In this document: in pieces, positions 1 through 64,000 of the stretch
Numbering within the stretch: the first letter of the stretch is position 1
How the letters are laid out: each line of letters begins with the position of its first letter
NCBI GenBank assembly: GCA_016214905.1
Contig: JACRMQ010000007.1
Location: 522,408-586,407, forward strand
DNA: 64,000 nt
DNA from: Ignavibacteriales bacterium
Lineage (GTDB): Bacteria > Bacteroidota > Ignavibacteria > UBA10030 > SZUA-254
Direction of reading: 5' to 3'
Position numbers and translations under genes: made by a program
Notes under the pieces: generated by a model
Told to the model about the DNA's origin: nothing
The model's database searches: none
What the model saw: only the letters and a program-made list of their open reading frames with translations

Positions 1-1463
1 CAAACGGTATTTTAATTTACGTCTGGTTAGAGCCGCCTCATGTTTCAGAGAAATTTTGGAAAGATCATCCTGAATGGCAGGAAGTGAATTTCCGCGGCGA
101 ACTGGTTGTTGCCTCCTGGAGATTTCCTGTTGCATTAACAGACAGCACTTGCATGAAAGAAATTAAGGAGATGTATAAATCATTTCTTTTAGAATTTGAT
201 TGGGATGGTGTAAACCTTGCTGAGCTTTATTTTGAGGCGGGAACCGACGGACCGGAAAATTCAAATCTGATGACGCCGATGCATTCGTCTGCCCGTACCG
301 AATTCAAAATGCTTTATGGATTCGACCCGGCTCTCCTCTTCGATGATAAATCTGAATACTATTGGAAAACTAATGCCTACGCATGGAACCGCTATGAAGA
401 ATACCGCGTAAACCGGCTGTCGAGTTTGCACGAAGAATTTCTTGAGCTGATTCAAGAAGTAAAAAATGAAAAACCGCATTTAGATGCGGTACTGACAGTT
501 ATGGATAATGTTGGAAACCCGGAACTCAGGAAGAATCATGGTGTGGACGCGATAAGAATAAATGATCTGAAAAAGAAATTCAATTTCACGCTTCAAATCG
601 AAGATCCGCAGAGCGAGTGGTCGAAAGATCCGAGAAGATATTCAACGATCTCTGAAAAATATAAAACAATCCTCGGCGAAAAAAATGCCGTAATGATAGA
701 TATTAATATTCTTCAGTTCCGCGATGAGAAAAAACCGACTATTTTTCCGACTCTTGTTCAAACCGGAATAGAAAGTTATATGCTCGTGAATGTTGCCGCG
801 GCTTCGGCTGATCGGTATTCATTGTATTCGGAGTCGAGCATTCGTCCGCAAGATTTGAGGATGATGAGTTATGCTTCATCGGCAAGAGCTAACTTATCAA
901 GCACCCCGGACGGGTGGAAGTTAAGCGCTCCTTTCCCGGTTGTTTTAGAATTATCAAAAAAATATTCAGCACTTACAACTTCAACCGGTGAACGAATTAC
1001 ATCGGACAGGGGATTGTTTTTTTTGCCACCCGGCAATTACGATCTTACACCGGAAAAAAATACGGGAAAGTTATTGAACACATCGATGCCGACCTCAGGA
1101 AAACTACTTTCTATTTCCGGTGAAATTCTCGGTTTAATAAATTCGAATAGAAGCGTCTCGGTTAAATATCGAAGTACAGGTCGGTGTTACGCTTCATTCA
1201 CTCATAAGCCGTATAATATTTATATAGATGGTAAAGAAACCATCGTACCAATTCTTTCCGGGCATCGCCGCTTCACCGCAGTTTTTCCACCGGGAGAACA
1301 TCAGGTGCTTGCAGTTCTTGAAACTACGGTTTCTTACGGTGTGGATCTGACCAGTTTCTGGTCGTCTTGGTTAATCGTCGGTTTTGGAATGTTCTCCGGC
1401 ACATTGTTGATCGGATTTTATACGGTAGTTCGATTTATGCGCTCGCGGAAAGGAGAGCGATGA
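1..1463 (+). CDS. Putative TIM-barrel glycosidase-like protein with C-terminal membrane anchor (5' end outside window)
   Basis: The frame is open from base 3, so the gene begins upstream of the window and about 486 codons are visible. The first visible residues (GILIYVWLEPP) and the later stretches FDWDGVNLAELYFE and DAVLTVMDN look like successive beta-alpha strands of a glycoside-hydrolase-like TIM barrel. This is a resemblance, not a firm family call. The last 40 residues contain a hydrophobic helix followed by RSRKGER, suggesting an envelope protein anchored at its C-terminus with a short basic cytoplasmic tail. The stop codon overlaps the start of the downstream glycosyltransferase by 4 bases (ATGA at 1460-1463), so the two are translationally coupled. 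Inference: it processes or helps export the polysaccharide made by that transferase, comparable in arrangement to PgaB with PgaC. Confidence 0.6.
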   Translation, partial: NGILIYVWLEPPHVSEKFWKDHPEWQEVNFRGELVVASWRFPVALTDSTCMKEIKEMYKSFLLEFDWDGVNLAELYFEAGTDGPENSNLMTPMHSSARTEFKMLYGFDPALLFDDKSEYYWKTNAYAWNRYEEYRVNRLSSLHEEFLELIQEVKNEKPHLDAVLTVMDNVGNPELRKNHGVDAIRINDLKKKFNFTLQIEDPQSEWSKDPRRYSTISEKYKTILGEKNAVMIDINILQFRDEKKPTIFPTLVQTGIESYMLVNVAAASADRYSLYSESSIRPQDLRMMSYASSARANLSSTPDGWKLSAPFPVVLELSKKYSALTTSTGERITSDRGLFFLPPGNYDLTPEKNTGKLLNTSMPTSGKLLSISGEILGLINSNRSVSVKYRSTGRCYASFTHKPYNIYIDGKETIVPILSGHRRFTAVFPPGEHQVLAVLETTVSYGVDLTSFWSSWLIVGFGMFSGTLLIGFYTVVRFMRSRKGER

Positions 1464-2737
1464 TGCCGAGCGAATCGTTTATCGAGCTTGACATCAGCAT
1501 TATCTTTGTACTATCGGTTATTCTAATTTGGTTTATGATTTTTTACCAGTTGATTTTGACGATGGCTGGTTTCTTTCATTACACTCATTCTAGAAAAGAA
1601 AAGAATAAAATCGATTCCTTAACATTCGACTTTCCAAAAGTAACAATCCTTATCCCGGCGCATAACGAAGAGAAGGTGATTGCCTATACGGTAGAAGCCA
1701 TGCTGAATCTCGATTATCCGAAAGATAAATTGGATATACTTATTATCAACGATGGTTCATCTGATCGCACAGCAGAAATTGTGGAGAACTACACCAGGCG
1801 AGATACCCGCCTGCGCATATATAATGTGCCCAAGGATGAGGGTGGTAAAGGAAAATCGCGCGCTCTAAATTTAGGTTTAAAGCAAACAGACTCTCAATTC
1901 ATAGCCGTCTACGATGCGGATAACACCCCCGATCCGTCAGCGATGAAATATTTAATGGCGCAATTAATTCAGGATGAAAGACTCGGCGCGGTGCTTGGTA
2001 AATTCAGAACGGTTAATAAGAATAGAAATTTATTGACACGTTTCATTAATATTGAAACACTCGGTTTCCAATCTATGCTGCAAGCAGGCAGGTGGAAGAT
2101 GTTCAAAATTTCCACATTGCCCGGAACAAACCTCGTTATCCGCCGTGATCTTTTAGACAAATTGAAGGGATGGGACGAAGATGCGATTACGGAAGATTCG
2201 GAGTTAAGCATCAGAATACACATGGAAGGATACCGCATTAAGTTTGTGCCATACTCGATTACATACGAGCAGGAACCGGAATCGTGGAAAGTTTGGATTA
2301 AACAGCGGACAAGATGGGTGCAGGGAAATAATTATGTCGGGAAAAAATTCCTGAAAGAAATTCCGTCGTTTAAAAATAAATTTTTAGCAATTGAATTGCT
2401 TTACGTGCTATCCCTTTACTATGTTTTTCTCGTAGCCCTCGTCGGTTCCGATATACTTTTCCTTCTGGGTCTTTTCAATGTTGTTGTCATTAATTTGCCG
2501 GGACCTTACACACTAGTCTGGATAGTGGGTATTGTTCTGTTCCTGATGGAAATTCTACTTGCATTGTCATACGATAGAGAAGATAAATTCTCTAATCTTC
2601 TGCTGACGTTTCTGATGTATTTCACTTATTGCCAGATGTGGATATATATAGTCGGAAGAGCGATTTATTTAGATGTTATAAAGAAAGAAAAACGGACATG
2701 GGTAAAGACGGAGAGGTTTGATGCGGTACGAAAATGA
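1460..2737 (+). CDS. Processive family 2 glycosyltransferase, BcsA/PgaC/hyaluronan-synthase type
   Basis: This 425-residue integral membrane transferase probably polymerises a polysaccharide from nucleotide sugars at the cytoplasmic face of the inner membrane. The catalytic set is complete: nucleotide-binding D98 in NDGSSD, D152/D154 in the YDADN motif, the TED general-base motif at 244-246 and the product-binding QRTRW motif at 282-286. One transmembrane helix precedes the GT-A domain (about 12-36) and about three follow it, as in PgaC. The ATG at 1460 was chosen because AAGGAGAG lies directly upstream and the codon overlaps the preceding stop. Longer readings back to 1367 run through that gene's tail. 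The polymer cannot be told from sequence; a PNAG-like or other beta-linked glycan is plausible. Confidence 0.85.
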   Translation: MMPSESFIELDISIIFVLSVILIWFMIFYQLILTMAGFFHYTHSRKEKNKIDSLTFDFPKVTILIPAHNEEKVIAYTVEAMLNLDYPKDKLDILIINDGSSDRTAEIVENYTRRDTRLRIYNVPKDEGGKGKSRALNLGLKQTDSQFIAVYDADNTPDPSAMKYLMAQLIQDERLGAVLGKFRTVNKNRNLLTRFINIETLGFQSMLQAGRWKMFKISTLPGTNLVIRRDLLDKLKGWDEDAITEDSELSIRIHMEGYRIKFVPYSITYEQEPESWKVWIKQRTRWVQGNNYVGKKFLKEIPSFKNKFLAIELLYVLSLYYVFLVALVGSDILFLLGLFNVVVINLPGPYTLVWIVGIVLFLMEILLALSYDREDKFSNLLLTFLMYFTYCQMWIYIVGRAIYLDVIKKEKRTWVKTERFDAVRK

Positions 2738-2754
2738 TAAGTATTTATTATATC

Positions 2755-4056
2755 CTAAAAAGTATACTCAACGCCCGCCATTATTGTGCTCTTTTTGAAA
2801 TCGAAGTAAAAAGAGTTTGAGGTATTTTTAATATAGTTGAATCCTATCTCTATCTTCAATCCGGTTTCTTCCGAAATTTCAAATGTGCGGGAAATATTCA
2901 TCTCTAACTCCCGGCGCATATCGATGCGGTTTGTCGCGGTAACAGAATCTGCAATATCTGTTGCCGCATAAGTATATGTCTTTTTCTCGTATCGCCAGGA
3001 GCCGAGGAATAATAATTCAAGCGGAAGTGCCTGCTCCACATCGACAGATATATTGTTCCCGGAATATGAATAATGATCGTCGTATAATTCATTTTCTCCG
3101 ATTGAATTTTTGATAGACCTGTTGTTGTTTATCGCGGCTCCTTTGCGTAATTCAGGAACAGCACGCGATATCGCCGATGGGGTGTTGAAATGTGTGAATC
3201 TGGTGGAGAAATATGTTGCAGGCGCAGGTATGTAATTCCACAAAAATGTGAATGATGTTTGCCGCACTGAAGGTGTAGTTAAATTATAAGAAATGGTTTT
3301 GCCGTCAGTTGTGCCGCCACTACCGGGTTTACCTTTCGAATCTTTTGATAAAGTTATTGAATCGGTTTGTATGATTGGAAAACTTTTCACTCCGAATGTT
3401 GGTATGACAGCAAACCAACTGAATGGTAAAATATCGGTTCCAAGAATTAGGGAGATATTGTGCTGAATATTTGTAAGCGCCGTCAGATTCGGGTATGAGT
3501 TGTATGTGATTGTGTATGAGGGGCGGATGCTTGCATGTCTGCCGAGCGGCTGGCGGATAGCTGCAGTGCCTGCAAGAATAGTGTTATCCCAACTTTCATA
3601 ATCAACTTTATTAATCTGCAATCCACACGTGAATCTTATATTTAAAAAATTATCCAAACTGTCTGTCGATTCTTCTTCAAGATCTTCCGTTAGAAGTTCA
3701 TCATCCGCATCTGTTGTTTCAACTGTATCATTTTCTGAAGTTTCGTCCACGACATTTTTTCTAAAATGATAATTGTATCCGACCATCGCCATGTGGAATT
3801 GATAATTACGAGCGGGTAAATCTTTATAGAAAGAAAAAGCGCCCGAATAAAAGATGCCGATATATCTGTTCTCGGTGCTGAATCCTTTAAACAGATTGAG
3901 CGAAATCCCTGAGATATTATCTTTTAATGGGTAGTATGAGTCGAAAATATTTGGATCGTTGGTTATAGAAGCTCCAAGGCTGACATGCTGGGCTTTGAGG
4001 GGAATTGAAAAGCAGAGGACGAAAATAAATATTGCTTTTGCAGAAATGGCTTTCAT
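2755..4056 (-). CDS. Hypothetical outer-membrane beta-barrel protein
   Basis: The 433-residue product opens with a signal peptide (MKAISAKAIFIFVLCFSIPLKAQ). It continues with alternating hydrophobic and polar strands rich in Tyr, Asn and Ser, and ends in an aromatic residue (GVEYTF), the usual outer-membrane barrel signature. A Glu/Asp-rich segment (about residues 110-135, containing DADDELLTEDLEEES) interrupts the strands and probably forms a surface or periplasmic loop. No family is recognised. It is convergent with the glycosyltransferase, with only 17 bases between the stops, and divergent from rmuC. Possible roles include export of the neighbouring polysaccharide, but nothing in the sequence proves this. 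Confidence 0.6.
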   Translation of the reverse strand: MKAISAKAIFIFVLCFSIPLKAQHVSLGASITNDPNIFDSYYPLKDNISGISLNLFKGFSTENRYIGIFYSGAFSFYKDLPARNYQFHMAMVGYNYHFRKNVVDETSENDTVETTDADDELLTEDLEEESTDSLDNFLNIRFTCGLQINKVDYESWDNTILAGTAAIRQPLGRHASIRPSYTITYNSYPNLTALTNIQHNISLILGTDILPFSWFAVIPTFGVKSFPIIQTDSITLSKDSKGKPGSGGTTDGKTISYNLTTPSVRQTSFTFLWNYIPAPATYFSTRFTHFNTPSAISRAVPELRKGAAINNNRSIKNSIGENELYDDHYSYSGNNISVDVEQALPLELLFLGSWRYEKKTYTYAATDIADSVTATNRIDMRRELEMNISRTFEISEETGLKIEIGFNYIKNTSNSFYFDFKKSTIMAGVEYTF

Positions 4057-4190
4057 ATTTTATATCCCCTTTATTGATTAAATTTCTTTAAAAATATGAA
4101 GAAAGAACAAGTATTCCAAGATCTTTCAATATTCATGTTAAGTTGACTTTTATCAGAGTCTATTGTAATTTAAGAACGTGTGAATGTTCA

Positions 4191-4230
4191 GCGATTTCAC
4201 CGATAGACGCTATTTATTAGGTGAAACCGC
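4191..4230. promoter_or_regulatory. Imperfect inverted repeat in the divergent OMP-rmuC intergenic region
   Basis: An 11-base arm at 4191-4201 (gcgatttcacc) pairs with 4220-4230 (ggtgaaaccgc) with one mismatch and an 18-base spacer. It lies about 60 bases before the rmuC start, between divergent genes, so it could be an operator or a structured leader. No T-tract follows, which argues against a terminator. Confidence 0.35.
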
Positions 4231-4291
4231 CACATATATCTCAGTTCCGATGTCAGAAATATCCTAATTTTTTAACCGGTTCATTATTTTT

Positions 4292-5452
4292 ATGGAAATA
4301 CTTCTCATCATTCTCATCGCGCTCGTTGTTGTATTATTGATTCTTTTTTTGAGGAGCCAGCAATCCTCATCGGTTGCCGATAAAGATCAATCGATGTTAT
4401 TGGTTCAGCAGCAGGTAGAATCCGTTCGTTCCGATGTTCATCAGAGTTTAAATCAAATATCGGAAGCAATGAACTCACAGCTTGCTCTCGTTGCAAATCA
4501 AATACAATCACAAACAACGAACGTCGGCAGCAGGTTGCAGCAAGTTGCCGAAAACGTTAATCAGCAGTTGAATACGGTTACACAGCAAATTCAATCGCAA
4601 ACATCGAATGTCGGAGACCGGCTCGATAACGCCGCGCGGGTTATCGGAGAAGTGCAAAAAAATCTTGGTGAGCTTGGGCAGGCAACGAAGGAAATAAAAG
4701 AATTGGGGCAAAGTGTTTCGAAATTGGAAGAGTTGTTGAGTGCACCAAAACTCCGCGGTGGATTGGGAGAATATTTACTCGAGGATTTGCTGAAGCAGGT
4801 TTTACCCGCGGGACATTATGAAATGCAGTACCGCTTTAGAAACGGACAGGCAGTTGATGCAGTCATCAAAACATCAGACCGTCTGGTGTCGGTTGATTCG
4901 AAATTCCCTCTCGAGAATTTTAAAAAATTAGCATCTTCCGCAACCGAAGCTGAAAAAAAATCGTACCAAAAAGTGTTTGTGAACGACGTAAAAAAACATA
5001 TTGATGCGATTGCCACGAAATATATTCTTCCCGATGAAGGAACATTTCCTTTCGCGCTTATGTATATCCCGTCTGAAAGTATTTATTATGAAATCATAAT
5101 CAAAGATGAAGGTTTAGCCGAGGGAGTCGGGGCGTATAATTACGCGATTGAAAGAAAAGTTATCCCTGTTTCTCCGAACAGTTTCTACGCGTATCTTCAG
5201 GTGATTGCTCTTGGACTCCGCGGAATGTATATAGAGCACAGCGCCAAAGAGATTTTAGGAAATATCTCACGCCTTCAGGGTGATATTGGTAAAGTGCGCG
5301 AAGTATTCGACATACTCGGCACGCATATCGAAAATTCAAGAAAAAAACATGAGGAAGCAGATAAAAAGTTATCGCATTTCGAAGCGAAATTGGAAGGAAT
5401 AACCGAGCATGCTCTTGGTGATTCTTCACAATCCAAAGAATTAAAAACATAG
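4292..5452 (+). CDS. rmuC: DNA recombination protein RmuC
   Basis: RmuC family proteins limit recombination between short inverted repeats and are predicted to be nuclease-like. The 386-residue product has the usual architecture: one N-terminal membrane helix (residues 2-20), a long coiled coil rich in Gln, Ser and Asn (about 30-145) containing an internal near-repeat (QIQSQT.NVG.RL occurs twice), then the RmuC domain from the LRGGLGEYLLEDLL motif to about residue 355. The VSVDSKFPLENF and FALMYIPSESIYYEI motifs are typical of the domain. The C-terminal tail is a further helical segment. It lies 19 bases upstream of the Sua5/YciO gene and probably starts a short operon. Confidence 0.92.
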   Translation: MEILLIILIALVVVLLILFLRSQQSSSVADKDQSMLLVQQQVESVRSDVHQSLNQISEAMNSQLALVANQIQSQTTNVGSRLQQVAENVNQQLNTVTQQIQSQTSNVGDRLDNAARVIGEVQKNLGELGQATKEIKELGQSVSKLEELLSAPKLRGGLGEYLLEDLLKQVLPAGHYEMQYRFRNGQAVDAVIKTSDRLVSVDSKFPLENFKKLASSATEAEKKSYQKVFVNDVKKHIDAIATKYILPDEGTFPFALMYIPSESIYYEIIIKDEGLAEGVGAYNYAIERKVIPVSPNSFYAYLQVIALGLRGMYIEHSAKEILGNISRLQGDIGKVREVFDILGTHIENSRKKHEEADKKLSHFEAKLEGITEHALGDSSQSKELKT

Positions 5453-5471
5453 ACACCTGCAATTCATTAAT

Positions 5472-6098
5472 ATGTACACAAAAGTTCATCCCGACAATCC
5501 TCAACCCCGGCAAATTAAGCGGGCGGTTGAAATATTGAAGAATGACGGGATAATTATTTACCCGACGGATACGGTGTATGGTATCGGGTGCAGTATTTTC
5601 AGTCCACGCGCAATAGAACTTATCTACCAATTGAAAGATCAGGAAAGAAGTAAACCGTTCAGTTTTGTATGTTCCGACTTGAGCCACATTAGTGAGTTTG
5701 CGAAAGTATCGAATACGGCATTTCGTTTGATGAAACAGCTTATACCCGGACCTTACACTTTTATTTTACCGGCGAGCCGACTAAAACAATTACCGAAAAG
5801 CATGATCTCGAAACGAAAAACAGTAGGCATTCGCGTTCCGGATAATAAAATATGTATGACGCTCATAAAAGAACTTGGACATCCGATTCTTAACGCGAGC
5901 GTTACAGACGAAAATGGCGAAATCATCAACGATCCTGGAGTTATCAAGGAATTTTATGAAAAACGAGTCGACCTGATTATTGATGGAGGAAACAGCATCT
6001 TGGAATTATCAACGATACTCGATTTAACCGAAGGTCCTCCCGTTGTCGTTCGCGAGGGAGCCGGGGATTTCAGCATGATCGAAAATTATCAAATTTAA
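5472..6098 (+). CDS. Sua5/YciO/YrdC-type L-threonylcarbamoyladenylate synthase family protein
   Basis: The 208-residue protein has the YrdC fold that makes threonylcarbamoyl-AMP from threonine, bicarbonate and ATP for t6A modification of ANN-decoding tRNAs. Visible hallmarks are YPTDTVYGIGC near residue 30, the basic KDQERSKPF motif, PGPYTFIL, the KRKTVGIRVPD strand and PILNASV. The lack of a long C-terminal Sua5 domain and the KR(S)KPFSF pattern make it TsaC- or YciO-like. YciO proteins lack full activity in some organisms, so the exact role is open. The next gene starts 2 bases after the stop, indicating co-transcription with rmuC upstream and the membrane protein downstream. Confidence 0.85.
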   Translation: MYTKVHPDNPQPRQIKRAVEILKNDGIIIYPTDTVYGIGCSIFSPRAIELIYQLKDQERSKPFSFVCSDLSHISEFAKVSNTAFRLMKQLIPGPYTFILPASRLKQLPKSMISKRKTVGIRVPDNKICMTLIKELGHPILNASVTDENGEIINDPGVIKEFYEKRVDLIIDGGNSILELSTILDLTEGPPVVVREGAGDFSMIENYQI

Positions 6099-6100
6099 AA

Positions 6101-6574
6101 ATGACGACAAACCAAGCACCCAATATCGTTTTAAAATATCAATCTTATATTTCGGCGCATCATTTTCGTACGTTGCTTTGGAATATTCTTCTCGGCGTGG
6201 AAGTTTCGGTGGTTTTAATCTCATATCATTTCATCTGGCACTCGTTCAGATCTGATTTGATTCAGCTTTATGTTTTAAGCGGAATGAGTATTTCATTTTT
6301 CTGCTGGGGCGCGGATCGATTTTGGGTTACCATTATTTCACCATTGACGAACGATCCTTTTTCATCATCAGCTTACATTTCCAGAATACCTTTGTGGTGG
6401 TTAGCAGGTGGGATAGGTTATGTATCCGGAATTGTATTATCAAAAATATTTTTTCCTATTGATTTTTATGAAGTTCCGATAAAAATATATTTCTTTGTCG
6501 GAGCATTTGCGGGAATATTTTCACAGCTAACGATTCAGATTCGAGTTTACAGAATTTTACAATCAAACAAATGA
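6101..6574 (+). CDS. Hypothetical four-helix membrane protein
   Basis: The 157-residue protein has four hydrophobic segments at about residues 26-46, 52-70, 96-115 and 126-147, with short polar ends. There is no signal peptide, cofactor motif or recognisable family. It starts 2 bases after the preceding stop and is followed after 10 bases by a 63-codon gene, so it sits in the middle of an apparent operon. Function unknown. Confidence 0.55.
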   Translation: MTTNQAPNIVLKYQSYISAHHFRTLLWNILLGVEVSVVLISYHFIWHSFRSDLIQLYVLSGMSISFFCWGADRFWVTIISPLTNDPFSSSAYISRIPLWWLAGGIGYVSGIVLSKIFFPIDFYEVPIKIYFFVGAFAGIFSQLTIQIRVYRILQSNK

Positions 6575-6584
6575 GGAAATATAA

Positions 6585-6776
6585 ATGACGAAAGTTGAAC
6601 AGCATAAAATAATAGATTTGTTAAGAGATTATCTACACAAAATGAGTGGAAGCGACATGGACGATTTTGAGATGTTGCGCAAACGGGATCGCGATGACGA
6701 AGACTTGGATACATTCGGAAGAAGAAGATTATCGGAATTATATGTAAAATATGTTCCTGATCGTTTTAGAGATTAA
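6585..6776 (+). CDS. Small acidic hypothetical protein (63 aa)
   Basis: The reading frame has a good ribosome-binding site (GAGGAAATATAA before ATG) and starts 10 bases after the membrane protein gene. The product is soluble, helical and highly charged (DMDDFEMLRKRDRDDEDLDTF in the middle), ending YVKYVPDRFRD. It resembles no family known to me. The ribosome-binding site, spacing and absence of competing frames support it as real. Confidence 0.5.
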   Translation: MTKVEQHKIIDLLRDYLHKMSGSDMDDFEMLRKRDRDDEDLDTFGRRRLSELYVKYVPDRFRD

Positions 6777-6853
6777 TTTATATCTTCTTCAAAAAAATTT
6801 GTTCAAGATTTTGTATATTTCACAATTCATTTTTTTGATTAATTAGGATCTGT

Positions 6854-7945
6854 ATGTCGATTACTTTGAAGCGAGTTGGAATACTGACAGGTGGCGGAGA
6901 TTGCCCCGGATTGAACGCGGTCATCCGCAGTATCGCGAAACCGGCGATGTCGTATTTTAATTCGCATGTTATAGGTATTTTAGACGGATTTGAAGGATTT
7001 GTTGAAGGACGTATGCGAGAGCTGACTAAACTCGATGTTACGGGAATTATCAACCTCGGAGGAACAATTTTAGGAACTTCAAATAAAGGAGATCCATTTC
7101 ATTATCCCCGCGAAACATCGAATGGCGTTTCGATAACCGATTGTTCCGATATGGTACTCGACAGTTACCGACAATGGGGGCTTGACGCTCTGATCGCTAT
7201 TGGCGGCGACGGTACAATGAATATCGCTCATAAACTCGCGCAAATGGGAATGAACATTGTCGGTGTTCCCAAGACCATCGATAACGACTTAGAGGCAACC
7301 GATATTACATTCGGGCATGATTCCGCTCTTCAGGTTGCAACAGAAGCAATCGACAGGTTGCAGACAACTGCATCTTCACATCATCGGGTTATTGTTATAG
7401 AAGTGATGGGTAGATATGCGGGTTGGATCGCATTGGGAGCAGGTTTAGCCGGCGGTGCGGATGTAATTTTAATTCCTGAAATTCCATTCAAGTGGGAATC
7501 AATTTTTAATTTTGTTTGGAAACGAAGTAAAGGCGCGCGCTACAGCATCATTTGCGTTGCCGAGGGGGCAAAACCGGTTAACGGTGATATAGTTATAAAA
7601 GAAAAAGATTTAAAACGAACCGATCCGATCAGGTTAGGCGGTATCGGCGAACTGGTTGCGGCGCGAATAGAGGAAGAGACAAAGTTAGAGACTCGCGTTA
7701 CCGTGTTGGGGCACGTTCAGCGCGGCGGCAGTCCGTCGGCATTTGACAGGATACTGGGTACAAGATTCGGCTCCATGGCATTACAGGCGGCTTCGCGTGG
7801 TGAATTCGGTACTATGGTTAGCTTACGCGGTCGCGATGTTGTAACGGTGAAATTAGAAGATGCAATCCGTAAACAGCGGCTTGTTTCTCCGGAATCCCAG
7901 CACGTTCTTGCGGCGCGGGCTGTGGGAGTTTGTTTCGGAGATTGA
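6854..7945 (+). CDS. pfkA: 6-phosphofructokinase
   Basis: This enzyme catalyses the committed step of glycolysis, phosphorylating fructose 6-phosphate. The 363-residue protein carries the phosphoryl-donor loop GGGDCPGLNAVIR (13-25), GGDGT (117-121), the catalytic PKTIDND segment with D143 as general base, and the substrate-binding MGRYAGWIAL and LGHVQRGGSPSAFDR motifs. The residue matching E. coli Gly104 is Gly120, which favours ATP. The residue matching Gly124 is Lys140, as in many PPi-linked and group III enzymes. The G/K combination is usually ATP-dependent in characterised actinobacterial enzymes, so ATP is the likelier donor. The start fits the family N-terminus; a 77-base AT-rich spacer precedes it. 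Confidence 0.93.
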   Translation: MSITLKRVGILTGGGDCPGLNAVIRSIAKPAMSYFNSHVIGILDGFEGFVEGRMRELTKLDVTGIINLGGTILGTSNKGDPFHYPRETSNGVSITDCSDMVLDSYRQWGLDALIAIGGDGTMNIAHKLAQMGMNIVGVPKTIDNDLEATDITFGHDSALQVATEAIDRLQTTASSHHRVIVIEVMGRYAGWIALGAGLAGGADVILIPEIPFKWESIFNFVWKRSKGARYSIICVAEGAKPVNGDIVIKEKDLKRTDPIRLGGIGELVAARIEEETKLETRVTVLGHVQRGGSPSAFDRILGTRFGSMALQAASRGEFGTMVSLRGRDVVTVKLEDAIRKQRLVSPESQHVLAARAVGVCFGD

Positions 7946-8001
7946 TAAGATTGTGATATTGTTCCATTGAATCATTGTATGATTAAAGTATAAGTGAATC
8001 A

Positions 8002-8610
8002 GTGAATAAAGCAGTAAACATAACAGGAAGCAAAATTATTGAACCTGAATTTCTGCTTGGTGCATACGGCGCAGGTTATTTTCCGATGGCGGAATCGAGG
8101 AGCGGTGAAATCGGCTGGTACTCTCCGGATCCACGTGCAATTATACCGCTTGATGGATTGAAAATATCGAGGAGCTTACGACAGGTTTTAAAGAAAAAAA
8201 TATTTGAAGTGAAAATGAATAGTTCTTTTGAAGTTGTAATGCGACGCTGTGCTGAAAGAGACGATACCTGGATATCGGAAGAAATTATTAGAAGCTATCT
8301 TGAACTTCACCGGCTTGGCTTCGCACACAGCGTTGAAACCTGGAAAGATAAAATGTTGGTCGGCGGATTGTACGGTGTTACGTTGGGGGCAGCGTTCTTC
8401 GGTGAATCAATGTTCAGGAGGGTGAAAGATTCTTCCAAAATCGCGCTTGTCTATCTTGTGGAAAGATTGAAGACAAAAAAATTCCGTCTTTTAGATACAC
8501 AATACATCACGCCGCATCTTTCAAGATTAGGTGCAATTGAAATTCCTCGTGATGAATATCTCTCTTTATTAAAAAATTCTGTCAAACTTAAACGCTCTTT
8601 TGTTGATTGA
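8002..8610 (+). CDS. aat: Leucyl/phenylalanyl-tRNA--protein transferase
   Basis: Aat attaches Leu or Phe from charged tRNA to N-terminal Arg or Lys, marking proteins for ClpAP degradation through the N-end rule. The 202-residue protein shows the family core: GAYGAGYFPMAE, GWYSPDPRAIIPLD, ERDDTWISEEI, SVETW, VGGLYGVTLGAAFFGESMF and LLDTQYITPHLSRLGAIEI. The start is GTG; a GTG eight bases earlier is in another frame and closes at once. It lies 7 bases upstream of the next gene, suggesting an operon of two. Confidence 0.93.
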   Translation: MNKAVNITGSKIIEPEFLLGAYGAGYFPMAESRSGEIGWYSPDPRAIIPLDGLKISRSLRQVLKKKIFEVKMNSSFEVVMRRCAERDDTWISEEIIRSYLELHRLGFAHSVETWKDKMLVGGLYGVTLGAAFFGESMFRRVKDSSKIALVYLVERLKTKKFRLLDTQYITPHLSRLGAIEIPRDEYLSLLKNSVKLKRSFVD

Positions 8611-8616
8611 TAAGCG

Positions 8617-9087
8617 ATGAAAATTATCGGAAATATGAAACTATTTGTTGCATTGATTTTTATTTTTACATCATGTGAAATTTTATCAGCCCAACCCAAG
8701 GATAATCCTGACAGCATGAATGTCCGGTTTATACTTCAAGTTCTTTCAAACCAACAGAAAGCGTGGAACGATGGAAGTATTGCCGGCTATATGGAAGGAT
8801 ACTGGAAATCGGATAGTTTGCTTTTCACAAGCGGCGGAAACATTCAGACCGGTTGGAAAGCAACTTTCGAAAAATACAAAAAGAGCTATGGTTCAAAAGA
8901 AAAAATGGGTGTTTTGAATTTCTCGAATTTAAATGTAAAATTACTTTCATCAGAATCTGCCTGGATTTTCGGTAACTGGGAATTGAAAAGAGAAAAAGAT
9001 AATCCCAAAGGAGTATTTACTCTCATTCTTAAAAAGTTTAGTGACGGATGGAAGATTGTACATGACCATACGTCAAGTAAAAAGTAA
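8617..9087 (+). CDS. Exported DUF4440/SnoaL-like protein
   Basis: The 156-residue product has an N-terminal signal sequence (hydrophobic stretch then ILSAQ) and a cone-shaped NTF2-like fold: the QQKAWNDGSIAGYMEGYWKSDSLLFTSGG pattern in several pieces, GWKATFEKYKKSY, and the closing strand DGWKIVHDHTS, typical of DUF4440 proteins. Such domains bind small molecules or act as simple hydrolases/isomerases; no catalytic role can be assigned. An inner ATG at 8635 would give a more standard signal peptide. It follows aat by 6 bases. Confidence 0.7.
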   Translation: MKIIGNMKLFVALIFIFTSCEILSAQPKDNPDSMNVRFILQVLSNQQKAWNDGSIAGYMEGYWKSDSLLFTSGGNIQTGWKATFEKYKKSYGSKEKMGVLNFSNLNVKLLSSESAWIFGNWELKREKDNPKGVFTLILKKFSDGWKIVHDHTSSKK

Positions 9088-9186
9088 AAACCTAACAGCT
9101 AATAGCCAATTGCTAATTACTAATTGCTAATAACCAATAATTACTAACTAATAACGAACATTTAACATCTAATATCACACATCAAT
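9088..9186. repeat. AT-rich intergenic word repeat (CTAAT/AATTGC/AACCAA)
   Basis: The 99-base spacer before purC is built of recurring short words such as ctaat, aattgct and aataacc. It contains the 18-mer ctaattgctaataaccaa at 9120-9137, which recurs exactly at 19121-19138 downstream of an unrelated gene. No hairpin or coding potential is seen. Confidence 0.5.
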
Positions 9187-10080
9187 ATGAACTCAACAGC
9201 AATTTATAAAACCGATTTTCCAACACTGAAATTCGTTAAACGCGGCAAAGTCCGCGATATTTACGATCTAGGCGAATACTTATTAATTATTGCAACCGAC
9301 CGGCTTTCGGCTTTTGATGTAGTTATGCCACAGCCGATTCCGGATAAGGGAAAAGTGCTTACACAAATTTCAAATTATTGGTTTGAAATAGTCAAAGATA
9401 TCATCCCAAATCATATCGTTGTTTCGGATGTAAATGATTTCCCGAAAGAATGTCAGCCGTACAAAGATCAACTTTGTGGAAGAAGTATTGTTGTAAAAAA
9501 AGCAAAACCGTTGGCAGTTGAATGTATAGTGCGCGGTTACATCTCCGGTTCCGGATGGAATGAATACAAAAAATCGAAATCAATCTGCGGTATTAAATTA
9601 CCGGACGGATTGGTGGAATCTTCTAAATTGCCAGAACCGATTTTCACGCCCTCCACAAAAGCAGATGTCGGGCATGACGAAAATATTTCTTTTGAGGAAG
9701 CCGCCAATATTATCGGGAAAGAAGAGGCGGAGAAAGTTAAAAACTACACACTCGAAATTTATAAACGCGCCGCCAAAATTGCTTCAGAAAAAGGAATCAT
9801 CATTGCCGATACTAAGATGGAATTCGGATTTTATGATGAAAAATTAATTCTTATTGACGAGTTACTCACGCCCGATTCATCCCGCTTCTGGTCCACATCG
9901 AAATACCAACCCGGAACCGGACAGGATAGTTTCGATAAACAATTCGTACGCGATTATCTTCTCTCTATCAATTTCAACAAGCAGCCCCCCGGACCAACCA
10001 TGCCGGATTCTGTTATTCAAAAGACATCCGAGTTGTATCGAGAAGCGTTGAAGATGTTAACAGGAAAAGAAGTTCAATAA
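9187..10080 (+). CDS. purC: Phosphoribosylaminoimidazole-succinocarboxamide synthase
   Basis: SAICAR synthetase condenses CAIR with aspartate using ATP in de novo purine synthesis. The 297-residue protein begins with the family pattern ([25 protein letters not shown] in successive strands) and includes [50 protein letters not shown] and [14 protein letters not shown]. The length matches the longer, yeast Ade1-like form rather than the roughly 235-residue B. subtilis form. It appears to be monocistronic, flanked by repeat-like spacers on both sides. Confidence 0.95.
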
Positions 10081-10240
10081 GAAAAATCTGAAATTCGAAT
10101 TACTAAATCATAAACAAATCTTAAAACCGAAATAATAAACTGAGTGGTTTCCGGGACTTGGAATTTATGATTTTGGATTTGTTTAGAATTTCGATATTAG
10201 AGCTTAGGATTTCATATATGGATATAGATAAGGTACCATT
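10081..10240. repeat. Degenerate interspersed element with opposed TAAACAAATC motifs
   Basis: The 160-base spacer between purC and the DUF167 gene contains the motif taaacaaatc on the plus strand (10111-10120) and again, reading ctaaacaaatcc, on the minus strand around 10177-10188. Both are embedded in similar AT-rich text with repeated aaattcgaa/gaaattc words. The arrangement is an imperfect long inverted repeat, not a protein-coding sequence. It resembles dispersed intergenic repeats seen in environmental genomes, but family membership is not established here. Confidence 0.4.
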
Positions 10241-10459
10241 GTGAAAATCAGTGTAAAAGTAAAACCCAACGCCCGTAAAAACACTGTTGAACAGATAGAT
10301 GCAAACAATTTCGTTGTGTGCGTTTCCGTTCCTCCGGTAGAAGGGAAGGCAAACGAGAAAGTTATTGAATTACTTGCTGATCATTTTGGGAAACCGAAAC
10401 GATGTTTTACAATCCTTCGTGGAACGACAGGGAAAACCAAAATTGTTGAAATAGCGTAG
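10241..10459 (+). CDS. DUF167/UPF0235 (YggU-like) family protein
   Basis: The 72-residue product matches the DUF167 core: KVKPNARKN at the N-terminus, VSVPPVEGKANEKVIELLA in the centre and a closing ILRGTTGKTKIVEI strand. The family is widespread and of unknown biochemical role. The start is GTG. Its TAG stop (10457-10459) lies inside the left arm of a palindrome that also holds the stop of the convergent receiver gene. Confidence 0.85.
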   Translation: MKISVKVKPNARKNTVEQIDANNFVVCVSVPPVEGKANEKVIELLADHFGKPKRCFTILRGTTGKTKIVEIA

Positions 10460-10486
10460 AGTCCCTGCCGCAGGCAGGGACTCTAC
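10456..10486. terminator. Bidirectional hairpin containing both convergent stop codons
   Basis: A perfect 14-base stem (gtagagtccctgcc at 10456-10469 with its complement at 10473-10486) closes on a 3-base loop (gca). The TAG stop of the plus-strand DUF167 gene (10457-10459) and the TAG stop of the minus-strand receiver gene (10483-10485) occupy mirror positions in the two arms. A T-tract is absent, so it is a strong structure rather than a textbook intrinsic terminator. Confidence 0.75.
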
Positions 10487-10857
10487 TGCTTAAAGGCGTG
10501 TATACGGTTGATGGATGAAATAACTTTATCCATATCAAACGGCTTAGCGAGGAACTCGCGCACGCCAAGCTTCTTTCCTTCGCGGGCAAGTTCATTTTCA
10601 TCTACCGCAGTTATCATGATTACTTTTTCTGTAACACTCGGATGGTTGATTTCTTTTAAAACATCCAAAGCATTCTTTCCGGGGAGGTTGTTATCCAGAA
10701 TTGCTACATCATAATCATGAAGCAATAACTTTTCCTTTGCGGTGCTGCCGTCGCCGGCAACCTCCACGCTATATCCCTCCTCCTGAAGTATTTTTTCTAA
10801 AATTCTCTTAAGCGATGAATCTTCATCTACAAATAAAATTTTTGGTTTTGATCCCAT
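10483..10857 (-). CDS. Single-domain CheY-like response regulator
   Basis: The 124-residue protein is a lone receiver domain. The acidic pocket is D11/E12/D13, the phosphoacceptor is D55 (VAILDNNLPG), the switch Thr is T82 (ITA) and the conserved Lys is K104 (LAKPF). There is no output domain and no adjacent histidine kinase, so it probably acts by protein contact or as a phosphorelay intermediate. The gene stands alone between a hairpin downstream and a 120-base upstream spacer. Confidence 0.85.
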   Translation of the reverse strand: MGSKPKILFVDEDSSLKRILEKILQEEGYSVEVAGDGSTAKEKLLLHDYDVAILDNNLPGKNALDVLKEINHPSVTEKVIMITAVDENELAREGKKLGVREFLAKPFDMDKVISSINRIHAFKQ

Positions 10858-10978
10858 AATGTATCACCCCTTTATTTAATGACCGTTAATGTACGAGGAA
10901 TGATCATAAAAATCAATTTTCGTTTTAAGATGTTTTGGTATGATTATTTGAAGGTGATACAGCCGGCTGGTTGGTAAT

Positions 10979-11013
10979 AAAAAATCCCGATTAAAAATTA
11001 TAATTGGGATTTT
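10979..11013 (-). terminator. Intrinsic terminator of the DUF5916 gene
   Basis: Reading the minus strand, arm aaaatcccaatt (11013-11002) pairs with aatcgggatttt (10992-10981) apart from one G-T wobble, with a 9-base loop. The run of six T at 10984-10979 follows. It lies about 50 bases past the stop of the minus-strand DUF5916 gene. Confidence 0.75.
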
Positions 11014-11060
11014 ACATCAACAAAATTTATCGTGTACTTACGAAATAATATTCTTTCTTA

Positions 11061-13232
11061 TCAAAAATAATAAAGATACTTTACTTTGAGAACGCCTGCT
11101 CTGTTTGTTGTATGCATTCTGTTCGGCAATAAATTCAATGTAGAATCGAACTCATCGCGCCTATCTTGAACATCGTTTATGGCTAAATATATCCAGCTCT
11201 TTGGCAGGAAATTATACGATAGAAGAAATCCGGCGATTAACTGTTGAAACCTATCGGTAGATCGAACGAAAACATTATCAAAATAACAACGGATGCTCAA
11301 ATCGTTTATCGGAGTAAAAGACAAATAAGGTCTTGTATTGTAAGTTATATCTTGAATATCGTTAGACGGACTTCCTTCGATAAACATATTGACGGAACTT
11401 CCGATACCTAAAACATTGAAAGGAAGCCAGCCGAATTCGCTACCAAGCCAGGAATAAAAAGATAAATATCCACGATTGAAATTATATGTCTTCTCGTATC
11501 CACCCCAAATATTTCCGTTCCAGGTCGGTGATGTATTGAACCATGTTGAAAAATTAATTGAAGTGGAGTTATATTTTATATCGCTGTCTTTTGATTTTCC
11601 TTGATTGAAATTAATCTCAAAACCCCAGTTCGAACGGAATTGCATATTGTAGCCGATCAAACCGGCGTAGTCGGGCGCTTTATCGGCGTCTTCATATCCA
11701 TAAAATCCACCGCCGTAAATCATTATTTGACGAATTGTTCCATCTTCATAATACCAGCGCGGTCCTGAAAGTGCAACCAATTGTGCCGTACCTTTCCATG
11801 GAACGAATCCCACCTGATCGACATTGAATTTTTGTGAGATCGCTCTTCCTTTTATACCCGTAAACCAATTCTCTTTTGAAATTGTTCCGCCCGCCGATGC
11901 GGCAAAACCACCCTGCTTATCGTTGAATGACTCGGCAAATTGATAAGCGAACTGCCAATCGGAACCGCGAAATGCGCCATCAACATCGATGAAACCGTTA
12001 TCATTTTCTGCCGAGTGTTTTGCCGCCACCAAAATTCCAAGAGAAGAATTTTCTAATATCTGTTTTTTTATTCTCCCAAGCGCGAAGTATGCTTTATCTT
12101 CCTTTTGAAATGTTTCGTCATTTTTATATTCCTTTTCATTCGTCATTGCAACAAAGCCACCGTATTCAAAATCATCGAGGCGGCCAAAAACTTTTGAGCC
12201 GACAATAAGCGGTACTTCGGAGCCATCCGAAAGTTTCTTTCCAATCCTGCGCGAATAAAATAATTCTATCGGTTGGTAAAATCCGGAATTGCGTTGTCTG
12301 CCCGATGGCGTGAAGACCTCATTCCCCTGCGTGAAGAACGGTCTTCTTTCGGAAAAATATGTTTCGTATCGCGAGATGTTGAATTCGTACGGATCGGCTT
12401 CGATCTGTGCGAAATCAGGATTGCCTGTGAGCTGGAACGTAAGCGCCTGGGATGGATTATAGAAGATGTCTATCCCTGCATTGGGATCGATCTTATATTT
12501 ATTGTCGTGAAGATAAGTTGCCTTTGCAATTCCGACCGGATAGATTTCTAAATTCAATCCTTTTACACTCGGCTTGAAATTATCGAAAACCATTTTACCG
12601 AATTTGGAAATACGTTGTCCTTCATTCTCTTCATACTGATTCCAGTAAATATCCTCCGTGCCGTCAGGAATCCATCTGTCAAAATCCAAACCCCACTCAT
12701 TCAATTGTTCATTGTATTGAATCGACCGGTAAGGAATTTCCATCTCAACAACAAATCCCCAGTCGTACACTTTACTTGCGGCAAACCAAACACCGTCCCA
12801 GCTATAATCGCGGTTCCGTGCATCATCTAAAAGCCGGCAGTCGCCGCGTACACCCGCCGCGTTAACTGCGAATTTATATGCCGTTCGTTTATCACCGAAA
12901 GTATCCAGCATGATCGAAACCATATCGCCACCGTAATTATCGAGCACACCTGTATTGATCTGGGTTTTGGAATTATCGCCGACACACACCATAAGACAAT
13001 ACAGTGCATCTTCGGTTGTTAATACCTTCGCAGTGGTTTTTTGTGTCGGTGCTTTACCGTTATAAGGTTGAAATTGAACAAAATCGTTCAATGAGTCAAC
13101 TTCAGACCACAAAGGGTCTATCGCTCCATCAACGTTTGGTGCAATGTTTGTTTTTTTTAGATTTAAAGATTTTTCAGCCGAGAACGAAGTTAACGGTGCT
13201 AATATCAAAAAAATGATTACCAATCGATTCAT
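11061..13232 (-). CDS. DUF5916 outer-membrane protein with CBM9-like N-terminal domain (copy 1)
   Basis: The 723-residue product has a signal peptide, then a carbohydrate-binding-module-9-like domain (PNVDGAIDPLWSEVDSL, about residues 30-230) and a large C-terminal beta-barrel region. DUF5916 hallmarks are NPDFAQIEAD near residue 271 and ERRPFFTQG shortly after; the end KVKYLYYF is a barrel terminus. The family is presumed to bind or import glycans or other ligands at the cell surface, but no substrate has been shown. This is one of four paralogues in the window (others at 35596, 38077 and 56056). It is divergent from the giant T9SS substrate and has its own terminator. Confidence 0.8.
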   Translation of the reverse strand: MNRLVIIFLILAPLTSFSAEKSLNLKKTNIAPNVDGAIDPLWSEVDSLNDFVQFQPYNGKAPTQKTTAKVLTTEDALYCLMVCVGDNSKTQINTGVLDNYGGDMVSIMLDTFGDKRTAYKFAVNAAGVRGDCRLLDDARNRDYSWDGVWFAASKVYDWGFVVEMEIPYRSIQYNEQLNEWGLDFDRWIPDGTEDIYWNQYEENEGQRISKFGKMVFDNFKPSVKGLNLEIYPVGIAKATYLHDNKYKIDPNAGIDIFYNPSQALTFQLTGNPDFAQIEADPYEFNISRYETYFSERRPFFTQGNEVFTPSGRQRNSGFYQPIELFYSRRIGKKLSDGSEVPLIVGSKVFGRLDDFEYGGFVAMTNEKEYKNDETFQKEDKAYFALGRIKKQILENSSLGILVAAKHSAENDNGFIDVDGAFRGSDWQFAYQFAESFNDKQGGFAASAGGTISKENWFTGIKGRAISQKFNVDQVGFVPWKGTAQLVALSGPRWYYEDGTIRQIMIYGGGFYGYEDADKAPDYAGLIGYNMQFRSNWGFEINFNQGKSKDSDIKYNSTSINFSTWFNTSPTWNGNIWGGYEKTYNFNRGYLSFYSWLGSEFGWLPFNVLGIGSSVNMFIEGSPSNDIQDITYNTRPYLSFTPINDLSIRCYFDNVFVRSTDRFQQLIAGFLLSYNFLPKSWIYLAINDVQDRRDEFDSTLNLLPNRMHTTNRAGVLKVKYLYYF

Positions 13233-13637
13233 AATTTTTACGGAGGATATACCTAAAGATGATATTTTATTAAAGAAACTATTATCTGGAACGAATATCG
13301 AATCAAAATGTTGCGGAACAGATTTCGGGATAATTTTTCATACTTTAGTGTTAATAACAGAAGTAAGATAAAATTAGCGAAAAAGTTGACCAATAAATGA
13401 TATTTTAAATCTTCACTGTGTAATTTGTGTGATTTTGGTTCTTGGTTGAGCGATAAATCTTTCTTATCTTATAATAGAATAAAATGCCAAATTTTACCTT
13501 TTGCCTCATTTATTCCCGAAAATTTAGATTTTCCTTTATATGAATCTCCCCCTCGAGTTGATAACCATCGCTCGATGAACGATGGTTCCTCTTTAATTGT
13601 TAATTAATTTATTACACAAAACTATTCCGGTTTATTC
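13233..13637. other. Divergent promoter region without a gene
   Basis: This 405-base AT-rich spacer separates the DUF5916 gene from the giant secreted protein. A hairpin at 13563-13587 (arms aaccatcg and cgatggtt, 9-base loop) sits about 50 bases before the plus-strand start, probably in its 5' leader. Nothing else is recognisable; short open frames here have no ribosome-binding site or family resemblance. Confidence 0.5.
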
Positions 13638-16600
13638 ATGAAATCATTAATAATATTTACTCTGAACCTCTCTTTATTTCTAAGTTTAATAATATTTTCA
13701 GGAGCAAATTCTCAGGTTAAAAACGACCAAAGCATTACAGGAGTGCCCTGGCATGGAGACAGAGGAGTAACTGAAGTTGTAAGTCAAATCGTTAAACGAG
13801 AAGAATTGTCTCAGAAGCTTCCGTTCGCTATAAGACCCAGAAGAGAGGAATATCATCTTCCTCATAAAACTGAACAGAATCCATCTGCCCCGTCAATATC
13901 TCATTGGCCCTTCGATGAGAAAGTGGTTCAACAAAATGAGATTTCAAGTATAATGGCTCCGCAAACGGTTGGAACATCTTTTCTTGCGACTCAAATTTCA
14001 GAAGCATCGGGATATATTCCACCGGATTGTAATGGAGACGTAGGACCGACTCAGGTACTTGTTCACGTTAACGGAAGAATCAGAGTTTTCAATAAGAATG
14101 GAACTGTTGGTGGATTGGATGTATCGGATAATACGTTCTGGACATCGGTGCGAAATGGTGCCGATGTAACCGATCCACATGTCAGATATGATCGTATCAG
14201 CGGAAGATGGTTTGTAGTAATTATAAACATGCCGTCATCCGGCGCGAATAGGGTTTTAATTGCTGTAAGTTCAGGTTCAACTATCACTAACACATCGAGC
14301 TTCACTTTTTTCCAGTTTCAAAACGATCAGGTCGGTACAATACCGAATGTTGATACCGGTGGTTTTGCGGATTATCCGACACTGGGTGTAGACGCTAACG
14401 CTCTTTATATCGGAGCGAATATTTTTAATTCCGTCTCATCGGCTTTTATTGGAACGAGCGTTTATGTCGTTCGAAAATCAGATTTGTTAACAGGTACATT
14501 GACTGTAACAGCATTCCGTGGTTTGACGAACGGCTCGACCACCGGACCTTTTACACCTCAGGGTGTACACAACGATGATCCGACAGCGACCGAGGGATAT
14601 TTTGTTGGTGTTGATGCAATATCATTTTCAAAATTGATCATTCGACGTGTAACAAATCCCGGTGGCACACCTGTACTCTCAGGAAATATCGAACTTACCG
14701 TTCCAACTACCGTTTATCCGATTCCGCAAGTCGTGCTCGGCTCTGCATCCAACCGTCGCCTTGATGCGTTGGATGATAGATTGTATGCGGCACAAATGAA
14801 AAAAAATAGGATAACAGGCGAAACAAGTTTATGGACGACTCACAATATTGAAGTGAGTACGAGTGGAGTTGGAGCAACCGGTGGCGGACGAAACGGATCG
14901 AGATGGTATGAAATAATAAATTTATCTTCCACGCCGTCTTTGAAGCAATCAGGGACTTTATTTAATTCCGCAGCTACCAATCCGCGTGGTTATTGGATCC
15001 CAAGTGTAGCCGCAAGCGGACAGGGACACATGGCATTGGGATGCAGTTACGCGAGTACGAACGATTACGCCGGTGTGGCTGTTTCAGGAAGATTATCCGG
15101 TGATGTGCTTGGAACAACTCAGTCGCCTGCTATAGCTTTCGCGAGTTCAACGGCATACAATGTAGAAGCAAACGATAATCAACGCTGGGGCGATTATTCT
15201 CAGGTTGTTGTTGATCCTGCTGATGATATGACGATGTGGACTTTCCAGGAATATTGCAATGCGACTAATTCATGGGGTTTGCGGGTTGTACAATTATTAG
15301 CTCCCCCACCGGCAACTCCATCGAGTGTTTCTCCAACAACTGTAAACACTGGTACATCAAACGTCAACTTAACACTTACCGGCACTGCAACTTCCGGTTC
15401 GGGATTTTACGATCCGGGTGTCGAATACCCGAATCGTCTTAGTGCTGTCATCAATGGCGGTGGTGTTACGGTGAACAGTGTCGCGTTCACCAATCCAACC
15501 ACACTGACTCTTAATGTCTCGATCGCGAGTGGTGCATTAACAGGCGCACGCACTATTACAATCACTAATCCGGATGGTCAATCTGCAACGAGCGCAACGG
15601 GAATACTCACTATAAATAATTCATCATGTCCCACAATCACGCTTTCACCAACAACATTACCGGATGGTTCGTTGGGAAGTTTATACTCACAGACTATCAC
15701 CGCATCGGGCGGTATCGCTCCTTATACTTATTCCATAACAAGCGGAACATTACCGGTTGGTATTTCACTGAGCGGAGGAGGTATTTTATCGGGAACTCCA
15801 ACAACATCCGGCTTGTACAATTTTGCAATTACCGCAACTGATCAAAACACTTGCACCGGAAGTTTATCGTACACTTTGAATATCGGCGGTTGCCCCTCGA
15901 TAACGCTTTCTCCTTCCACACTTCCTTCAGGAATGGTGGGATCTGCATATAGTCAAACAATCACAGCGAGCGGTGGAACTGCACCATATTCTTATTCAGT
16001 AACGAGCGGGGCTCTGCCTTCAGGATTATCCTTGACTTCGCTCGGTGTTTTAAACGGCACGCCAAGTTCATCAGGAACTTTTAATTTTACCGTCACTGCT
16101 TCGGATGCAAGTCTGTGCGTGGGAAATTTGGCATATTCTATTACAATAAATCCGAGTCCGGGGAACACAGTTGTTCTTACAACTTTAGAAACAGCTTACA
16201 CACAAAATTTTAATACTCTGGCAATCACAGGAACATCGAGCACTATGCCGATGGGCTGGATGTTTACCGAAACCGGATCAAATGCCAATACAACCTACAC
16301 GGCGGGAACTGGTTCCGGAACGGGAGGCGATACATACAGTTTTGGTTCAGCTTCAAGTACAGATAGAGCATTGGGTGGTTTGTTGAGTGGTACTTTAGTG
16401 CCGGCATATGGCGCAAGCTTCACTAATAATACCGGCAGTACAATTACATCACTCGCAATTTCATACACGGGTGAAGAGTGGCGTTTGGGTGCAACAGGCA
16501 GGGCTGATACTATTCAATTTCAATTCTCAACAAATGCCACAAGTTTGACAACAGGGACTTACACACGCAATTCTGCTTTTGATTTCGCGACTCCGGTTAC

Positions 16601-19085
16601 AACTGGAACTGCCGGTGCGTTTGATGGAAACGCCTCTGCCAACCGCCGAACTATTTCAGGAACAATTAATGGTTTGAATATCACAGATGGATCGTCATTC
16701 TTTATCAAATGGACAGATAAAGATCTAACGGGTGCCGATGATGGACTCGCAGTCGACGATTTTTCTTTGACGCCATCAACTACACTCGTGCCTACCAATC
16801 CGTCGATCGTTGGAAGCGCAAATCCATTAACTGTGTTGATTGGAAATACTACTTTACTAACCGGAGTAGTAACTCCGGGAACCAGTCCAACAAGCAGCGG
16901 CTTAAGCGTAACCGGTAATTTGTCTGCGATTAGTGGCAGCGCTACGCAACAATTTTACGATGACGGGACACATGGAGACGCAGCGATCGGAGATAATATA
17001 TTTAGTTTCCAGTCTTCTATTCCAACCGGAACTTCAATCGGTTTAAAACAATTACCATTAGTTGTTTCGGATACTCAATTAAGATCTGGGGTTGATACTA
17101 TAGATGTAACTGTTGCTGAATTCATTTGTCCGACTATTACATTAACACCTTCGGCGTTATCGAACGGTATTCAATACAATTCATATAATCAAACAATATC
17201 TGCAAGCGGCGGAACTTCTCCATATTCATATTCAATAACTGCCGGAACACTGCCAAACGGAATTACACTCGCTTCAAACGGAAATCTTTCCGGTACACCA
17301 ACAGTCAAAGGACAGTTTATCTTTACTGTCACTGCTACAGATTTGAATTCATGCGTTGGAAGCAGGGAATATACATTCACGATCGATTGTCCTGCCATAT
17401 CTCTTACTCCAACAATATTACCTAAGGATACTGTTGGAAAGTTATATTCGCAAACTATTACCGCAAGCGGGGGAACTTCTCCATATTCATACTCGGTAAC
17501 TGCCGGAATACTGCCAAACGGAATTACACTCGCATCGAACGGAAATCTTTCAGGTACACCTACGGTTCAAGGGGTGTTCACTTTTACAGTTACTTCAACA
17601 GACGTGAACGCATGCGCTGGAAATCGTGAATATTCACTCACGGTTGATTGTCCGTCCATAACTTTCGTGCCAATAACATTACCGGATGATTCAGTCGGGA
17701 AATTTTATTCACAGATAATAACAGCGGATGGCGGCACAGTTCCGTATTCATATACCGTTATCGGTGGCATTCTGCCGGATGGATTGTCGTTAAATTCGAA
17801 TGGGACAATTTCGGGAACATTATCCAAAGCAGGCACATTTAATTTTACAATCAATGCGATTGATTCGTATGGTTGTGCGGCTTCAAAAGCATACACAATA
17901 TCTGTGCTTCAAATGTCAGAAGTCGTGGAAATTCCATTATTGGCAAAATGGAATCTTGTTTCAAATCCTGTAGGCGTCATAAACGATTCCGCCTCAATGC
18001 TCTTCCCGGGCGCTACCGGTAGTGCTTATAAATACACGGCGAGCGGATATCAGGCATCGGCGCGATTGATGAACGGTTACGGGTATTGGATGAAATTTGC
18101 TTCTCCCGAAACTGTCCTTGTTGAGGGGAGACCACGATATGAAGATACAATTGACGTAATGGATGGATGGAACATCATCGGCTCGCTGACACGTGGAATT
18201 AACGTATCATCGATTACCGGTGTGGGAACATCGATCAAATCTGATTTCTTCGGATACGATGAAGGTTATAATATGACCGATTCGATAATTCCCGGAAAAG
18301 GTTATTGGGTTAAAGTGAATCCTGAAGGGAAATTGCATCTCTTATGGTCGGCATCTCCGAACGCAACTGCAGTTCGGTCAGGTCGGTTATCCGAACTGAA
18401 GAATAATATGAGCGAAATTATTTTCGAAAATCAATCGGGGCAAAAACGCTCTCTATATTTCGGTGTACAGAATGGAGTTATGGAATCGAAATTTGATTTG
18501 CCGCCAACTCCGCCTGAAGGTATTTTCGATGTCCGTTTTAAATCTCAGCGATTTGCCGAAACATTTACACCCCATGTCGGTAAACAATTGCAATATCCGA
18601 TTCAAATAAGCGGTGCAGTTTCTCCTGTCGACATCCGGTGGAATTCAGCTCTCATTACCGATCAGGTTGTGAGATTGCAGATCCAGGAATCCGGGAAAAA
18701 ATTAAGGAATGTTAAACTGACCGGAAATGGAGAAATTAAAATTAATGATCCTGATAATGCAAAACTCACATTGGTTTTATCCGATCGGAGTGAAATTCCG
18801 TCTGAATATAAATTACATCAGAATTATCCCAACCCGTTCAATCCGGTTACATCAATAGCATACGAATTACCGGTGGAGAGCAAAGTTCGACTTTCTGTTT
18901 ACAACATTTTAGGTGAAATTGTTTCGATTCTTGCGGATGAAACGACAGACGAAGGATTCCATTCAGTTGAGTGGGATGCGAGCAGTGTAGCAAGCGGAAT
19001 TTATTTCTATAAATTAGAAGCGACCGGAATTAGCGATAATACAAAGTCGTTCGTTCAGATTAAGAAGATGCTGCTGGCGAAATAA
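13638..19085 (+). CDS. Giant secreted modular protein with putative-Ig repeats and T9SS sorting domain
   Basis: The 1815-residue protein starts with a signal peptide (about 1-26). A beta-rich domain with PPDCNGDVGPTQVLVHVNG follows (about 110-560) and looks propeller-like. Five He_PIG-type putative Ig units of 87 residues each begin with CP.I at about 664, 751, 1164, 1251 and 1338. Between units 2 and 3 are a choice-of-anchor-like stretch and one containing DDGTHGDAAIGDNIF. A duplicated WNLVS/GYWMK module (about 1437-1600) precedes the C-terminal signal: QNYPNPFNPVTSIAYELP, then YNILGE, SGIYFYKL and a basic end. The last 90 residues are a T9SS type A sorting domain, so the product should be exported across the outer membrane and cleaved or anchored there. 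Adhesin or surface-structural roles are possible. Confidence 0.85.
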   Translation: MKSLIIFTLNLSLFLSLIIFSGANSQVKNDQSITGVPWHGDRGVTEVVSQIVKREELSQKLPFAIRPRREEYHLPHKTEQNPSAPSISHWPFDEKVVQQNEISSIMAPQTVGTSFLATQISEASGYIPPDCNGDVGPTQVLVHVNGRIRVFNKNGTVGGLDVSDNTFWTSVRNGADVTDPHVRYDRISGRWFVVIINMPSSGANRVLIAVSSGSTITNTSSFTFFQFQNDQVGTIPNVDTGGFADYPTLGVDANALYIGANIFNSVSSAFIGTSVYVVRKSDLLTGTLTVTAFRGLTNGSTTGPFTPQGVHNDDPTATEGYFVGVDAISFSKLIIRRVTNPGGTPVLSGNIELTVPTTVYPIPQVVLGSASNRRLDALDDRLYAAQMKKNRITGETSLWTTHNIEVSTSGVGATGGGRNGSRWYEIINLSSTPSLKQSGTLFNSAATNPRGYWIPSVAASGQGHMALGCSYASTNDYAGVAVSGRLSGDVLGTTQSPAIAFASSTAYNVEANDNQRWGDYSQVVVDPADDMTMWTFQEYCNATNSWGLRVVQLLAPPPATPSSVSPTTVNTGTSNVNLTLTGTATSGSGFYDPGVEYPNRLSAVINGGGVTVNSVAFTNPTTLTLNVSIASGALTGARTITITNPDGQSATSATGILTINNSSCPTITLSPTTLPDGSLGSLYSQTITASGGIAPYTYSITSGTLPVGISLSGGGILSGTPTTSGLYNFAITATDQNTCTGSLSYTLNIGGCPSITLSPSTLPSGMVGSAYSQTITASGGTAPYSYSVTSGALPSGLSLTSLGVLNGTPSSSGTFNFTVTASDASLCVGNLAYSITINPSPGNTVVLTTLETAYTQNFNTLAITGTSSTMPMGWMFTETGSNANTTYTAGTGSGTGGDTYSFGSASSTDRALGGLLSGTLVPAYGASFTNNTGSTITSLAISYTGEEWRLGATGRADTIQFQFSTNATSLTTGTYTRNSAFDFATPVTTGTAGAFDGNASANRRTISGTINGLNITDGSSFFIKWTDKDLTGADDGLAVDDFSLTPSTTLVPTNPSIVGSANPLTVLIGNTTLLTGVVTPGTSPTSSGLSVTGNLSAISGSATQQFYDDGTHGDAAIGDNIFSFQSSIPTGTSIGLKQLPLVVSDTQLRSGVDTIDVTVAEFICPTITLTPSALSNGIQYNSYNQTISASGGTSPYSYSITAGTLPNGITLASNGNLSGTPTVKGQFIFTVTATDLNSCVGSREYTFTIDCPAISLTPTILPKDTVGKLYSQTITASGGTSPYSYSVTAGILPNGITLASNGNLSGTPTVQGVFTFTVTSTDVNACAGNREYSLTVDCPSITFVPITLPDDSVGKFYSQIITADGGTVPYSYTVIGGILPDGLSLNSNGTISGTLSKAGTFNFTINAIDSYGCAASKAYTISVLQMSEVVEIPLLAKWNLVSNPVGVINDSASMLFPGATGSAYKYTASGYQASARLMNGYGYWMKFASPETVLVEGRPRYEDTIDVMDGWNIIGSLTRGINVSSITGVGTSIKSDFFGYDEGYNMTDSIIPGKGYWVKVNPEGKLHLLWSASPNATAVRSGRLSELKNNMSEIIFENQSGQKRSLYFGVQNGVMESKFDLPPTPPEGIFDVRFKSQRFAETFTPHVGKQLQYPIQISGAVSPVDIRWNSALITDQVVRLQIQESGKKLRNVKLTGNGEIKINDPDNAKLTLVLSDRSEIPSEYKLHQNYPNPFNPVTSIAYELPVESKVRLSVYNILGEIVSILADETTDEGFHSVEWDASSVASGIYFYKLEATGISDNTKSFVQIKKMLLAK
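15627..16150 (+). repeat. Two tandem 261-bp putative-Ig units (repeats 1 and 2)
   Basis: Units start at about 15627 and 15888. Each encodes 87 residues with CP.ITLSP, then GS.YSQTITASGG.APY.YS, and a second Cys about 13 residues before the end. The exact 87-residue spacing matches the later array. Confidence 0.8.
17127..17910 (+). repeat. Three tandem 261-bp putative-Ig units (repeats 3 to 5)
   Basis: Units start at about 17128, 17389 and 17650. Units 3 and 4 are almost identical in DNA over their central part (about 17205-17320 against 17466-17581), encoding the same GGTSPYSYS and LPNGITLASNGNLSGTPTV stretches. Unit 5 is more diverged. This suggests a recent duplication or gene conversion of one unit. 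Confidence 0.8.
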
Positions 19086-19120
19086 ATGCAATCGAATTGT
19101 TAATTGTGAATGGCTAATCG

Positions 19121-19138
19121 CTAATTGCTAATAACCAA
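19121..19138. repeat. Second copy of an 18-base intergenic word
   Basis: The sequence ctaattgctaataaccaa is identical to 9120-9137. Both copies lie just 3' of a stop codon in AT-rich text made of related words (mutated forms ggctaatcgctaatt nearby). Confidence 0.5.
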
Positions 19139-19160
19139 GAGCCAAGAGCAGTGAGATAAG

Positions 19161-19215
19161 AAAGGCAAGAGTATTTATTTGCCGAAGGCATCCCTTCGGA
19201 AACTTTTGCCTTTTT
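19161..19215. terminator. Two-tier hairpin terminator between convergent genes
   Basis: The outer arms aaaggcaa (19161-19168) and ttgccttt (19206-19213) enclose an inner perfect 7-base hairpin ccgaagg/ccttcgg (19182-19188 and 19193-19199, loop catc). A T run at 19211-19215 follows on the plus strand. It sits between the giant gene and the convergent gltS gene. Confidence 0.65.
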
Positions 19216-19237
19216 AATTTATGAATTGTTTAAAAGC

Positions 19238-20476
19238 TCAACTCAACCAATTAAGAAACAAAGTAATTATTATTGCATTTGTAAAGTCAATAAAAAATGC
19301 ACCAACTATTGGCACGACAAGAAACGCGCGCGGTGCCGGTCCGAATTTGCTGACGAGTGTTTTCATGTTTGCCATAGCGTTTGCAGTTGTTCCTAAAACA
19401 AATCCGATGAAACCGCTCACTGTCACAGCGGATTCATAATCCTTTCCCATGGTTCGAAAAGAAATTGTAAGTGAGAATAGTGCAACTACTAAAACCTGTC
19501 CAATTAAAATAGCCGCCAGAGGAACTGCCAAATAGACAAGCTCCCAGAGTTTTAAATCCATTAAAGCGACCACAAGAAAAATATTCAGCGAAATCGATCC
19601 GATCAGCTCCATTGTATTTTGATCTATGTTAAACCATGAAGTTTTATCGTCAATGTTCCGGAATATTGATGCTATTATCATTGCACCTATGTATGCGGGT
19701 AGAGTCCACCCAAACGATTTAAAATAAAAACTAACTACACTTCCAATTCCCATAGCAATAGCCGCTACAATAATATTCATCATCAAACCGGAATCTTCGC
19801 GGTCTATTTCAATCTTTACGATTTGCGAATCGGTATTTAATTCGTGTTGTAATTCTCTTGTAGAGTTTAGTTTATTGGAAGTTAACTTGTGTTTTCTAAT
19901 TAGATATGTTCCAACAGGTCCGCCAAGAATTCCACCGCAAACAATTCCGAATGTTGCCGCAGTGATAGCAATCGTGTGCGCGCCTGTAACTCCGGCGTTT
20001 TCAAACAACTGGGCAAAAGCCATTCCGGTCGCAGGACCTCCGACTAATGTTACGGAACCGGCAATAACACCGAGAAGGGGATTAACGCTGAAGGCGGAAG
20101 CGATTCCCATTCCAATGAAATTTTGAACAAAACAAAACAAGGTCGACATCAAGAAGAAGATTACAACATACTTTCCACCTTTTTTTAATAATGGTAAACT
20201 AGCTCCTGCACCGATGGTTGTGAAGAAAAGTACCATAAACAGCGGTTGGGCAGTCGTGCTAAATTTGATATTAACAAATCGATCGTGAAAAAATAAATTC
20301 AATCCCGCGAAAAGCAGACCACCTACAACAGCAGATGGTATGTTTAATTTATCAAGGAATTTTATCCGCTTTCTGATTACCATGCCGATGTAAAGTATGA
20401 TCGCTGCGATAGCCAATGTTTGGATGAGATCAAGATCCAAAACTGTCGTAATATTTTCTGTGGTGATATTATTCAA
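19238..20476 (-). CDS. gltS: Sodium/glutamate symporter, GltS family
   Basis: This 412-residue inner-membrane carrier is predicted to import glutamate with Na+. It has about eleven hydrophobic helices. GltS family features include the mirrored motifs VGGLLFAGLNLFFHDR, GGPATGMAFAQLFENAG and, in the second half, GFIGFVLGTTANAMANMKTL with AFLVVPIVGAFFIDF. The start codon is TTG overlapping the upstream stop (TTGA at 20473-20476). A strong AAGGAGG lies ten bases before it on the minus strand, inside the upstream gene, which supports this start. It is the last gene of a three-gene operon with the iron-sulfur membrane protein and DUF362 gene, an unusual partnership for a glutamate carrier. Confidence 0.88.
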   Translation of the reverse strand: MNNITTENITTVLDLDLIQTLAIAAIILYIGMVIRKRIKFLDKLNIPSAVVGGLLFAGLNLFFHDRFVNIKFSTTAQPLFMVLFFTTIGAGASLPLLKKGGKYVVIFFLMSTLFCFVQNFIGMGIASAFSVNPLLGVIAGSVTLVGGPATGMAFAQLFENAGVTGAHTIAITAATFGIVCGGILGGPVGTYLIRKHKLTSNKLNSTRELQHELNTDSQIVKIEIDREDSGLMMNIIVAAIAMGIGSVVSFYFKSFGWTLPAYIGAMIIASIFRNIDDKTSWFNIDQNTMELIGSISLNIFLVVALMDLKLWELVYLAVPLAAILIGQVLVVALFSLTISFRTMGKDYESAVTVSGFIGFVLGTTANAMANMKTLVSKFGPAPRAFLVVPIVGAFFIDFTNAIIITLFLNWLS

Positions 20477-22026
20477 AAGGGGAAATCCTCCTTAACGTCG
20501 AATACTTTTTCTTGTTTTTGCACTTTTGGCTTTTGTGCTTGAAGGTGTACAGAATTTGAGGTGACATAAATTGCTTTTCTCGGTGTTGTCGGGCAAGCAT
20601 GTTCGCACGCACCGCATCCGATACAGATATCATTATTTAATTCGGGCAATTTGAGTTTTCCCTCGTACGGGACAGTATACACAGCTTTTGTGGGACAATG
20701 TTCCGAACAAGCTGCACAATCTTTCTTCTTAGCAACAACAACGCAATCTTCTTTTATAAATACTGTTTTACCGATTTGAACCAATTTTTTCTTATCAATG
20801 GATAATGGAAGAATTGCGCCGGTCGGACAAACATCGCCGCAGATGGTACATTCATAGTTGCAGTAGCTTGCATCGTAATTCATCTTAGGCTGAAATAATC
20901 CGGCAACTCCATATTCGACAAAAGATGGGTATAAAACTTGTGTTGGGCATTCAGTTACACAAAGTGAGCAAGCAGTGCAGTAAGTTGAAAAATGTTGAAT
21001 ACTCATAGATCCGGGCGGGGAAATAGGATTGCGTTTAGTTTGCCAATAACCACTCTTCACCGTATCTGATTGAGTTGTATTTTGAACTATCGATCCGATC
21101 AAAGGAACCGACATTGATCCTAAAAATAACCGCCTCGATTCTATAAAAGATGTTTGATGTTTTGAGAATTTCAATTGAGGGGGTGTGTAGATGATTCCGT
21201 CGGTCGGGCACGATTTGATACAATTGAAACATCCTATACAAGCACTGAAATCTATTTTTTTAGTTTTACTCTCGATGCAGTTTGCTTTACAAACTTTTTC
21301 GCATGCGCCGCATTCGGTGCACGATTTCTCATTAACTACAATCTTATAAATGGTAAATCGCGACAATAATCCAAGAATCGCTCCTGCCGGGCAGAATGAA
21401 TTGCAGAAAAGGCGACCGTGAAAATATGAGAGATAAAATATCAAGATCAGAAAGAATATTGAACCGACCATTAAAGATAGTTCAATTGACCGTAGAGGAA
21501 TATCATAAAAAAAATAAATTTGAAAACGGGAAAGGATAGCTGCTAAACCATTATTCAATAAGGTGGTCAGAGGTTCAATGAGCGTCGTTAGTATCCTGCC
21601 GTAATTTGAATACGGTTCAAGAAGATTTAGAAATATGGAACTGCCGATTAAGACGGTTATAAAAGTGAGCCCTAAAAAGAAATAATGAAAAGCATAAGAT
21701 GGTTTTAGATAAGAAAACCGAAACCGTTTATTTATTTTCTTTCTGATGTAGATGACTATATCTTGAAAAGTACCAAGCGGACAAATTGTTGAGCAATAAA
21801 CCCGTCCGAATAGCAATGTAAGAATGATGATGAAAAATAAACCTGCCGCTGCCCAACCAAAAGATACTGAAATCATCAACAAAGCCGGAACCAACTGAAT
21901 AGAAGAGATAATTTCTATTGCAGGTATCGGAATGCTGTTTCTAGGATCTATAAATAGTAAGCTTAACAGTAAAAAGAAAAATAACGAAACACCGATACGA
22001 ATTTTTTTTAATTTGGTGAGGTTCAA
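20473..22026 (-). CDS. NapH/NapG-like polyferredoxin membrane protein
   Basis: The 517-residue protein fuses a NapH/MauN-like membrane part to a periplasm-type ferredoxin part. About four helices lie before residue 205. They carry two Cys pairs typical of the family (VYCSTICPLG at 77-85 and LFCNSFCPAG at 207-215). Two 4Fe-4S motifs follow (C236-C246 and C263-C273), then SRRLFLGS with a hydrophobic stretch at 298-312 resembling a twin-arginine or anchor segment. Four further clusters follow (around 350, 389, 437 and 468), giving about six. Inference: it moves electrons between the membrane quinone pool and a soluble partner, perhaps the DUF362 protein encoded just upstream. The start is TTG, 5 bases after that gene, without a strong ribosome-binding site. 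Confidence 0.8.
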   Translation of the reverse strand: MNLTKLKKIRIGVSLFFFLLLSLLFIDPRNSIPIPAIEIISSIQLVPALLMISVSFGWAAAGLFFIIILTLLFGRVYCSTICPLGTFQDIVIYIRKKINKRFRFSYLKPSYAFHYFFLGLTFITVLIGSSIFLNLLEPYSNYGRILTTLIEPLTTLLNNGLAAILSRFQIYFFYDIPLRSIELSLMVGSIFFLILIFYLSYFHGRLFCNSFCPAGAILGLLSRFTIYKIVVNEKSCTECGACEKVCKANCIESKTKKIDFSACIGCFNCIKSCPTDGIIYTPPQLKFSKHQTSFIESRRLFLGSMSVPLIGSIVQNTTQSDTVKSGYWQTKRNPISPPGSMSIQHFSTYCTACSLCVTECPTQVLYPSFVEYGVAGLFQPKMNYDASYCNYECTICGDVCPTGAILPLSIDKKKLVQIGKTVFIKEDCVVVAKKKDCAACSEHCPTKAVYTVPYEGKLKLPELNNDICIGCGACEHACPTTPRKAIYVTSNSVHLQAQKPKVQKQEKVFDVKEDFPF

Positions 22027-22031
22027 TCGGA

Positions 22032-22946
22032 TTACACATTTATTCGCTTTATATTCATCTTATCAAGATCTTTTCTTCCTATTTTCATGTCCGATGCGAT
22101 TCGAATATACTCAACATCGTCGGGTTTCAATCCGAATAGTTTCGCAGCTGCTGCATCGATAGCGACAATATCTGTCGAAATTAACTGAGCTTTCATTGTT
22201 ACAACATCTTCAACCGAGACACCTTTTGGTCCGTTAGCCTTCATAACATTAAATGCGTCAACAATATTGAGTGTTGGTTTACGGTAAGATGCAAAATCGG
22301 CTATGCATTGATGTAAATCGTTCCTATGCCAATATCTTCTGTCCCACACATTACCCATAAGATTTTTCATGGCAATCGTAAGCGAAGTCCCGCTATGACT
22401 TTTCAGGATGGGAACATTGATGAATACGTCTGCCCCAAGAATCAATTCATGTTCTTTAGAGGATGTCAATGATTTACCTTTAGGAATTTTTATTTCGTGA
22501 TAGTAACTTTCACTATTGCCCGGCGCAATTTTACCCCCTGCATCTTTCACTGCTCTTTCGATACCGCTATTGCTGTAGCATCTCTGCCATTCGTCGCAAG
22601 TATGATCAACAACGTAAACCTCTTTGGCACCAACTCTGGTGCAATGTTCGATTATTCTTTTGATCAACTTTGGATGAGTATTGCCTGCTCTATCGGGTGA
22701 TACATCCCACCCGATGTTCGGTTTGATTACTACTTTTTGTCCTTTATTGATAAACATTTGCATTCCTCCGAGAGCTTCAATTCCTTTATCAAATAAAAGA
22801 TCGGGTTCTCCACCTTTGATTGCAACTAAATCGAAAGGAAGCAGGGAAGGGGAAGATAAGAAATTATTAGGATATCCGGTAGCAGCATATGTACCGAATA
22901 CTAATGAAGCGCCAATGGTTTTCTCTAAGAAAGCTCTTCGATCCAT
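22032..22946 (-). CDS. DUF362 protein with twin-arginine-like signal (copy 1)
   Basis: The 304-residue protein starts DRRAFLEKTIGAS, a twin-arginine-like signal, indicating export of a folded, probably cofactor-bearing protein. The DUF362 core shows KVVIKPNIGWD, THPKLIKRIIEH, AKEVYVVDHTCDEW, the central FINVPILKSHSGTSLTIAMKNLMG and an NIVDAFNVM strand. DUF362 proteins often occur with iron-sulfur proteins, but their chemistry is unknown. A good AAAAGGAA precedes the ATG. It is first in the operon, 5 bases upstream of the polyferredoxin gene. A second DUF362 gene lies at 34251. Confidence 0.82.
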   Translation of the reverse strand: MDRRAFLEKTIGASLVFGTYAATGYPNNFLSSPSLLPFDLVAIKGGEPDLLFDKGIEALGGMQMFINKGQKVVIKPNIGWDVSPDRAGNTHPKLIKRIIEHCTRVGAKEVYVVDHTCDEWQRCYSNSGIERAVKDAGGKIAPGNSESYYHEIKIPKGKSLTSSKEHELILGADVFINVPILKSHSGTSLTIAMKNLMGNVWDRRYWHRNDLHQCIADFASYRKPTLNIVDAFNVMKANGPKGVSVEDVVTMKAQLISTDIVAIDAAAAKLFGLKPDDVEYIRIASDMKIGRKDLDKMNIKRINV

Positions 22947-23068
22947 AAAATTCCTTTTAAATAATACTGTTAAGAAACAAATTCAGTTATAATCTAACGT
23001 TCGTGGTCGAGATTGTCAAGTAGACCAGTAATATAGAGGGGAGAAAGGATTAAATATGCAGACGGAAA

Positions 23069-23632
23069 TTAATCTATGGTACCGATCCAATAACCATATT
23101 CAAAAGCATCGCTCCATTGACCAGCGAAGTTGTTAGCCTCAGCGGTAGATTTAAATCGTCCAATAGAGACGCGAAAATTATTTTTAACGTTTACTACAGC
23201 GGCAACAAAACCGGCTTCATTCCACCTGACAACTTCTTCTGTCGCAGATTTTTCGCTTGAGTATACGGCAATGTAGACCGTGTATCGTGAATCAGCTGCT
23301 ATGCTGGGTTGAGGTACCGTTTTGGATAGATCAACTGAAAGAGGTTCTTTTGTGACCGCAGATTCGTCTGAAGGTTTTTGCCGAACAGTAGTTTCTCCTT
23401 GCTCGTTATCAGGAGTAAGAACAACAGTTTCAACGGTTGCTGATGGTTGGTATAAGTTCAAATAAAAGAGATATAACAAAAATACCGCAGAAGAAGTAAC
23501 CGCGATGATAAATCCTCCAAGCAATATATATTTAATCGGATGATATTGTTTTTTTGGTTGATGGAGGAATGGCTGCGGTGCTGATTCTTCATCTGCAGAT
23601 ACATATTGCTTATTTTCAATATTTAGTGGCAT
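23069..23632 (-). CDS. SPOR-domain membrane protein
   Basis: The 187-residue protein has a cytoplasmic N-terminal tail of about 33 residues, one transmembrane helix (YILLGGFIIAVTSSAVFLLY), a low-complexity linker rich in Thr, Ser and Pro, and a C-terminal SPOR domain (RYTVYIAVYSSEKSATEEV to FEYGYWIG). SPOR domains bind denuded peptidoglycan strands at division sites or remodelled wall. The gene is alone, with AT-rich spacers on both sides. A role in division or wall maintenance is likely by family. Confidence 0.75.
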   Translation of the reverse strand: MPLNIENKQYVSADEESAPQPFLHQPKKQYHPIKYILLGGFIIAVTSSAVFLLYLFYLNLYQPSATVETVVLTPDNEQGETTVRQKPSDESAVTKEPLSVDLSKTVPQPSIAADSRYTVYIAVYSSEKSATEEVVRWNEAGFVAAVVNVKNNFRVSIGRFKSTAEANNFAGQWSDAFEYGYWIGTID

Positions 23633-23768
23633 ATCAATATTGGTGTAATCATATAATTGTTACCAATTTACAATATCGTTATGATTATGTCAAATTATAA
23701 TAATAGTAAGCAGATCGACCGCTTGAAGGCAGGAATAATGCTAAAAGTAAATAAGAACCGTTTAACGA

Positions 23769-24491
23769 TTATTTCATTTGAGATCTTAAAAGTGTGATAA
23801 TTTCAATTCCATGGAGATCAGTTATTTCACGAATTATTTTCTTGGTAACCCTAATAAGATTATATCCAAGAATTAGACCGAGAACAATTTGTAATCCGGC
23901 GAACGAACCGATCGAAATAAATAATACCTTCGAATAGATGGTTGGTAAAAAAATAATTTTAATCGCCGAAACAACTGTTAAAAGAAGAAATATTGAAATT
24001 CCATACATTGTAATCCAATACCAAATCCATGAGCGGAATATACCCCTTCTTAAGAGGTCAGCAAAAATCGATTGATCTTCCGATAATTTAGCAAAAACAG
24101 ATTGTGCAATTAAAGTTCGTTTATCTGATGTCAATTGATCTAAAACTGATCGCTCTTTTGGTTCTAGAAGTATCAATAATTCTCTCAGAATGATTTCATT
24201 TGATTTATATAGAAAACGAAAAAGTTTATTATCCAGCCATATGTGGAATTCCCCCAACCATTGAATTTTATCAGAAATTAGTTTGATAATTTGAAAAAGA
24301 TTAATGCTACCTAAGAGAATCAAAAAAACTTCACACAACTCCGGGTACAGCATTAGAGTGAAGATGTTTTTTGTACCAACGGTTGCAATTATCCCGAACC
24401 AGACGAAAATAAAGAGATAACTGTAAAGCCCGGTTTTTGTCAAGCGCTCTAGGTCTTTAAAATAATTGTATTGAATTTCTATAGTATTCAC
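23769..24491 (-). CDS. Hypothetical four-helix membrane protein
   Basis: The 240-residue protein has hydrophobic segments at about residues 22-42, 48-68, 155-180 and 188-212. The charged, helical middle contains LRELLILLEPKERSVLDQL and SVFAKLSEDQS. There is no signal peptide or known domain. It is transcribed away from the second giant secreted protein and apparently alone. Function unknown. Confidence 0.55.
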   Translation of the reverse strand: MNTIEIQYNYFKDLERLTKTGLYSYLFIFVWFGIIATVGTKNIFTLMLYPELCEVFLILLGSINLFQIIKLISDKIQWLGEFHIWLDNKLFRFLYKSNEIILRELLILLEPKERSVLDQLTSDKRTLIAQSVFAKLSEDQSIFADLLRRGIFRSWIWYWITMYGISIFLLLTVVSAIKIIFLPTIYSKVLFISIGSFAGLQIVLGLILGYNLIRVTKKIIREITDLHGIEIITLLRSQMK

Positions 24492-24846
24492 TTGACTTTT
24501 CCTTTTTTATTTTGTATAATATTCGCCAATAAGATACATATTCGAGAAAAATTACGATATGATGGTTGTCATGTGTTGTGTTAGGTGTCAAAATTGGGCG
24601 ATTTTAAGCGAATGTATTAAAAATACAGTATATTCGTCAATTTCGACTTTATTATATCAAAGACTGAAAAGAATATGTCACTAACGCTTATGTTATTATA
24701 AAACAATGGATTACGGAAAAAACAGGTTTTATTAAAAAAATGAGCTTTTTTTTGAAATGAATTTCAACCACAACAATAAATTACAATAAATAGAAGATAG
24801 AATGCTGAAAAGACATCAAAAATCTGGAATTATCTATAGGAGTTTT
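24492..24846. other. Divergent AT-rich intergenic region
   Basis: These 355 bases carry the promoters of the membrane protein (minus) and giant repeat protein (plus). An imperfect inverted repeat around 24609-24636 (gaatgta against tatattc) is visible. No gene or clear promoter consensus can be named. Confidence 0.4.
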
Positions 24847-27800
24847 ATGAAAAATTTGTACAGGATTTTATTTTTCTTTGCATTTATAACTACGACAGTT
24901 ATTTCTCAAACTTCGTGGACTGGAATTTCAAATACAAGCTGGACAAATTCTGCAAACTGGACGGCAGGAATACCAACTGCTACTACAAACGCCATAATCG
25001 GTGATGCAAACTTCACCGGGCCAAACCAACCATCTATTTCAACCTCAGGAGCTATTTGTAATTCGTTAACAATCGGTACCGGAACAAAAACCTCCTCACT
25101 CACCATGGGCACAAATAATCGGAACCTGACAATCAATGGTAATCTCATAATCGGTGCAAGAGGTACTCTCCAACAAACTAAAGGAAACTCTGTAAATATT
25201 TCTGGGGACTGGAGTAATTCAGGAACATATCTGGCGACTAACAATAATTCGACTGTTGTATTTGCAGGAACATCTCAGTTGCTTTCCGGTGCAACAACAT
25301 TTCGAAGTATGACTGTTAATGCGAGCAGCACACTTACGCTAAATTCGAATATTATAGTGACAACTCTTGTAATTGATGGTACTCTGGATCCAAATGAACC
25401 TGCATGCACTGTCACAGGTATGAGCAGTTTGACCGTTAATTCTGGTGGAACATTGTTAGTCAAGCGGTCAACGTTTTCCGGAAACTATAGTGCTACAACA
25501 AAGACTCTGGCAGCAGGCAGCATCGTTAGTTATGCTGCTAGCACTATTAACCAAACAGTTGATAACACTCTTAACTATAGTACACTGATTATTGCAGGTT
25601 CAATGACTAAGTCATTGGCGGGTAATTTACCTGCATTGAATTCTACAACGTCAAGTACCGGTAATATCAACGTCAATAGCGGCACCTTCGATCTTCTTTC
25701 ATATACGGCGAACCGCGGCACAACAGTGGCGGGAGGTAGTGTAAGTATAGCAAATGGAGCAACGATAAAAATTGGGGGAATAAATTCTTTCCCGATAAAT
25801 TATGCAAGTGTCAATCTCGGAACAAATTCCACGGTTGAATATGCGGGTACTGCTCAGACAATAACTCCTCTATTATATTACAATCTGACTAACAGTTCAG
25901 CCGGTTCTCGTACATTCCCTTCAACAGGAACGATAGGGATTTCGGGGATATTTACGCCCGGTTCGAGTTCATTCTCCGTTTCTGGTAGTACTGTCAGTTT
26001 CAATGGATCTTCTTCCCAGTTGATTCCCGGGTTCACATTCAATAATCTTACAATAGACAACACAAGCGGGATTAATTTATCTGGTGATGTTACAGTGAAT
26101 GGTGTACTGACAATGACCAATGGTATCATAAGTACCGGAATGAATAATATTTTCCTGACATCATCCGGTTCTATAAGTGGGGCAGGTGCGGGGAAATATA
26201 TTTATGGTAATTTAAGAAAAGGATTCTCAACGGGCGCACAGACGTTCAAATTCGAGATCGGTGATGCTATAAATTACACACCGGTTGATCTTTCATTTGA
26301 AAACATTACAACCCCGGGTGATATTTCCGCTTCAACTATTGCCTCTGAACATTCAAATATTTCAGCATCACCTCTTTCAAACGTACAAAGTGTAAATCGA
26401 TATTGGACGCTAGCAAATAGTGGAACTGTTTTTTCAAATTATGATGCAACGTTTACATTTGTTCCCGGTGATGTGGATGCGGGCGCGAACACAAGTAATT
26501 TCTATGGAGCACAATATTTATCCTCAAGTTGGTCTTTGCCGGATGTTGGCACAAGAACTTCAACAACTACCAAAATAACCGGTTTAACTGGTTTCGGAGA
26601 TTTTGCCATAGGTGAGAAGAAAACATTTGTCATTGCGGCAGCAAGTGATGCCAGTGGTACGATTTCACCCTCAGGAAGTGTAATAGTACCTTACGGCAAT
26701 GAGCAATCATTTTCAATTACCGCTAATACCGGTTATCATATTACCAACGTAATTGTTGACGGAAATTCACAGGGTGCAATCTCTGAGTTCACATTTACGA
26801 ATGTCACAACCGCACATACGATTACTGCCAACTTCGCGATCAACACATACACATTAACAGTCAATGCGACAAACGGTACAGTTACAAAGAACCCTAATCA
26901 GTTGACATACGATCATGGAACAAGTGTCGAGTTAACAGCAACACCTTCAACCGGATATCACTTTGTCGATTGGACAGGAGATATTACAGGATCAGTGAAT
27001 CCATCAAGTTTCGCGATCAACACATACACATTAACCTATACAGCGGGATCGAATGGAACAATCACCGGAACAATTTCGCAAACAGTTAATCATAGTGGAA
27101 ACGGAACACAGGTAACGGCGGTTCCGAATACGAGATATCATTTTGTCAACTGGAGTGATGGAGTAACAATACCATCACGTACGGAAACAAATGTAACCGC
27201 CAATGTAAGCGTAACAGCTAACTTTGCGATCAACACATACACATTAACCTATACAGCAGGATCGAACGGAACAATAACCGGAACACTGTCACAGACAGTC
27301 AGTTATGGTGGAAATGGTACACAGGTAACGGCAGTTCCGAATACCGGATATCATTTTATCAACTGGAGTGATGGAATGCTGACAGCGGCAAGAACGGAGA
27401 ATAACGTAATTGCCAATGTAAGTGTAACAGCCAACTTCGCTATCAACACATATACATTGACATACACTGTCGGATCGAACGGAACAATCACCGGAACACT
27501 ATCTCAAACAGTTAATTATGGTGGAAACGGTGCTCAGGTAACAGCAGTTCCTAATACAGGATATCATTTTGTCAATTGGAGTGATGGAGTGCTGACTGCT
27601 GCAAGAACAGAGACAAATGTTCGAGCAAACGTTTCTGTCACAGCAAACTTTGCTATCAACACTTACACATTAACCTATACAGCAGGTTCGAACGGAACAA
27701 TAACCGGAACAATATCGCAGACAGTCAATTATGGTGGAAATGGTACACAGGTAACGGCAGTTCCGAATACCGGATATCATTTTGTTAACTGGAGTGATGG

Positions 27801-28920
27801 AGTGTTGACAGCAGCAAGAACGGAGACGAATGTTCAGGCAAACGTTTCTGTCACAGCCAACTTCGCGATCAATACTTATACATTGACCGTCAACGTAACA
27901 CACGGATCTGTTATAAAGAATCCTGATCAACTTTCATATGATCATGGATCTGTAGTTCAGCTCGAAGCTCAGGCAGATCTTGGTTATCATTTCCGTGATT
28001 GGTCGGGTGACTATGTTGGGACGACAAATCCGGTTAGTGTTACAATGGACGGCAATAAGGTAATCACAGCCAACTTTGATCCATATCAGATAGCTATGCA
28101 ACTTGCGGTTGCCAATGGATGGAACTTAGTATCAGTGCCATTCCAGATGGAAAATTACGAGAAAACAGCCATTTTTCCAGAGGCAATTTCTACTGCATAT
28201 GCATATAATGAAAAGTACATCGAGTCTCCCGTACTTTCTAATGGTATTGGATATTGGGTTAAATTTTCAGGCGTTCAGACACTAGATCTTGGCGGTGTAT
28301 TGCAACCTCTTCAAATTATTTCTGTAACTCAAGGATGGAATTTGATAGGATCGATATCTCAGGCATTAGCGGTTTCAAGTATTACCTCTAATCCGCCCGG
28401 AATAGTTACATCTAATTTTTTTGGATTCAGTAACGGATATTTTATAACTGATAATATTCAACCCGGAAAAGGATATTGGGTAAAGGCAGATCGGAGCGGA
28501 GAATTAATTCTATCAGCGTCAGGAAATAATACTTCTTCGAACAGTATCAGGATTATTCCTACAAGCGAACAACCCCCTTCCGCGCCGGGTGTTAATGATG
28601 TTGTGCCGAAAAATATTCCGTCACAATATGCATTGATGCAAAATTATCCCAATCCGTTCAATCCGACGTCGGTTATAAAATATCAGTTGCCGGTTGATAG
28701 CAGGGTAAATCTGACTATATACAATCTGCTTGGTGAAGAAATTATCACTTTGGTAGATGAAGTTCAGAATGCAGGATATCAATCCGTTCAATGGAATGGA
28801 TTAAACAATTCCAACATCAAATTACCGAGCGGTGTCTATATTTACAACATGACTGCCGTAGATATTCAAAATCAAAAGAATATCTTTTCAGAAGTAAAGA
28901 AGATGATACTGCTGAAGTAA
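24847..28920 (+). CDS. Giant secreted protein with InlB-like tandem repeats and T9SS sorting domain
   Basis: From the ATG at 24847 the product is 1357 residues. This start follows TAGGAG and opens a clean signal peptide (MKNLYRILFFFAFITTTVISQ); an upstream in-frame ATG at 24802 would add 15 polar residues and is less likely. The first 550 residues are a Thr/Asn/Ser-rich beta-helix-like region beginning TSWTGISNTSWTNSANWTAG. InlB B-repeat-like units follow (about 605-1080), four of them exactly 71 residues. A duplicated WNLVS/GYWVK module and a T9SS type A signal (QNYPNPFNPTSVIKYQLP, YNLLGEE, SGVYIYNM) close the protein. It should be exported through T9SS to the surface. An adhesive or stalk-like function is inferred from the repeats. 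Confidence 0.85.
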   Translation: MKNLYRILFFFAFITTTVISQTSWTGISNTSWTNSANWTAGIPTATTNAIIGDANFTGPNQPSISTSGAICNSLTIGTGTKTSSLTMGTNNRNLTINGNLIIGARGTLQQTKGNSVNISGDWSNSGTYLATNNNSTVVFAGTSQLLSGATTFRSMTVNASSTLTLNSNIIVTTLVIDGTLDPNEPACTVTGMSSLTVNSGGTLLVKRSTFSGNYSATTKTLAAGSIVSYAASTINQTVDNTLNYSTLIIAGSMTKSLAGNLPALNSTTSSTGNINVNSGTFDLLSYTANRGTTVAGGSVSIANGATIKIGGINSFPINYASVNLGTNSTVEYAGTAQTITPLLYYNLTNSSAGSRTFPSTGTIGISGIFTPGSSSFSVSGSTVSFNGSSSQLIPGFTFNNLTIDNTSGINLSGDVTVNGVLTMTNGIISTGMNNIFLTSSGSISGAGAGKYIYGNLRKGFSTGAQTFKFEIGDAINYTPVDLSFENITTPGDISASTIASEHSNISASPLSNVQSVNRYWTLANSGTVFSNYDATFTFVPGDVDAGANTSNFYGAQYLSSSWSLPDVGTRTSTTTKITGLTGFGDFAIGEKKTFVIAAASDASGTISPSGSVIVPYGNEQSFSITANTGYHITNVIVDGNSQGAISEFTFTNVTTAHTITANFAINTYTLTVNATNGTVTKNPNQLTYDHGTSVELTATPSTGYHFVDWTGDITGSVNPSSFAINTYTLTYTAGSNGTITGTISQTVNHSGNGTQVTAVPNTRYHFVNWSDGVTIPSRTETNVTANVSVTANFAINTYTLTYTAGSNGTITGTLSQTVSYGGNGTQVTAVPNTGYHFINWSDGMLTAARTENNVIANVSVTANFAINTYTLTYTVGSNGTITGTLSQTVNYGGNGAQVTAVPNTGYHFVNWSDGVLTAARTETNVRANVSVTANFAINTYTLTYTAGSNGTITGTISQTVNYGGNGTQVTAVPNTGYHFVNWSDGVLTAARTETNVQANVSVTANFAINTYTLTVNVTHGSVIKNPDQLSYDHGSVVQLEAQADLGYHFRDWSGDYVGTTNPVSVTMDGNKVITANFDPYQIAMQLAVANGWNLVSVPFQMENYEKTAIFPEAISTAYAYNEKYIESPVLSNGIGYWVKFSGVQTLDLGGVLQPLQIISVTQGWNLIGSISQALAVSSITSNPPGIVTSNFFGFSNGYFITDNIQPGKGYWVKADRSGELILSASGNNTSSNSIRIIPTSEQPPSAPGVNDVVPKNIPSQYALMQNYPNPFNPTSVIKYQLPVDSRVNLTIYNLLGEEIITLVDEVQNAGYQSVQWNGLNNSNIKLPSGVYIYNMTAVDIQNQKNIFSEVKKMILLK
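27010..27861 (+). repeat. Four exact-length 213-bp tandem repeats (InlB B-type units)
   Basis: Units begin at 27010, 27223, 27436 and 27649, each with FAINTYTLTYT and ending in NVSVTAN, all exactly 71 codons. They differ mostly at third positions. Two related units flank them: one at 26833 with only 59 codons and one at 27862 with 71. Confidence 0.9.
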
Positions 28921-28948
28921 GCTTTGAAAATATTCAGATGAATTCAAG

Positions 28949-28978
28949 CCCCAACTGTATCAAGAGTTGGGGTTTTTT
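28949..28978 (+). terminator. Intrinsic terminator of the giant repeat-protein gene
   Basis: A perfect 8-base stem ccccaact/agttgggg (28949-28956 and 28965-28972) with an 8-base loop is followed by six T. It lies 28 bases after the stop codon. Confidence 0.9.
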
Positions 28979-28995
28979 ATTTGGAATTTCACAAT

Positions 28996-29442
28996 CTAAC
29001 TCTCGGTTTTATCCAACTTGAACCTTATCCTCAAAAATCCATTCTCAAAACTTGTAGATAAGATTTTAAAATTTCCGATCTCGGAAGTATTGCTGACATG
29101 CGGTCCACTGCACGGACAAGCATCATAATCGCCGATGCGGATTATGCGTATACGTTCGCCGGCATCGTCGGGGAGTTTATTTAAATTAAACATCCGCTCC
29201 GCCTCTTCGCGTGATATAAATTCCTCGGTTACATTCAGGTTAGAATTGATGATTTCATTCACACGCTTTTCAATTTCAAGTTTCTCTTCTGCAGTTAAAT
29301 CGCGGTCGATGTTGTAATCAATTCTCGATTTTTTCTTTTCGATATGAGCATTTATGCTTCTTCCGCGGTTGAACATACGCACCATTGTCTGGTTGACTAT
29401 ATGTTCTGCAGAGTGCATAGGTGGATCGTAATTTTTCGACAT
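28996..29442 (-). CDS. AlaX-like alanyl-tRNA editing protein (stand-alone SAD domain)
   Basis: The 148-residue protein matches the second additional domain of threonyl/alanyl-tRNA synthetases, which in stand-alone form hydrolyses mischarged Ser- or Gly-tRNA(Ala). The zinc ligands are visible: H10 and H14 in MHSAEHIVNQT, and C111 and H115 in CPCSGPHVSNTSEIG. The short length and missing N-terminal beta-barrel place it with minimal AlaX-S types. A trans-editing role is likely by family; the exact substrate is not determinable. It is convergent with the giant gene across a terminator. Confidence 0.8.
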   Translation of the reverse strand: MSKNYDPPMHSAEHIVNQTMVRMFNRGRSINAHIEKKKSRIDYNIDRDLTAEEKLEIEKRVNEIINSNLNVTEEFISREEAERMFNLNKLPDDAGERIRIIRIGDYDACPCSGPHVSNTSEIGNFKILSTSFENGFLRIRFKLDKTES

Positions 29443-29519
29443 ATTTCTTTTCTCTATGATTGAGTATGAATATATTATAAAATTTTACGGCGATATTTGC
29501 AATCTAAGTTTCCTTTTGA

Positions 29520-29557
29520 CCCTCTCCCTGTAATCCCTTTCCCATTCGGGGAGAGGG
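29520..29557. repeat. Hairpin with ccctctccc/gggagaggg arms
   Basis: The 9-base arms at 29520-29528 and 29549-29557 are perfect complements, with a 20-base loop. No T-tract follows. The sequence type (C/T-rich then G/A-rich) is typical of dispersed palindromic intergenic elements. Confidence 0.55.
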
Positions 29558-29582
29558 ATTGTTGGTTTAGCAAAATACGATG

Positions 29583-29681
29583 TAGCCGCGGACTTTTTTT
29601 TGCTGTCTCAAGAAAAATGTCCGCGTTGTATGCTGAAGAACGCAATCATCTCAGGTTAATGCCGGGAGGAGATTGCGGCTA
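29583..29681. repeat. REP-like nested palindrome
   Basis: Outer arms tagccgc (29583-29589) and gcggcta (29675-29681) and inner arms cgcggac (29587-29593) and gtccgcg (29619-29625) make a nested set. This matches the general form of intergenic elements of the tagccgcggac type, here partly eroded. Identity with a named family is not established. Confidence 0.5.
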
Positions 29682-30049
29682 CTGTTTATCAATTATCGAG
29701 ATCGGTGTTGTTGGGATATTAAAAATACGGATCTCCGCTAAAAAGATAGCGGATAAAAATGATCCGCTACTACATTATTTGACATGCGAGAATATTTTTG
29801 TTATTATGTACGGAACAATTAGACGGATGTTTTATAATTTAGACATCACGAAGATATAGGTTGATATACAGAGATCTCACGCGTATAGAGATTTGATTAT
29901 TGAATTATGAGAGTGGTGTGAGTAAATAAAAAAAACTTACGACGATAGACAAACATAAAGATGAATCAGAAGTTTTCAAATTTAAATAAAGTATCCTCCT
30001 CAGTTGTCGACAAAAATAATCGTAACTCAATTTTAAATCGAGATTAATC

Positions 30050-30808
30050 ATGGATAAAAAAATAACAATACTATTCGCGTGTATCATATTTTTGGGTCTT
30101 GCAGTCAGCGCATTCGTTATCGGAAGGTCGATAGAGAGATTCAGAAATGAAGACAGATATATTTCTGTCAGAGGATTCTCAGAGCGTGAGGTGAAAGCCG
30201 ATCTTGCAGTCTGGTCTCTCAAATTAAATGTTGCCAGCGATGATTTATCTGAAGGCAGCAGGTTGATTGATTCTGCGAAAACGAAGGCGATTCAATTCTT
30301 GACTCACAATGGCATCAATTCTGATGAGATTATTCAGAAAGGTTTGCAGGTGAGCGATAGAAAAGCTAAGGAATATGGCTCCACAGGCAACACAAAGGAA
30401 CTCCGGTATATTATCACAAAAATCATCCAGGTCCGTTCCAATAATGTTGATAATGTTCAGAAAGTGAGTCGCATGACAGATGAGTTGCTGCGTGCAGGCG
30501 TTGTTATCTCGTCCACCGAGGATTGGCAGGGAACTGGAATTCGTTTCGTTTTCACTAAACTCAACGAAATAAAGCCAGCCATGCTCGCCGAAGCTACAGG
30601 TAATGCAAAAAACGCAGCCCTCGAATTTGCGAAGGAAAGTAACACAAATCTTGGCAAGATGAGAAAAGCGAGTCAGGGTTTATTCACTATTGTTGATCGG
30701 GACGAAGTGTCTGGCGCACAGGCAGAGAATAACTATTACGGTTCCGGAATCAGTGATTTGTTTAAGAAAGTTCGGGTTGTAGTATCGGTTGAATATTCCA
30801 TTGAGTAA
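30050..30808 (+). CDS. SIMPL (DUF541) domain protein
   Basis: The 252-residue protein has an N-terminal membrane helix or signal anchor (ITILFACIIFLGLAVSAFVIG) and a SIMPL/DUF541 domain starting at ISVRGFSEREVKADLAVW. Internal features are the ILTHNGINSDEI-type helix, IQVRSNNVDNVQKVS and the tail FKKVRVVVSVEYSIE. Such proteins are periplasmic or membrane-attached; bacterial members have been linked to oxidative-stress tolerance, but the mechanism is unclear. It is monocistronic by spacing. Confidence 0.8.
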   Translation: MDKKITILFACIIFLGLAVSAFVIGRSIERFRNEDRYISVRGFSEREVKADLAVWSLKLNVASDDLSEGSRLIDSAKTKAIQFLTHNGINSDEIIQKGLQVSDRKAKEYGSTGNTKELRYIITKIIQVRSNNVDNVQKVSRMTDELLRAGVVISSTEDWQGTGIRFVFTKLNEIKPAMLAEATGNAKNAALEFAKESNTNLGKMRKASQGLFTIVDRDEVSGAQAENNYYGSGISDLFKKVRVVVSVEYSIE

Positions 30809-30922
30809 AGAGATAGATTACCTTACCCTTTTTTACTAAATATTCTCATCGGTACTGCGCATTATACAAAATAACAATGTTGGAATTAATGCTAAATTGA
30901 ACTTTAAGAATTAGGTGGCTCT

Positions 30923-31807
30923 ATGATTCGTCGAATATATTTAGCTTTCATATTGCTTCTTGTAACTTCTTTCTGTTATGGTTTTGCTTACAGTCAGGAT
31001 GACCTGAGCATTTGGAAAGAGTTCATCGGTGCTGTTAAAGATGGCAAGATGGCTGTTGAAAGAATCCGTCCGCACAAACAACTTGGCGATGAGTACAAAT
31101 CAATATTGCTTGGATATTTAGATTCCGTCAGAACGCAAGCATCGCCGGAAGATTGGGCCACTGAACCGGAGGTGATTCGAATTGAAAATCGAATACAGTA
31201 CATTATCCCGTGGAGTACCAGAGGTGAAAAGATATCATATTGTTTTTCGTTTGTCATCGAAGACTCCCGGTGGTATTTCCAGCATCTTGAGGCAATCTTT
31301 GTGCGGTTAGATAAACTTTCAAAACTGCCGGTCTCAGATTTCCCGGATGTTTCAGAACAACAGAAGAGTTGGGCGCGAGAAGAGATTTACTGGTCTTTTG
31401 TTATTCTCAATTTTTATCTGCCTGTCGCTGAAGAAAAAGGTAAGGAACATGCTCTGAATATGCTAAAAGATGGCGGTGGATATTTTGTTGGGGCGAAAAC
31501 ATGGGTGCCGTTTGCCAATCCGCATAGAGCATTTATTCTTTATCTGTGCTGGGAACAGGCAAAGCTGAGAGGCAACGAAGTTACACTTGTGAAGCTCGAA
31601 GATGATGAAGCGATCATCAATTTAAATACACATTTCTTTTCTATTTACTTTACTGCCGCGCACTTGAAACCTAAAATCTCAATAGACGAGTACAAGCAGA
31701 TCTTTGAAACTATCTGGCACGATCGGGCGGCGAACGCGGGCTGGAATCTCGAAATAAAATATGCAGAGGATTACAGAGTGACTTTTAATTTTAAGAGAAA
31801 AAGTTGA
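30923..31807 (+). CDS. Hypothetical exported protein
   Basis: The 294-residue product has a signal peptide (RRIYLAFILLLVTSFCYGFAYSQ) and a soluble, mixed alpha/beta body with many aromatic residues (EDSRWYFQHLEAIFVRL, EEIYWSFVILNFYL, WHDRAANAGWNLEIKY). No domain is recognised. It is preceded by AATTAGGTGGCTCT, a weak ribosome-binding site, and is convergent with the next gene. Function unknown. Confidence 0.55.
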   Translation: MIRRIYLAFILLLVTSFCYGFAYSQDDLSIWKEFIGAVKDGKMAVERIRPHKQLGDEYKSILLGYLDSVRTQASPEDWATEPEVIRIENRIQYIIPWSTRGEKISYCFSFVIEDSRWYFQHLEAIFVRLDKLSKLPVSDFPDVSEQQKSWAREEIYWSFVILNFYLPVAEEKGKEHALNMLKDGGGYFVGAKTWVPFANPHRAFILYLCWEQAKLRGNEVTLVKLEDDEAIINLNTHFFSIYFTAAHLKPKISIDEYKQIFETIWHDRAANAGWNLEIKYAEDYRVTFNFKRKS

Positions 31808-31887
31808 TCGCGGCGACAAGAATATTACAGCGAACAGGTTTATCAGCGATAGTGTTGCGAAAATTGTTTTTTCCCGCTGACCTATCA

Positions 31888-33195
31888 CTAATCACCAGAA
31901 AAGGATATCGAATATCCGCCGCCTCCTGAATTGCCGAACCTTGGATTTACGATGTTGTTGAATATTGAGCCGAAACTATAACTTAATCCGACCGAAACCC
32001 AGTAATTGTATTTTGATTCCTGCTCTTTTCTTCTCAGCAATACTTCTTCATCCGATGAGCCTGCCTTTGCAAGAGACAGCTGATCTCGTTGAATAGTATA
32101 ATCTCCGAATAAATTTACCGATAATCCTTCAACTACTCTCAGTGATAACGACGAAAATGTTCCGATATTGAATTTCTTAATGTCGTGAAAATAGTGCGAT
32201 GCATGCAAAGAAATGCTTGCAGACCCCCAAGGTTGTTTTTGGTCGAGTGTGAGAGAAAGATTTTCGCTGAACAAACGATCATACTTTTTATCGTAAATGG
32301 TCTCTTCATGATAATCGGCGTATTCGAATGTTGGGCGGTATGATAAACGTAAAACTCTTCGTGTCGATTCATTGTAAGGGAAAATATTATATTCTATTGC
32401 AGGTGAAACAGTCGCGCCAAAGTCAAGGTTTCTATATGTGGAGGCGGAGCTTGAGCCGAAAATACCATATGACCAATGGTCATTTATGCTGAAAATCAAA
32501 GAACCGCTGAAACTGCGCGAACGGGAATAATCTTTATAATATATTGTGTCGGCATCATAAAATATCTGCTGATAATACGAACCGTTGTAGGAAAGATTGA
32601 TTTTCGTTTCGGCGGTTACACGGTTTGCCGAAACAGTCCAGAACAAATTTTCGTTTGTGTACGATTTTTCACCGTTGAACATGCCGTTACCGCTCAGACT
32701 GAAAAGCCAGTAATCCCATTTATCCACTACCTTTTCCTGTGCTTCGGGTTTCGAATATTTTATTGAAATCTGGTTGGCAATCGGGGTGTGTGCCGCATAC
32801 CTGATCAAACCTAACTGAATCGTGTTCACAAGTGCCTGCCGGATGTTGTCTTGCGTGTCCGATTTTTTTGATGTGTAAACAAGAGTGTCGTTTACACCCG
32901 CATACTTTTCTTTCCCGATGAAATTGATCGTGTATTCCTGTCCGCCGTTTGCCATCCGTTGAGATGTTGTGTAGACATGAACCTGTGCATCGGCAGGATC
33001 TCTTACGAAATTGACAAAAGTTAGATTGCGGCGCGAGTAATCGCGATCACAGCTACTGCAATCAAGAAAAATTCTGACAGCATCTTTTTGCTCTGTCTCA
33101 GTAGTATCAGCTTGCTCTTGTGCGATGCTCTGCATGATGCAGCACCCGATGAATAATACGATCAAGATAAATCGAGAGAAATGTTTAATACTCAT
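31888..33195 (-). CDS. Conserved hypothetical outer-membrane protein with cysteine-motif N-domain
   Basis: The 435-residue protein has a signal peptide (ending SIAQ). A periplasmic domain of about 130 residues follows, marked by IFLDCSSCDRDYSRRNLTFVNFV, DAQVHVYTTSQR and YTINFIGKEKYAGVNDTL. A 12- to 16-strand beta-barrel completes it (WDYWLFSLSGNG onward, ending YSISFSGD). The N-domain pattern recurs in unnamed proteins of several phyla as far as I recall, with no known function. The CSSC pair could form a disulfide. It appears monocistronic. Confidence 0.6.
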   Translation of the reverse strand: MSIKHFSRFILIVLFIGCCIMQSIAQEQADTTETEQKDAVRIFLDCSSCDRDYSRRNLTFVNFVRDPADAQVHVYTTSQRMANGGQEYTINFIGKEKYAGVNDTLVYTSKKSDTQDNIRQALVNTIQLGLIRYAAHTPIANQISIKYSKPEAQEKVVDKWDYWLFSLSGNGMFNGEKSYTNENLFWTVSANRVTAETKINLSYNGSYYQQIFYDADTIYYKDYSRSRSFSGSLIFSINDHWSYGIFGSSSASTYRNLDFGATVSPAIEYNIFPYNESTRRVLRLSYRPTFEYADYHEETIYDKKYDRLFSENLSLTLDQKQPWGSASISLHASHYFHDIKKFNIGTFSSLSLRVVEGLSVNLFGDYTIQRDQLSLAKAGSSDEEVLLRRKEQESKYNYWVSVGLSYSFGSIFNNIVNPRFGNSGGGGYSISFSGD

Positions 33196-33345
33196 TAAGT
33201 ATACTCCAATGAATAATTTAAATGAGGTTAATATAAATATATTTTGTTGGTAAAACAGAACTTAAATTAGACGAAACAAATGATGCTAAGGTTGACATTC
33301 GGGAAATAAAATTTTATTTCGATATGCAATTACGATAATCATCGC

Positions 33346-34233
33346 CTAATTCATCGATTCGATGGTCTTTATAAGAGGAGTGACTACTTTTAGCTCCAAT
33401 GTTGATTCAACATAAATAAATTGTTTCAAAGATAACCTGCGGCACCATTTTATTTTTTTACCGATAATCAGTTGTGAGGATTTATTAAGATCGGGTTGTT
33501 GAATGCCAAGTTTCTTAAAGAAACGAACTCGATCGCTGCGTGCATCGATTGTAATTTGCGTTATGTTGATCATTCCGCTATCTGTCTCAACCGGTAAAAA
33601 GTAAAATGAATACGATTTAACATCATCGAAAACATCTGCCAAATCGGGTATGCCGTTCTCAATACCTAATCTTCCTTTAATAAATATGAGCTTATCGATG
33701 TGCGGAGATAATAATTCCGCCTTACAGAATGATGGTAGTTCCAATTTTATCAGCGGCAATTTTGACAAAATCTTTCCGGCAATTAACCGGCTTATGTTTT
33801 GCTCTTCCTCGATACCGTTGTCGTTTATAATTGAGATGTAAAATTTCCCCGATACACACTGCAGATGATGAGATGAAGAGCAAACGAATTGTGCAAGCGA
33901 ATCATTGCCGGGACATTTTTTGTGTGAAACTGAAAAGATTCCGAATGCAGCTTCAGGTGAATTCATCTCGTATATATCTACCTTGAAATGAAATGAATCA
34001 ATCCTGACCTCTTGTGCGGTAACTTTCATAAAACCATATTCAAGATAAATATCCGCCCCTCCATTTATATAACCCCATAGAGAATTATGGTCGTATTGCA
34101 CTGTGCGTATAATTTGCCCGTCCGGGATATCTGAAGGAATTAATTGTATCGTTATGTTCTGAGCAAAAGAGATAGAAGCATGCCACGCAAAAAAATAAAA
34201 TAATGGCGATAAATATTTGAAAGAAATCTTCAT
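33346..34233 (-). CDS. DUF6599-like exported protein
   Basis: The 295-residue protein has a signal peptide (ending SFAQ) and the pattern LWGYINGGADIYLEYGF, VDIYEMNSPEAAFGIFSVS and a C-terminal strand-rich part, which fits the DUF6599 family. Its function is not known. It starts 17 bases after the DUF362 gene and is probably co-transcribed with it, so both may serve one periplasmic process. Confidence 0.65.
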   Translation of the reverse strand: MKISFKYLSPLFYFFAWHASISFAQNITIQLIPSDIPDGQIIRTVQYDHNSLWGYINGGADIYLEYGFMKVTAQEVRIDSFHFKVDIYEMNSPEAAFGIFSVSHKKCPGNDSLAQFVCSSSHHLQCVSGKFYISIINDNGIEEEQNISRLIAGKILSKLPLIKLELPSFCKAELLSPHIDKLIFIKGRLGIENGIPDLADVFDDVKSYSFYFLPVETDSGMINITQITIDARSDRVRFFKKLGIQQPDLNKSSQLIIGKKIKWCRRLSLKQFIYVESTLELKVVTPLIKTIESMN

Positions 34234-34250
34234 GTAACCGTCTGAATTGA

Positions 34251-35408
34251 TCAGGATAATTCTATTTTCTTTAAATCAATTTTATTGATATCAGCAACGC
34301 CTAATTTTAAATCTTCGGCTAACTGAAGGAATATTCTGCCTTTCGGCGATTCTTCTTTCTGAATTTTTTCCGCGATCCGCTTGCTGAGGATTATTTCATA
34401 TCCTACACGGTCAACGGCTACCGGATCAGTCCCGACCAACACAGTTTTATACTCTGTGAAAAATTCTGGTGTGGCGCCGGGTCCGCCATTGAAACATCCT
34501 TTTATACCATCCACAATATTTAAAACCACTTTATCGCGCAAAGGCGAGAAGGCGCAGACTTCTGCCGAGGTTTCTGACCACAATTGTTTATGCAGCCTTC
34601 CAGTGTTTGAAACTGAACCGTATGCTAAATTTTTTAAGCAGAGTGTTATTGATGATCCGGCATTCTTCAGTATAGGTATGTTGATTATTTTATCTACCTG
34701 CTGTGTAACAATTTTTGAAAAGTAAGAATGCTTTCCTTCGTTAATCATGTATGGTATGGTCTCAGCGTCGTATTTTTCTTCAACGTCTGCCCAGTAAAAC
34801 CAGTTTTTATCTATCATCTGTTCGCCGTAAAGTTTTCCTTCACTGTCAACGAACGATCCTTTATCGTCTTTTCGTTCAGTTCCGATGATTTTGATTCCGG
34901 GGAAAACTTTTTCTGTAAATCCAACCTCTTGCATCTCAAATTCGCGCCGATCCCAGATAACGAGATTCTTCCTCGGGATTCCTGCCGCTTCCAATTGTTG
35001 AATGATCGCCTGAACTATTTCGATGCTCGTAGATAATGTTACGCCTGCAACCGGATTTACCTTTAGTCCGATAATATCTTTTGGAGTAACAAACATCCGC
35101 CACGCTTCTGAAATATCTTTATTGCCTGTAAGATTAAGCATCCCGGCTTTCACCATCTTGCCTGAAATATTCTGATCTATTTTATTTTTCACGATGCACT
35201 TATCATGGTAAACCTGAACCACTTTCCCCGGAAATTTTCCGGGCATAGAATCAACCGTTCTTGGATATTTAGATGCATCTTTAATGTTGGTTGCAGGTTT
35301 TTCGGGTTTCTTATCTTGAGAGAATAATTTCGACCATTCGGGCTGAAGAAAAATTGTGCCAAGACCTGTAGCGGTCAGTATTCGGAAAAAGTGCCGGCGT
35401 GAGGACAT
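34251..35408 (-). CDS. DUF362 protein with twin-arginine signal (copy 2)
   Basis: The start at 35408 is preferred because AAGGAAC lies upstream and the protein then begins MSSRRHFFRILTATGLG, a clean twin-arginine signal. The longer reading from 35486 adds 26 unlikely hydrophobic residues. The 385-residue product carries the DUF362 pattern: IIGLKVNPVAG, LVIWDRREFEM, KIINIPILKNAGSSITLCLKNL and NIVDGIKGCFNGGPG. Export in folded form suggests a cofactor. It forms a two-gene operon with the DUF6599-like gene and is divergent from a DUF5916 gene. Confidence 0.8.
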   Translation of the reverse strand: MSSRRHFFRILTATGLGTIFLQPEWSKLFSQDKKPEKPATNIKDASKYPRTVDSMPGKFPGKVVQVYHDKCIVKNKIDQNISGKMVKAGMLNLTGNKDISEAWRMFVTPKDIIGLKVNPVAGVTLSTSIEIVQAIIQQLEAAGIPRKNLVIWDRREFEMQEVGFTEKVFPGIKIIGTERKDDKGSFVDSEGKLYGEQMIDKNWFYWADVEEKYDAETIPYMINEGKHSYFSKIVTQQVDKIINIPILKNAGSSITLCLKNLAYGSVSNTGRLHKQLWSETSAEVCAFSPLRDKVVLNIVDGIKGCFNGGPGATPEFFTEYKTVLVGTDPVAVDRVGYEIILSKRIAEKIQKEESPKGRIFLQLAEDLKLGVADINKIDLKKIELS

Positions 35409-35595
35409 ATGAAGTTCCTTATATAATAGAGATAAAGAAAAATTCGGTTCAGGGAAAATAATTAAATATATGATGAAATCAAACATAGTAACATGCGATA
35501 TTCATTTTCATTCTGAAATAATCAAACATTAAAACTTTTTCAATATCTTATCGTACATTCGTGTAACAAAAACATTCAATTTTAGAGAGAATTGC

Positions 35596-37779
35596 ATGAA
35601 TAATGGATTAAAAACTATTTTTTCCCTTACCTGTCTGATATGTTTGTCGATTTTAACTCTTGATGCGGCAGAACCGCTTAAACCCGTTCGCACAAATTTG
35701 TCGCCTGTCATCGATGGTATTTTGGATGATCCGATATGGAAAAATGTAACGCGCGTAACCGATTTTAAAACGTTCCTTCCCGATTTTGGAAAAGATGGTT
35801 CTCAAATAACAATCGGCTATGCGGCTTATGATTCCGAAAATCTTTACTTTGCTTACCGTTGTTTCGATACTGAACCCGATAAAATAAAAACATCGATTAA
35901 CAGCAGAGACAATATTATTCAGGATGATTGGGTTTGCATTAATCTTGATTCGTTCAACGATCAACAAGCGCTGACTGCATTCTACATCAATCCTAATGGT
36001 ATTCAAGCTGACAGTAAATTTTCTGCCGGGAATGAAGATTTCAATGGAGATCTTGTATGGTATAGTGCTGGAAAACTGATAGACTCCGGTTATATCGTTG
36101 AAGTACAAATTCCGCTTAAAAGCTTGCGGTATTCCGATAAGGAACCCGTGATCATGAGCGTGATGTTCGAAAGATATATCAGTCGATTTTCTGAACACAG
36201 CAGTTTTCCCGAACTCGATCCCGCTAAAGGGATGTCAATTTTGACCCAGATGGTCCCACTGGAGTATTCCGGAATTAAACATTATACATTGCTTGAACTT
36301 TTACCTGCAGTTACTTATTCATACAAATCAACATTAGAAAAAAACCGGTTGGTAAAAGATGAAAGCAAACCCGATTTAAGTTTGACGATGAAATATGGTA
36401 TAACTTCCGATTTGGTGCTTGATGGAACATTGAATCCGGATTTTAGTCAAATAGAATCAGACGCAGGTCAGGTTGATGTAAATTTGCGGTACGATCTTTT
36501 CTATGCGGAGAAACGCCCGTTCTTTCTTGAGGGTTATGAAAATTTCCGGATAGCGGCAACACAAGCGTCTGAATTGGACCCGGTTGTTTCACTTGTCCAT
36601 ACAAGAACGATAGTAAACCCGATAGCCGGAATAAAACTTACCGGAAAAATAAATAAGAATAATACTATATCGTCGATATATGCAGCAGACGAATTACCGG
36701 ATGAATTCAACATCGAAGGAAAATATTCCCATGTTCCAATAGTACGTGTGAAATCTGCTTTATCTGATGACAGTTATATCGGTGGACTAGCAGCGAGCGT
36801 GGAAAAGAAAGATTCTTACAACCGCGTAATCGGGTTGGATGAAATGTACAGACTCGGAGATGAAAGTATGCTGGAATCTCATTTCCTCGGGTCGTTTTCG
36901 AAATACACTGGGGCAGGAGATAAAATAAACGGTCATGCGTTAGGTATAAATTACTCGAAATCTACACGCGATCTAGGATTCGGCGTTTCAGTGAAAGAAA
37001 TTTCAAAAGATTTTGCCGCCGATATGGGATATATAAATAGGACGGGAATATTCAGTTTCACCGGTCTTATTCGCCCCCGGTACTATCCTAAATCTGATTT
37101 TTTTCAGTTCATAACATTCGAAGTTTTCACAGGTCAGACTAAAGATAAATACAGTAATCTCTGGGAAACATTCAACCATGTTTCAATCCAACCGTATTTT
37201 CTCGGAAGTTTAACTGCAAAAGCAAAATATTCCTACTCAACTGAAATTTTCAGAGGGGAAAAATTTAAAACGGGCGGATTTCATTTTCTTTTTGGCGGAC
37301 AATTCTCAAAGGAATTCAACGCGTCAATTCTTTATCGGCATATAAATTCAATTTATTATGAAAGGGATCCGTTAAAGAATCCATTTCAGGGAGTAACTAA
37401 CCGTATTACTGTTGCGGCTTTATATCAGCCGTTTGATCAACTTTCGGCAGAAGCAAATTTTATTTTTTCGGATTTTCACAGCACATCCGGAGAAAAACTT
37501 TACAGGTATCCTCTTTACAGGGGTAAGCTCACATATCAGTTAAATAAATATCTCTTCTTCCGTGGAATTGCGGAATACAACGAGTATAAAAAAATATTAA
37601 TTACCGATTTCCTCGCCTCTTTCACTTATATCCCCGGAACAGTTGCTTACCTCGGATATGGTTCGATGTACGAAAAAATAAATTGGAATGAAGATACTGA
37701 TATGTATGACTCAAGCAATCGTTTTCTGGAATCGGCACGTGGATTGTTTTTCAAAATGTCTTATCTCTGGAGATTGTAA
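35596..37779 (+). CDS. DUF5916 outer-membrane protein with CBM9-like domain (copy 2)
   Basis: The 727-residue protein has a signal peptide (ending LDAA), a CBM9-like domain (SPVIDGILDDPIWKN, about 30-225), and a barrel region with NPDFSQIESDAGQ near residue 280 and EKRPFFLEGYENF. It ends in an aromatic-rich strand (FFKMSYLWRL). It is the first of two tandem paralogues with copy 3, separated by 297 bases. Ligand unknown; surface binding or transport is inferred from the family. Confidence 0.8.
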   Translation: MNNGLKTIFSLTCLICLSILTLDAAEPLKPVRTNLSPVIDGILDDPIWKNVTRVTDFKTFLPDFGKDGSQITIGYAAYDSENLYFAYRCFDTEPDKIKTSINSRDNIIQDDWVCINLDSFNDQQALTAFYINPNGIQADSKFSAGNEDFNGDLVWYSAGKLIDSGYIVEVQIPLKSLRYSDKEPVIMSVMFERYISRFSEHSSFPELDPAKGMSILTQMVPLEYSGIKHYTLLELLPAVTYSYKSTLEKNRLVKDESKPDLSLTMKYGITSDLVLDGTLNPDFSQIESDAGQVDVNLRYDLFYAEKRPFFLEGYENFRIAATQASELDPVVSLVHTRTIVNPIAGIKLTGKINKNNTISSIYAADELPDEFNIEGKYSHVPIVRVKSALSDDSYIGGLAASVEKKDSYNRVIGLDEMYRLGDESMLESHFLGSFSKYTGAGDKINGHALGINYSKSTRDLGFGVSVKEISKDFAADMGYINRTGIFSFTGLIRPRYYPKSDFFQFITFEVFTGQTKDKYSNLWETFNHVSIQPYFLGSLTAKAKYSYSTEIFRGEKFKTGGFHFLFGGQFSKEFNASILYRHINSIYYERDPLKNPFQGVTNRITVAALYQPFDQLSAEANFIFSDFHSTSGEKLYRYPLYRGKLTYQLNKYLFFRGIAEYNEYKKILITDFLASFTYIPGTVAYLGYGSMYEKINWNEDTDMYDSSNRFLESARGLFFKMSYLWRL

Positions 37780-38076
37780 TATATTTTATATTATGGTGTT
37801 TAATTTGACGTGGATAATCAAAAATTCAACATTGCGGATCGTAAAAAACTGTGGCTTTTATATTCATCAGGAGAAACCGGATGAGTATTTCAAAATAGTG
37901 AGGGATTTTTTGAAGTAAGAAAGCTTAAACCTGTTGAGGTTCTATGGTGGAGGATTAATAATATCCGAATATGTAAACCTTTTAGTGATTTCTCTCGTAT
38001 ATATGGTATAACAAATATCGCACAAGACCATTGGCGAAAGATAATTGTGTCGTAAGAATTTCAATCGGAGAATTAT

Positions 38077-40314
38077 GTGAATATAAAATATTCCATCTTA
38101 GTTTTACTAACAGCATTAGCATTAACCCCAGTTACATTATTTTGTAAGCCGTCAGAAATTGACGAAAAACCTATCTTTAATATTACCAAGATTGCGGAAC
38201 CTATCAAGATAACCGGCAAAATGGACAATCCTTTATGGCTTACAGCTGATGAGGTTGAATTGAATTATGAAGTTACCCCTGGTGATAACACTCCGGCGCC
38301 TCAAAAGACTTTAGTTAAGGCAATGTATGATGAGAATTATCTTTATTTCGGTTTCAAATGTTTGGATTCGAATCCCGAACAAATCCGGGCAAATATTTCC
38401 GATAGAGATAGAATGTATCAGGATGATTGGGTTTTTGTTGCGATCGATACTTATGGAGATTTTCAAAGATCATATGAATTATGTGTGAACCCTTACGGGA
38501 TACAGGGTGATCTGCTGGCAACAATTAACGGCGAAGATGCAAGCATAGATTGGATATGGCATTCAGCCGCGTCTAAAAATGAAACCGGATGGACAGCCGA
38601 ACTGGCTATCCCTTTTTCAAGCTTAAGCTTCCCGGATGCTGATGAACAAAATTGGAGGATCAACATTCTCCGAACGGTGCCGAGAGGCAGCAGAACGCGG
38701 ATATCATGGGTTAAAATGGATAGGAACATACCGGGTATAATGACGCAAGCAGGACATTTAAAAGGATTGAAAAATATTAAATCAGGTAACTCAATAGAAT
38801 TACTTCCATACGCGATGGGACAAATGGGTGGAGGTTTAATTGATTTTGAAGATCCATCTTCGGGTTTCAAATATGCACCGATGGTCGGGAGGATAGGCGG
38901 AGGAATAAAATATTCACCGAGTCCCGATTTTTCAATCGATGCTGTTATCAATCCTGATTTCAGCCAAATAGAATCGGACGCGGCGCAGATAAGCGTTAAC
39001 ACAACATTCGCACTTCAATATGAAGAAAAACGTCCTTATTTTTTAATCGGGCGAGAACTGCTTCAAACACCTATGTATTACTCAAGATCCATAAACGATC
39101 CGAAAGGTGCCGCAAGATTGATCGGGAAAGCCGGATCGTTATCTTATATGTATATGGGTGCATATGATCGAAACACGGTATTTGTAATTCCCGGAGAAGA
39201 AAGAAGTAATACCGTGGCATCAACATTAGGATCGTATGTTAATATTGGAAGGTTACGATATGATTTAGGTGATGAATCTTATATTGGGAGTATGGTTATG
39301 ACAAGAAATCTCTCGGAGGGACATAATTACATTGCAGGATTAGATTGGAATTACAAATTCTGGAGTAACTGGTATTTCAGCGGTGAGGGATTTCTGTCTC
39401 AAACTAAGGAATTAAACGATTCAACGTTGTTGAATTCTAAACGGAAATTCGGAAAAACTTCTTACAATGCCGCTTTCAACGGCGAAAAATATTCGGGCAA
39501 CGGCATTCATCTTGTACTATCGCATAATGAAAGATCTTACAATTTTAATTTTGTTTCTAACCATTTTTCACCGACATATCAAACTTATAATGGTCTTTTC
39601 GATCAGAATGGATACCGGGCATATTATATGAGTCATGAGTACACATTATATCCGGAGAGTTTGTTTATTGATCGTGGGACGTTTGGATTTAACTCAAATA
39701 TCCGTTCTGACTTCTATGGTGTGAAAAAAGAACAAGTCATCCAGCCATTTATTTCTATGACACTGAAAGGTCAAACAAATTTATACCTTCAATATCTGCT
39801 TGTTAACGATGAAAATTTCCGCAATGTTTGGTTTAAAAGAATTAACAGGTTTTTCTTCAATATAAATACACGTCCGTTAAATGAAATTTCATTATCGGCG
39901 TATGGAAATTTTGGTAAATTCATTTATCGCACAAGCAGCCCGACTATGGGCAAGGGGCAAAATATTGGAGCATCCATAACATTAAAACCGACCTCGCAAT
40001 TAAACGTTTCATTCTCATACGATTGGTCTGCACTCTCAAGTTGGGAGACGGGTGAGAAATATTATGATGGTTTTATCTATCGTGGTGTCGGCACTTATCA
40101 ATTTTCTCCCGAGTTGTTTGTCCGTGCAATCTTTCAGTATGATGATTTCGGAAAAAGTTTTCAGTTCTATCCGCTATTCAGCTACAAGTTGAATGCCTTT
40201 ACAACTTTTTATGCGGGGGCAACAAGCGATTACATGAGGTACGAAGGAGAAGTAAGACCCGTCAATACAAGTCAGCAATATTTTATGAAACTGCAGTATT
40301 TGCTCACGATCTAA
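38077..40314 (+). CDS. DUF5916 outer-membrane protein with CBM9-like domain (copy 3)
   Basis: The 745-residue protein starts at GTG after GGAGAATT. It has a signal peptide, a CBM9-like domain (ITGKMDNPLWLTADEVEL onward) and a barrel with NPDFSQIESDAAQ near residue 291. EKRPYFLIGRELL replaces the usual EKRPFF.G, so one conserved Phe is Tyr. It is followed after 68 bases by an ABC transporter pair that may belong to the same transcript. Function inferred only from family. Confidence 0.8.
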   Translation: MNIKYSILVLLTALALTPVTLFCKPSEIDEKPIFNITKIAEPIKITGKMDNPLWLTADEVELNYEVTPGDNTPAPQKTLVKAMYDENYLYFGFKCLDSNPEQIRANISDRDRMYQDDWVFVAIDTYGDFQRSYELCVNPYGIQGDLLATINGEDASIDWIWHSAASKNETGWTAELAIPFSSLSFPDADEQNWRINILRTVPRGSRTRISWVKMDRNIPGIMTQAGHLKGLKNIKSGNSIELLPYAMGQMGGGLIDFEDPSSGFKYAPMVGRIGGGIKYSPSPDFSIDAVINPDFSQIESDAAQISVNTTFALQYEEKRPYFLIGRELLQTPMYYSRSINDPKGAARLIGKAGSLSYMYMGAYDRNTVFVIPGEERSNTVASTLGSYVNIGRLRYDLGDESYIGSMVMTRNLSEGHNYIAGLDWNYKFWSNWYFSGEGFLSQTKELNDSTLLNSKRKFGKTSYNAAFNGEKYSGNGIHLVLSHNERSYNFNFVSNHFSPTYQTYNGLFDQNGYRAYYMSHEYTLYPESLFIDRGTFGFNSNIRSDFYGVKKEQVIQPFISMTLKGQTNLYLQYLLVNDENFRNVWFKRINRFFFNINTRPLNEISLSAYGNFGKFIYRTSSPTMGKGQNIGASITLKPTSQLNVSFSYDWSALSSWETGEKYYDGFIYRGVGTYQFSPELFVRAIFQYDDFGKSFQFYPLFSYKLNAFTTFYAGATSDYMRYEGEVRPVNTSQQYFMKLQYLLTI

Positions 40315-40382
40315 CGGCGGCGATATCGTTCATCAAATACCATAGTTGATTTTTATCTATTAATTTCCAATAATCAAATTGC

Positions 40383-41099
40383 ATGGAAATAAAATCAACC
40401 GACTGGCTGATGGCACGAAATCTATCGCGATATTATCGTCGTGGATCAGGTGAAGTACGCGCTCTGGATGATGTATCTCTGTTTGTGGAGCGCGGTGAAT
40501 ATATTAGCATTGTCGGTTCTTCGGGCTCAGGCAAAACTACTTTGCTGAACTTATTATCTGGTTTAGATTCTCCAACATCAGGTGCTGTTGAATTTCAAGG
40601 AACAGCTCTCCAACTTATGTCGAAGCGTGAGCTTGCGCTGTATCGTGCTAAAAAAATAGGCATGGTATTTCAATCATTCAATTTAATACCGCAGTTCACC
40701 GCTCTGCAAAATGTAGAAATGGCTCTTTACTTTAATGGGATATCTGCAAAAGAGCGACGCAGACAATCGCAAACAATTTTGGAGCAGTTGGGTTTGCAGG
40801 ACCGCTTAACACACAAGCCCGCAGATATGTCGGGTGGTGAACAACAACGGGTTGCTTTAGCCCGTGCAATTGTAAAAAAACCGGAAATATTATTTGCAGA
40901 TGAACCGACCGGTAATTTAGATTACGAAAACGCTCAACAAATTGCTTTCTTAATCAATAATCTAAATAAAGAAAATTATACGATTATTCTTGTTACGCAC
41001 AATGTTGAGTTGGCGAAAAAGAATTCAAATAGAATTATTAAAATGAAGTATGGTAAAATAGCGGAGGATGGTGGAATGAGTGATGGAGGAGGATTGTAA
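40383..41099 (+). CDS. ABC transporter ATP-binding protein, LolD/MacB type
   Basis: The 238-residue ATPase has Walker A (GSSGSGKTTLL, about 43-53), the Q-loop (VFQSFNLIPQFTALQNV), signature (MSGGEQQRVALARA), Walker B (EILFADEPTGNLD) and the H-loop (ILVTHN). This is the mechanotransmission class (LolD, MacB, FtsE-like) that pairs with FtsX-fold permeases. The permease gene starts 2 bases downstream. Likely substrates are lipoproteins, peptides or other envelope molecules. Confidence 0.9.
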   Translation: MEIKSTDWLMARNLSRYYRRGSGEVRALDDVSLFVERGEYISIVGSSGSGKTTLLNLLSGLDSPTSGAVEFQGTALQLMSKRELALYRAKKIGMVFQSFNLIPQFTALQNVEMALYFNGISAKERRRQSQTILEQLGLQDRLTHKPADMSGGEQQRVALARAIVKKPEILFADEPTGNLDYENAQQIAFLINNLNKENYTIILVTHNVELAKKNSNRIIKMKYGKIAEDGGMSDGGGL

Positions 41100-41101
41100 C
41101 G

Positions 41102-42565
41102 ATGACTGTTCCCGATATGCTTCGTATCTCAATCGGCAATATGTGGAGGATGAAATTACGAGCTTCTTTAACCGTAGCCGGAGTTATGATTGCAATTGCT
41201 GCATTCGTTTCCATGTTATCGTTTGGCGCCGGCAATCAGCAAAATATAGAGCGGCAATATAACGATCTGGGATTATTCACAACGATGTTTGTCTATCCCA
41301 AAGATAAATCAAAGAGTGTCGACACTGTTGAATATCCTAAGCTCGATAAACATGCTCTCAGTAGGTTCGCAAAAATTCCCGGAGTTAATCTCGTATATCC
41401 GTATGATGCGTTTTCAATTCAAGTCAAATACGGCGATTCAATTATTGCATCCCGGGCACAATCAATATCTTTCGAAGCCATCCGGACAAAATTATATTCT
41501 AGGATCAATGTTGGGACTGCATTTGAGTCGGATAGTTCAAAACAAATTATCATTTCATCCGAGATGGTGAAGCAATTGGGTATAACTGTGCCAGATTCAA
41601 TCATCGGGAAAAAAGTGGTTGCGTATGTGTATGTATCTCAGGTTGATAGTGGGCTCGCGCATATCATAATGGACAACGGTGAATCGCTGCTTGATCGTAT
41701 CAAGAAAATTCATTTTGATTCTTTGTTGAACCGCGAGTACCGTGCGAAAGTAATTCGCACCGAGACAAATAGTTTGATTAGACGTTTTATAAATGGTTTT
41801 ATGAACGCGCAAGAAAAACTGACCGACACACTTACTGTATGCGGAGTTCGGGATGTTGTCCATGGAGGCCGGATGAAGATTGAACCCGTGATTATTCCGA
41901 TTGCAACAGCAGAAAGATTTCGTTCCAGCGGTTTCAGCCAAAATCCATTGGAAATGTTTAACTCGTTGAGCAGCGGAACATTTTTGACAGAACCGGACAA
42001 TATCAACAATTCCTCTTACTCGCAAGTTACCCTCAATCTGGATTTACACATACCTTATCAAGGTATTAAAGATACACTCGAGAAACTGGGTTATAAAACT
42101 TTCAGTTTTGCGGAACAATTCAAAGAAATTCAAAAATTCTTTTTCTATTTTGATATCGGACTCGGTATTATCGGTTTGATAGCTCTTGTTACTGCTTCAC
42201 TCGGGATTATGAACACGATGGTCATGTCGATAATAGAACGTAAACGTGAAATAGGAATATTAAAATCGTTGGGGGCTTATGAGCGTGATATCGGCATCCT
42301 TTTTCTTTTCGAATCAGGGATGATTGGAATGATCGGAACAACATTGGGAATACTAATGGGTTGGACTATCACGAGAATAATTTCTATGATTGCACAATCT
42401 TACATGCGTGATCAGGGGATCCCCGATATGGAATTATTCGCACTTCCTTACTGGCTAATTCTTATATCTTTGGCAGTTGGGGTTGGAGTTAGTATTCTTG
42501 CAGGATTTTATCCGGCTGCCCGCGCTTCACGGGTCGATCCCGTCGAAGCGCTTAGGAACGATTGA
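41102..42565 (+). CDS. FtsX/MacB-fold ABC transporter permease
   Basis: The 487-residue permease has one N-terminal helix (about 20-42), a large extracytoplasmic MacB_PCD-like domain of about 300 residues, and three C-terminal helices (about 345-370, 395-420, 445-470), the type VII ABC fold. The cytoplasmic motif SIIERKREIGILKSLGAYERDI and the tail YPAARASRVDPVEALRND are diagnostic. It forms a complete transporter with the ATPase and may export or extract envelope substrates; no membrane-fusion partner is adjacent. Confidence 0.88.
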   Translation: MTVPDMLRISIGNMWRMKLRASLTVAGVMIAIAAFVSMLSFGAGNQQNIERQYNDLGLFTTMFVYPKDKSKSVDTVEYPKLDKHALSRFAKIPGVNLVYPYDAFSIQVKYGDSIIASRAQSISFEAIRTKLYSRINVGTAFESDSSKQIIISSEMVKQLGITVPDSIIGKKVVAYVYVSQVDSGLAHIIMDNGESLLDRIKKIHFDSLLNREYRAKVIRTETNSLIRRFINGFMNAQEKLTDTLTVCGVRDVVHGGRMKIEPVIIPIATAERFRSSGFSQNPLEMFNSLSSGTFLTEPDNINNSSYSQVTLNLDLHIPYQGIKDTLEKLGYKTFSFAEQFKEIQKFFFYFDIGLGIIGLIALVTASLGIMNTMVMSIIERKREIGILKSLGAYERDIGILFLFESGMIGMIGTTLGILMGWTITRIISMIAQSYMRDQGIPDMELFALPYWLILISLAVGVGVSILAGFYPAARASRVDPVEALRND

Positions 42566-42644
42566 GATAATCGGTCACAATCTATTGATTTTGCAATTTC
42601 ATAATTTCTGCATATTTTATTGGGAAGAGTTTTTACTTCTAACG

Positions 42645-42696
42645 GTAACCAATTCTGTTAAAATATTGTTCTTACTATTGAAAACCGATTGGTTAC
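42645..42696. repeat. Inverted repeat gtaaccaat/attggttac
   Basis: The 9-base arms at 42645-42653 and 42688-42696 are perfect complements separated by 34 AT-rich bases. It lies about 80 bases past the permease stop and 150 bases before the next gene. It has no T-tract; a regulatory site or mobile-element relic are both possible. Confidence 0.35.
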
Positions 42697-42845
42697 AATA
42701 ACTTACAATTTTACAGAAAATTTGCATTGGCGATCAAAATCAGGACATTATGGATTTTTTTAGCAGGAGATCAATACTTAAATTCTCTGCGTGCAATTTA
42801 TTAAAAGTTCGAATTAATCAAAATATATTAAAGGAAAAGTATTAA

Positions 42846-43637
42846 ATGGAAAAATACGAAAAACATCTATACATGATAGTCTTTCCGGTAAACGCACTCG
42901 TCGCTTCTCAGTTGAAACCGGTTGAGTTCGCACAACATTATACAATCGGCAGTACAAAACATTTCCGAGGGAAAGTAATATTTGCCGAGATTGACATTAA
43001 TTTTCGAAATCCGTTTTTCGAGATCGATCATTATTTGACTGAAACAGTACCACACCCCAACGGTACTCCAAAAAAGACCAAATTCATATCTTCATACGGA
43101 GTACTGGAACATATTGATCTTAAGGCGCTTAAAAATTTATATCTTGTTACAGCAAATGGTAAAACACTTGAAATAAAATCAGAACCATACACCGCGGTCA
43201 ATGAGCCGGGGTTAGTTCGAATATATCAGGAAATAACACCTCTCTCAAATCTGGTGGCATCAACATTGGACCAAAGGGCATTTGGAAAATATATTACTAC
43301 TGAAACAAAATCGAAAGGCGCGCCCAAAATATGCTTCACCCAGTATGAATTTCATGTCGATGAATTTCTGGAAATGAATAAAAATCGAGAGATGATGTAT
43401 TCACCAATACCGGAAAATAATCCGACACGCTTATTCGAATATATAACGGAATTAAAAAAGAATCTGGATAAAAAAACAAAAACCTTGAATCTGAATACAA
43501 CATTATCGGTAGCATCTTATTCTCTGATCCGTCATGGTTTTTGGTTCGCCGGCGGTTCCGAATTGATTTTTTATCCAATGCCATCGCGCAGTCAATTAGA
43601 AAATCAATATTACGATTGGTGGAAGTTCGCACAGTAA
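42846..43637 (+). CDS. Conserved-looking hypothetical protein
   Basis: The 263-residue cytoplasmic protein has no signal or membrane segment. It contains FPVNALVASQLKP near the N-terminus, IDINFRNPFFEIDHY, a NGTPKKTKFISSYGVLEHID strand-helix stretch and a C-terminal aromatic region (IRHGFWFAGGSELIFYPMP). No family is recognised. AAAGGAAAAGT precedes the ATG and a clean terminator follows, so it is a stand-alone transcription unit. Function unknown. Confidence 0.6.
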   Translation: MEKYEKHLYMIVFPVNALVASQLKPVEFAQHYTIGSTKHFRGKVIFAEIDINFRNPFFEIDHYLTETVPHPNGTPKKTKFISSYGVLEHIDLKALKNLYLVTANGKTLEIKSEPYTAVNEPGLVRIYQEITPLSNLVASTLDQRAFGKYITTETKSKGAPKICFTQYEFHVDEFLEMNKNREMMYSPIPENNPTRLFEYITELKKNLDKKTKTLNLNTTLSVASYSLIRHGFWFAGGSELIFYPMPSRSQLENQYYDWWKFAQ

Positions 43638-43672
43638 AAGTTAGCGAAATAAAATATCCCTATTCTACAGAT

Positions 43673-43698
43673 CACCCGCATAACATGCGGGTGTTTTT
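43673..43698 (+). terminator. Intrinsic terminator
   Basis: A perfect 8-base stem cacccgca/tgcgggtg (43673-43680 and 43686-43693) with a 5-base loop is followed by five T. It closes the preceding hypothetical gene. Confidence 0.9.
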
Positions 43699-43807
43699 AT
43701 TTGTTGAATCTGAGGAAGGTTTTGACTATTATTCAAATAAGAAAATAATGTTGGAACGGATCAATTAATAAATCGAATTCTCATGATCGGAGTTTCTCCA
43801 TATTGAT

Positions 43808-44941
43808 ATGAAGGTTGTTATAGACGATAAAATTCCGTTTATCAAAGGCGTGCTTGAGAAATATGCCGAAGTGGTTTATCTGGATGGAAGTCATATTTCC
43901 AGAAAAGATGTTATGGACGCCGACGCTCTCATCATCAGAACCCGGACAAAATGTAACGCGAAATTATTGGACGGAACAAAGGTTAAATTCATCGCGACTG
44001 CCACTATCGGGTTCGATCATATCGATACAGAGTATTGCAGTTCAAAAAATATATCGTGGACAAATGCCGCGGGATGTAACTCTTCTTCAGTGCAACAATA
44101 TTTTGCCGCAGCGTTAATTTATTTGGTTGAAAAATATAAACTTTCGATGGATGATTTAACGATTGGTATTGTCGGGGTTGGGAATGTTGGTAAAAAAGTA
44201 GCTTCGTTGTGTGAAGCATTGGGGATGAAGGTGTTATTAAATGATCCTCCGCGAGAACGTGTAGAAAATTTTGAAACTTTTGTATCGTTGGATAGAATCG
44301 TCTCTGAATCCGATATAATAACATTTCATGTACCTCTGAATTATGAAGGTCGGGATAAGACATATCACCTTGTGGGTGATGAATTTTTATCGAAGCTAAA
44401 TGAAAATCAATTTATCATTAACACGTCAAGAGGCGAAGTTGTTAAAACCGAATCTTTAAAGCAAGTCCTCCGAAAACAGAAAATCAAAGGTTGTATTTTA
44501 GACGTGTGGGAGAATGAGCCTGAAATCGATTCCGAACTTTTAGAAATGGTCGACATCGGAACACCTCATATCGCGGGATATTCGTCAGAAGGAAAAGCCA
44601 ACGGCACTGCCATGAGCGTAAATTCTTTTTGCAGTCATTTCGGTTTTAATCTAAAAAATTGGTATCCGGAAAACATTCCAGCACCGCCGGTTACAATCAT
44701 AGATGTGGATTGCGAGGAATTTAATATTCAGGAGATACTCGGTAAACTTATACGAAGCACATATAATATTCTTGAGGATGATAGTAAATTGCGGGCATCG
44801 CCAGGTACGTTCGAAAAGCAAAGAGGAGAATACCCTGTAAGACGCGAATTCAGCGCTTATAAAGTTAATGTATCAAGCGTAAATACAAAAATCGAAAATA
44901 TTATCAGAAAAATAGGATTCAATCTGCTAGTGAATATTTGA
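43808..44941 (+). CDS. pdxB: Erythronate-4-phosphate dehydrogenase
   Basis: PdxB oxidises 4-phosphoerythronate with NAD in the DXP-dependent route to pyridoxal phosphate. The 377-residue protein has the family N-terminus (VVIDDKIPFI), ALIIRTRTK, ATIGFDHID, the NAD-binding GIVGVGNVGKKVA near residue 120, and the catalytic region NTSRGEVV and TPHIAGYSSEGKANGTAM, in which the conserved Arg, Glu and His of D-isomer-specific dehydrogenases are present. The C-terminal PdxB dimerisation domain follows. The gene is alone. No other PLP-synthesis gene is in view. Confidence 0.92.
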   Translation: MKVVIDDKIPFIKGVLEKYAEVVYLDGSHISRKDVMDADALIIRTRTKCNAKLLDGTKVKFIATATIGFDHIDTEYCSSKNISWTNAAGCNSSSVQQYFAAALIYLVEKYKLSMDDLTIGIVGVGNVGKKVASLCEALGMKVLLNDPPRERVENFETFVSLDRIVSESDIITFHVPLNYEGRDKTYHLVGDEFLSKLNENQFIINTSRGEVVKTESLKQVLRKQKIKGCILDVWENEPEIDSELLEMVDIGTPHIAGYSSEGKANGTAMSVNSFCSHFGFNLKNWYPENIPAPPVTIIDVDCEEFNIQEILGKLIRSTYNILEDDSKLRASPGTFEKQRGEYPVRREFSAYKVNVSSVNTKIENIIRKIGFNLLVNI

Positions 44942-45286
44942 GGAGGTTCAAGCTGACTTAGTTTCAATGGATCTCAGGAATCCAACAACATTTTATGATT
45001 TAGGTGTGATGAAATGTGGAAAGTCTCACTATCTTTTAACTTCCCTTTAATTTTCGTAATAATGTTGAATAAATTTGATGATTATTTATTATTAGCGCTA
45101 AATAGCTGTGATTTACTCTTATCTCCCTTCGGATACCATTCAAAATTATCAATTTCAACGCCTTAGAGAATTTTATCACAAAGTTGTTTGTGAAATCAAT
45201 AAAAATTTATATTTTAAGGGGTATAAACTCAACTATGGAAAAAATGTCATCACTAATTCATCCAATCCTGATAGCATGAACCACCG
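44942..45286. other. Leader region of the cytochrome operon
   Basis: These 345 AT-rich bases precede the five-gene electron-transfer operon and must carry its promoter. A 60-codon frame from a GTG at 45108 ends exactly at the next gene's start (TGA inside ATGA). It lacks a ribosome-binding site and recognisable features and is probably chance. No regulator-binding palindrome stands out. Confidence 0.4.
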
Positions 45287-46156
45287 ATGAAACGATTGAT
45301 AGGAAATTATTTCCCAATTATTCTTCTCGCCATAAGTTGTTTTGCGATCATTGTCTTGACGTTTAATGGCTGGAATTATTATGATACCCCGGTTGCGTTA
45401 AGGGCATTCCGGCCGGATTATCAGAGCATGAAACCTTCAGGGATTTTCAGTCATGCACTTGGAATTGCGGGTTCGCTAATGATAATTATCGGCGTGGTTT
45501 CATATTCAGTTCGTAAAAGAATCCGCAAGTATCGTTCACTTGGTTTGTTATCAAATTGGTTACATATTCATATAATTCTTTGTTTACTTGGTCCGATATT
45601 TATCATCTATCATACTACATTCAAGTCGGGCGGTATTGCTGCGATCACTCTCTGGACTATGCTTTCGGTAGCAATCAGCGGAATAATCGGTCGATTTTTA
45701 TATGTTCTTATCCCGCGCAATCTCAATGGCACTCAACTGACAATGGGAGAAATTGAATCGGAGATGAAGAGGATCGCTGAAGTTTTGCAAGGATACCCTG
45801 TTGGAATATTTTTGAGTCAAACGATTGACAAATCATTTTCTGGATTTCAACCCCCCCGAACTTTCTGGCAAACAATAGCAACGATAATCCGGCTTGAAAA
45901 ATCGAAGATTCAAGTGCGAGGTAAAATTAACGAAATCTTATCATGGAATAAAATCGCCCCCGAAGCCGCTCTGCCTCTCAAACAAGCCGCCTTAGAGAGG
46001 GCAGCGTTAACGCAAAAAAAGTTTTTGCTGGGACAGGTCGAGAGGTTCTTTCATAATTGGCACCTTATTCATTTACCGTTTACAATTATTATGTTTGTTA
46101 CGCTCATCGTTCATGTTGTTGTTGTAATTCTACTCGGGTATAGATGGATATTTTAA
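45287..46156 (+). CDS. Membrane cytochrome b-like protein
   Basis: The 289-residue protein has five predicted helices (about 7-27, 52-73, 92-112, 118-142, 263-285). Histidines lie in or near the helices: H56, H93, H95, H109, H256, H259, H262 and H276. This suggests a b-heme membrane protein such as a quinol-cytochrome oxidoreductase or ferric-reductase-like unit, although it matches no named family I can confirm. A polar, helical domain (about 145-255) lies between helices 4 and 5. It is the first gene of an operon in which the next four genes overlap their neighbours or follow closely. Proposed role: exchange electrons between the quinone pool and the periplasmic multiheme cytochromes. Confidence 0.65.
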   Translation: MKRLIGNYFPIILLAISCFAIIVLTFNGWNYYDTPVALRAFRPDYQSMKPSGIFSHALGIAGSLMIIIGVVSYSVRKRIRKYRSLGLLSNWLHIHIILCLLGPIFIIYHTTFKSGGIAAITLWTMLSVAISGIIGRFLYVLIPRNLNGTQLTMGEIESEMKRIAEVLQGYPVGIFLSQTIDKSFSGFQPPRTFWQTIATIIRLEKSKIQVRGKINEILSWNKIAPEAALPLKQAALERAALTQKKFLLGQVERFFHNWHLIHLPFTIIMFVTLIVHVVVVILLGYRWIF

Positions 46157-46164
46157 TTTTTCAA

Positions 46165-47826
46165 ATGATTAAAACATTTTTCTCAAAGATAACCTGGTAC
46201 TTGTTTTTCTATCGGTTAATTTTTTTTGGATTCATTACATCCAATTTATTTGCCCAATTTTCACCTGGTGATCTATCAAATTCTCACCGGCAACTGGAGG
46301 GTTCAGAGAATTGCACAAACTGCCATGAAGTGGGAACCGAAATCAGTGGGGCGAAATGTATATCCTGCCATTTGGAAATTCAACTTCTCAGGAAGAAAAA
46401 ACACGGTTATCATGGCATAACTGCAGTTGGATCTTGTGTAGAATGTCATAAAGAACATTTAGGCCGCGAATCAAAAACAGTCCTCTTCGAAGAGAGCAAA
46501 TTTGATCACGTCAAAACCGGATTTACTTTATCGGGGAAACATTCATCGCTCGGTTGCTCTAAGTGCCATTCTTCGGCATACCGCAAAGATACGGCCTTAA
46601 TGAAAATTCTGGAAAAAAGTAATCGTAAAACTTATCTCGGTTTAACTCAGACTTGTTATTCTTGCCATTCCGATCCTCATAAAGACAAGTTTGGTAAGGA
46701 GTGTTCTTCGTGTCATACTTCGGCGGGATGGAAAAATGTAAACCGCTTCGATCATACTCGTACAAAGTTTCCACTTATTGGTAAACATCAACAAGTGAAA
46801 TGCGATAAATGTCATCCATCAATGAACGAGAAAAGCAACGATGGTAAAATCACTTTGATAAAAAATGATTTTGCTGATTGCAAATCGTGCCATCAATCTC
46901 CGCACAACTCATTGTTGAACGAGAAAATATGTTCGAGCTGTCATGCGCCGGTGGGATGGGCGGATGCATCGAATAATCAGTTCAATCATGACTTCACCCG
47001 TTATAAACTTACGGGTATGCATAAAGAAGTAAGATGTGAGAAATGCCACCCTGTGAATGATAAACAGGATTTTAAATCACGCTTTAAACGAGATTATAAT
47101 AATTGTACAGATTGCCATATCGATAAGCATGATGGAGTATTTCTAAGCGCTTATAAAAATGATTGCTCGGTATGCCATTCTCTTCACGGATTCAAGCTGA
47201 GCACTTACCCGCAGGAAAAACACAACGCTACACATTTTCCGCTGACCGGAGCGCATGCTGCTGTACCATGTAATGGTTGCCATCGTAAAAAAGAATCTGA
47301 GTTTCCCGTATTTCGTTTTACAACTATTTTGTGTGAATCGTGCCATAAGGATATTCATGCAGGCGCCTTCACTTCGATGATGAAAGAAAAAAGTTGTGGA
47401 AATTGTCATATCACAACAGGATGGAGAGATGCGTCTTTTGATCATTCAACCACCGCATTTCCGCTCACAGGTCGTCATAAAAACATTGGATGTGCGAAGT
47501 GCCATAAATCCGGCGATATTTTATCGGGTAAAGTTGTTTTTCAAAAAATACCATCAGGTTGTGAATCGTGCCATGCTGATGCGCATGCAGGGCAGTTTAT
47601 TGACTCCGGTAAAACAGACTGCTTCAAATGCCATACGGCTGAAGGTTGGAAATTGCCGATCTTCAATCACGAAACACAAAGTAAATTTAAACTCACTGGT
47701 AAGCATTTAAGTGTAACATGCTCATCATGTCATAAAACTGTGAAAGACGGGAAAGTGCAATTTATTCGTTTTAAACCTTTGGAAACTTCCTGCGAATCAT
47801 GTCATCAAAAAGGGATCATCCAATGA
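46165..47826 (+). CDS. 20-heme c-type cytochrome
   Basis: Twenty CxxCH heme-binding motifs are visible from CTNCH to CESCH near the C-terminus, spread over 553 residues. The ATG at 46165 gives a normal signal peptide (MIKTFFSKI through SNLFAQ); an ATG at 46144 overlaps the upstream gene by 13 bases and adds an acidic residue at position 2. Many motifs are preceded by FDH..T.F.L.G.H, where the extra His residues could be distal heme ligands. The protein is periplasmic or surface-exposed after Sec export. It is probably an electron wire between the membrane cytochrome b and the outer-membrane partner. Its stop overlaps the next start (ATGA at 47823-47826). Confidence 0.88.
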   Translation: MIKTFFSKITWYLFFYRLIFFGFITSNLFAQFSPGDLSNSHRQLEGSENCTNCHEVGTEISGAKCISCHLEIQLLRKKKHGYHGITAVGSCVECHKEHLGRESKTVLFEESKFDHVKTGFTLSGKHSSLGCSKCHSSAYRKDTALMKILEKSNRKTYLGLTQTCYSCHSDPHKDKFGKECSSCHTSAGWKNVNRFDHTRTKFPLIGKHQQVKCDKCHPSMNEKSNDGKITLIKNDFADCKSCHQSPHNSLLNEKICSSCHAPVGWADASNNQFNHDFTRYKLTGMHKEVRCEKCHPVNDKQDFKSRFKRDYNNCTDCHIDKHDGVFLSAYKNDCSVCHSLHGFKLSTYPQEKHNATHFPLTGAHAAVPCNGCHRKKESEFPVFRFTTILCESCHKDIHAGAFTSMMKEKSCGNCHITTGWRDASFDHSTTAFPLTGRHKNIGCAKCHKSGDILSGKVVFQKIPSGCESCHADAHAGQFIDSGKTDCFKCHTAEGWKLPIFNHETQSKFKLTGKHLSVTCSSCHKTVKDGKVQFIRFKPLETSCESCHQKGIIQ

Positions 47827-49493
47827 TACGATTTATTATATTCGCCATATTAGTTAGCGTGACAAACCTCCACGCACAAAAGTCGCAATCTCCTCACGGA
47901 AAACTAAATCGATCTTGCGGAGAATGTCATTCAACTGACTCCTGGAAGATGGGTGATAGTACAAAATTTAATCATAATTCTACAGGTTTTTCTCTCGTAG
48001 GATACCACAAAAATGTTCAATGTAAATCTTGCCACAAAGATCTGAATTTCATACGCCAAAATTCCGAATGTACCGCCTGTCATACCGATGTTCACAGAAC
48101 CGAATTGGGTAAAGAGTGTAAACGTTGCCACGATATGAATTCATGGATAATCACGGATATGAAACAGAAGCACCAGGGAACTAGATTTCCATTACTCGGT
48201 AAGCATGCTTTGTTGGATTGCGGTGCGTGTCATGAGCGTGCATCAGTATATCGTTTTGCGGGAACACCGATCACTTGTATAGGTTGTCATGAGCGTGATT
48301 ATAAAATGACAATCAATCCAAGTCATGCAAAAGAATTATTCTCGGTTGACTGCCGGAATTGTCATAATTTTACAGCTTCAAGTTGGGGTGGAAGTTTCGA
48401 TCATTCGCTGACTTCCTTTCCTTTAACCGGTGCACATCGTGCGGTAATTTGTACGCAATGCCATAAGAATAATCAATTCAGAAATATTTCAAGTGAGTGT
48501 TACAATTGCCACTTAACAGATTTCACAACCGCTGTTTCATTTGATCATGTTTCTGCGGGAGTGAGCCATGCATGCCAGATTTGTCATTCAACCAATGCTT
48601 GGAGTCCGTCAACGTTTAATCATGCTTCTACAAAATTTAATCTAACCGGTAAACATACAACCATTTCTTGTCAATCATGTCACATCAACGGTAATTACCT
48701 GCTGGTCTATAGCGGTTGTTATTCATGCCATCAGACCAATTATCAGAATGCGAACAATCCGAACCATATTACCGGAGGGTTTAGCACCGATTGTTCTCAA
48801 TGTCATTCTACAACTTCATGGCAACCGGCAACGTTCGATCATTCTACGACAAAATTCGATTTGACAGGTAAACACAAAACAATTACATGCCAATCGTGCC
48901 ATGTAAACAGTAATTACCAACTTGTTTACAGCGGTTGCTACTCTTGTCACCAGAACGATTATCAGAATTCGAGTAATCCGAATCATCTTACAGGAAACTT
49001 TGGAACAGATTGTTCAAAATGTCACTCTACCGATTCATGGAGTCCGGCAACATTCGATCATTCGGTTACAAAATTCCAGTTAACTGGTAGGCATACATCT
49101 ACATCTTGTCAATCATGCCACACAGGCGGAAATTATCAACTTGCATATACTGACTGTTATGCTTGTCATCAGGATGATTACGTTCGGCCAACAGATCCTA
49201 ACCATGCAGTTGCTAATTTCCCGCATGATTGTGCACCATGTCACTCAACATCAGCATGGTCGCCATCGACTTTTAATCATGATCAGCAATATTTCAGAAT
49301 AAATTCAGGAACGCATCAGGGGAAATGGTCGCTCTGCACAGATTGTCACACCACTCAGTCCGATTACAAACAATTTTCATGCATTAATTGTCATGAGCAC
49401 AATCAAACAGAAATGAATGCAAAACATACAGATGTCGGTAATTATGTTTACTTGAGTTCCGAGTGTTACAGATGTCATCGGAATGCACAATGA
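47823..49493 (+). CDS. 22-heme c-type cytochrome with three-heme repeats
   Basis: From the ATG at 47823 the product has 556 residues, a signal peptide (IRFIIFAILVSVTNLHAQ) and twenty-two CxxCH motifs from CGECH to CYRCH. The middle is a tandem array of 73-residue units, each with three hemes and the order CHST..W.P.TF.H, LTGKH, CQSCH, YSGCYSCHQ. Sec export and heme attachment should place it in the periplasm or outside the cell. The start overlaps the preceding stop and its own stop overlaps the next start (49490-49493), indicating translational coupling. Together with the upstream gene, 42 heme sites are encoded. Confidence 0.9.
   Translation: MIRFIIFAILVSVTNLHAQKSQSPHGKLNRSCGECHSTDSWKMGDSTKFNHNSTGFSLVGYHKNVQCKSCHKDLNFIRQNSECTACHTDVHRTELGKECKRCHDMNSWIITDMKQKHQGTRFPLLGKHALLDCGACHERASVYRFAGTPITCIGCHERDYKMTINPSHAKELFSVDCRNCHNFTASSWGGSFDHSLTSFPLTGAHRAVICTQCHKNNQFRNISSECYNCHLTDFTTAVSFDHVSAGVSHACQICHSTNAWSPSTFNHASTKFNLTGKHTTISCQSCHINGNYLLVYSGCYSCHQTNYQNANNPNHITGGFSTDCSQCHSTTSWQPATFDHSTTKFDLTGKHKTITCQSCHVNSNYQLVYSGCYSCHQNDYQNSSNPNHLTGNFGTDCSKCHSTDSWSPATFDHSVTKFQLTGRHTSTSCQSCHTGGNYQLAYTDCYACHQDDYVRPTDPNHAVANFPHDCAPCHSTSAWSPSTFNHDQQYFRINSGTHQGKWSLCTDCHTTQSDYKQFSCINCHEHNQTEMNAKHTDVGNYVYLSSECYRCHRNAQ
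48573..49229 (+). repeat. Three exact 219-bp tandem repeats encoding three-heme modules
   Basis: The first Cys codon of the unit falls at 48573, 48792 and 49011, then 49230 begins a partial fourth copy; spacing is exactly 219 bases each time. Each unit encodes 73 residues with three CxxCH motifs. Confidence 0.9.
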
Positions 49494-51094
49494 AAAGTTT
49501 TGTTTCCATCTTTTTCTCTTTTATTTTTGCCTTGACCATGTACGCGCAGAATTCAATGGTCAAAGGCCGTATTATATATATTTCATCAGGGACTGTTTAT
49601 ACATCACTGGGAAGAGATGCAGGTGTTAGGGATTCGACACTAATTACCGTTCTATCAGGAAAGGATACTATCGCAGTTCTGAAAGTTTTTGCCACGAGTT
49701 CAAAAACATCGGTCTGCACTATTCTTAATAAGAAAAGAGATTTAAGAGTTGGAGATGCATTGATATTTATCCCGTCCATAAGTGAAACAAAAAGTTTATC
49801 AATCGATCGTCTTAAGGAAACTAAAGCTGGTTCCACACCTGTAATTATTCAAGCTGAATCTAACGGTATTGATAGCGTCGAATTGCGATCTCCAAGTTGG
49901 TTACAAATCCATGGTTCAGTAGGACTTCAATATCAAGGGACTACTTCTTCAGGGACTAATTTTAAATATTCTCAATCTGGTGGAATCATCAATCTTAACG
50001 GCAAATTGACTGATGTTCCGATCTGTTTTGATATCTACGCGAACCTTAGGCATTTATCGCGGTATACTCTAAATCCTTTTTCTTCCGAAGGTATCGATCA
50101 ATCGAGAATTTATAGATTTTCATTATCATTCAACGATGGGACCAATATCATATCCATAGGACGAATTGCACCCCCGCACTCACCGGGAATCGGATATATT
50201 GACGGTTTATTGGCTCTCAGAACTTTTGGTGATTTGACATTCGGTTTAGCTGCGGGATTTGAACCCGGCTATACACAGCGAACATTTTCATCAAATATTA
50301 AAAAAGCGGCTGTATTTGGATCCTATTCCTCAAACAGCATGTTGCAACCGTTTTTAAATATTTCTTATGCTCGAACTTATTACGGTTCACTTCTTAATCG
50401 TGAATCTTTAAGCGGGTCATTCAGAATCTTTCCTTTTGAACGACTGAGTATTAGCACGCTGTGCGATATTGATTTGCGAATGAAATCTGAGACGGAATAT
50501 ATTTTATCACCGAAACCCTCTATTTTCAATGCGAATGTAGATTACCGTTTTCCATCCACGGTTGCCATCGGTGCAGGTTTAGTTATGTGGAGACCGTCCT
50601 ATTCATTCACTTCGATCCGAACAATCCCGGATTCTCTGCTTGATTTAAAAATTCGTACTACACCAAATCTTAATATTAATATTTGGTTACCGCATGGCAT
50701 ATCAATTTATAATAATTACTCACCACGCCTGGTCTCCGGTCAACTTGGTAAAGAATATTTAAATTATTCTTCAATTACTTTTTCAAATGCTTTTAATTCC
50801 GGTTTCATATCGCAGTTTTCTTTGTCATTGAACTCGGCAGAATATTCCAAGTCGAAAATTTATGGATTGAGCGTGCAGAAAAATATTTTCAATTTGTTTG
50901 ATGCATCGCTACGATATCATATGAATCAGAATACGATTTTACGAACGAGTGACTTATTTATGTACAGATCATATTCATTAGACATTTTCACAAGTATTTT
51001 CAATTCTGTAACGTTGTGGGGAAGTGTGGAACATTTTGTCGGTTATCAATCTAAAGGTTATACATTTCTCGCCGAAATCCGCAAGAAGTTCTGA
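49490..51094 (+). CDS. Outer-membrane beta-barrel protein of the cytochrome operon
   Basis: The start at 49490 overlaps the preceding stop and begins a signal peptide (KSFVSIFFSFIFALTMYAQ). The 534-residue product then has a small beta domain of about 90 residues (VKGRIIYISSGTVYTSLGRDAGVRDSTLITV, resembling FlgT C-terminal or OB-like strands). A barrel region with many alternating strands follows, from about residue 140 (SWLQIHGSVGLQYQG) to the end FLAEIRKKF. Position next to two large multiheme cytochromes suggests a porin that sheathes a cytochrome wire through the outer membrane, as MtrB or PCC porins do. No sequence resemblance to those porins is visible. One base is shared with the next gene. 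Confidence 0.7.
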   Translation: MKSFVSIFFSFIFALTMYAQNSMVKGRIIYISSGTVYTSLGRDAGVRDSTLITVLSGKDTIAVLKVFATSSKTSVCTILNKKRDLRVGDALIFIPSISETKSLSIDRLKETKAGSTPVIIQAESNGIDSVELRSPSWLQIHGSVGLQYQGTTSSGTNFKYSQSGGIINLNGKLTDVPICFDIYANLRHLSRYTLNPFSSEGIDQSRIYRFSLSFNDGTNIISIGRIAPPHSPGIGYIDGLLALRTFGDLTFGLAAGFEPGYTQRTFSSNIKKAAVFGSYSSNSMLQPFLNISYARTYYGSLLNRESLSGSFRIFPFERLSISTLCDIDLRMKSETEYILSPKPSIFNANVDYRFPSTVAIGAGLVMWRPSYSFTSIRTIPDSLLDLKIRTTPNLNINIWLPHGISIYNNYSPRLVSGQLGKEYLNYSSITFSNAFNSGFISQFSLSLNSAEYSKSKIYGLSVQKNIFNLFDASLRYHMNQNTILRTSDLFMYRSYSLDIFTSIFNSVTLWGSVEHFVGYQSKGYTFLAEIRKKF

Positions 51095-52398
51095 TGGAAA
51101 CTGTAATCTCTTTTCTCATATTTATATTTCTTATCCTTATTATAGCCGTGCCGTACTGGCTTATCGCCGGGAAAAAGAAAAAGGTGAACAGGCAGGTGTA
51201 TGAAAAAAATGTCAATGCCGGCATAACCGCGCCAGCAACACTTCATCCCCAGATAGATATGATGTTTTGCATAGGTTGTGGTGGATGCGTTAGAGCATGC
51301 CCCGAAAATGTACTTGGCATGGTCAACGGTAAACCTACGATTATTAATGGCGCCAGATGCATAGGTCATGCTCTGTGCGTGGATGCCTGTCCGGTTGCCG
51401 GTATTACTATGGGCTTTGGAAAGCCCAAGAGAGGCATGGAAATTCCGTTCTATGATGAAAATTACCAATCAAACATAGAAGGTCTTTACATTATTGGTGA
51501 GCTTGGCGGTATAGGTCTTATCAGGAATGCCTTCTCGCACGGAATAAAAGCAATAGACCACATAACTTCAAATTTTCAATCCAATAATGAAGATGACACT
51601 GATATTGCCATAGTCGGTGCCGGACCTGCAGGAGTTGCAGCCGCGCTCAGAGCCAAGCACCATAAGTTTCGCTCTATCATCTTCGAGCAGGATGACCTTG
51701 GTGGTTCGATTCTTCACTACCCACGAAAAAAAATCGTATTGACATCGCCTATCGATCTGCCTCTATATGGAAAATTAGATGTTTCCGAAATAAGTAAAGA
51801 AGAATTACTCGACCTTTTTCAGGATCTCGTTCAAAGGTTTGAGCTTGATGTTCGCACAGGTGATAAAGTTATTTCGATCCGTAAAGACGGGAACCGTTTC
51901 CAAATTTCAACCGTTACCGGGAAATTTAACGTCTCAAAAGTTGTTCTCGCAATCGGAAGGCGCGGAACCCCCCGTAAATTGAACGTACCGGGAGAAAATT
52001 TGCCAAAAGTGTTTTACCGGTTATTTGAAGCAGAATCTTTTACAAACAAACATATCCTGGTTGTGGGTGGAGGTGATAGCGCCATCGAAGCCGCGGTAGG
52101 GCTCGCACGTCAAACTGGTAATAAAGTCACGATCAGTTACCGGAAAGAAGAATTTTTCAGATTGAAAGAGCGCAATGAAAAAAACATTCGGGAAATGGAA
52201 AAAGAAAAAAAAATTAATGTAATATTTCAGTCGCAGGTTATCGAGATACAGGCAGAGAGTATTTTGTTAGAACAAGTTAATACCGGACAAAAAGAAATTA
52301 AGAACGATTTTGTGTTTGTTTTTGCGGGCGGAGAATTGCCGTCGGAATTTTTAAAACAGGTGGGTGTTAAACTCAGAACAGATGAAATGGAGAAATGA
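51094..52398 (+). CDS. Membrane-anchored ferredoxin-flavin NAD(P)-dependent oxidoreductase
   Basis: The 434-residue protein has an N-terminal helix (residues 4-24) followed by basic residues, so its body faces the cytoplasm. Two ferredoxin-type motifs follow: C59-C62-C65-C69 complete, and C89-H92-C95-C99 with His in place of the second Cys. A flavin-dependent disulfide-reductase-like fold comes next, with the FAD loop VGAGPAGVAAALRA near 174 and the NAD(P) loop VVGGGDSAIEAAVG near 325. Proposed role: feed electrons from NAD(P)H into the membrane, or the reverse, in partnership with the cytochrome b. ATG overlaps the upstream stop (TGATG at 51092-51096). Confidence 0.82.
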   Translation: METVISFLIFIFLILIIAVPYWLIAGKKKKVNRQVYEKNVNAGITAPATLHPQIDMMFCIGCGGCVRACPENVLGMVNGKPTIINGARCIGHALCVDACPVAGITMGFGKPKRGMEIPFYDENYQSNIEGLYIIGELGGIGLIRNAFSHGIKAIDHITSNFQSNNEDDTDIAIVGAGPAGVAAALRAKHHKFRSIIFEQDDLGGSILHYPRKKIVLTSPIDLPLYGKLDVSEISKEELLDLFQDLVQRFELDVRTGDKVISIRKDGNRFQISTVTGKFNVSKVVLAIGRRGTPRKLNVPGENLPKVFYRLFEAESFTNKHILVVGGGDSAIEAAVGLARQTGNKVTISYRKEEFFRLKERNEKNIREMEKEKKINVIFQSQVIEIQAESILLEQVNTGQKEIKNDFVFVFAGGELPSEFLKQVGVKLRTDEMEK

Positions 52399-52411
52399 TA
52401 CATTCGTTTTT

Positions 52412-52605
52412 CTATGTTTTATCGATACGGAATTTCTCAATGAGATCATTAAGTCTGGCAAGATAAGGTTTTAAGAATGTTTTGGAATACTAAAACGCCT
52501 TTCTTATTAGAATAACCAATTTTATCTGAACGAGGAATTAACTATTATTCCAATGAGTAGATAATATGGATTTTGGTCAGTATAAACTCTTACTACTCCA
52601 CCAAA
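52412..52605. repeat. Noncoding element A, diverged homologue of 58857-59071
   Basis: The first 75 bases (52412-52486) align without gaps to 58857-58931 at about 50 of 75 positions. After a roughly 30-base difference the alignment continues through cgcctttct, ataaccaatt, ctgaac, aatg and ctctt blocks to about 52605. It lies in the 244-base gap between the oxidoreductase and the DUF4153 gene. Confidence 0.55.
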
Positions 52606-52642
52606 GAATAAAAATAGTCATCGCCACAAATTTGAGGTTCGC

Positions 52643-54472
52643 ATGAAACTTCCATCAATTCAACAAGTCGTCAATAATTCCACTCGTACGTTTCGTCGTT
52701 TTCCTTTAGTTCTGATCAATGCCGGAGTCGGTACTATTGTAGCGTTGATTCTTGTAGACCATGAGGGTCCAGCGCAAGCGACAATCCTTTTCAACATTCT
52801 TTTTGGGGCGATTCTCGGGATTCCACTCCTGATAACAATTGCTCTGACAGCGGAAAAAAGAAAATGGAAATCGTCGATGTCTGTTGTTGCTCAGATCATC
52901 GGTCTGCTTGCACTCACGGCATATGCATGGTCGGTTCCTTCTGATCTTGCGGATGCCCCCAACATTCATTTAATACGACTTCTCATGATGGCAATCGGTC
53001 TCCATCTCTTTGTCGCGGTTGTTCCGTATTTAGGAACGGGAGAGGCAATCGGATTCTGGAATTACAATAAGACGCTCTTACTGCGTTCAATTACTGCAAT
53101 TATCTTCGCGATGGCACTCAACGCCGGACTTGCAGTCGCGCTTGCGGCACTTGATCATTTGTTCGGAATAGATATCCCCGGAAAACGATATGCCGAACTC
53201 TGGATACTCATCAATGGAATTTTCACAACATGGTTTTTTCTTGGTGGTATACCTGAACAGCTTGATGACCTTGAAAATTCAAGCGAATATCCAAAGGAGA
53301 TTAAGATATTTGCTCAATACATTTTGTTACCATTGGTAATTGTTTACCTCATCATACTGTACACATACATGGGGAAAATTCTAATCGCATGGAACTGGCC
53401 GCAAGGATGGGTCAGCAGATTAATTCTTGGATTCTCGACTGTCGGCATGCTCATGCATTTGTTATTCTATCCGATTCGCGATCATGTAGAAAATGTCTGG
53501 GTCAAATCTGCTTTGCGTTGGTTTTATATCGTTATGGTCCCGTTGGTCATCATGCTACTTTTCGCAGTCTCGCGCAGAGTTTCTGAATATGGTATGACGG
53601 AAGGAAGATATATTGGTGTTGCGACGGGAGTTTGGCTTGCATTGATCGTACTCTACTTCATTTTTAGCAGAGGAAAAAGTATTAAAGTTATTCCGGGTTC
53701 ACTTGGAATATTATCGATGTTAATTTGTTTTGGATCATGGGGTGCATTCGATGTTTCTGAATCAAGTCAGGTTGCGCGGCTAAAAGAATTGCTGACGAAC
53801 TCTTCCATACTTGTTGACGGAACTGTCCGCCCGGCAGATAAATCAGTTCCATTCGAGCAGACAAAAGAAATCTGTTCAATCATTGATTATCTTCACGACA
53901 TTCACGGTTATGATCGTATTCAACCATGGTTCAAAGAAAGTCTTAGAGATGACTCCACAAGCAAGAGATCTGCACGCAAAGCTCCTTCACTTGTTACCAA
54001 AATGATGGGGATTGAATATGTGAAAATCTGGGAAGGTACCGCCACCAATGAAATCAATCTGAGGATGGACACCGAACAGGCGATAAAGGTCGAAGGGTAT
54101 CATCGACTCTGGAGAGGGCAGGTTTTCACCTCCAGTCCGAAGATAAAAGAGATCCCCGGCGGAGGATTCGGCTATGGAGTCAACGAGGGACTTGATACAC
54201 TCACGTTACTCTCAATGAAAGATGGAAAACCAGTGGATTCCATACAGGTTGATATGAAGCAGTTTACAGAAAAGTTATTGATAGATTACAAGAATTCGAA
54301 TACGGCAAACGTACCACCTGACAAGATGTCAATTGTTCTCATGAACGATCGGATGAAAGTAAAACTATACTTGCAGCATATTAATGCCCGCAGGCAGGAT
54401 GGTGTTCTAAAATTTACGACGTATGGAATTGTGATTCTATTCTCGCAGCCAACGGATAATAGTGTTCAGTAG
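52643..54472 (+). CDS. DUF4153 membrane protein
   Basis: The 609-residue protein has about eleven to twelve hydrophobic helices in its first 380 residues. Typical DUF4153 features are FPLVLINAGVGTIVALIL, WILINGIFTTWFFLGGIP and IILYTYMGKILIAWNWPQGWVS. A C-terminal soluble domain of about 230 residues follows. The ATG follows TTTGAGG. The family is often involved in envelope functions in Bacteroidota, but no activity is established. It is not obviously linked to the cytochrome operon, being separated by 244 bases. Confidence 0.8.
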   Translation: MKLPSIQQVVNNSTRTFRRFPLVLINAGVGTIVALILVDHEGPAQATILFNILFGAILGIPLLITIALTAEKRKWKSSMSVVAQIIGLLALTAYAWSVPSDLADAPNIHLIRLLMMAIGLHLFVAVVPYLGTGEAIGFWNYNKTLLLRSITAIIFAMALNAGLAVALAALDHLFGIDIPGKRYAELWILINGIFTTWFFLGGIPEQLDDLENSSEYPKEIKIFAQYILLPLVIVYLIILYTYMGKILIAWNWPQGWVSRLILGFSTVGMLMHLLFYPIRDHVENVWVKSALRWFYIVMVPLVIMLLFAVSRRVSEYGMTEGRYIGVATGVWLALIVLYFIFSRGKSIKVIPGSLGILSMLICFGSWGAFDVSESSQVARLKELLTNSSILVDGTVRPADKSVPFEQTKEICSIIDYLHDIHGYDRIQPWFKESLRDDSTSKRSARKAPSLVTKMMGIEYVKIWEGTATNEINLRMDTEQAIKVEGYHRLWRGQVFTSSPKIKEIPGGGFGYGVNEGLDTLTLLSMKDGKPVDSIQVDMKQFTEKLLIDYKNSNTANVPPDKMSIVLMNDRMKVKLYLQHINARRQDGVLKFTTYGIVILFSQPTDNSVQ

Positions 54473-54732
54473 GAATTTAATTATTTAATTAGTAATTAAT
54501 CAACCATGTTTAAGCTGAAGGGGACAAGGTAAAACAAACCATATTTGCATGTTCAATTTGGGGCTGGTCAGTTAAGGATGGTAACATAGAGCTTTTGGGT
54601 GATCAGCGAACAATGGCGACAGAAGAATTGAGGAAAATGAATTATGTTGTTAATTAGTTTGGTGCGGTTTTGGAAACACTATGTATCCACTCCGGATAAA
54701 CAAAAAAAACATCTTGTTCTTATGAATTCCCC

Positions 54733-55896
54733 ATGTATGACGTTATCATAATCGGCGCGGGGGCAGCAGGACTCATGTGTGCTATCGAAGCGGGGAAGCG
54801 TAGCAGGTCGGTTTGTGTGCTCGAACGGAATCAAAAAATTGGTGAGAAGATACGCGTCTCAGGTGGAGGCAGGTGTAATTTCACAAATATGGTGACCGAG
54901 CACGAACATTACATCTCACAGAATCCCCAATTCTGCAAGTCGGCGCTGGCACAGTTTACCCCAGATGATTTTATCTCAATTGTTAAACTGCATGGAATAA
55001 GTTATCACGAAAAAAAACTCGGTCAGTTATTCTGCGACCAGTCATCGCGTCAGATTATTGCCATGTTGCAGAAGGAATGTGACGATGCCGGCGTAAGAAT
55101 TGTACCGGATTGCCAGATATCGGATGTGCGCAAGGGAGACCGGTTCGTAGTAAGAACAAACAAAGGTGAGTTTGAATCCGATTCGGTGGTGATCGCTACG
55201 GGCGGACTGTCCATTCCGAAGCTTGGTGCGACGGATTTCGGTTACCGGCTCGCACGGCAGTTTGGATTGAAGATCACGCAAATGACGCCGGGGCTTGTCC
55301 CATTAACGTTTAGTAAAGAAGATGTTTCGTTTTTCATCGGGCTTAGCGGCGTTTCACTTGAAGCCATAGTCAGTTGCAACGGTCAGGAATTCAGGGAGAA
55401 TATCCTGTTCACTCATCGCGGTCTCAGCGGACCCGCGATACTCCAGATATCATCCTACTGGAACCGTGGAGATACGATTTCGATAAATCTGTCACCTGAC
55501 GTTGATCTTCTGAAGTTACTCACAGATAAACAACGGTCCGGCATGGAGCTTTCAACGGTGCTTTCAGAAATTTTACCAAGACGATTGGCAAAACAATTGT
55601 GTGAGCAATACGGATGGTTGAAGCCGCTCCATCACTGCTCAACCAAAGAGATTACATCGATTGCCGCTCAACTTCATGACTGGAAGATGGAACCAGAAGG
55701 CACTGAAGGATACTCTAAAGCGGAAGTTACCTGCGGCGGTGTTGATACAAACGAGCTTTCATCCAAAACGATGGAAGCAAGGAACGTCCCCGGCTTGTTT
55801 GTAATCGGCGAAGTTATGGATGTTACGGGACATTTGGGCGGATATAATTTTCAATGGGCGTGGGCTTCAGGATTTGTGGCGGGACAGTATGTATGA
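54733..55896 (+). CDS. BaiN/YhiN (HI0933) family flavoprotein
   Basis: The 387-residue protein has the FAD-binding N-terminus IIIGAGAAGLMCAIEAGKR and the family motif GEKIRVSGGGRCNFTN. Others are LSIPKLGATDFGYRLA, the FTHRGLSGPAILQIS stretch and a C-terminal GEVMDVTGHLGGYNFQWAWASG. These proteins are FAD-dependent reductases; some bile-acid and quinone-reducing members are known, while most lack a defined substrate. In 54781-54900 60 of 120 bases are G or C, clearly higher than much of the window, which may hint at a different history. It is preceded by 260 bases without a recognisable gene. Confidence 0.88.
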   Translation: MYDVIIIGAGAAGLMCAIEAGKRSRSVCVLERNQKIGEKIRVSGGGRCNFTNMVTEHEHYISQNPQFCKSALAQFTPDDFISIVKLHGISYHEKKLGQLFCDQSSRQIIAMLQKECDDAGVRIVPDCQISDVRKGDRFVVRTNKGEFESDSVVIATGGLSIPKLGATDFGYRLARQFGLKITQMTPGLVPLTFSKEDVSFFIGLSGVSLEAIVSCNGQEFRENILFTHRGLSGPAILQISSYWNRGDTISINLSPDVDLLKLLTDKQRSGMELSTVLSEILPRRLAKQLCEQYGWLKPLHHCSTKEITSIAAQLHDWKMEPEGTEGYSKAEVTCGGVDTNELSSKTMEARNVPGLFVIGEVMDVTGHLGGYNFQWAWASGFVAGQYV

Positions 55897-56055
55897 GCAG
55901 GAACGTGCAAGTTGGAAACGAATCTCACGAACACCGAGAAACCGAGCGAGGAGTTGATGGAGTGACCATCCTCCTTATTATGTACCGATTGGAATTAGTT
56001 ACTTCTTTTCCCTTTTCAAGAACCAGATACTTCAGAATTTGAGCAAATCAGTTTT

Positions 56056-58476
56056 TTACAAACTCATCCAATAACTTAGTTTAAGTAAAATAACGTTTGA
56101 GGGTTTTGTCCGGAACGCCTCTTTAAATTCACTGCCGAATGAAGTGAAATACTCTTCATCTTCGTTTCCTCGAGCTTGTGACCAGACAAGGTAAAGCGTA
56201 CTACCCGGCAGATACTCCCACCGAAGAACAAAGTTCATGTTGAAGGATTGCTCGTTGAAGTCATGACTGAACGAACCCACTGCTGGTATGAAACTGTCTG
56301 TCCCGATCAACTGACGGTAATTCACATAATGTCCCTTCGCCGTGAATAGTTGGCTATACAACTGGAGCGATAGCTCACGTGTGAAGGTTAGAGAAGTGCG
56401 AAGTGTAAAATCGAATCTGTCAGTGCTGCGATCAGCGAAGATAGAAGATGCCCCTAAGTTTTCTGTCCAAGCTTCTCGATTTCGTTCCCGTTGATATTCC
56501 GTTTGGAATTCCCAGTCCATCCATGTAAAAGGCTTTATCCCAACACCAACGCCCGAGCTGATTGTAGTGGAATGTTTTTTATCTGTTGCTAAGCTCTGAG
56601 TAATATCAACAACTATCGCTTGACGTTCATCTGTCTCAATTTCCAGCTTTGCTTTGTTTCTTGATGGTTTCAGATAGAGTCCGTTTCCTCGCGTTTCCCG
56701 ATGATCGTACAAACCGAAATCACGTTCAAGCTCCGCGTCGATAAGCCAGTAATTATTTAACAATCCACTCCCTTTCACTGTTACCTGGCGTGTGATGTTT
56801 TCTCCTTCGAATATATGCCGCTGGTGATATGAAACTTGTCCGCTGTAGTTTCGGAAAAGAACTCCCGGCTCGTCTTCCTTGTACTTGATTGCAGCAACAC
56901 CGCCAAGATCATTTGGACTGAAAAAAAAGCCGACATCATTGATGTTATACTTCCTCGATGTGAAATCAGTCGATACTGACCACATCCAGTGTTCCGCTGC
57001 GATTCTACTGAATGAAATCTTTCCTGCCGATCCTGTCGCTCGTTCACCTTTACGAAGGGTTGTGTGAGATAGTGCAATAAATCCGGTAAGTTTGTATGCG
57101 TTCTCACCGAACTTAAGGTTCCAATCATACCCGTTAGTGAAAGCAGGTGCTCGATTTTTCTTCGTCACCGAAGTGACCATCATTCCAATGTTCGAGTGTC
57201 CCAGAATATCCTGCTTTAGCCGGATTACGTTGTAATGTGCAAACGGTTCGAGAAGTTGTTCCGATGTCATTCCTGATGAGTCTGCGACAATAGCATTTTC
57301 TTTCTGCGTGAAAGCTTGCATCATGCCTACTGATAGACCATCGCTTGTTTTCCCGGTGAGTTTTGCAGCACCAAGAATTGTTACGTTCTGAGGAAAATCT
57401 ACAATTCGTCCTCCATCCGGTACTTCAATACTCTCCATAGAAAGTGCACGTCCAATTCTGCGTGAATAAAACATCCCCGGTCCGAAATCACCGCCAAAAG
57501 TGGTGAAGTGAAGAATCTGTGTCCCCTCTATGAAAAACGGACGCTTCTCCGGGTAAAAAGTTTCGAATGTTGAAAGATTCAAAACTGCCGGATCGGCTTC
57601 CACTTGCCCGAAGTCCGGATTTACAGTGGCATCTAAAGTAAAGTTACTTGAGATACCGTACTTCAAATCGACACCGGCGTTTCCGAAAAATTTCTGCTGC
57701 CGATCACGAACACTTGTCGCCGGATCGTAGATCTGTTTTCCGGTAACGAATGGAAGAACTTCGATCGGTTTTGGGTCGGGCAGGTGTTCTATTCCCGCGA
57801 GATGACCGAATCGAGAGATGAACCCGCTTTCACGTTTTGGCGTAAATGCCCACCGGTCAGATTCTTGCTTCCGGCTGATAGTGCGGAGAAAATTAATTCC
57901 CCATATGTTTTCACTTGTCTCTACGGATGACGATTTGTACCTGAGGATACGGAACGGTATTTTTACCTCAGCAACCCAGCCATTTGGCTGGATTGATGTT
58001 TCCACATCCCAGACAGGATCCCACGATTCGTCCTCACGTTCGCCATCATCATATTGGATAATGTCAGCTTTAACACCGGATGGATTAAACGTGAACTCAA
58101 AGCAGGTTTGGTGGTCATTATACGAATCGATGCGGATAGATCCCCAATCACTTTCAATTTCATTGTCACGACGGGTTAGCCGGGAAACGATTTTCTCCGG
58201 TTCAGTATCATAATACATGCAACCGAAATACAGCGCTTCATCGTCATATACAACCCGGATTTCAGTTCGTTCAGATGCGGGTTTGCCTTCCTCAGGATCG
58301 CGTTGCATGAAGTGATCTGCAGGTGATGCTAATTTCCATACTTCATCTTTCAGAAGTCCGTCTACGCGGGGTGGCGAAGTGACTCTGACAGCCCGGATAG
58401 TAACTGAATTATCGCCTGCCATGATGATGCCTGTTGCAAAAACAATTGCACTGATGGTAACAAAATATTTATGCAT
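56056..58476 (-). CDS. DUF5916 outer-membrane protein with CBM9-like domain (copy 4)
   Basis: The start at 58476 gives a signal peptide (MHKYFVTISAIVFATGIIMA) and an 806-residue product; the longer frame from 58563 adds 29 residues unlike a signal. The CBM9-like domain begins PPRVDGLLKDEVWKLASPA. The barrel region has NPDFGQVEADPAVLNLS near residue 285 and EKRPFFIEGTQIL, and the end KLSYWMSL is barrel-like. It is the longest of the four paralogues and closest in motif to copy 1. It is apparently monocistronic. Confidence 0.8.
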   Translation of the reverse strand: MHKYFVTISAIVFATGIIMAGDNSVTIRAVRVTSPPRVDGLLKDEVWKLASPADHFMQRDPEEGKPASERTEIRVVYDDEALYFGCMYYDTEPEKIVSRLTRRDNEIESDWGSIRIDSYNDHQTCFEFTFNPSGVKADIIQYDDGEREDESWDPVWDVETSIQPNGWVAEVKIPFRILRYKSSSVETSENIWGINFLRTISRKQESDRWAFTPKRESGFISRFGHLAGIEHLPDPKPIEVLPFVTGKQIYDPATSVRDRQQKFFGNAGVDLKYGISSNFTLDATVNPDFGQVEADPAVLNLSTFETFYPEKRPFFIEGTQILHFTTFGGDFGPGMFYSRRIGRALSMESIEVPDGGRIVDFPQNVTILGAAKLTGKTSDGLSVGMMQAFTQKENAIVADSSGMTSEQLLEPFAHYNVIRLKQDILGHSNIGMMVTSVTKKNRAPAFTNGYDWNLKFGENAYKLTGFIALSHTTLRKGERATGSAGKISFSRIAAEHWMWSVSTDFTSRKYNINDVGFFFSPNDLGGVAAIKYKEDEPGVLFRNYSGQVSYHQRHIFEGENITRQVTVKGSGLLNNYWLIDAELERDFGLYDHRETRGNGLYLKPSRNKAKLEIETDERQAIVVDITQSLATDKKHSTTISSGVGVGIKPFTWMDWEFQTEYQRERNREAWTENLGASSIFADRSTDRFDFTLRTSLTFTRELSLQLYSQLFTAKGHYVNYRQLIGTDSFIPAVGSFSHDFNEQSFNMNFVLRWEYLPGSTLYLVWSQARGNEDEEYFTSFGSEFKEAFRTKPSNVILLKLSYWMSL

Positions 58477-58753
58477 GTACAAATTCCGTGTTCTAGTAAC
58501 AAATTGGAGATTAAGAAACAGTTGTAAAAATACTAATTGGTTGGTTGAAATACAAAAAGCCAAAGCAATGATACGCGTATATGAATTATCTGTGCCCGCT
58601 GCAAGTAAAACTACTGTATTTGGTACTTCAGGTGTTTTCTTATGTCATTCATCAATGACAGGTTCATTTGTATTAAGTCATGAGCACCAGAAGCAGAATG
58701 CTAATCATTATAACTTAGAATTTTTCTATAGTTGTAGTTGTGAGATAAGGAAT

Positions 58754-58783
58754 AAAAAAGGCTCTGAATTTTCTTCAGAGGCC
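58754..58783 (-). terminator. Terminator-like hairpin on the minus strand with no known gene
   Basis: On the minus strand ggcctctgaa (58783-58774) pairs with ttcagagcc (58768-58760), with one bulged base and a five-base loop, and is followed by six T. No protein gene is upstream on that strand for several hundred bases, so it may end a small RNA. Confidence 0.5.
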
Positions 58784-58800
58784 AGTGCTATATACGAGAA

Positions 58801-58828
58801 ATCCCATTGACTAATCAATCAATGGGAT
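58801..58828. repeat. Perfect 10-base hairpin
   Basis: Arms atcccattga (58801-58810) and tcaatgggat (58819-58828) pair perfectly around an 8-base loop. It lies 17 bases from the minus-strand terminator-like structure and 29 bases from element B, which would put both hairpins in one minus-strand transcript if one exists. Confidence 0.55.
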
Positions 58829-58856
58829 ATTCCCTACAGTTTGTAGCGGGGGCACA

Positions 58857-59071
58857 CGATGTTTTGCGCCAACACAATTTAAGAATGAGATTATCGCGAT
58901 TAGTGAGTTAAGATTTTAAGAATTCTTTGGAGAGGTTTTGCATAAATTTTTCGCTTTTGGAACAGTGACATGCCTTTCTGTTCATATAACCAATTGTACC
59001 TGAACAGGATGTGATTGTTAATCTAATGGGGATATTATATGGGGGCAGCTCAGTCTTCTCTTCCCCCAAAA
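58857..59071. repeat. Noncoding element B, diverged homologue of 52412-52605
   Basis: Same blocks as element A in the same order and orientation, with about 30 extra bases near 58932-58961 that look like a partial tandem duplication (two tttgga words). Both copies lie upstream of plus-strand genes, here about 470 bases before the kinase. Confidence 0.55.
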
Positions 59072-59543
59072 AGCAATCCAAATTTAAATTAGTTAATTGG
59101 ATTTATGCCATAATTCCAAGTTTGCATATTAAAACAAGAAATCCTAACCATCATTTGATGATTAAAATTCTTGTGTCGTTGAAGTAGCGAGAGTGCGCTA
59201 TTATGAGTATCCATCGAAACTAAAACAATGCTAATTCAATCGAGAATCTTAAAATTCAAAATATCGGGCATTTGATTTTTTCCGATTGCTGGTACATTGG
59301 TAATTGAAGGAATAATGGATAGATTTCATTATAACGTAGACTATTTGGAGCCCACCCCAAAACAAATTCGATCGTATTAATTAATTTGGATAATAAATTG
59401 GATGTATCGGATAAAATAATCTTGAATCCTATCTCATAAATACATATCTTGATTTTATTAAAAAATTCGGGGATTGATTTGGAATCCTAAACCTTGAAAT
59501 TCCGATAAGAAAAAGATTGATTCTTCCACTTGTGAAATGTAGA

Positions 59544-62500
59544 ATGTTTGCAAAATATTTTTGGGAACTTATTGTAGTTAGTTCGCTATTGTTGGTCGTG
59601 CCTACACCAGCATTTCCACAAGGTTATTCATTTGATGATCCCAACCACTGGTCGTATTTTACAACTGAGTCGGGATTGCCCTCGAATGCTATCCGGGATA
59701 TCATCGAAGCGGATGATTCTACATTGTGGGTAATTGCCGGCTCGCCTGTTTGGTACGATGGTTTCGAATGGAGAAAAGTCGACAGTGCAGACAGCCAATT
59801 CTTGAATAGTTCTCTTGGATTCCACCGTGCAGATAACAACTGTGTTCTTGTGAAAGCTTCACCAGCCGGGAGCGGATATAAGGTTTTTAAACTGAACAAA
59901 TCTGGTTACGAGGAAATTATTACCGGACTAGATAACTTTGATGTGTACAGTTTGAGTTCAGGGAAAATGCTTCTAGTCTCGGATAATTCTCTATTCTCTT
60001 ACGACCATGGATCTGTCTTGCCGTTTACTCCTCATGATAACCTGACACGTGAGCAGGTATTGTATGCACAAAATACAGTAAGCGGAGCAATGCTGTTGAA
60101 TCTGAAAACAGGACTCTATCGCATGGATAATCGTTCTTTTAATCTGATGATACCCGCCGGCAGGTTTTCGCTGAATGTAATGTTAGTGGCGGAGAATAGA
60201 AATGGAGAGGGAATCATACAATTTGAAACTCCGTATGAAATGAGAGGAGTGTGGGAATGGAACGCGTCTTCATTGCCGAAACGCAGTACCACTGAACATT
60301 TCCCGTTCGCGCAAGCGATGGATATCGGTCCTCATGGCGAAGCAATTATTGTTTACCGCACAGGAGAGATAAGGTGGAGAGAGCATGGAGTCTGGAAATC
60401 GTTACCGTCCGTTGAGTCGCGCATTCATGATATTACAGTTGTAAAGTTCCGAGCCAATGGCGATCTCGTGTTTGGTACGATGAATGGGTTATACGTGTAC
60501 CGGTATTCTATGTCACCCTGGAAAATGATAACGTACCCAATCTTTGATTCGAGAAACACTGTTCACGACATCATAATGGCGAAGGATGGAAGTTTCTGGA
60601 TTGCTAGTAGTGGAGGAATAGAACGACGCCAGCCGAACGGGACAGTTACATTTTGGGAAAATATTGGTAACACTACTATCCATAATGTTACCGGCTTGCA
60701 GGAAGATGCAGAGGGTAGCATCTGGATTGGGAGCGGCTTTTCGTTTATGGGAGCATTCCGATTCGATGGGAGAAGTTGGAATCATGTGACAATCGGAACT
60801 CCTGACGATTCAGTTCTTGTTCATAAAATTCGCAAGGATCTTCAGGGCAATCTTTGGTTTTTAGGATTGGGAAAAAACGCGCAAGATAAAAAACAGCCGG
60901 GAACTCTTTGCTTCCACGAAGGATCATTTTCAAAATGGGGAGTAGAAGAGGGACTCATTAACGGAAGGGTTTACGATTTTGTTGAAGGACAGGATGGTGC
61001 GTTATGGTTTGCAACTTTCGGCGGAATAAGTAGATGGATTCCTTCCGTGGAACATTCAACCGCTTCGGCGAGCAAGGATCGCTCAGGGATTAGTAGCACT
61101 GTCCAACGTGTTCGAAATGGAACATGGACGCACTGGACTATTGCAAAGGGATTGAAGGAAAACAGAATCACCTCAATTGTGGTTGATAAAGAAAATTCGG
61201 TTTGGTTCGGATCAAATTACCCTCCAGGTCCATATCAGTCGATAGGTATCGGGCGCATAGATAGCCTTGGGGACGTACAATATTTCAATTCCATAGAAGG
61301 AACCATTGGAGATAATATCTGGGACATAAACATTGATAGCACGGGTCGTGTGTGGTATACCACAACTGAAGGGCTTGGATGTTATGATCATGGAACCTGG
61401 TTACGATATGGAAGAGAATCAGGACTTTCATTTGTAAATCTTTGGCCCGTTCTTCCTGAAGGTAATACGATATATGTCGGAACTAAAGGACGGGGCATCG
61501 CCATGCTCAATCTTACTGCGGCAACCTCACCGCTTCCGAAGATCGTCATGGAACACCCATACATTGAGGAATTTTCTGCCCATCAAGGATGGAAAGCGCT
61601 GACATACTGGGGAGAATTAGATCCATTGAACGTTCAAACTCGTTATCGGGTGAATAATGGTGAATGGTCGAAATGGAGAATAAAAAACGGTGTTGTCCTC
61701 AGCAATATGAAACCGGGAGATTATACCTTCGAAGTGCAGGCAAAAAATCTTTATGGAGCATTCCGTATTGCTGGGGAGAAGACTGTCTTCACAATTCCTC
61801 AGCCATGGTATTATAATGGATATTTTATAAGTTCAGTTTTTGCAGGAGTGATCGCATTTATTTTTGTTATTACCAGTGCTATTATACGAAAGCGCAAATT
61901 CGATATCGCCATTCGGGAAAGCGAAGAACGCTACCGCATCATTACAGAATTTGCCACCGACTATGCCTATTTAAACCGCATTGAAGAAGATGGAAGCTGG
62001 ACTATTCTTTGGATTACTGAATCCGTTACACGAGTATACGGCTATACAGTCGAGGAGTGGAGATCACCTGGTTTCCATTCTCGATTGGTTCACCCAGAAG
62101 ATCTTGAAGAGGGGTTTAAAATAATGCAGAGCGTGATCCGGGGCGAGTCAGCAAGCTATGATACACGATGTATAGCAAAAGATGGAAGTGTGTTGTGGAT
62201 TCACAATGAAATGCGCCCAGTTTGGAATACAGAACATACGCGCGTTGAATATGTTTATGGAGCGGCACACGACATTACACAGAAAAAATTAGACGAAGAA
62301 CATAAAAAGCACCTTACTACAGAACTTGTTCAAACAGAAGAACGTGAGCGGCGCAGGATGGCGGTTTATCTTCACGATATTATTGGACAGCATCTTGCAG
62401 TCGGGAAAATTACACTTAGGGAGGTATTGAAATCGGGTATCGCCGGAGAAATGGAGGAACAACTTGCTGAAGTGGGCAGAAATCTCGATAATGCGATAAA

Positions 62501-62975
62501 AGATTCTCGTTCGCTAACGTTTGAACTGAGCCCTCCGGTTCTACAGGATGTCAGATTCGATATAGCGGTGAAAATGCTTGCAGAGCAGATGATGACAGCG
62601 CACCATATCGGTCTAACCATTGAATGCAATGAAATCGAAGTTTCTCTTGAGCCGCAAATAAAAGTTCTATTGTACTATGCAGTGAGAGAAATATTATTCA
62701 ATATCATCAAACATGCCAGCGCAAGTGAGGTGAAATTTATAATCTCTTGTACAGATACCGAGATTCGGATGTCCATAGAAGATAACGGAATAGGTTTCGA
62801 TAAGGACGAAGCGCTTTCTAATAAATTTACCGCGTCCGGATTTGGTTTGAAAAATGTCTCTGAGCGAATGGGCCATATCGGAGCGCAGATCGATATAATT
62901 TCCATACCACAGCAAGGTACGCGGGTTGCTATATATATTCCAATAAATAAATTGAATAATGGATTTCAGAGATGA
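59544..62975 (+). CDS. Two-component propeller sensor histidine kinase
   Basis: The start at 59544 gives an 1143-residue protein with a signal or membrane segment (FAKYFWELIVVSSLLLVVP). The TTG at 59517 would only add nine residues. The periplasmic part consists of repeated Reg_prop-like units (ESGLPSNAIRDI, SFWIASSGGIERR, SIWIGSG, LWFATFGGISRW, VWYTTTEGLGCYD) forming a 14-blade-type double propeller. A Y_Y_Y domain (about 680-760), a membrane helix (about 760-780), a PAS domain (about 795-915), a HisKA_3-like dimerisation region with phosphorylatable His 944 in VYLHDIIGQH, and an HATPase domain (EDNGIGFD, GFGLKNVSERM) follow. The response regulator gene is directly downstream. By family such sensors detect surface-derived ligands, commonly glycans, but nothing shows the ligand here. 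Confidence 0.85.
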   Translation: MFAKYFWELIVVSSLLLVVPTPAFPQGYSFDDPNHWSYFTTESGLPSNAIRDIIEADDSTLWVIAGSPVWYDGFEWRKVDSADSQFLNSSLGFHRADNNCVLVKASPAGSGYKVFKLNKSGYEEIITGLDNFDVYSLSSGKMLLVSDNSLFSYDHGSVLPFTPHDNLTREQVLYAQNTVSGAMLLNLKTGLYRMDNRSFNLMIPAGRFSLNVMLVAENRNGEGIIQFETPYEMRGVWEWNASSLPKRSTTEHFPFAQAMDIGPHGEAIIVYRTGEIRWREHGVWKSLPSVESRIHDITVVKFRANGDLVFGTMNGLYVYRYSMSPWKMITYPIFDSRNTVHDIIMAKDGSFWIASSGGIERRQPNGTVTFWENIGNTTIHNVTGLQEDAEGSIWIGSGFSFMGAFRFDGRSWNHVTIGTPDDSVLVHKIRKDLQGNLWFLGLGKNAQDKKQPGTLCFHEGSFSKWGVEEGLINGRVYDFVEGQDGALWFATFGGISRWIPSVEHSTASASKDRSGISSTVQRVRNGTWTHWTIAKGLKENRITSIVVDKENSVWFGSNYPPGPYQSIGIGRIDSLGDVQYFNSIEGTIGDNIWDINIDSTGRVWYTTTEGLGCYDHGTWLRYGRESGLSFVNLWPVLPEGNTIYVGTKGRGIAMLNLTAATSPLPKIVMEHPYIEEFSAHQGWKALTYWGELDPLNVQTRYRVNNGEWSKWRIKNGVVLSNMKPGDYTFEVQAKNLYGAFRIAGEKTVFTIPQPWYYNGYFISSVFAGVIAFIFVITSAIIRKRKFDIAIRESEERYRIITEFATDYAYLNRIEEDGSWTILWITESVTRVYGYTVEEWRSPGFHSRLVHPEDLEEGFKIMQSVIRGESASYDTRCIAKDGSVLWIHNEMRPVWNTEHTRVEYVYGAAHDITQKKLDEEHKKHLTTELVQTEERERRRMAVYLHDIIGQHLAVGKITLREVLKSGIAGEMEEQLAEVGRNLDNAIKDSRSLTFELSPPVLQDVRFDIAVKMLAEQMMTAHHIGLTIECNEIEVSLEPQIKVLLYYAVREILFNIIKHASASEVKFIISCTDTEIRMSIEDNGIGFDKDEALSNKFTASGFGLKNVSERMGHIGAQIDIISIPQQGTRVAIYIPINKLNNGFQR

Positions 62976-63033
62976 TAATTGAAAACTCATTTAATAATAG
63001 AAAACATCTCGATAGACAATGGAAGGAACGAAT

Positions 63034-63702
63034 GTGAAAACAAGAATTATCCTCGCCGATGACCACGTGATCCTAAGAGAAGGATTAAAAAAAATTATCG
63101 AACATGAAATGCGAATGAATGTAGTTGGGCAGGCATCGGACGGAAGAACCGTTATTGAGCTGGTTCGCGAACATCATCCCGATATTGTTATTATGGATAT
63201 TAGCATGAACGGTTTGAACGGCATTGAAGCGACGCGGTACATCAAAAAAGAATTTCCAAATGTGAAAGTGATTGCTCTTTCAATGCACACTGAACGAAAT
63301 ATTGTATCCGAGATGCTCTGCGCCGGTGCTTCAGCATACCTTCTAAAAGATTCCGCACCCGACGAACTTGCATTGGCGATTCATGCAATTCAAAATAATA
63401 AAACATATATCAGTCCCGATATAGCCGGAATTGTGGTGGACGACTATATCCTCAAAACAAATACTGTGAATCAATTACAATCAAATTTCAAAAAGAAACC
63501 GGCAACCATCCTTACTGCCAGAGAGCGTGAAATTCTTCAACTTCTTGCTGAAGGGAAATCCATAAAGGACATAGCGGGACTATTGTCGATCAGTACTACT
63601 ACAATTGAAACACATAAACAACACATCATGGAAAAGCTCAAACTCTACAGCATTGCCGAATTAACAAAATATGCAATTCGCGAAGGTATAACACAGTTGT
63701 AA
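63034..63702 (+). CDS. NarL/LuxR-type response regulator
   Basis: A GTG start at 63034 is preferred over the ATG at 63019, because GGAAGGAACGAAT is a well-spaced ribosome-binding site for GTG and would otherwise be inside the gene. The 222-residue product starts MKTRIILADDHVILREGL. The receiver has D55 (VIMDISMNG) and the switch SMHT and LLKDSAP with Lys. A LuxR-type helix-turn-helix (LTAREREILQLLAEGKS, STTTIETHKQHIMEKL) fills the last 65 residues. It probably activates genes when phosphorylated by the kinase encoded 58 bases upstream. Confidence 0.9.
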   Translation: MKTRIILADDHVILREGLKKIIEHEMRMNVVGQASDGRTVIELVREHHPDIVIMDISMNGLNGIEATRYIKKEFPNVKVIALSMHTERNIVSEMLCAGASAYLLKDSAPDELALAIHAIQNNKTYISPDIAGIVVDDYILKTNTVNQLQSNFKKKPATILTAREREILQLLAEGKSIKDIAGLLSISTTTIETHKQHIMEKLKLYSIAELTKYAIREGITQL

Positions 63703-63920
63703 TTAATAAAATCCAGCGTATAGTTTCTCAAAGCTGTATGGTTATCATTATCCCATAATTCAATTTTAACTTTCCAATATTTCTTATAATTCTGTTTCTG
63801 ATCTTTTCTTATCATTAATTTCCAACCCCAAAATCATTGAATTCACGATTGATTAGCCGGCGTGCGTCTGCTATAATAGTATAGCTGTATTTCTGAAAAA
63901 TGATTTTGAAAAGAAGGTAA

Positions 63921-64000
63921 ATGCAAAAAGAACTGGTGGTGCAAATCGTATATCCTAATCCTGTGAAGCCGGAGGGATTAGGATTTGATTTGCCCGTAGA
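63921..64000 (+). CDS. Start of an open reading frame truncated by the window end
   Basis: ATG at 63921 follows AAGAAGG at good spacing and the frame stays open to base 64000 (26 codons, MQKELVVQIVYPNPVKPEGL at the start). A 10-base perfect inverted repeat (atcctaatcc at 63952-63961 and its complement at 63975-63984) lies inside it. Whether this is a gene, or a chance frame over a palindromic element, cannot be decided from 80 bases. Confidence 0.35.
   Translation, partial: MQKELVVQIVYPNPVKPEGLGFDLPV

Follow-up and report, generated by a model that had tools for sequence, protein, structure and literature searches.

A PCC3-type porin-cytochrome cluster with a putative cytosolic NAD(P)H entry module in an Ignavibacteriales bacterium

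Introduction

Conduits of the MtrCAB and MtoAB types combine a porin with a periplasmic cytochrome, and their cytochromes carry 10 hemes. The inner-membrane entry proteins of Geobacter are CbcL, ImcH, and CbcBA, and we know of no NAD(P)H flavoprotein among the Geobacter conduit and entry proteins. In the Geobacter OmbB-OmaB-OmcB system the cytochromes have 8 and 12 hemes, according to the part of the literature covered (PMC4245776).

PCC3 clusters appear in the published text as four named genes, including a second cytochrome whose heme number varies widely (PMC5566968; PMC10734462). In the text of He et al. (2017; PMC5566968), the PCC3 inner-membrane protein has ~300 aa with an SGxxG and two WX3HX13H motifs, and its HX13H pairs are likened to those of NADPH oxidase and ferric reductase. 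The same text gives medians of ~21 hemes for the periplasmic cytochrome and 26 amino acids per heme, describes “most” of the porins as large, with up to 42 predicted strands, and proposes that PCC3 links an extracellular donor to quinone (i.e., inward flow).

Results

The window, a 64-kb stretch of DNA from an Ignavibacteriales bacterium, contained five open reading frames (ORFs) at 45287-52398, all on the + strand: CytB, two multiheme cytochromes (MHC1 and MHC2), an outer-membrane barrel, and a ferredoxin-flavoprotein (FNR). They lay at the coordinates first reported in a sequence-only reading, and its proposal of a five-gene operon was borne out. Start codons were picked by judgement from the sequence. 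The CytB stop at 46156 and the longest-ORF ATG of MHC1 at 46144 gave a 13-nt overlap; an alternative ATG at 46165 would be a better signal-peptide start and left a gap of 8 nt. MHC1 and MHC2 overlapped by ATGA at 47823-47826 (longest MHC2 ORF from 47799), MHC2 and the barrel by ATGA at 49490-49493 (longest barrel ORF from GTG 49463), and the barrel and FNR by TGATG at 51094. Three of the four junctions thus overlapped with realistic starts, as previously claimed, and all four with the longest ORFs.

CytB (45287..46156, + strand) was a 289-aa inner-membrane protein corresponding to the PCC3 “IMP.” Motif search found SGIIG and two WX3HX13H, and the same PCC3 inner-membrane motifs were present in 10/10 Burkholderiales-type CytBs. 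Residues H95, H109, H262, and H276 were invariant in 24/24 aligned homologues, and two b hemes are predicted. Pfam gave no DUF4405, Ferric_reduct, or Ni_hydr_CYTB match in the window CytB itself; weak, sub-cut-off matches to these families occurred in 10/24, 7/24, and 6/24 homologues, respectively (best E for Ferric_reduct, PF01794, 4e-4). A CytB profile gave only chance matches to PDB sequences.

MHC1 (46144..47826, likely start 46165, + strand) and MHC2 (47799..49493, likely start 47823, + strand) were c-type cytochromes of 560 and 564 aa. Motif counting returned 20 and 22 CxxCH, the numbers reported earlier. All cysteines of MHC1 (40) and MHC2 (44) lay inside these motifs, leaving no spare Cys for a lipid anchor in either protein. 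Residue shuffles (1000 for each) had a mean of 0.21 (MHC1) and 0.30 (MHC2) CxxCH with a maximum of 3, and no other frame in the window had at least two.

MHC1 matched Cytochrome_C7, Cytochrom_c3_2, and further cytochrome families over cut-off, and had no match among PDB sequences. Assignment to the MtrA/DmsE decaheme type was ruled out (52.8 bits against the TIGR03508 cut-off of 192.2; 20 hemes rather than ten). Of the complete MHC1 homologues, 27/42 had 20 hemes, and MHC1 is probably a periplasmic, barrel-entering wire. MHC2 matched Cytochrome_C7 and consisted of triheme repeats of ~73 residues in which a CxxCH spacing of 32/16/25 recurred. Its homologues (n = 35) had 13-64 hemes, with counts of the form 3n+1 in 29/35; MHC2 is probably the outer wire. 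For the homologue heme counts, eight cut ORFs were dropped; locus L143 was a repeat of L042, and L033 and L034 were near copies.

The outer-membrane barrel (49490..51094, ORF from GTG 49463, + strand) had 534 aa, a small N-terminal beta domain, and a C-terminal Phe. The AlphaFold2 model placed 22 strands at 138-533 (pLDDT 82.4, pTM 0.63). In fold searches, 22-strand receptors, ushers, and 18-strand porins tied in Z; MtrB was not among the matches listed, which has no bearing on relationship either way. Modelled alone, the barrel had no large plug domain; the predicted structure is compatible with a conduit and would not exclude a heme protein inside.

In Burkholderiales-type genomes the same genes adjoined cytochromes of 24-27 and 11-62 hemes and a related, larger porin; these loci were called PCC3 by gene content rather than by name. 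The barrel profile matched the porin place in 5/8 of the loci that reached that far (E 1.9e-10 to 2.7e-7), where ORFs were 583-894 aa. Because CytB bears the published signature and the Burkholderiales-type loci have the same genes with a related porin, the five-gene set is, by its sequence features, a PCC3-type porin-cytochrome cluster. The earlier statement that the set was unlike PCC-type systems was wrong; a non-PCC identity was ruled out by the CytB motif match and the porin comparison. The likeness to PCC3 covered the SGxxG and two WX3HX13H protein, a 20-heme cytochrome against ~21, a second cytochrome with 22 hemes among homologues of varying number, and the porin. The cluster differed in its smaller porin (22 predicted strands as against up to 42 in the published text) and in having FNR inside the operon. 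A very large porin, which this barrel is not, is a frequent trait of PCC3 and not a defining one. With MtrCAB and MtoAB the locus shared the plan of porin and periplasmic cytochrome, and with OmbB-OmaB-OmcB the general plan only; its heme numbers differed from both.

FNR (51094..52398, + strand) was a 434-aa protein with an N-terminal TM anchor, a ferredoxin domain, and a TrxR/YpdA-type flavoprotein part. It matched Pyr_redox_3 and Fer4 in Pfam and contained the motifs CxxCxxCxxxC, CxxHxxCxxxC, GAGPAG, and GGGDSA, the second cluster motif being Cys3His. Cysteines occurred only at 59, 62, 65, 69, 89, 95, and 99. The flavin part was closest to YpdA/TrxR-type NADPH enzymes, with FAD and NADPH motifs present and the redox CxxC absent. 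Residue R350, invariant in 20/20 aligned sequences, sits where TrxR has its phosphate-binding Arg. From these features FNR is probably a cytosolic NAD(P)H entry, and NADPH seems a likelier donor than NADH.

The FAD-domain order normal for TrxR-type ferredoxin-NADP+ reductases was not found in the window FNR. Residues 114-163 matched the C-terminal FAD segment of known flavoproteins (36 matches, each weak, best E 0.011), and the chain stopped where TrxR continues; the flavin part looks circularly permuted, with the FAD-closing segment moved to the front. The protein thus resembles TrxR-type ferredoxin-NADP+ reductases and YpdA/Bdr in fold and in FAD and NADPH motifs, and differs in its own TM helix and ferredoxin domain, the FAD-closing segment in front, and the lack of any later Cys. 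The second Cys of the first cluster motif was Thr, Ser, or Ala in 6/42 homologues among the matches listed, and Ser in 10/10 and 9/11 of two further sets, so the first cluster may vary.

Conservation as a set had been named beforehand as one of the observations on which the conduit proposal would stand or fall, and the five genes were kept together across many phyla. All five occurred together in 11/12 further own-phylum loci; at one of these, MHC1 was divided between two frames. Of 108 relatives, 80 were listed and 42 were used (L015-L055, L059); the rest matched parts only. Among the matches listed for these 42, CytB was found in 29, the barrel in 33, a cytochrome of at least 10 hemes in 35, and all three in 22. 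Of the 13 listed relatives without CytB, L018 and L042 had it in other samples, on contigs equated by their length, and nine were on short or cut contigs; L043 and L045 had no CytB in reach among the matches listed. L036 had a CytB-FNR pair and zero CxxCH in its 15-kb stretch, again among the matches listed. Labels of the listed relatives were Ignavibacteria/Bacteroidota, Calditrichota, Neomarinimicrobiota, Zixibacteria, Acidobacteria, and Planctomycetota.

Across three genome samples (247, 300, and 246 genomes), 72/72 genomes with a full-type FNR also had CytB. In the own phylum (247 genomes), CytB was present in 20/20 such genomes; 28 genomes were tallied for FNR, and eight with flavin-core-only matches in frames of ~810-910 aa were not counted. 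CytB was matched in 68 own-phylum genomes, 21 at E 1e-60 or better, most others being short relatives. In the order of a Methylophilaceae record (300 genomes) the count was 17/17, with FNR on the opposite strand in 16/17. All 37 FNR-CytB pairs of these two samples were on one contig and <10 kb apart. In the phylum of a Planctomycetota record (246 genomes) CytB was present in 35/35; 45/49 FNR copies were on one contig <10 kb from CytB, and 24/49 were fused to CytB in a single frame. The SGxxGR motif was absent from the fused CytBs. The Planctomycetota tally began with 38 genomes and 59 FNR matches; ten of these matches (nine flavin cores in longer frames, one partial) were left out, which removed G608 and G720, without CytB, and G743, with CytB.

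G140, one of the eight uncounted own-phylum genomes, had a broken CytB; G742 of the Planctomycetota sample had CytB and no FNR match; and the Methylophilaceae-order sample held two weak CytB matches (E ~1e-30) without FNR.

Discussion

The running text of the PCC3 literature covered held no mention of an FNR partner; with four genes named there, FNR as a fifth PCC3 partner is new here. The sequence-only reading was right to stress a membrane-anchored ferredoxin-flavin oxidoreductase. Its proposal of a trans-envelope conduit stands as the best reading, given the conserved set and the barrel model, as a statement about probable rather than demonstrated function in cells; only its denial of PCC likeness fell.

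We consider it somewhat better than an even bet that the locus encodes a PCC3-type conduit with outward flow, fed by NAD(P)H through an entry module in the cytosol. FNR on the cytosolic face would take hydride from NAD(P)H onto FAD; from there single electrons would travel via two Fe-S clusters to CytB, whose two b hemes would move them across the inner membrane. MHC1, if loaded with 20 hemes, would span the periplasm and enter the barrel with its 22 strands. The triheme modules of MHC2 would form a further wire, presumably on the outside, that delivers electrons to an outside acceptor. The low potentials of NADPH and of the flavins of TrxR-type ferredoxin-NADP+ reductases (-0.240 and -0.285 V in the literature covered) would favour this direction. 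The CytB-FNR pair resembles NOX and FRE in having two HX13H pairs that would bind two b hemes and, on the cytosolic side, a predicted NAD(P)H-FAD part. It differs in its acceptor, which in place of O2 or chelated Fe(III) would be a multiheme wire, and in a TrxR/YpdA-type flavin part with Fe-S clusters; the plant-type ferredoxin-reductase-like FAD/NAD domains of NOX and FRE were not found in the window FNR, which is of the Pyr_redox_3/YpdA type. Counting against the model are the L036 pair without CxxCH, the L043 FNR without CytB, the variable first cluster, the opposite-strand FNRs, and the fused CytBs without SGxxGR.

In the same conduit, CytB might deal mainly with the quinone pool, with FNR as a side input or regulator, or with NADPH and quinol sharing the wire. 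CytB is weakly like diheme b families, some of which act with quinones, and in 16/17 Methylophilaceae-order genomes FNR and CytB are transcribed separately. A quinone link is also the published PCC3 hypothesis, in the text covered (PMC5566968). The fusion in 24/49 planctomycete copies and the constant pairing elsewhere argue that FNR is the direct partner of CytB, and we regard the quinone-centred arrangement as unlikely.

Electrons could instead run inward, from Fe(II), Mn(II), a cathode, or a partner cell through MHC2 and MHC1 to CytB-FNR and on to NAD(P)H or reduced ferredoxin. NADP+ reduction from an Fe(II)-like donor is thermodynamically uphill, the more so against the membrane potential, which counts against this direction, and we regard it as improbable. 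Multiheme wires can work both ways (Mto/Mtr), and in the published text (PMC5566968) PCC3 comes from iron oxidisers, with inward uptake as its proposed role. Expression data, as far as the sources covered go, point both ways, since both PCC3 clusters of S. lithotrophicus ES-1 were down on Fe(II), against inward flow, and in Sideroxydans sp. CL21 PCC3 copy 2 had its inner-membrane gene up during iron oxidation. Least probable of all is that the cytochromes serve in the periplasm as reductases or electron stores beside a substrate-channel barrel, with no electrons crossing the outer membrane: the missing lipid-anchor Cys would suit this, and the constant adjacency of barrel and cytochromes, the module-by-module length changes of MHC2, and 28 (MHC1) and 26 (MHC2) amino acids per heme, near the published PCC3 median, speak against it.

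The outward NAD(P)H-fed conduit may extend beyond this locus. We raise, as somewhat less likely than not and with less confidence than for this locus, the idea that PCC3 as a whole is a quinone-bypassing wire from cytosolic NADPH to the surface, in function a trans-envelope NADPH oxidase common to many phyla. If so, its surface wire would grow by whole triheme modules and its FNR would be permuted and cluster-bearing. The range of PCC3 now reaches beyond the Proteobacteria of its first description to records with the labels given above for the relatives. The single-chain FNR-CytB natural fusions offer an easy entry to biochemistry. PCC3 is frequently counted among possible iron oxidases, and its inner-membrane end has so far been a guess; a partner of NAD(P)H type that is constant and at times fused lends this end an identity open to testing and points to a flow independent of quinones.

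Gene Content and Conservation

Five plus-strand genes occupied positions 45287-52398 of the window, flanked upstream by pdxB and on the other side by a DUF4153 gene. In order these encoded: CytB, a predicted two-b-heme inner-membrane protein (289 aa); the multiheme c-type cytochromes MHC1 (560 aa, 20 CxxCH motifs) and MHC2 (564 aa, 22 CxxCH motifs); an outer-membrane barrel protein (534 aa counted from the ATG at 49490); and FNR, a membrane-anchored ferredoxin-flavoprotein oxidoreductase (434 aa). Every cysteine of MHC1 (40/40) and MHC2 (44/44) belonged to a CxxCH motif. The window ORFs bore out the block and CxxCH counts given in the sequence-only reading.

Named genomes were scanned with a five-row FNR alignment, and the best 80 of 108 loci were taken. 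Among these matches, at least 42 loci carried FNR relatives, labeled Ignavibacteria/Bacteroidota, Kryptoniota, Neomarinimicrobiota, Calditrichota, Zixibacteria, Acidobacteria, Planctomycetota, Nitrospirae, and Proteobacteria. Many of these 42 listed loci were cut by contig ends; a cytochrome with at least 10 hemes was visible in 35, the barrel in 33, CytB in 29, and all three together in 22. The nearest named relative among the matches (L022; FNR identity 77%) had its barrel gene (6397-8001) in two ORFs, a frameshift or assembly error. The genes were conserved together: 11 of 12 further loci from the window's own phylum held all five in one block (MHC1 was spread over two frames in one, L148), and the twelfth contained nothing of the set but a broken CytB.

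Relationship to PCC3

He et al. (2017; PMC5566968) describe PCC3 as a porin together with an extracellular cytochrome (median 34 hemes), a periplasmic cytochrome (median 21 hemes), and an inner-membrane protein marked by SGxxG and two WX3HX13H motifs. The same motifs were found in the window CytB, and their four His residues were invariant in 24/24 aligned homologues. Ten loci from the order of L035, a record labeled Methylophilaceae, contained FNR and CytB, nine with a 24- or 27-heme cytochrome; the second cytochrome, where complete, had 11-62 hemes. All eight loci that were long enough had a 583-894-aa ORF at the porin position, matched by the window barrel profile in five. Together, these motifs and gene contents place the window set in the PCC3 type, and the CytB signature and porin matches overturn the earlier claim of no likeness to PCC-type systems. 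Published descriptions name four PCC3 genes, and the text examined does not name FNR among them. The PCC3 family is already known; the probable entry subunit FNR, its fusion to CytB, and its permuted fold are novel.

Cytochromes and Barrel

Among 42 complete MHC1-like proteins, 27 had 20 hemes and 37 had 17, 20, 23, or 26. Outside the Burkholderiales kind, 35 MHC2-like proteins exceeded 12 hemes; 29 of them followed a 3n+1 count (13 to 64 hemes), with a repeat of ~73 residues. Repeats containing at least one heme were noted by He et al. These counts and the repeat indicate that the second wire lengthens by whole triheme modules, while MHC1 stays nearly constant, as would be expected of a fixed gap to bridge.

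In the AlphaFold2 model of the barrel (31 sequences), 22 strands spanned positions 138-533; the N-terminal beta domain was small, a linker was disordered, and no large plug domain was present. VIA-align grouped the model with 22-strand TonB receptors (PirA: Z 19.2 and rmsd 4.0 over 349 aligned residues), although 18-strand Occ porins scored equally well (Z 18.8 over 286). By standard barrel geometry, the backbones of a 22-strand barrel lie a calculated ~40 A apart, so the modeled barrel would in principle be wide enough for a cytochrome.

The FNR Subunit and Its Pairing With CytB

The N-terminal helix of FNR was followed by positive residues, which suggests that the remainder lies in the cytosol. 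Cluster motif 1 (CxxCxxCxxxCP in the window) was kept in 36/42 homologues among the matches listed, the other six having Thr, Ser, or Ala as second ligand; this ligand was Ser in 10/10 and 9/11 of two further FNR sets. Motif 2 (CxxHxxCxxxCP) was present in 42/42 of the listed matches and 21/21 of the further sets.

The flavin part was closest to YpdA/Bdr and TrxR. In TrxR and GR the FAD-closing segment follows the NADPH domain, whereas in FNR it precedes GxGxxG, and the FNR chain stops where TrxR continues. FNR residues 114-163 matched the FAD-closing region of PDB flavoproteins (best E 0.011, none significant alone), and 35/36 hits belonged to FAD enzymes of GR/TrxR/GltD or fumarate reductase type, with the match falling in the later portion of the chain. 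This arrangement reads as a circular permutation. The permuted core also occurred without the ferredoxin part in longer frames (~700-1500 aa) of own-phylum and Planctomycetota-phylum genomes, suggesting that the permutation extends beyond this system.

Full-length FNR (E < 1e-150) was found in 20 of 247 own-phylum genomes (Bacteroidota by the labels of relatives). In all 20, CytB shared its contig and strand at a distance of 33 bp to 9.1 kb; strong CytB was found in 21. The order of the Methylophilaceae record L035 (300 genomes; Burkholderiales in GTDB) had FNR in 17 genomes and CytB in 19. CytB accompanied FNR in 17/17: 16 pairs were back to back (gap 256-466 bp) and one was on the same strand, 8.4 kb apart. 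Within the phylum of L050, a record labeled Planctomycetota (246 genomes), CytB was present in 35/35 FNR genomes; of 49 FNR copies, 24 (20 genomes) were fused to CytB in one frame, 21 had it within 10 kb, and four lay on contigs without it. The fusion is strong evidence that FNR and CytB form one working unit. The fused FNR-CytB protein of L050 was modeled with pLDDT 82.9 and pTM 0.68.

The pairing was not absolute, as one FNR (L043) had no CytB in reach. A Nitrospirae record (L036) held a CytB-FNR pair (6933-9299) with no CxxCH anywhere in the surrounding 15-kb stretch, so such pairs may feed acceptors of another kind. The L036 genome had nine CytB-profile matches. Among the own-phylum genomes, many members of one family (f20) had short open frames of ~190-250 aa that matched the CytB profile at E about 1e-11 to 1e-15, possibly a related small b cytochrome.

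Electron Routes in the Host

Three other heme-rich regions were observed in the host genome. On C5:117000-129000 (minus strand, 5091-8470 of the extract), a 436-aa barrel accompanied two cytochromes of 12 and 8 hemes, the same numbers as in Geobacter OmcB and OmaB; by this analogy it is perhaps a second, OmbB-type conduit. On C7:212000-230000 (5631-18001), a long cluster encoded proteins of 4, 13, 19, 6, 8, and 7 hemes alongside ferredoxin-like, multi-TM, and small membrane proteins, an arrangement resembling HMC/Qrc-type mosaics. On C7:120000-129000 (minus strand, 2633-7013), 4-heme, 401-aa, and 14-heme proteins were consecutive.

The genome also contained three matches to heme-copper oxidases and numerous additional multiheme genes; the window conduit is therefore one of several electron routes in this host. 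Overall, gene content and conservation argue that the five-gene set is a genuine and conserved conduit of the PCC3 type, whose probable NAD(P)H-type entry subunit had been overlooked.
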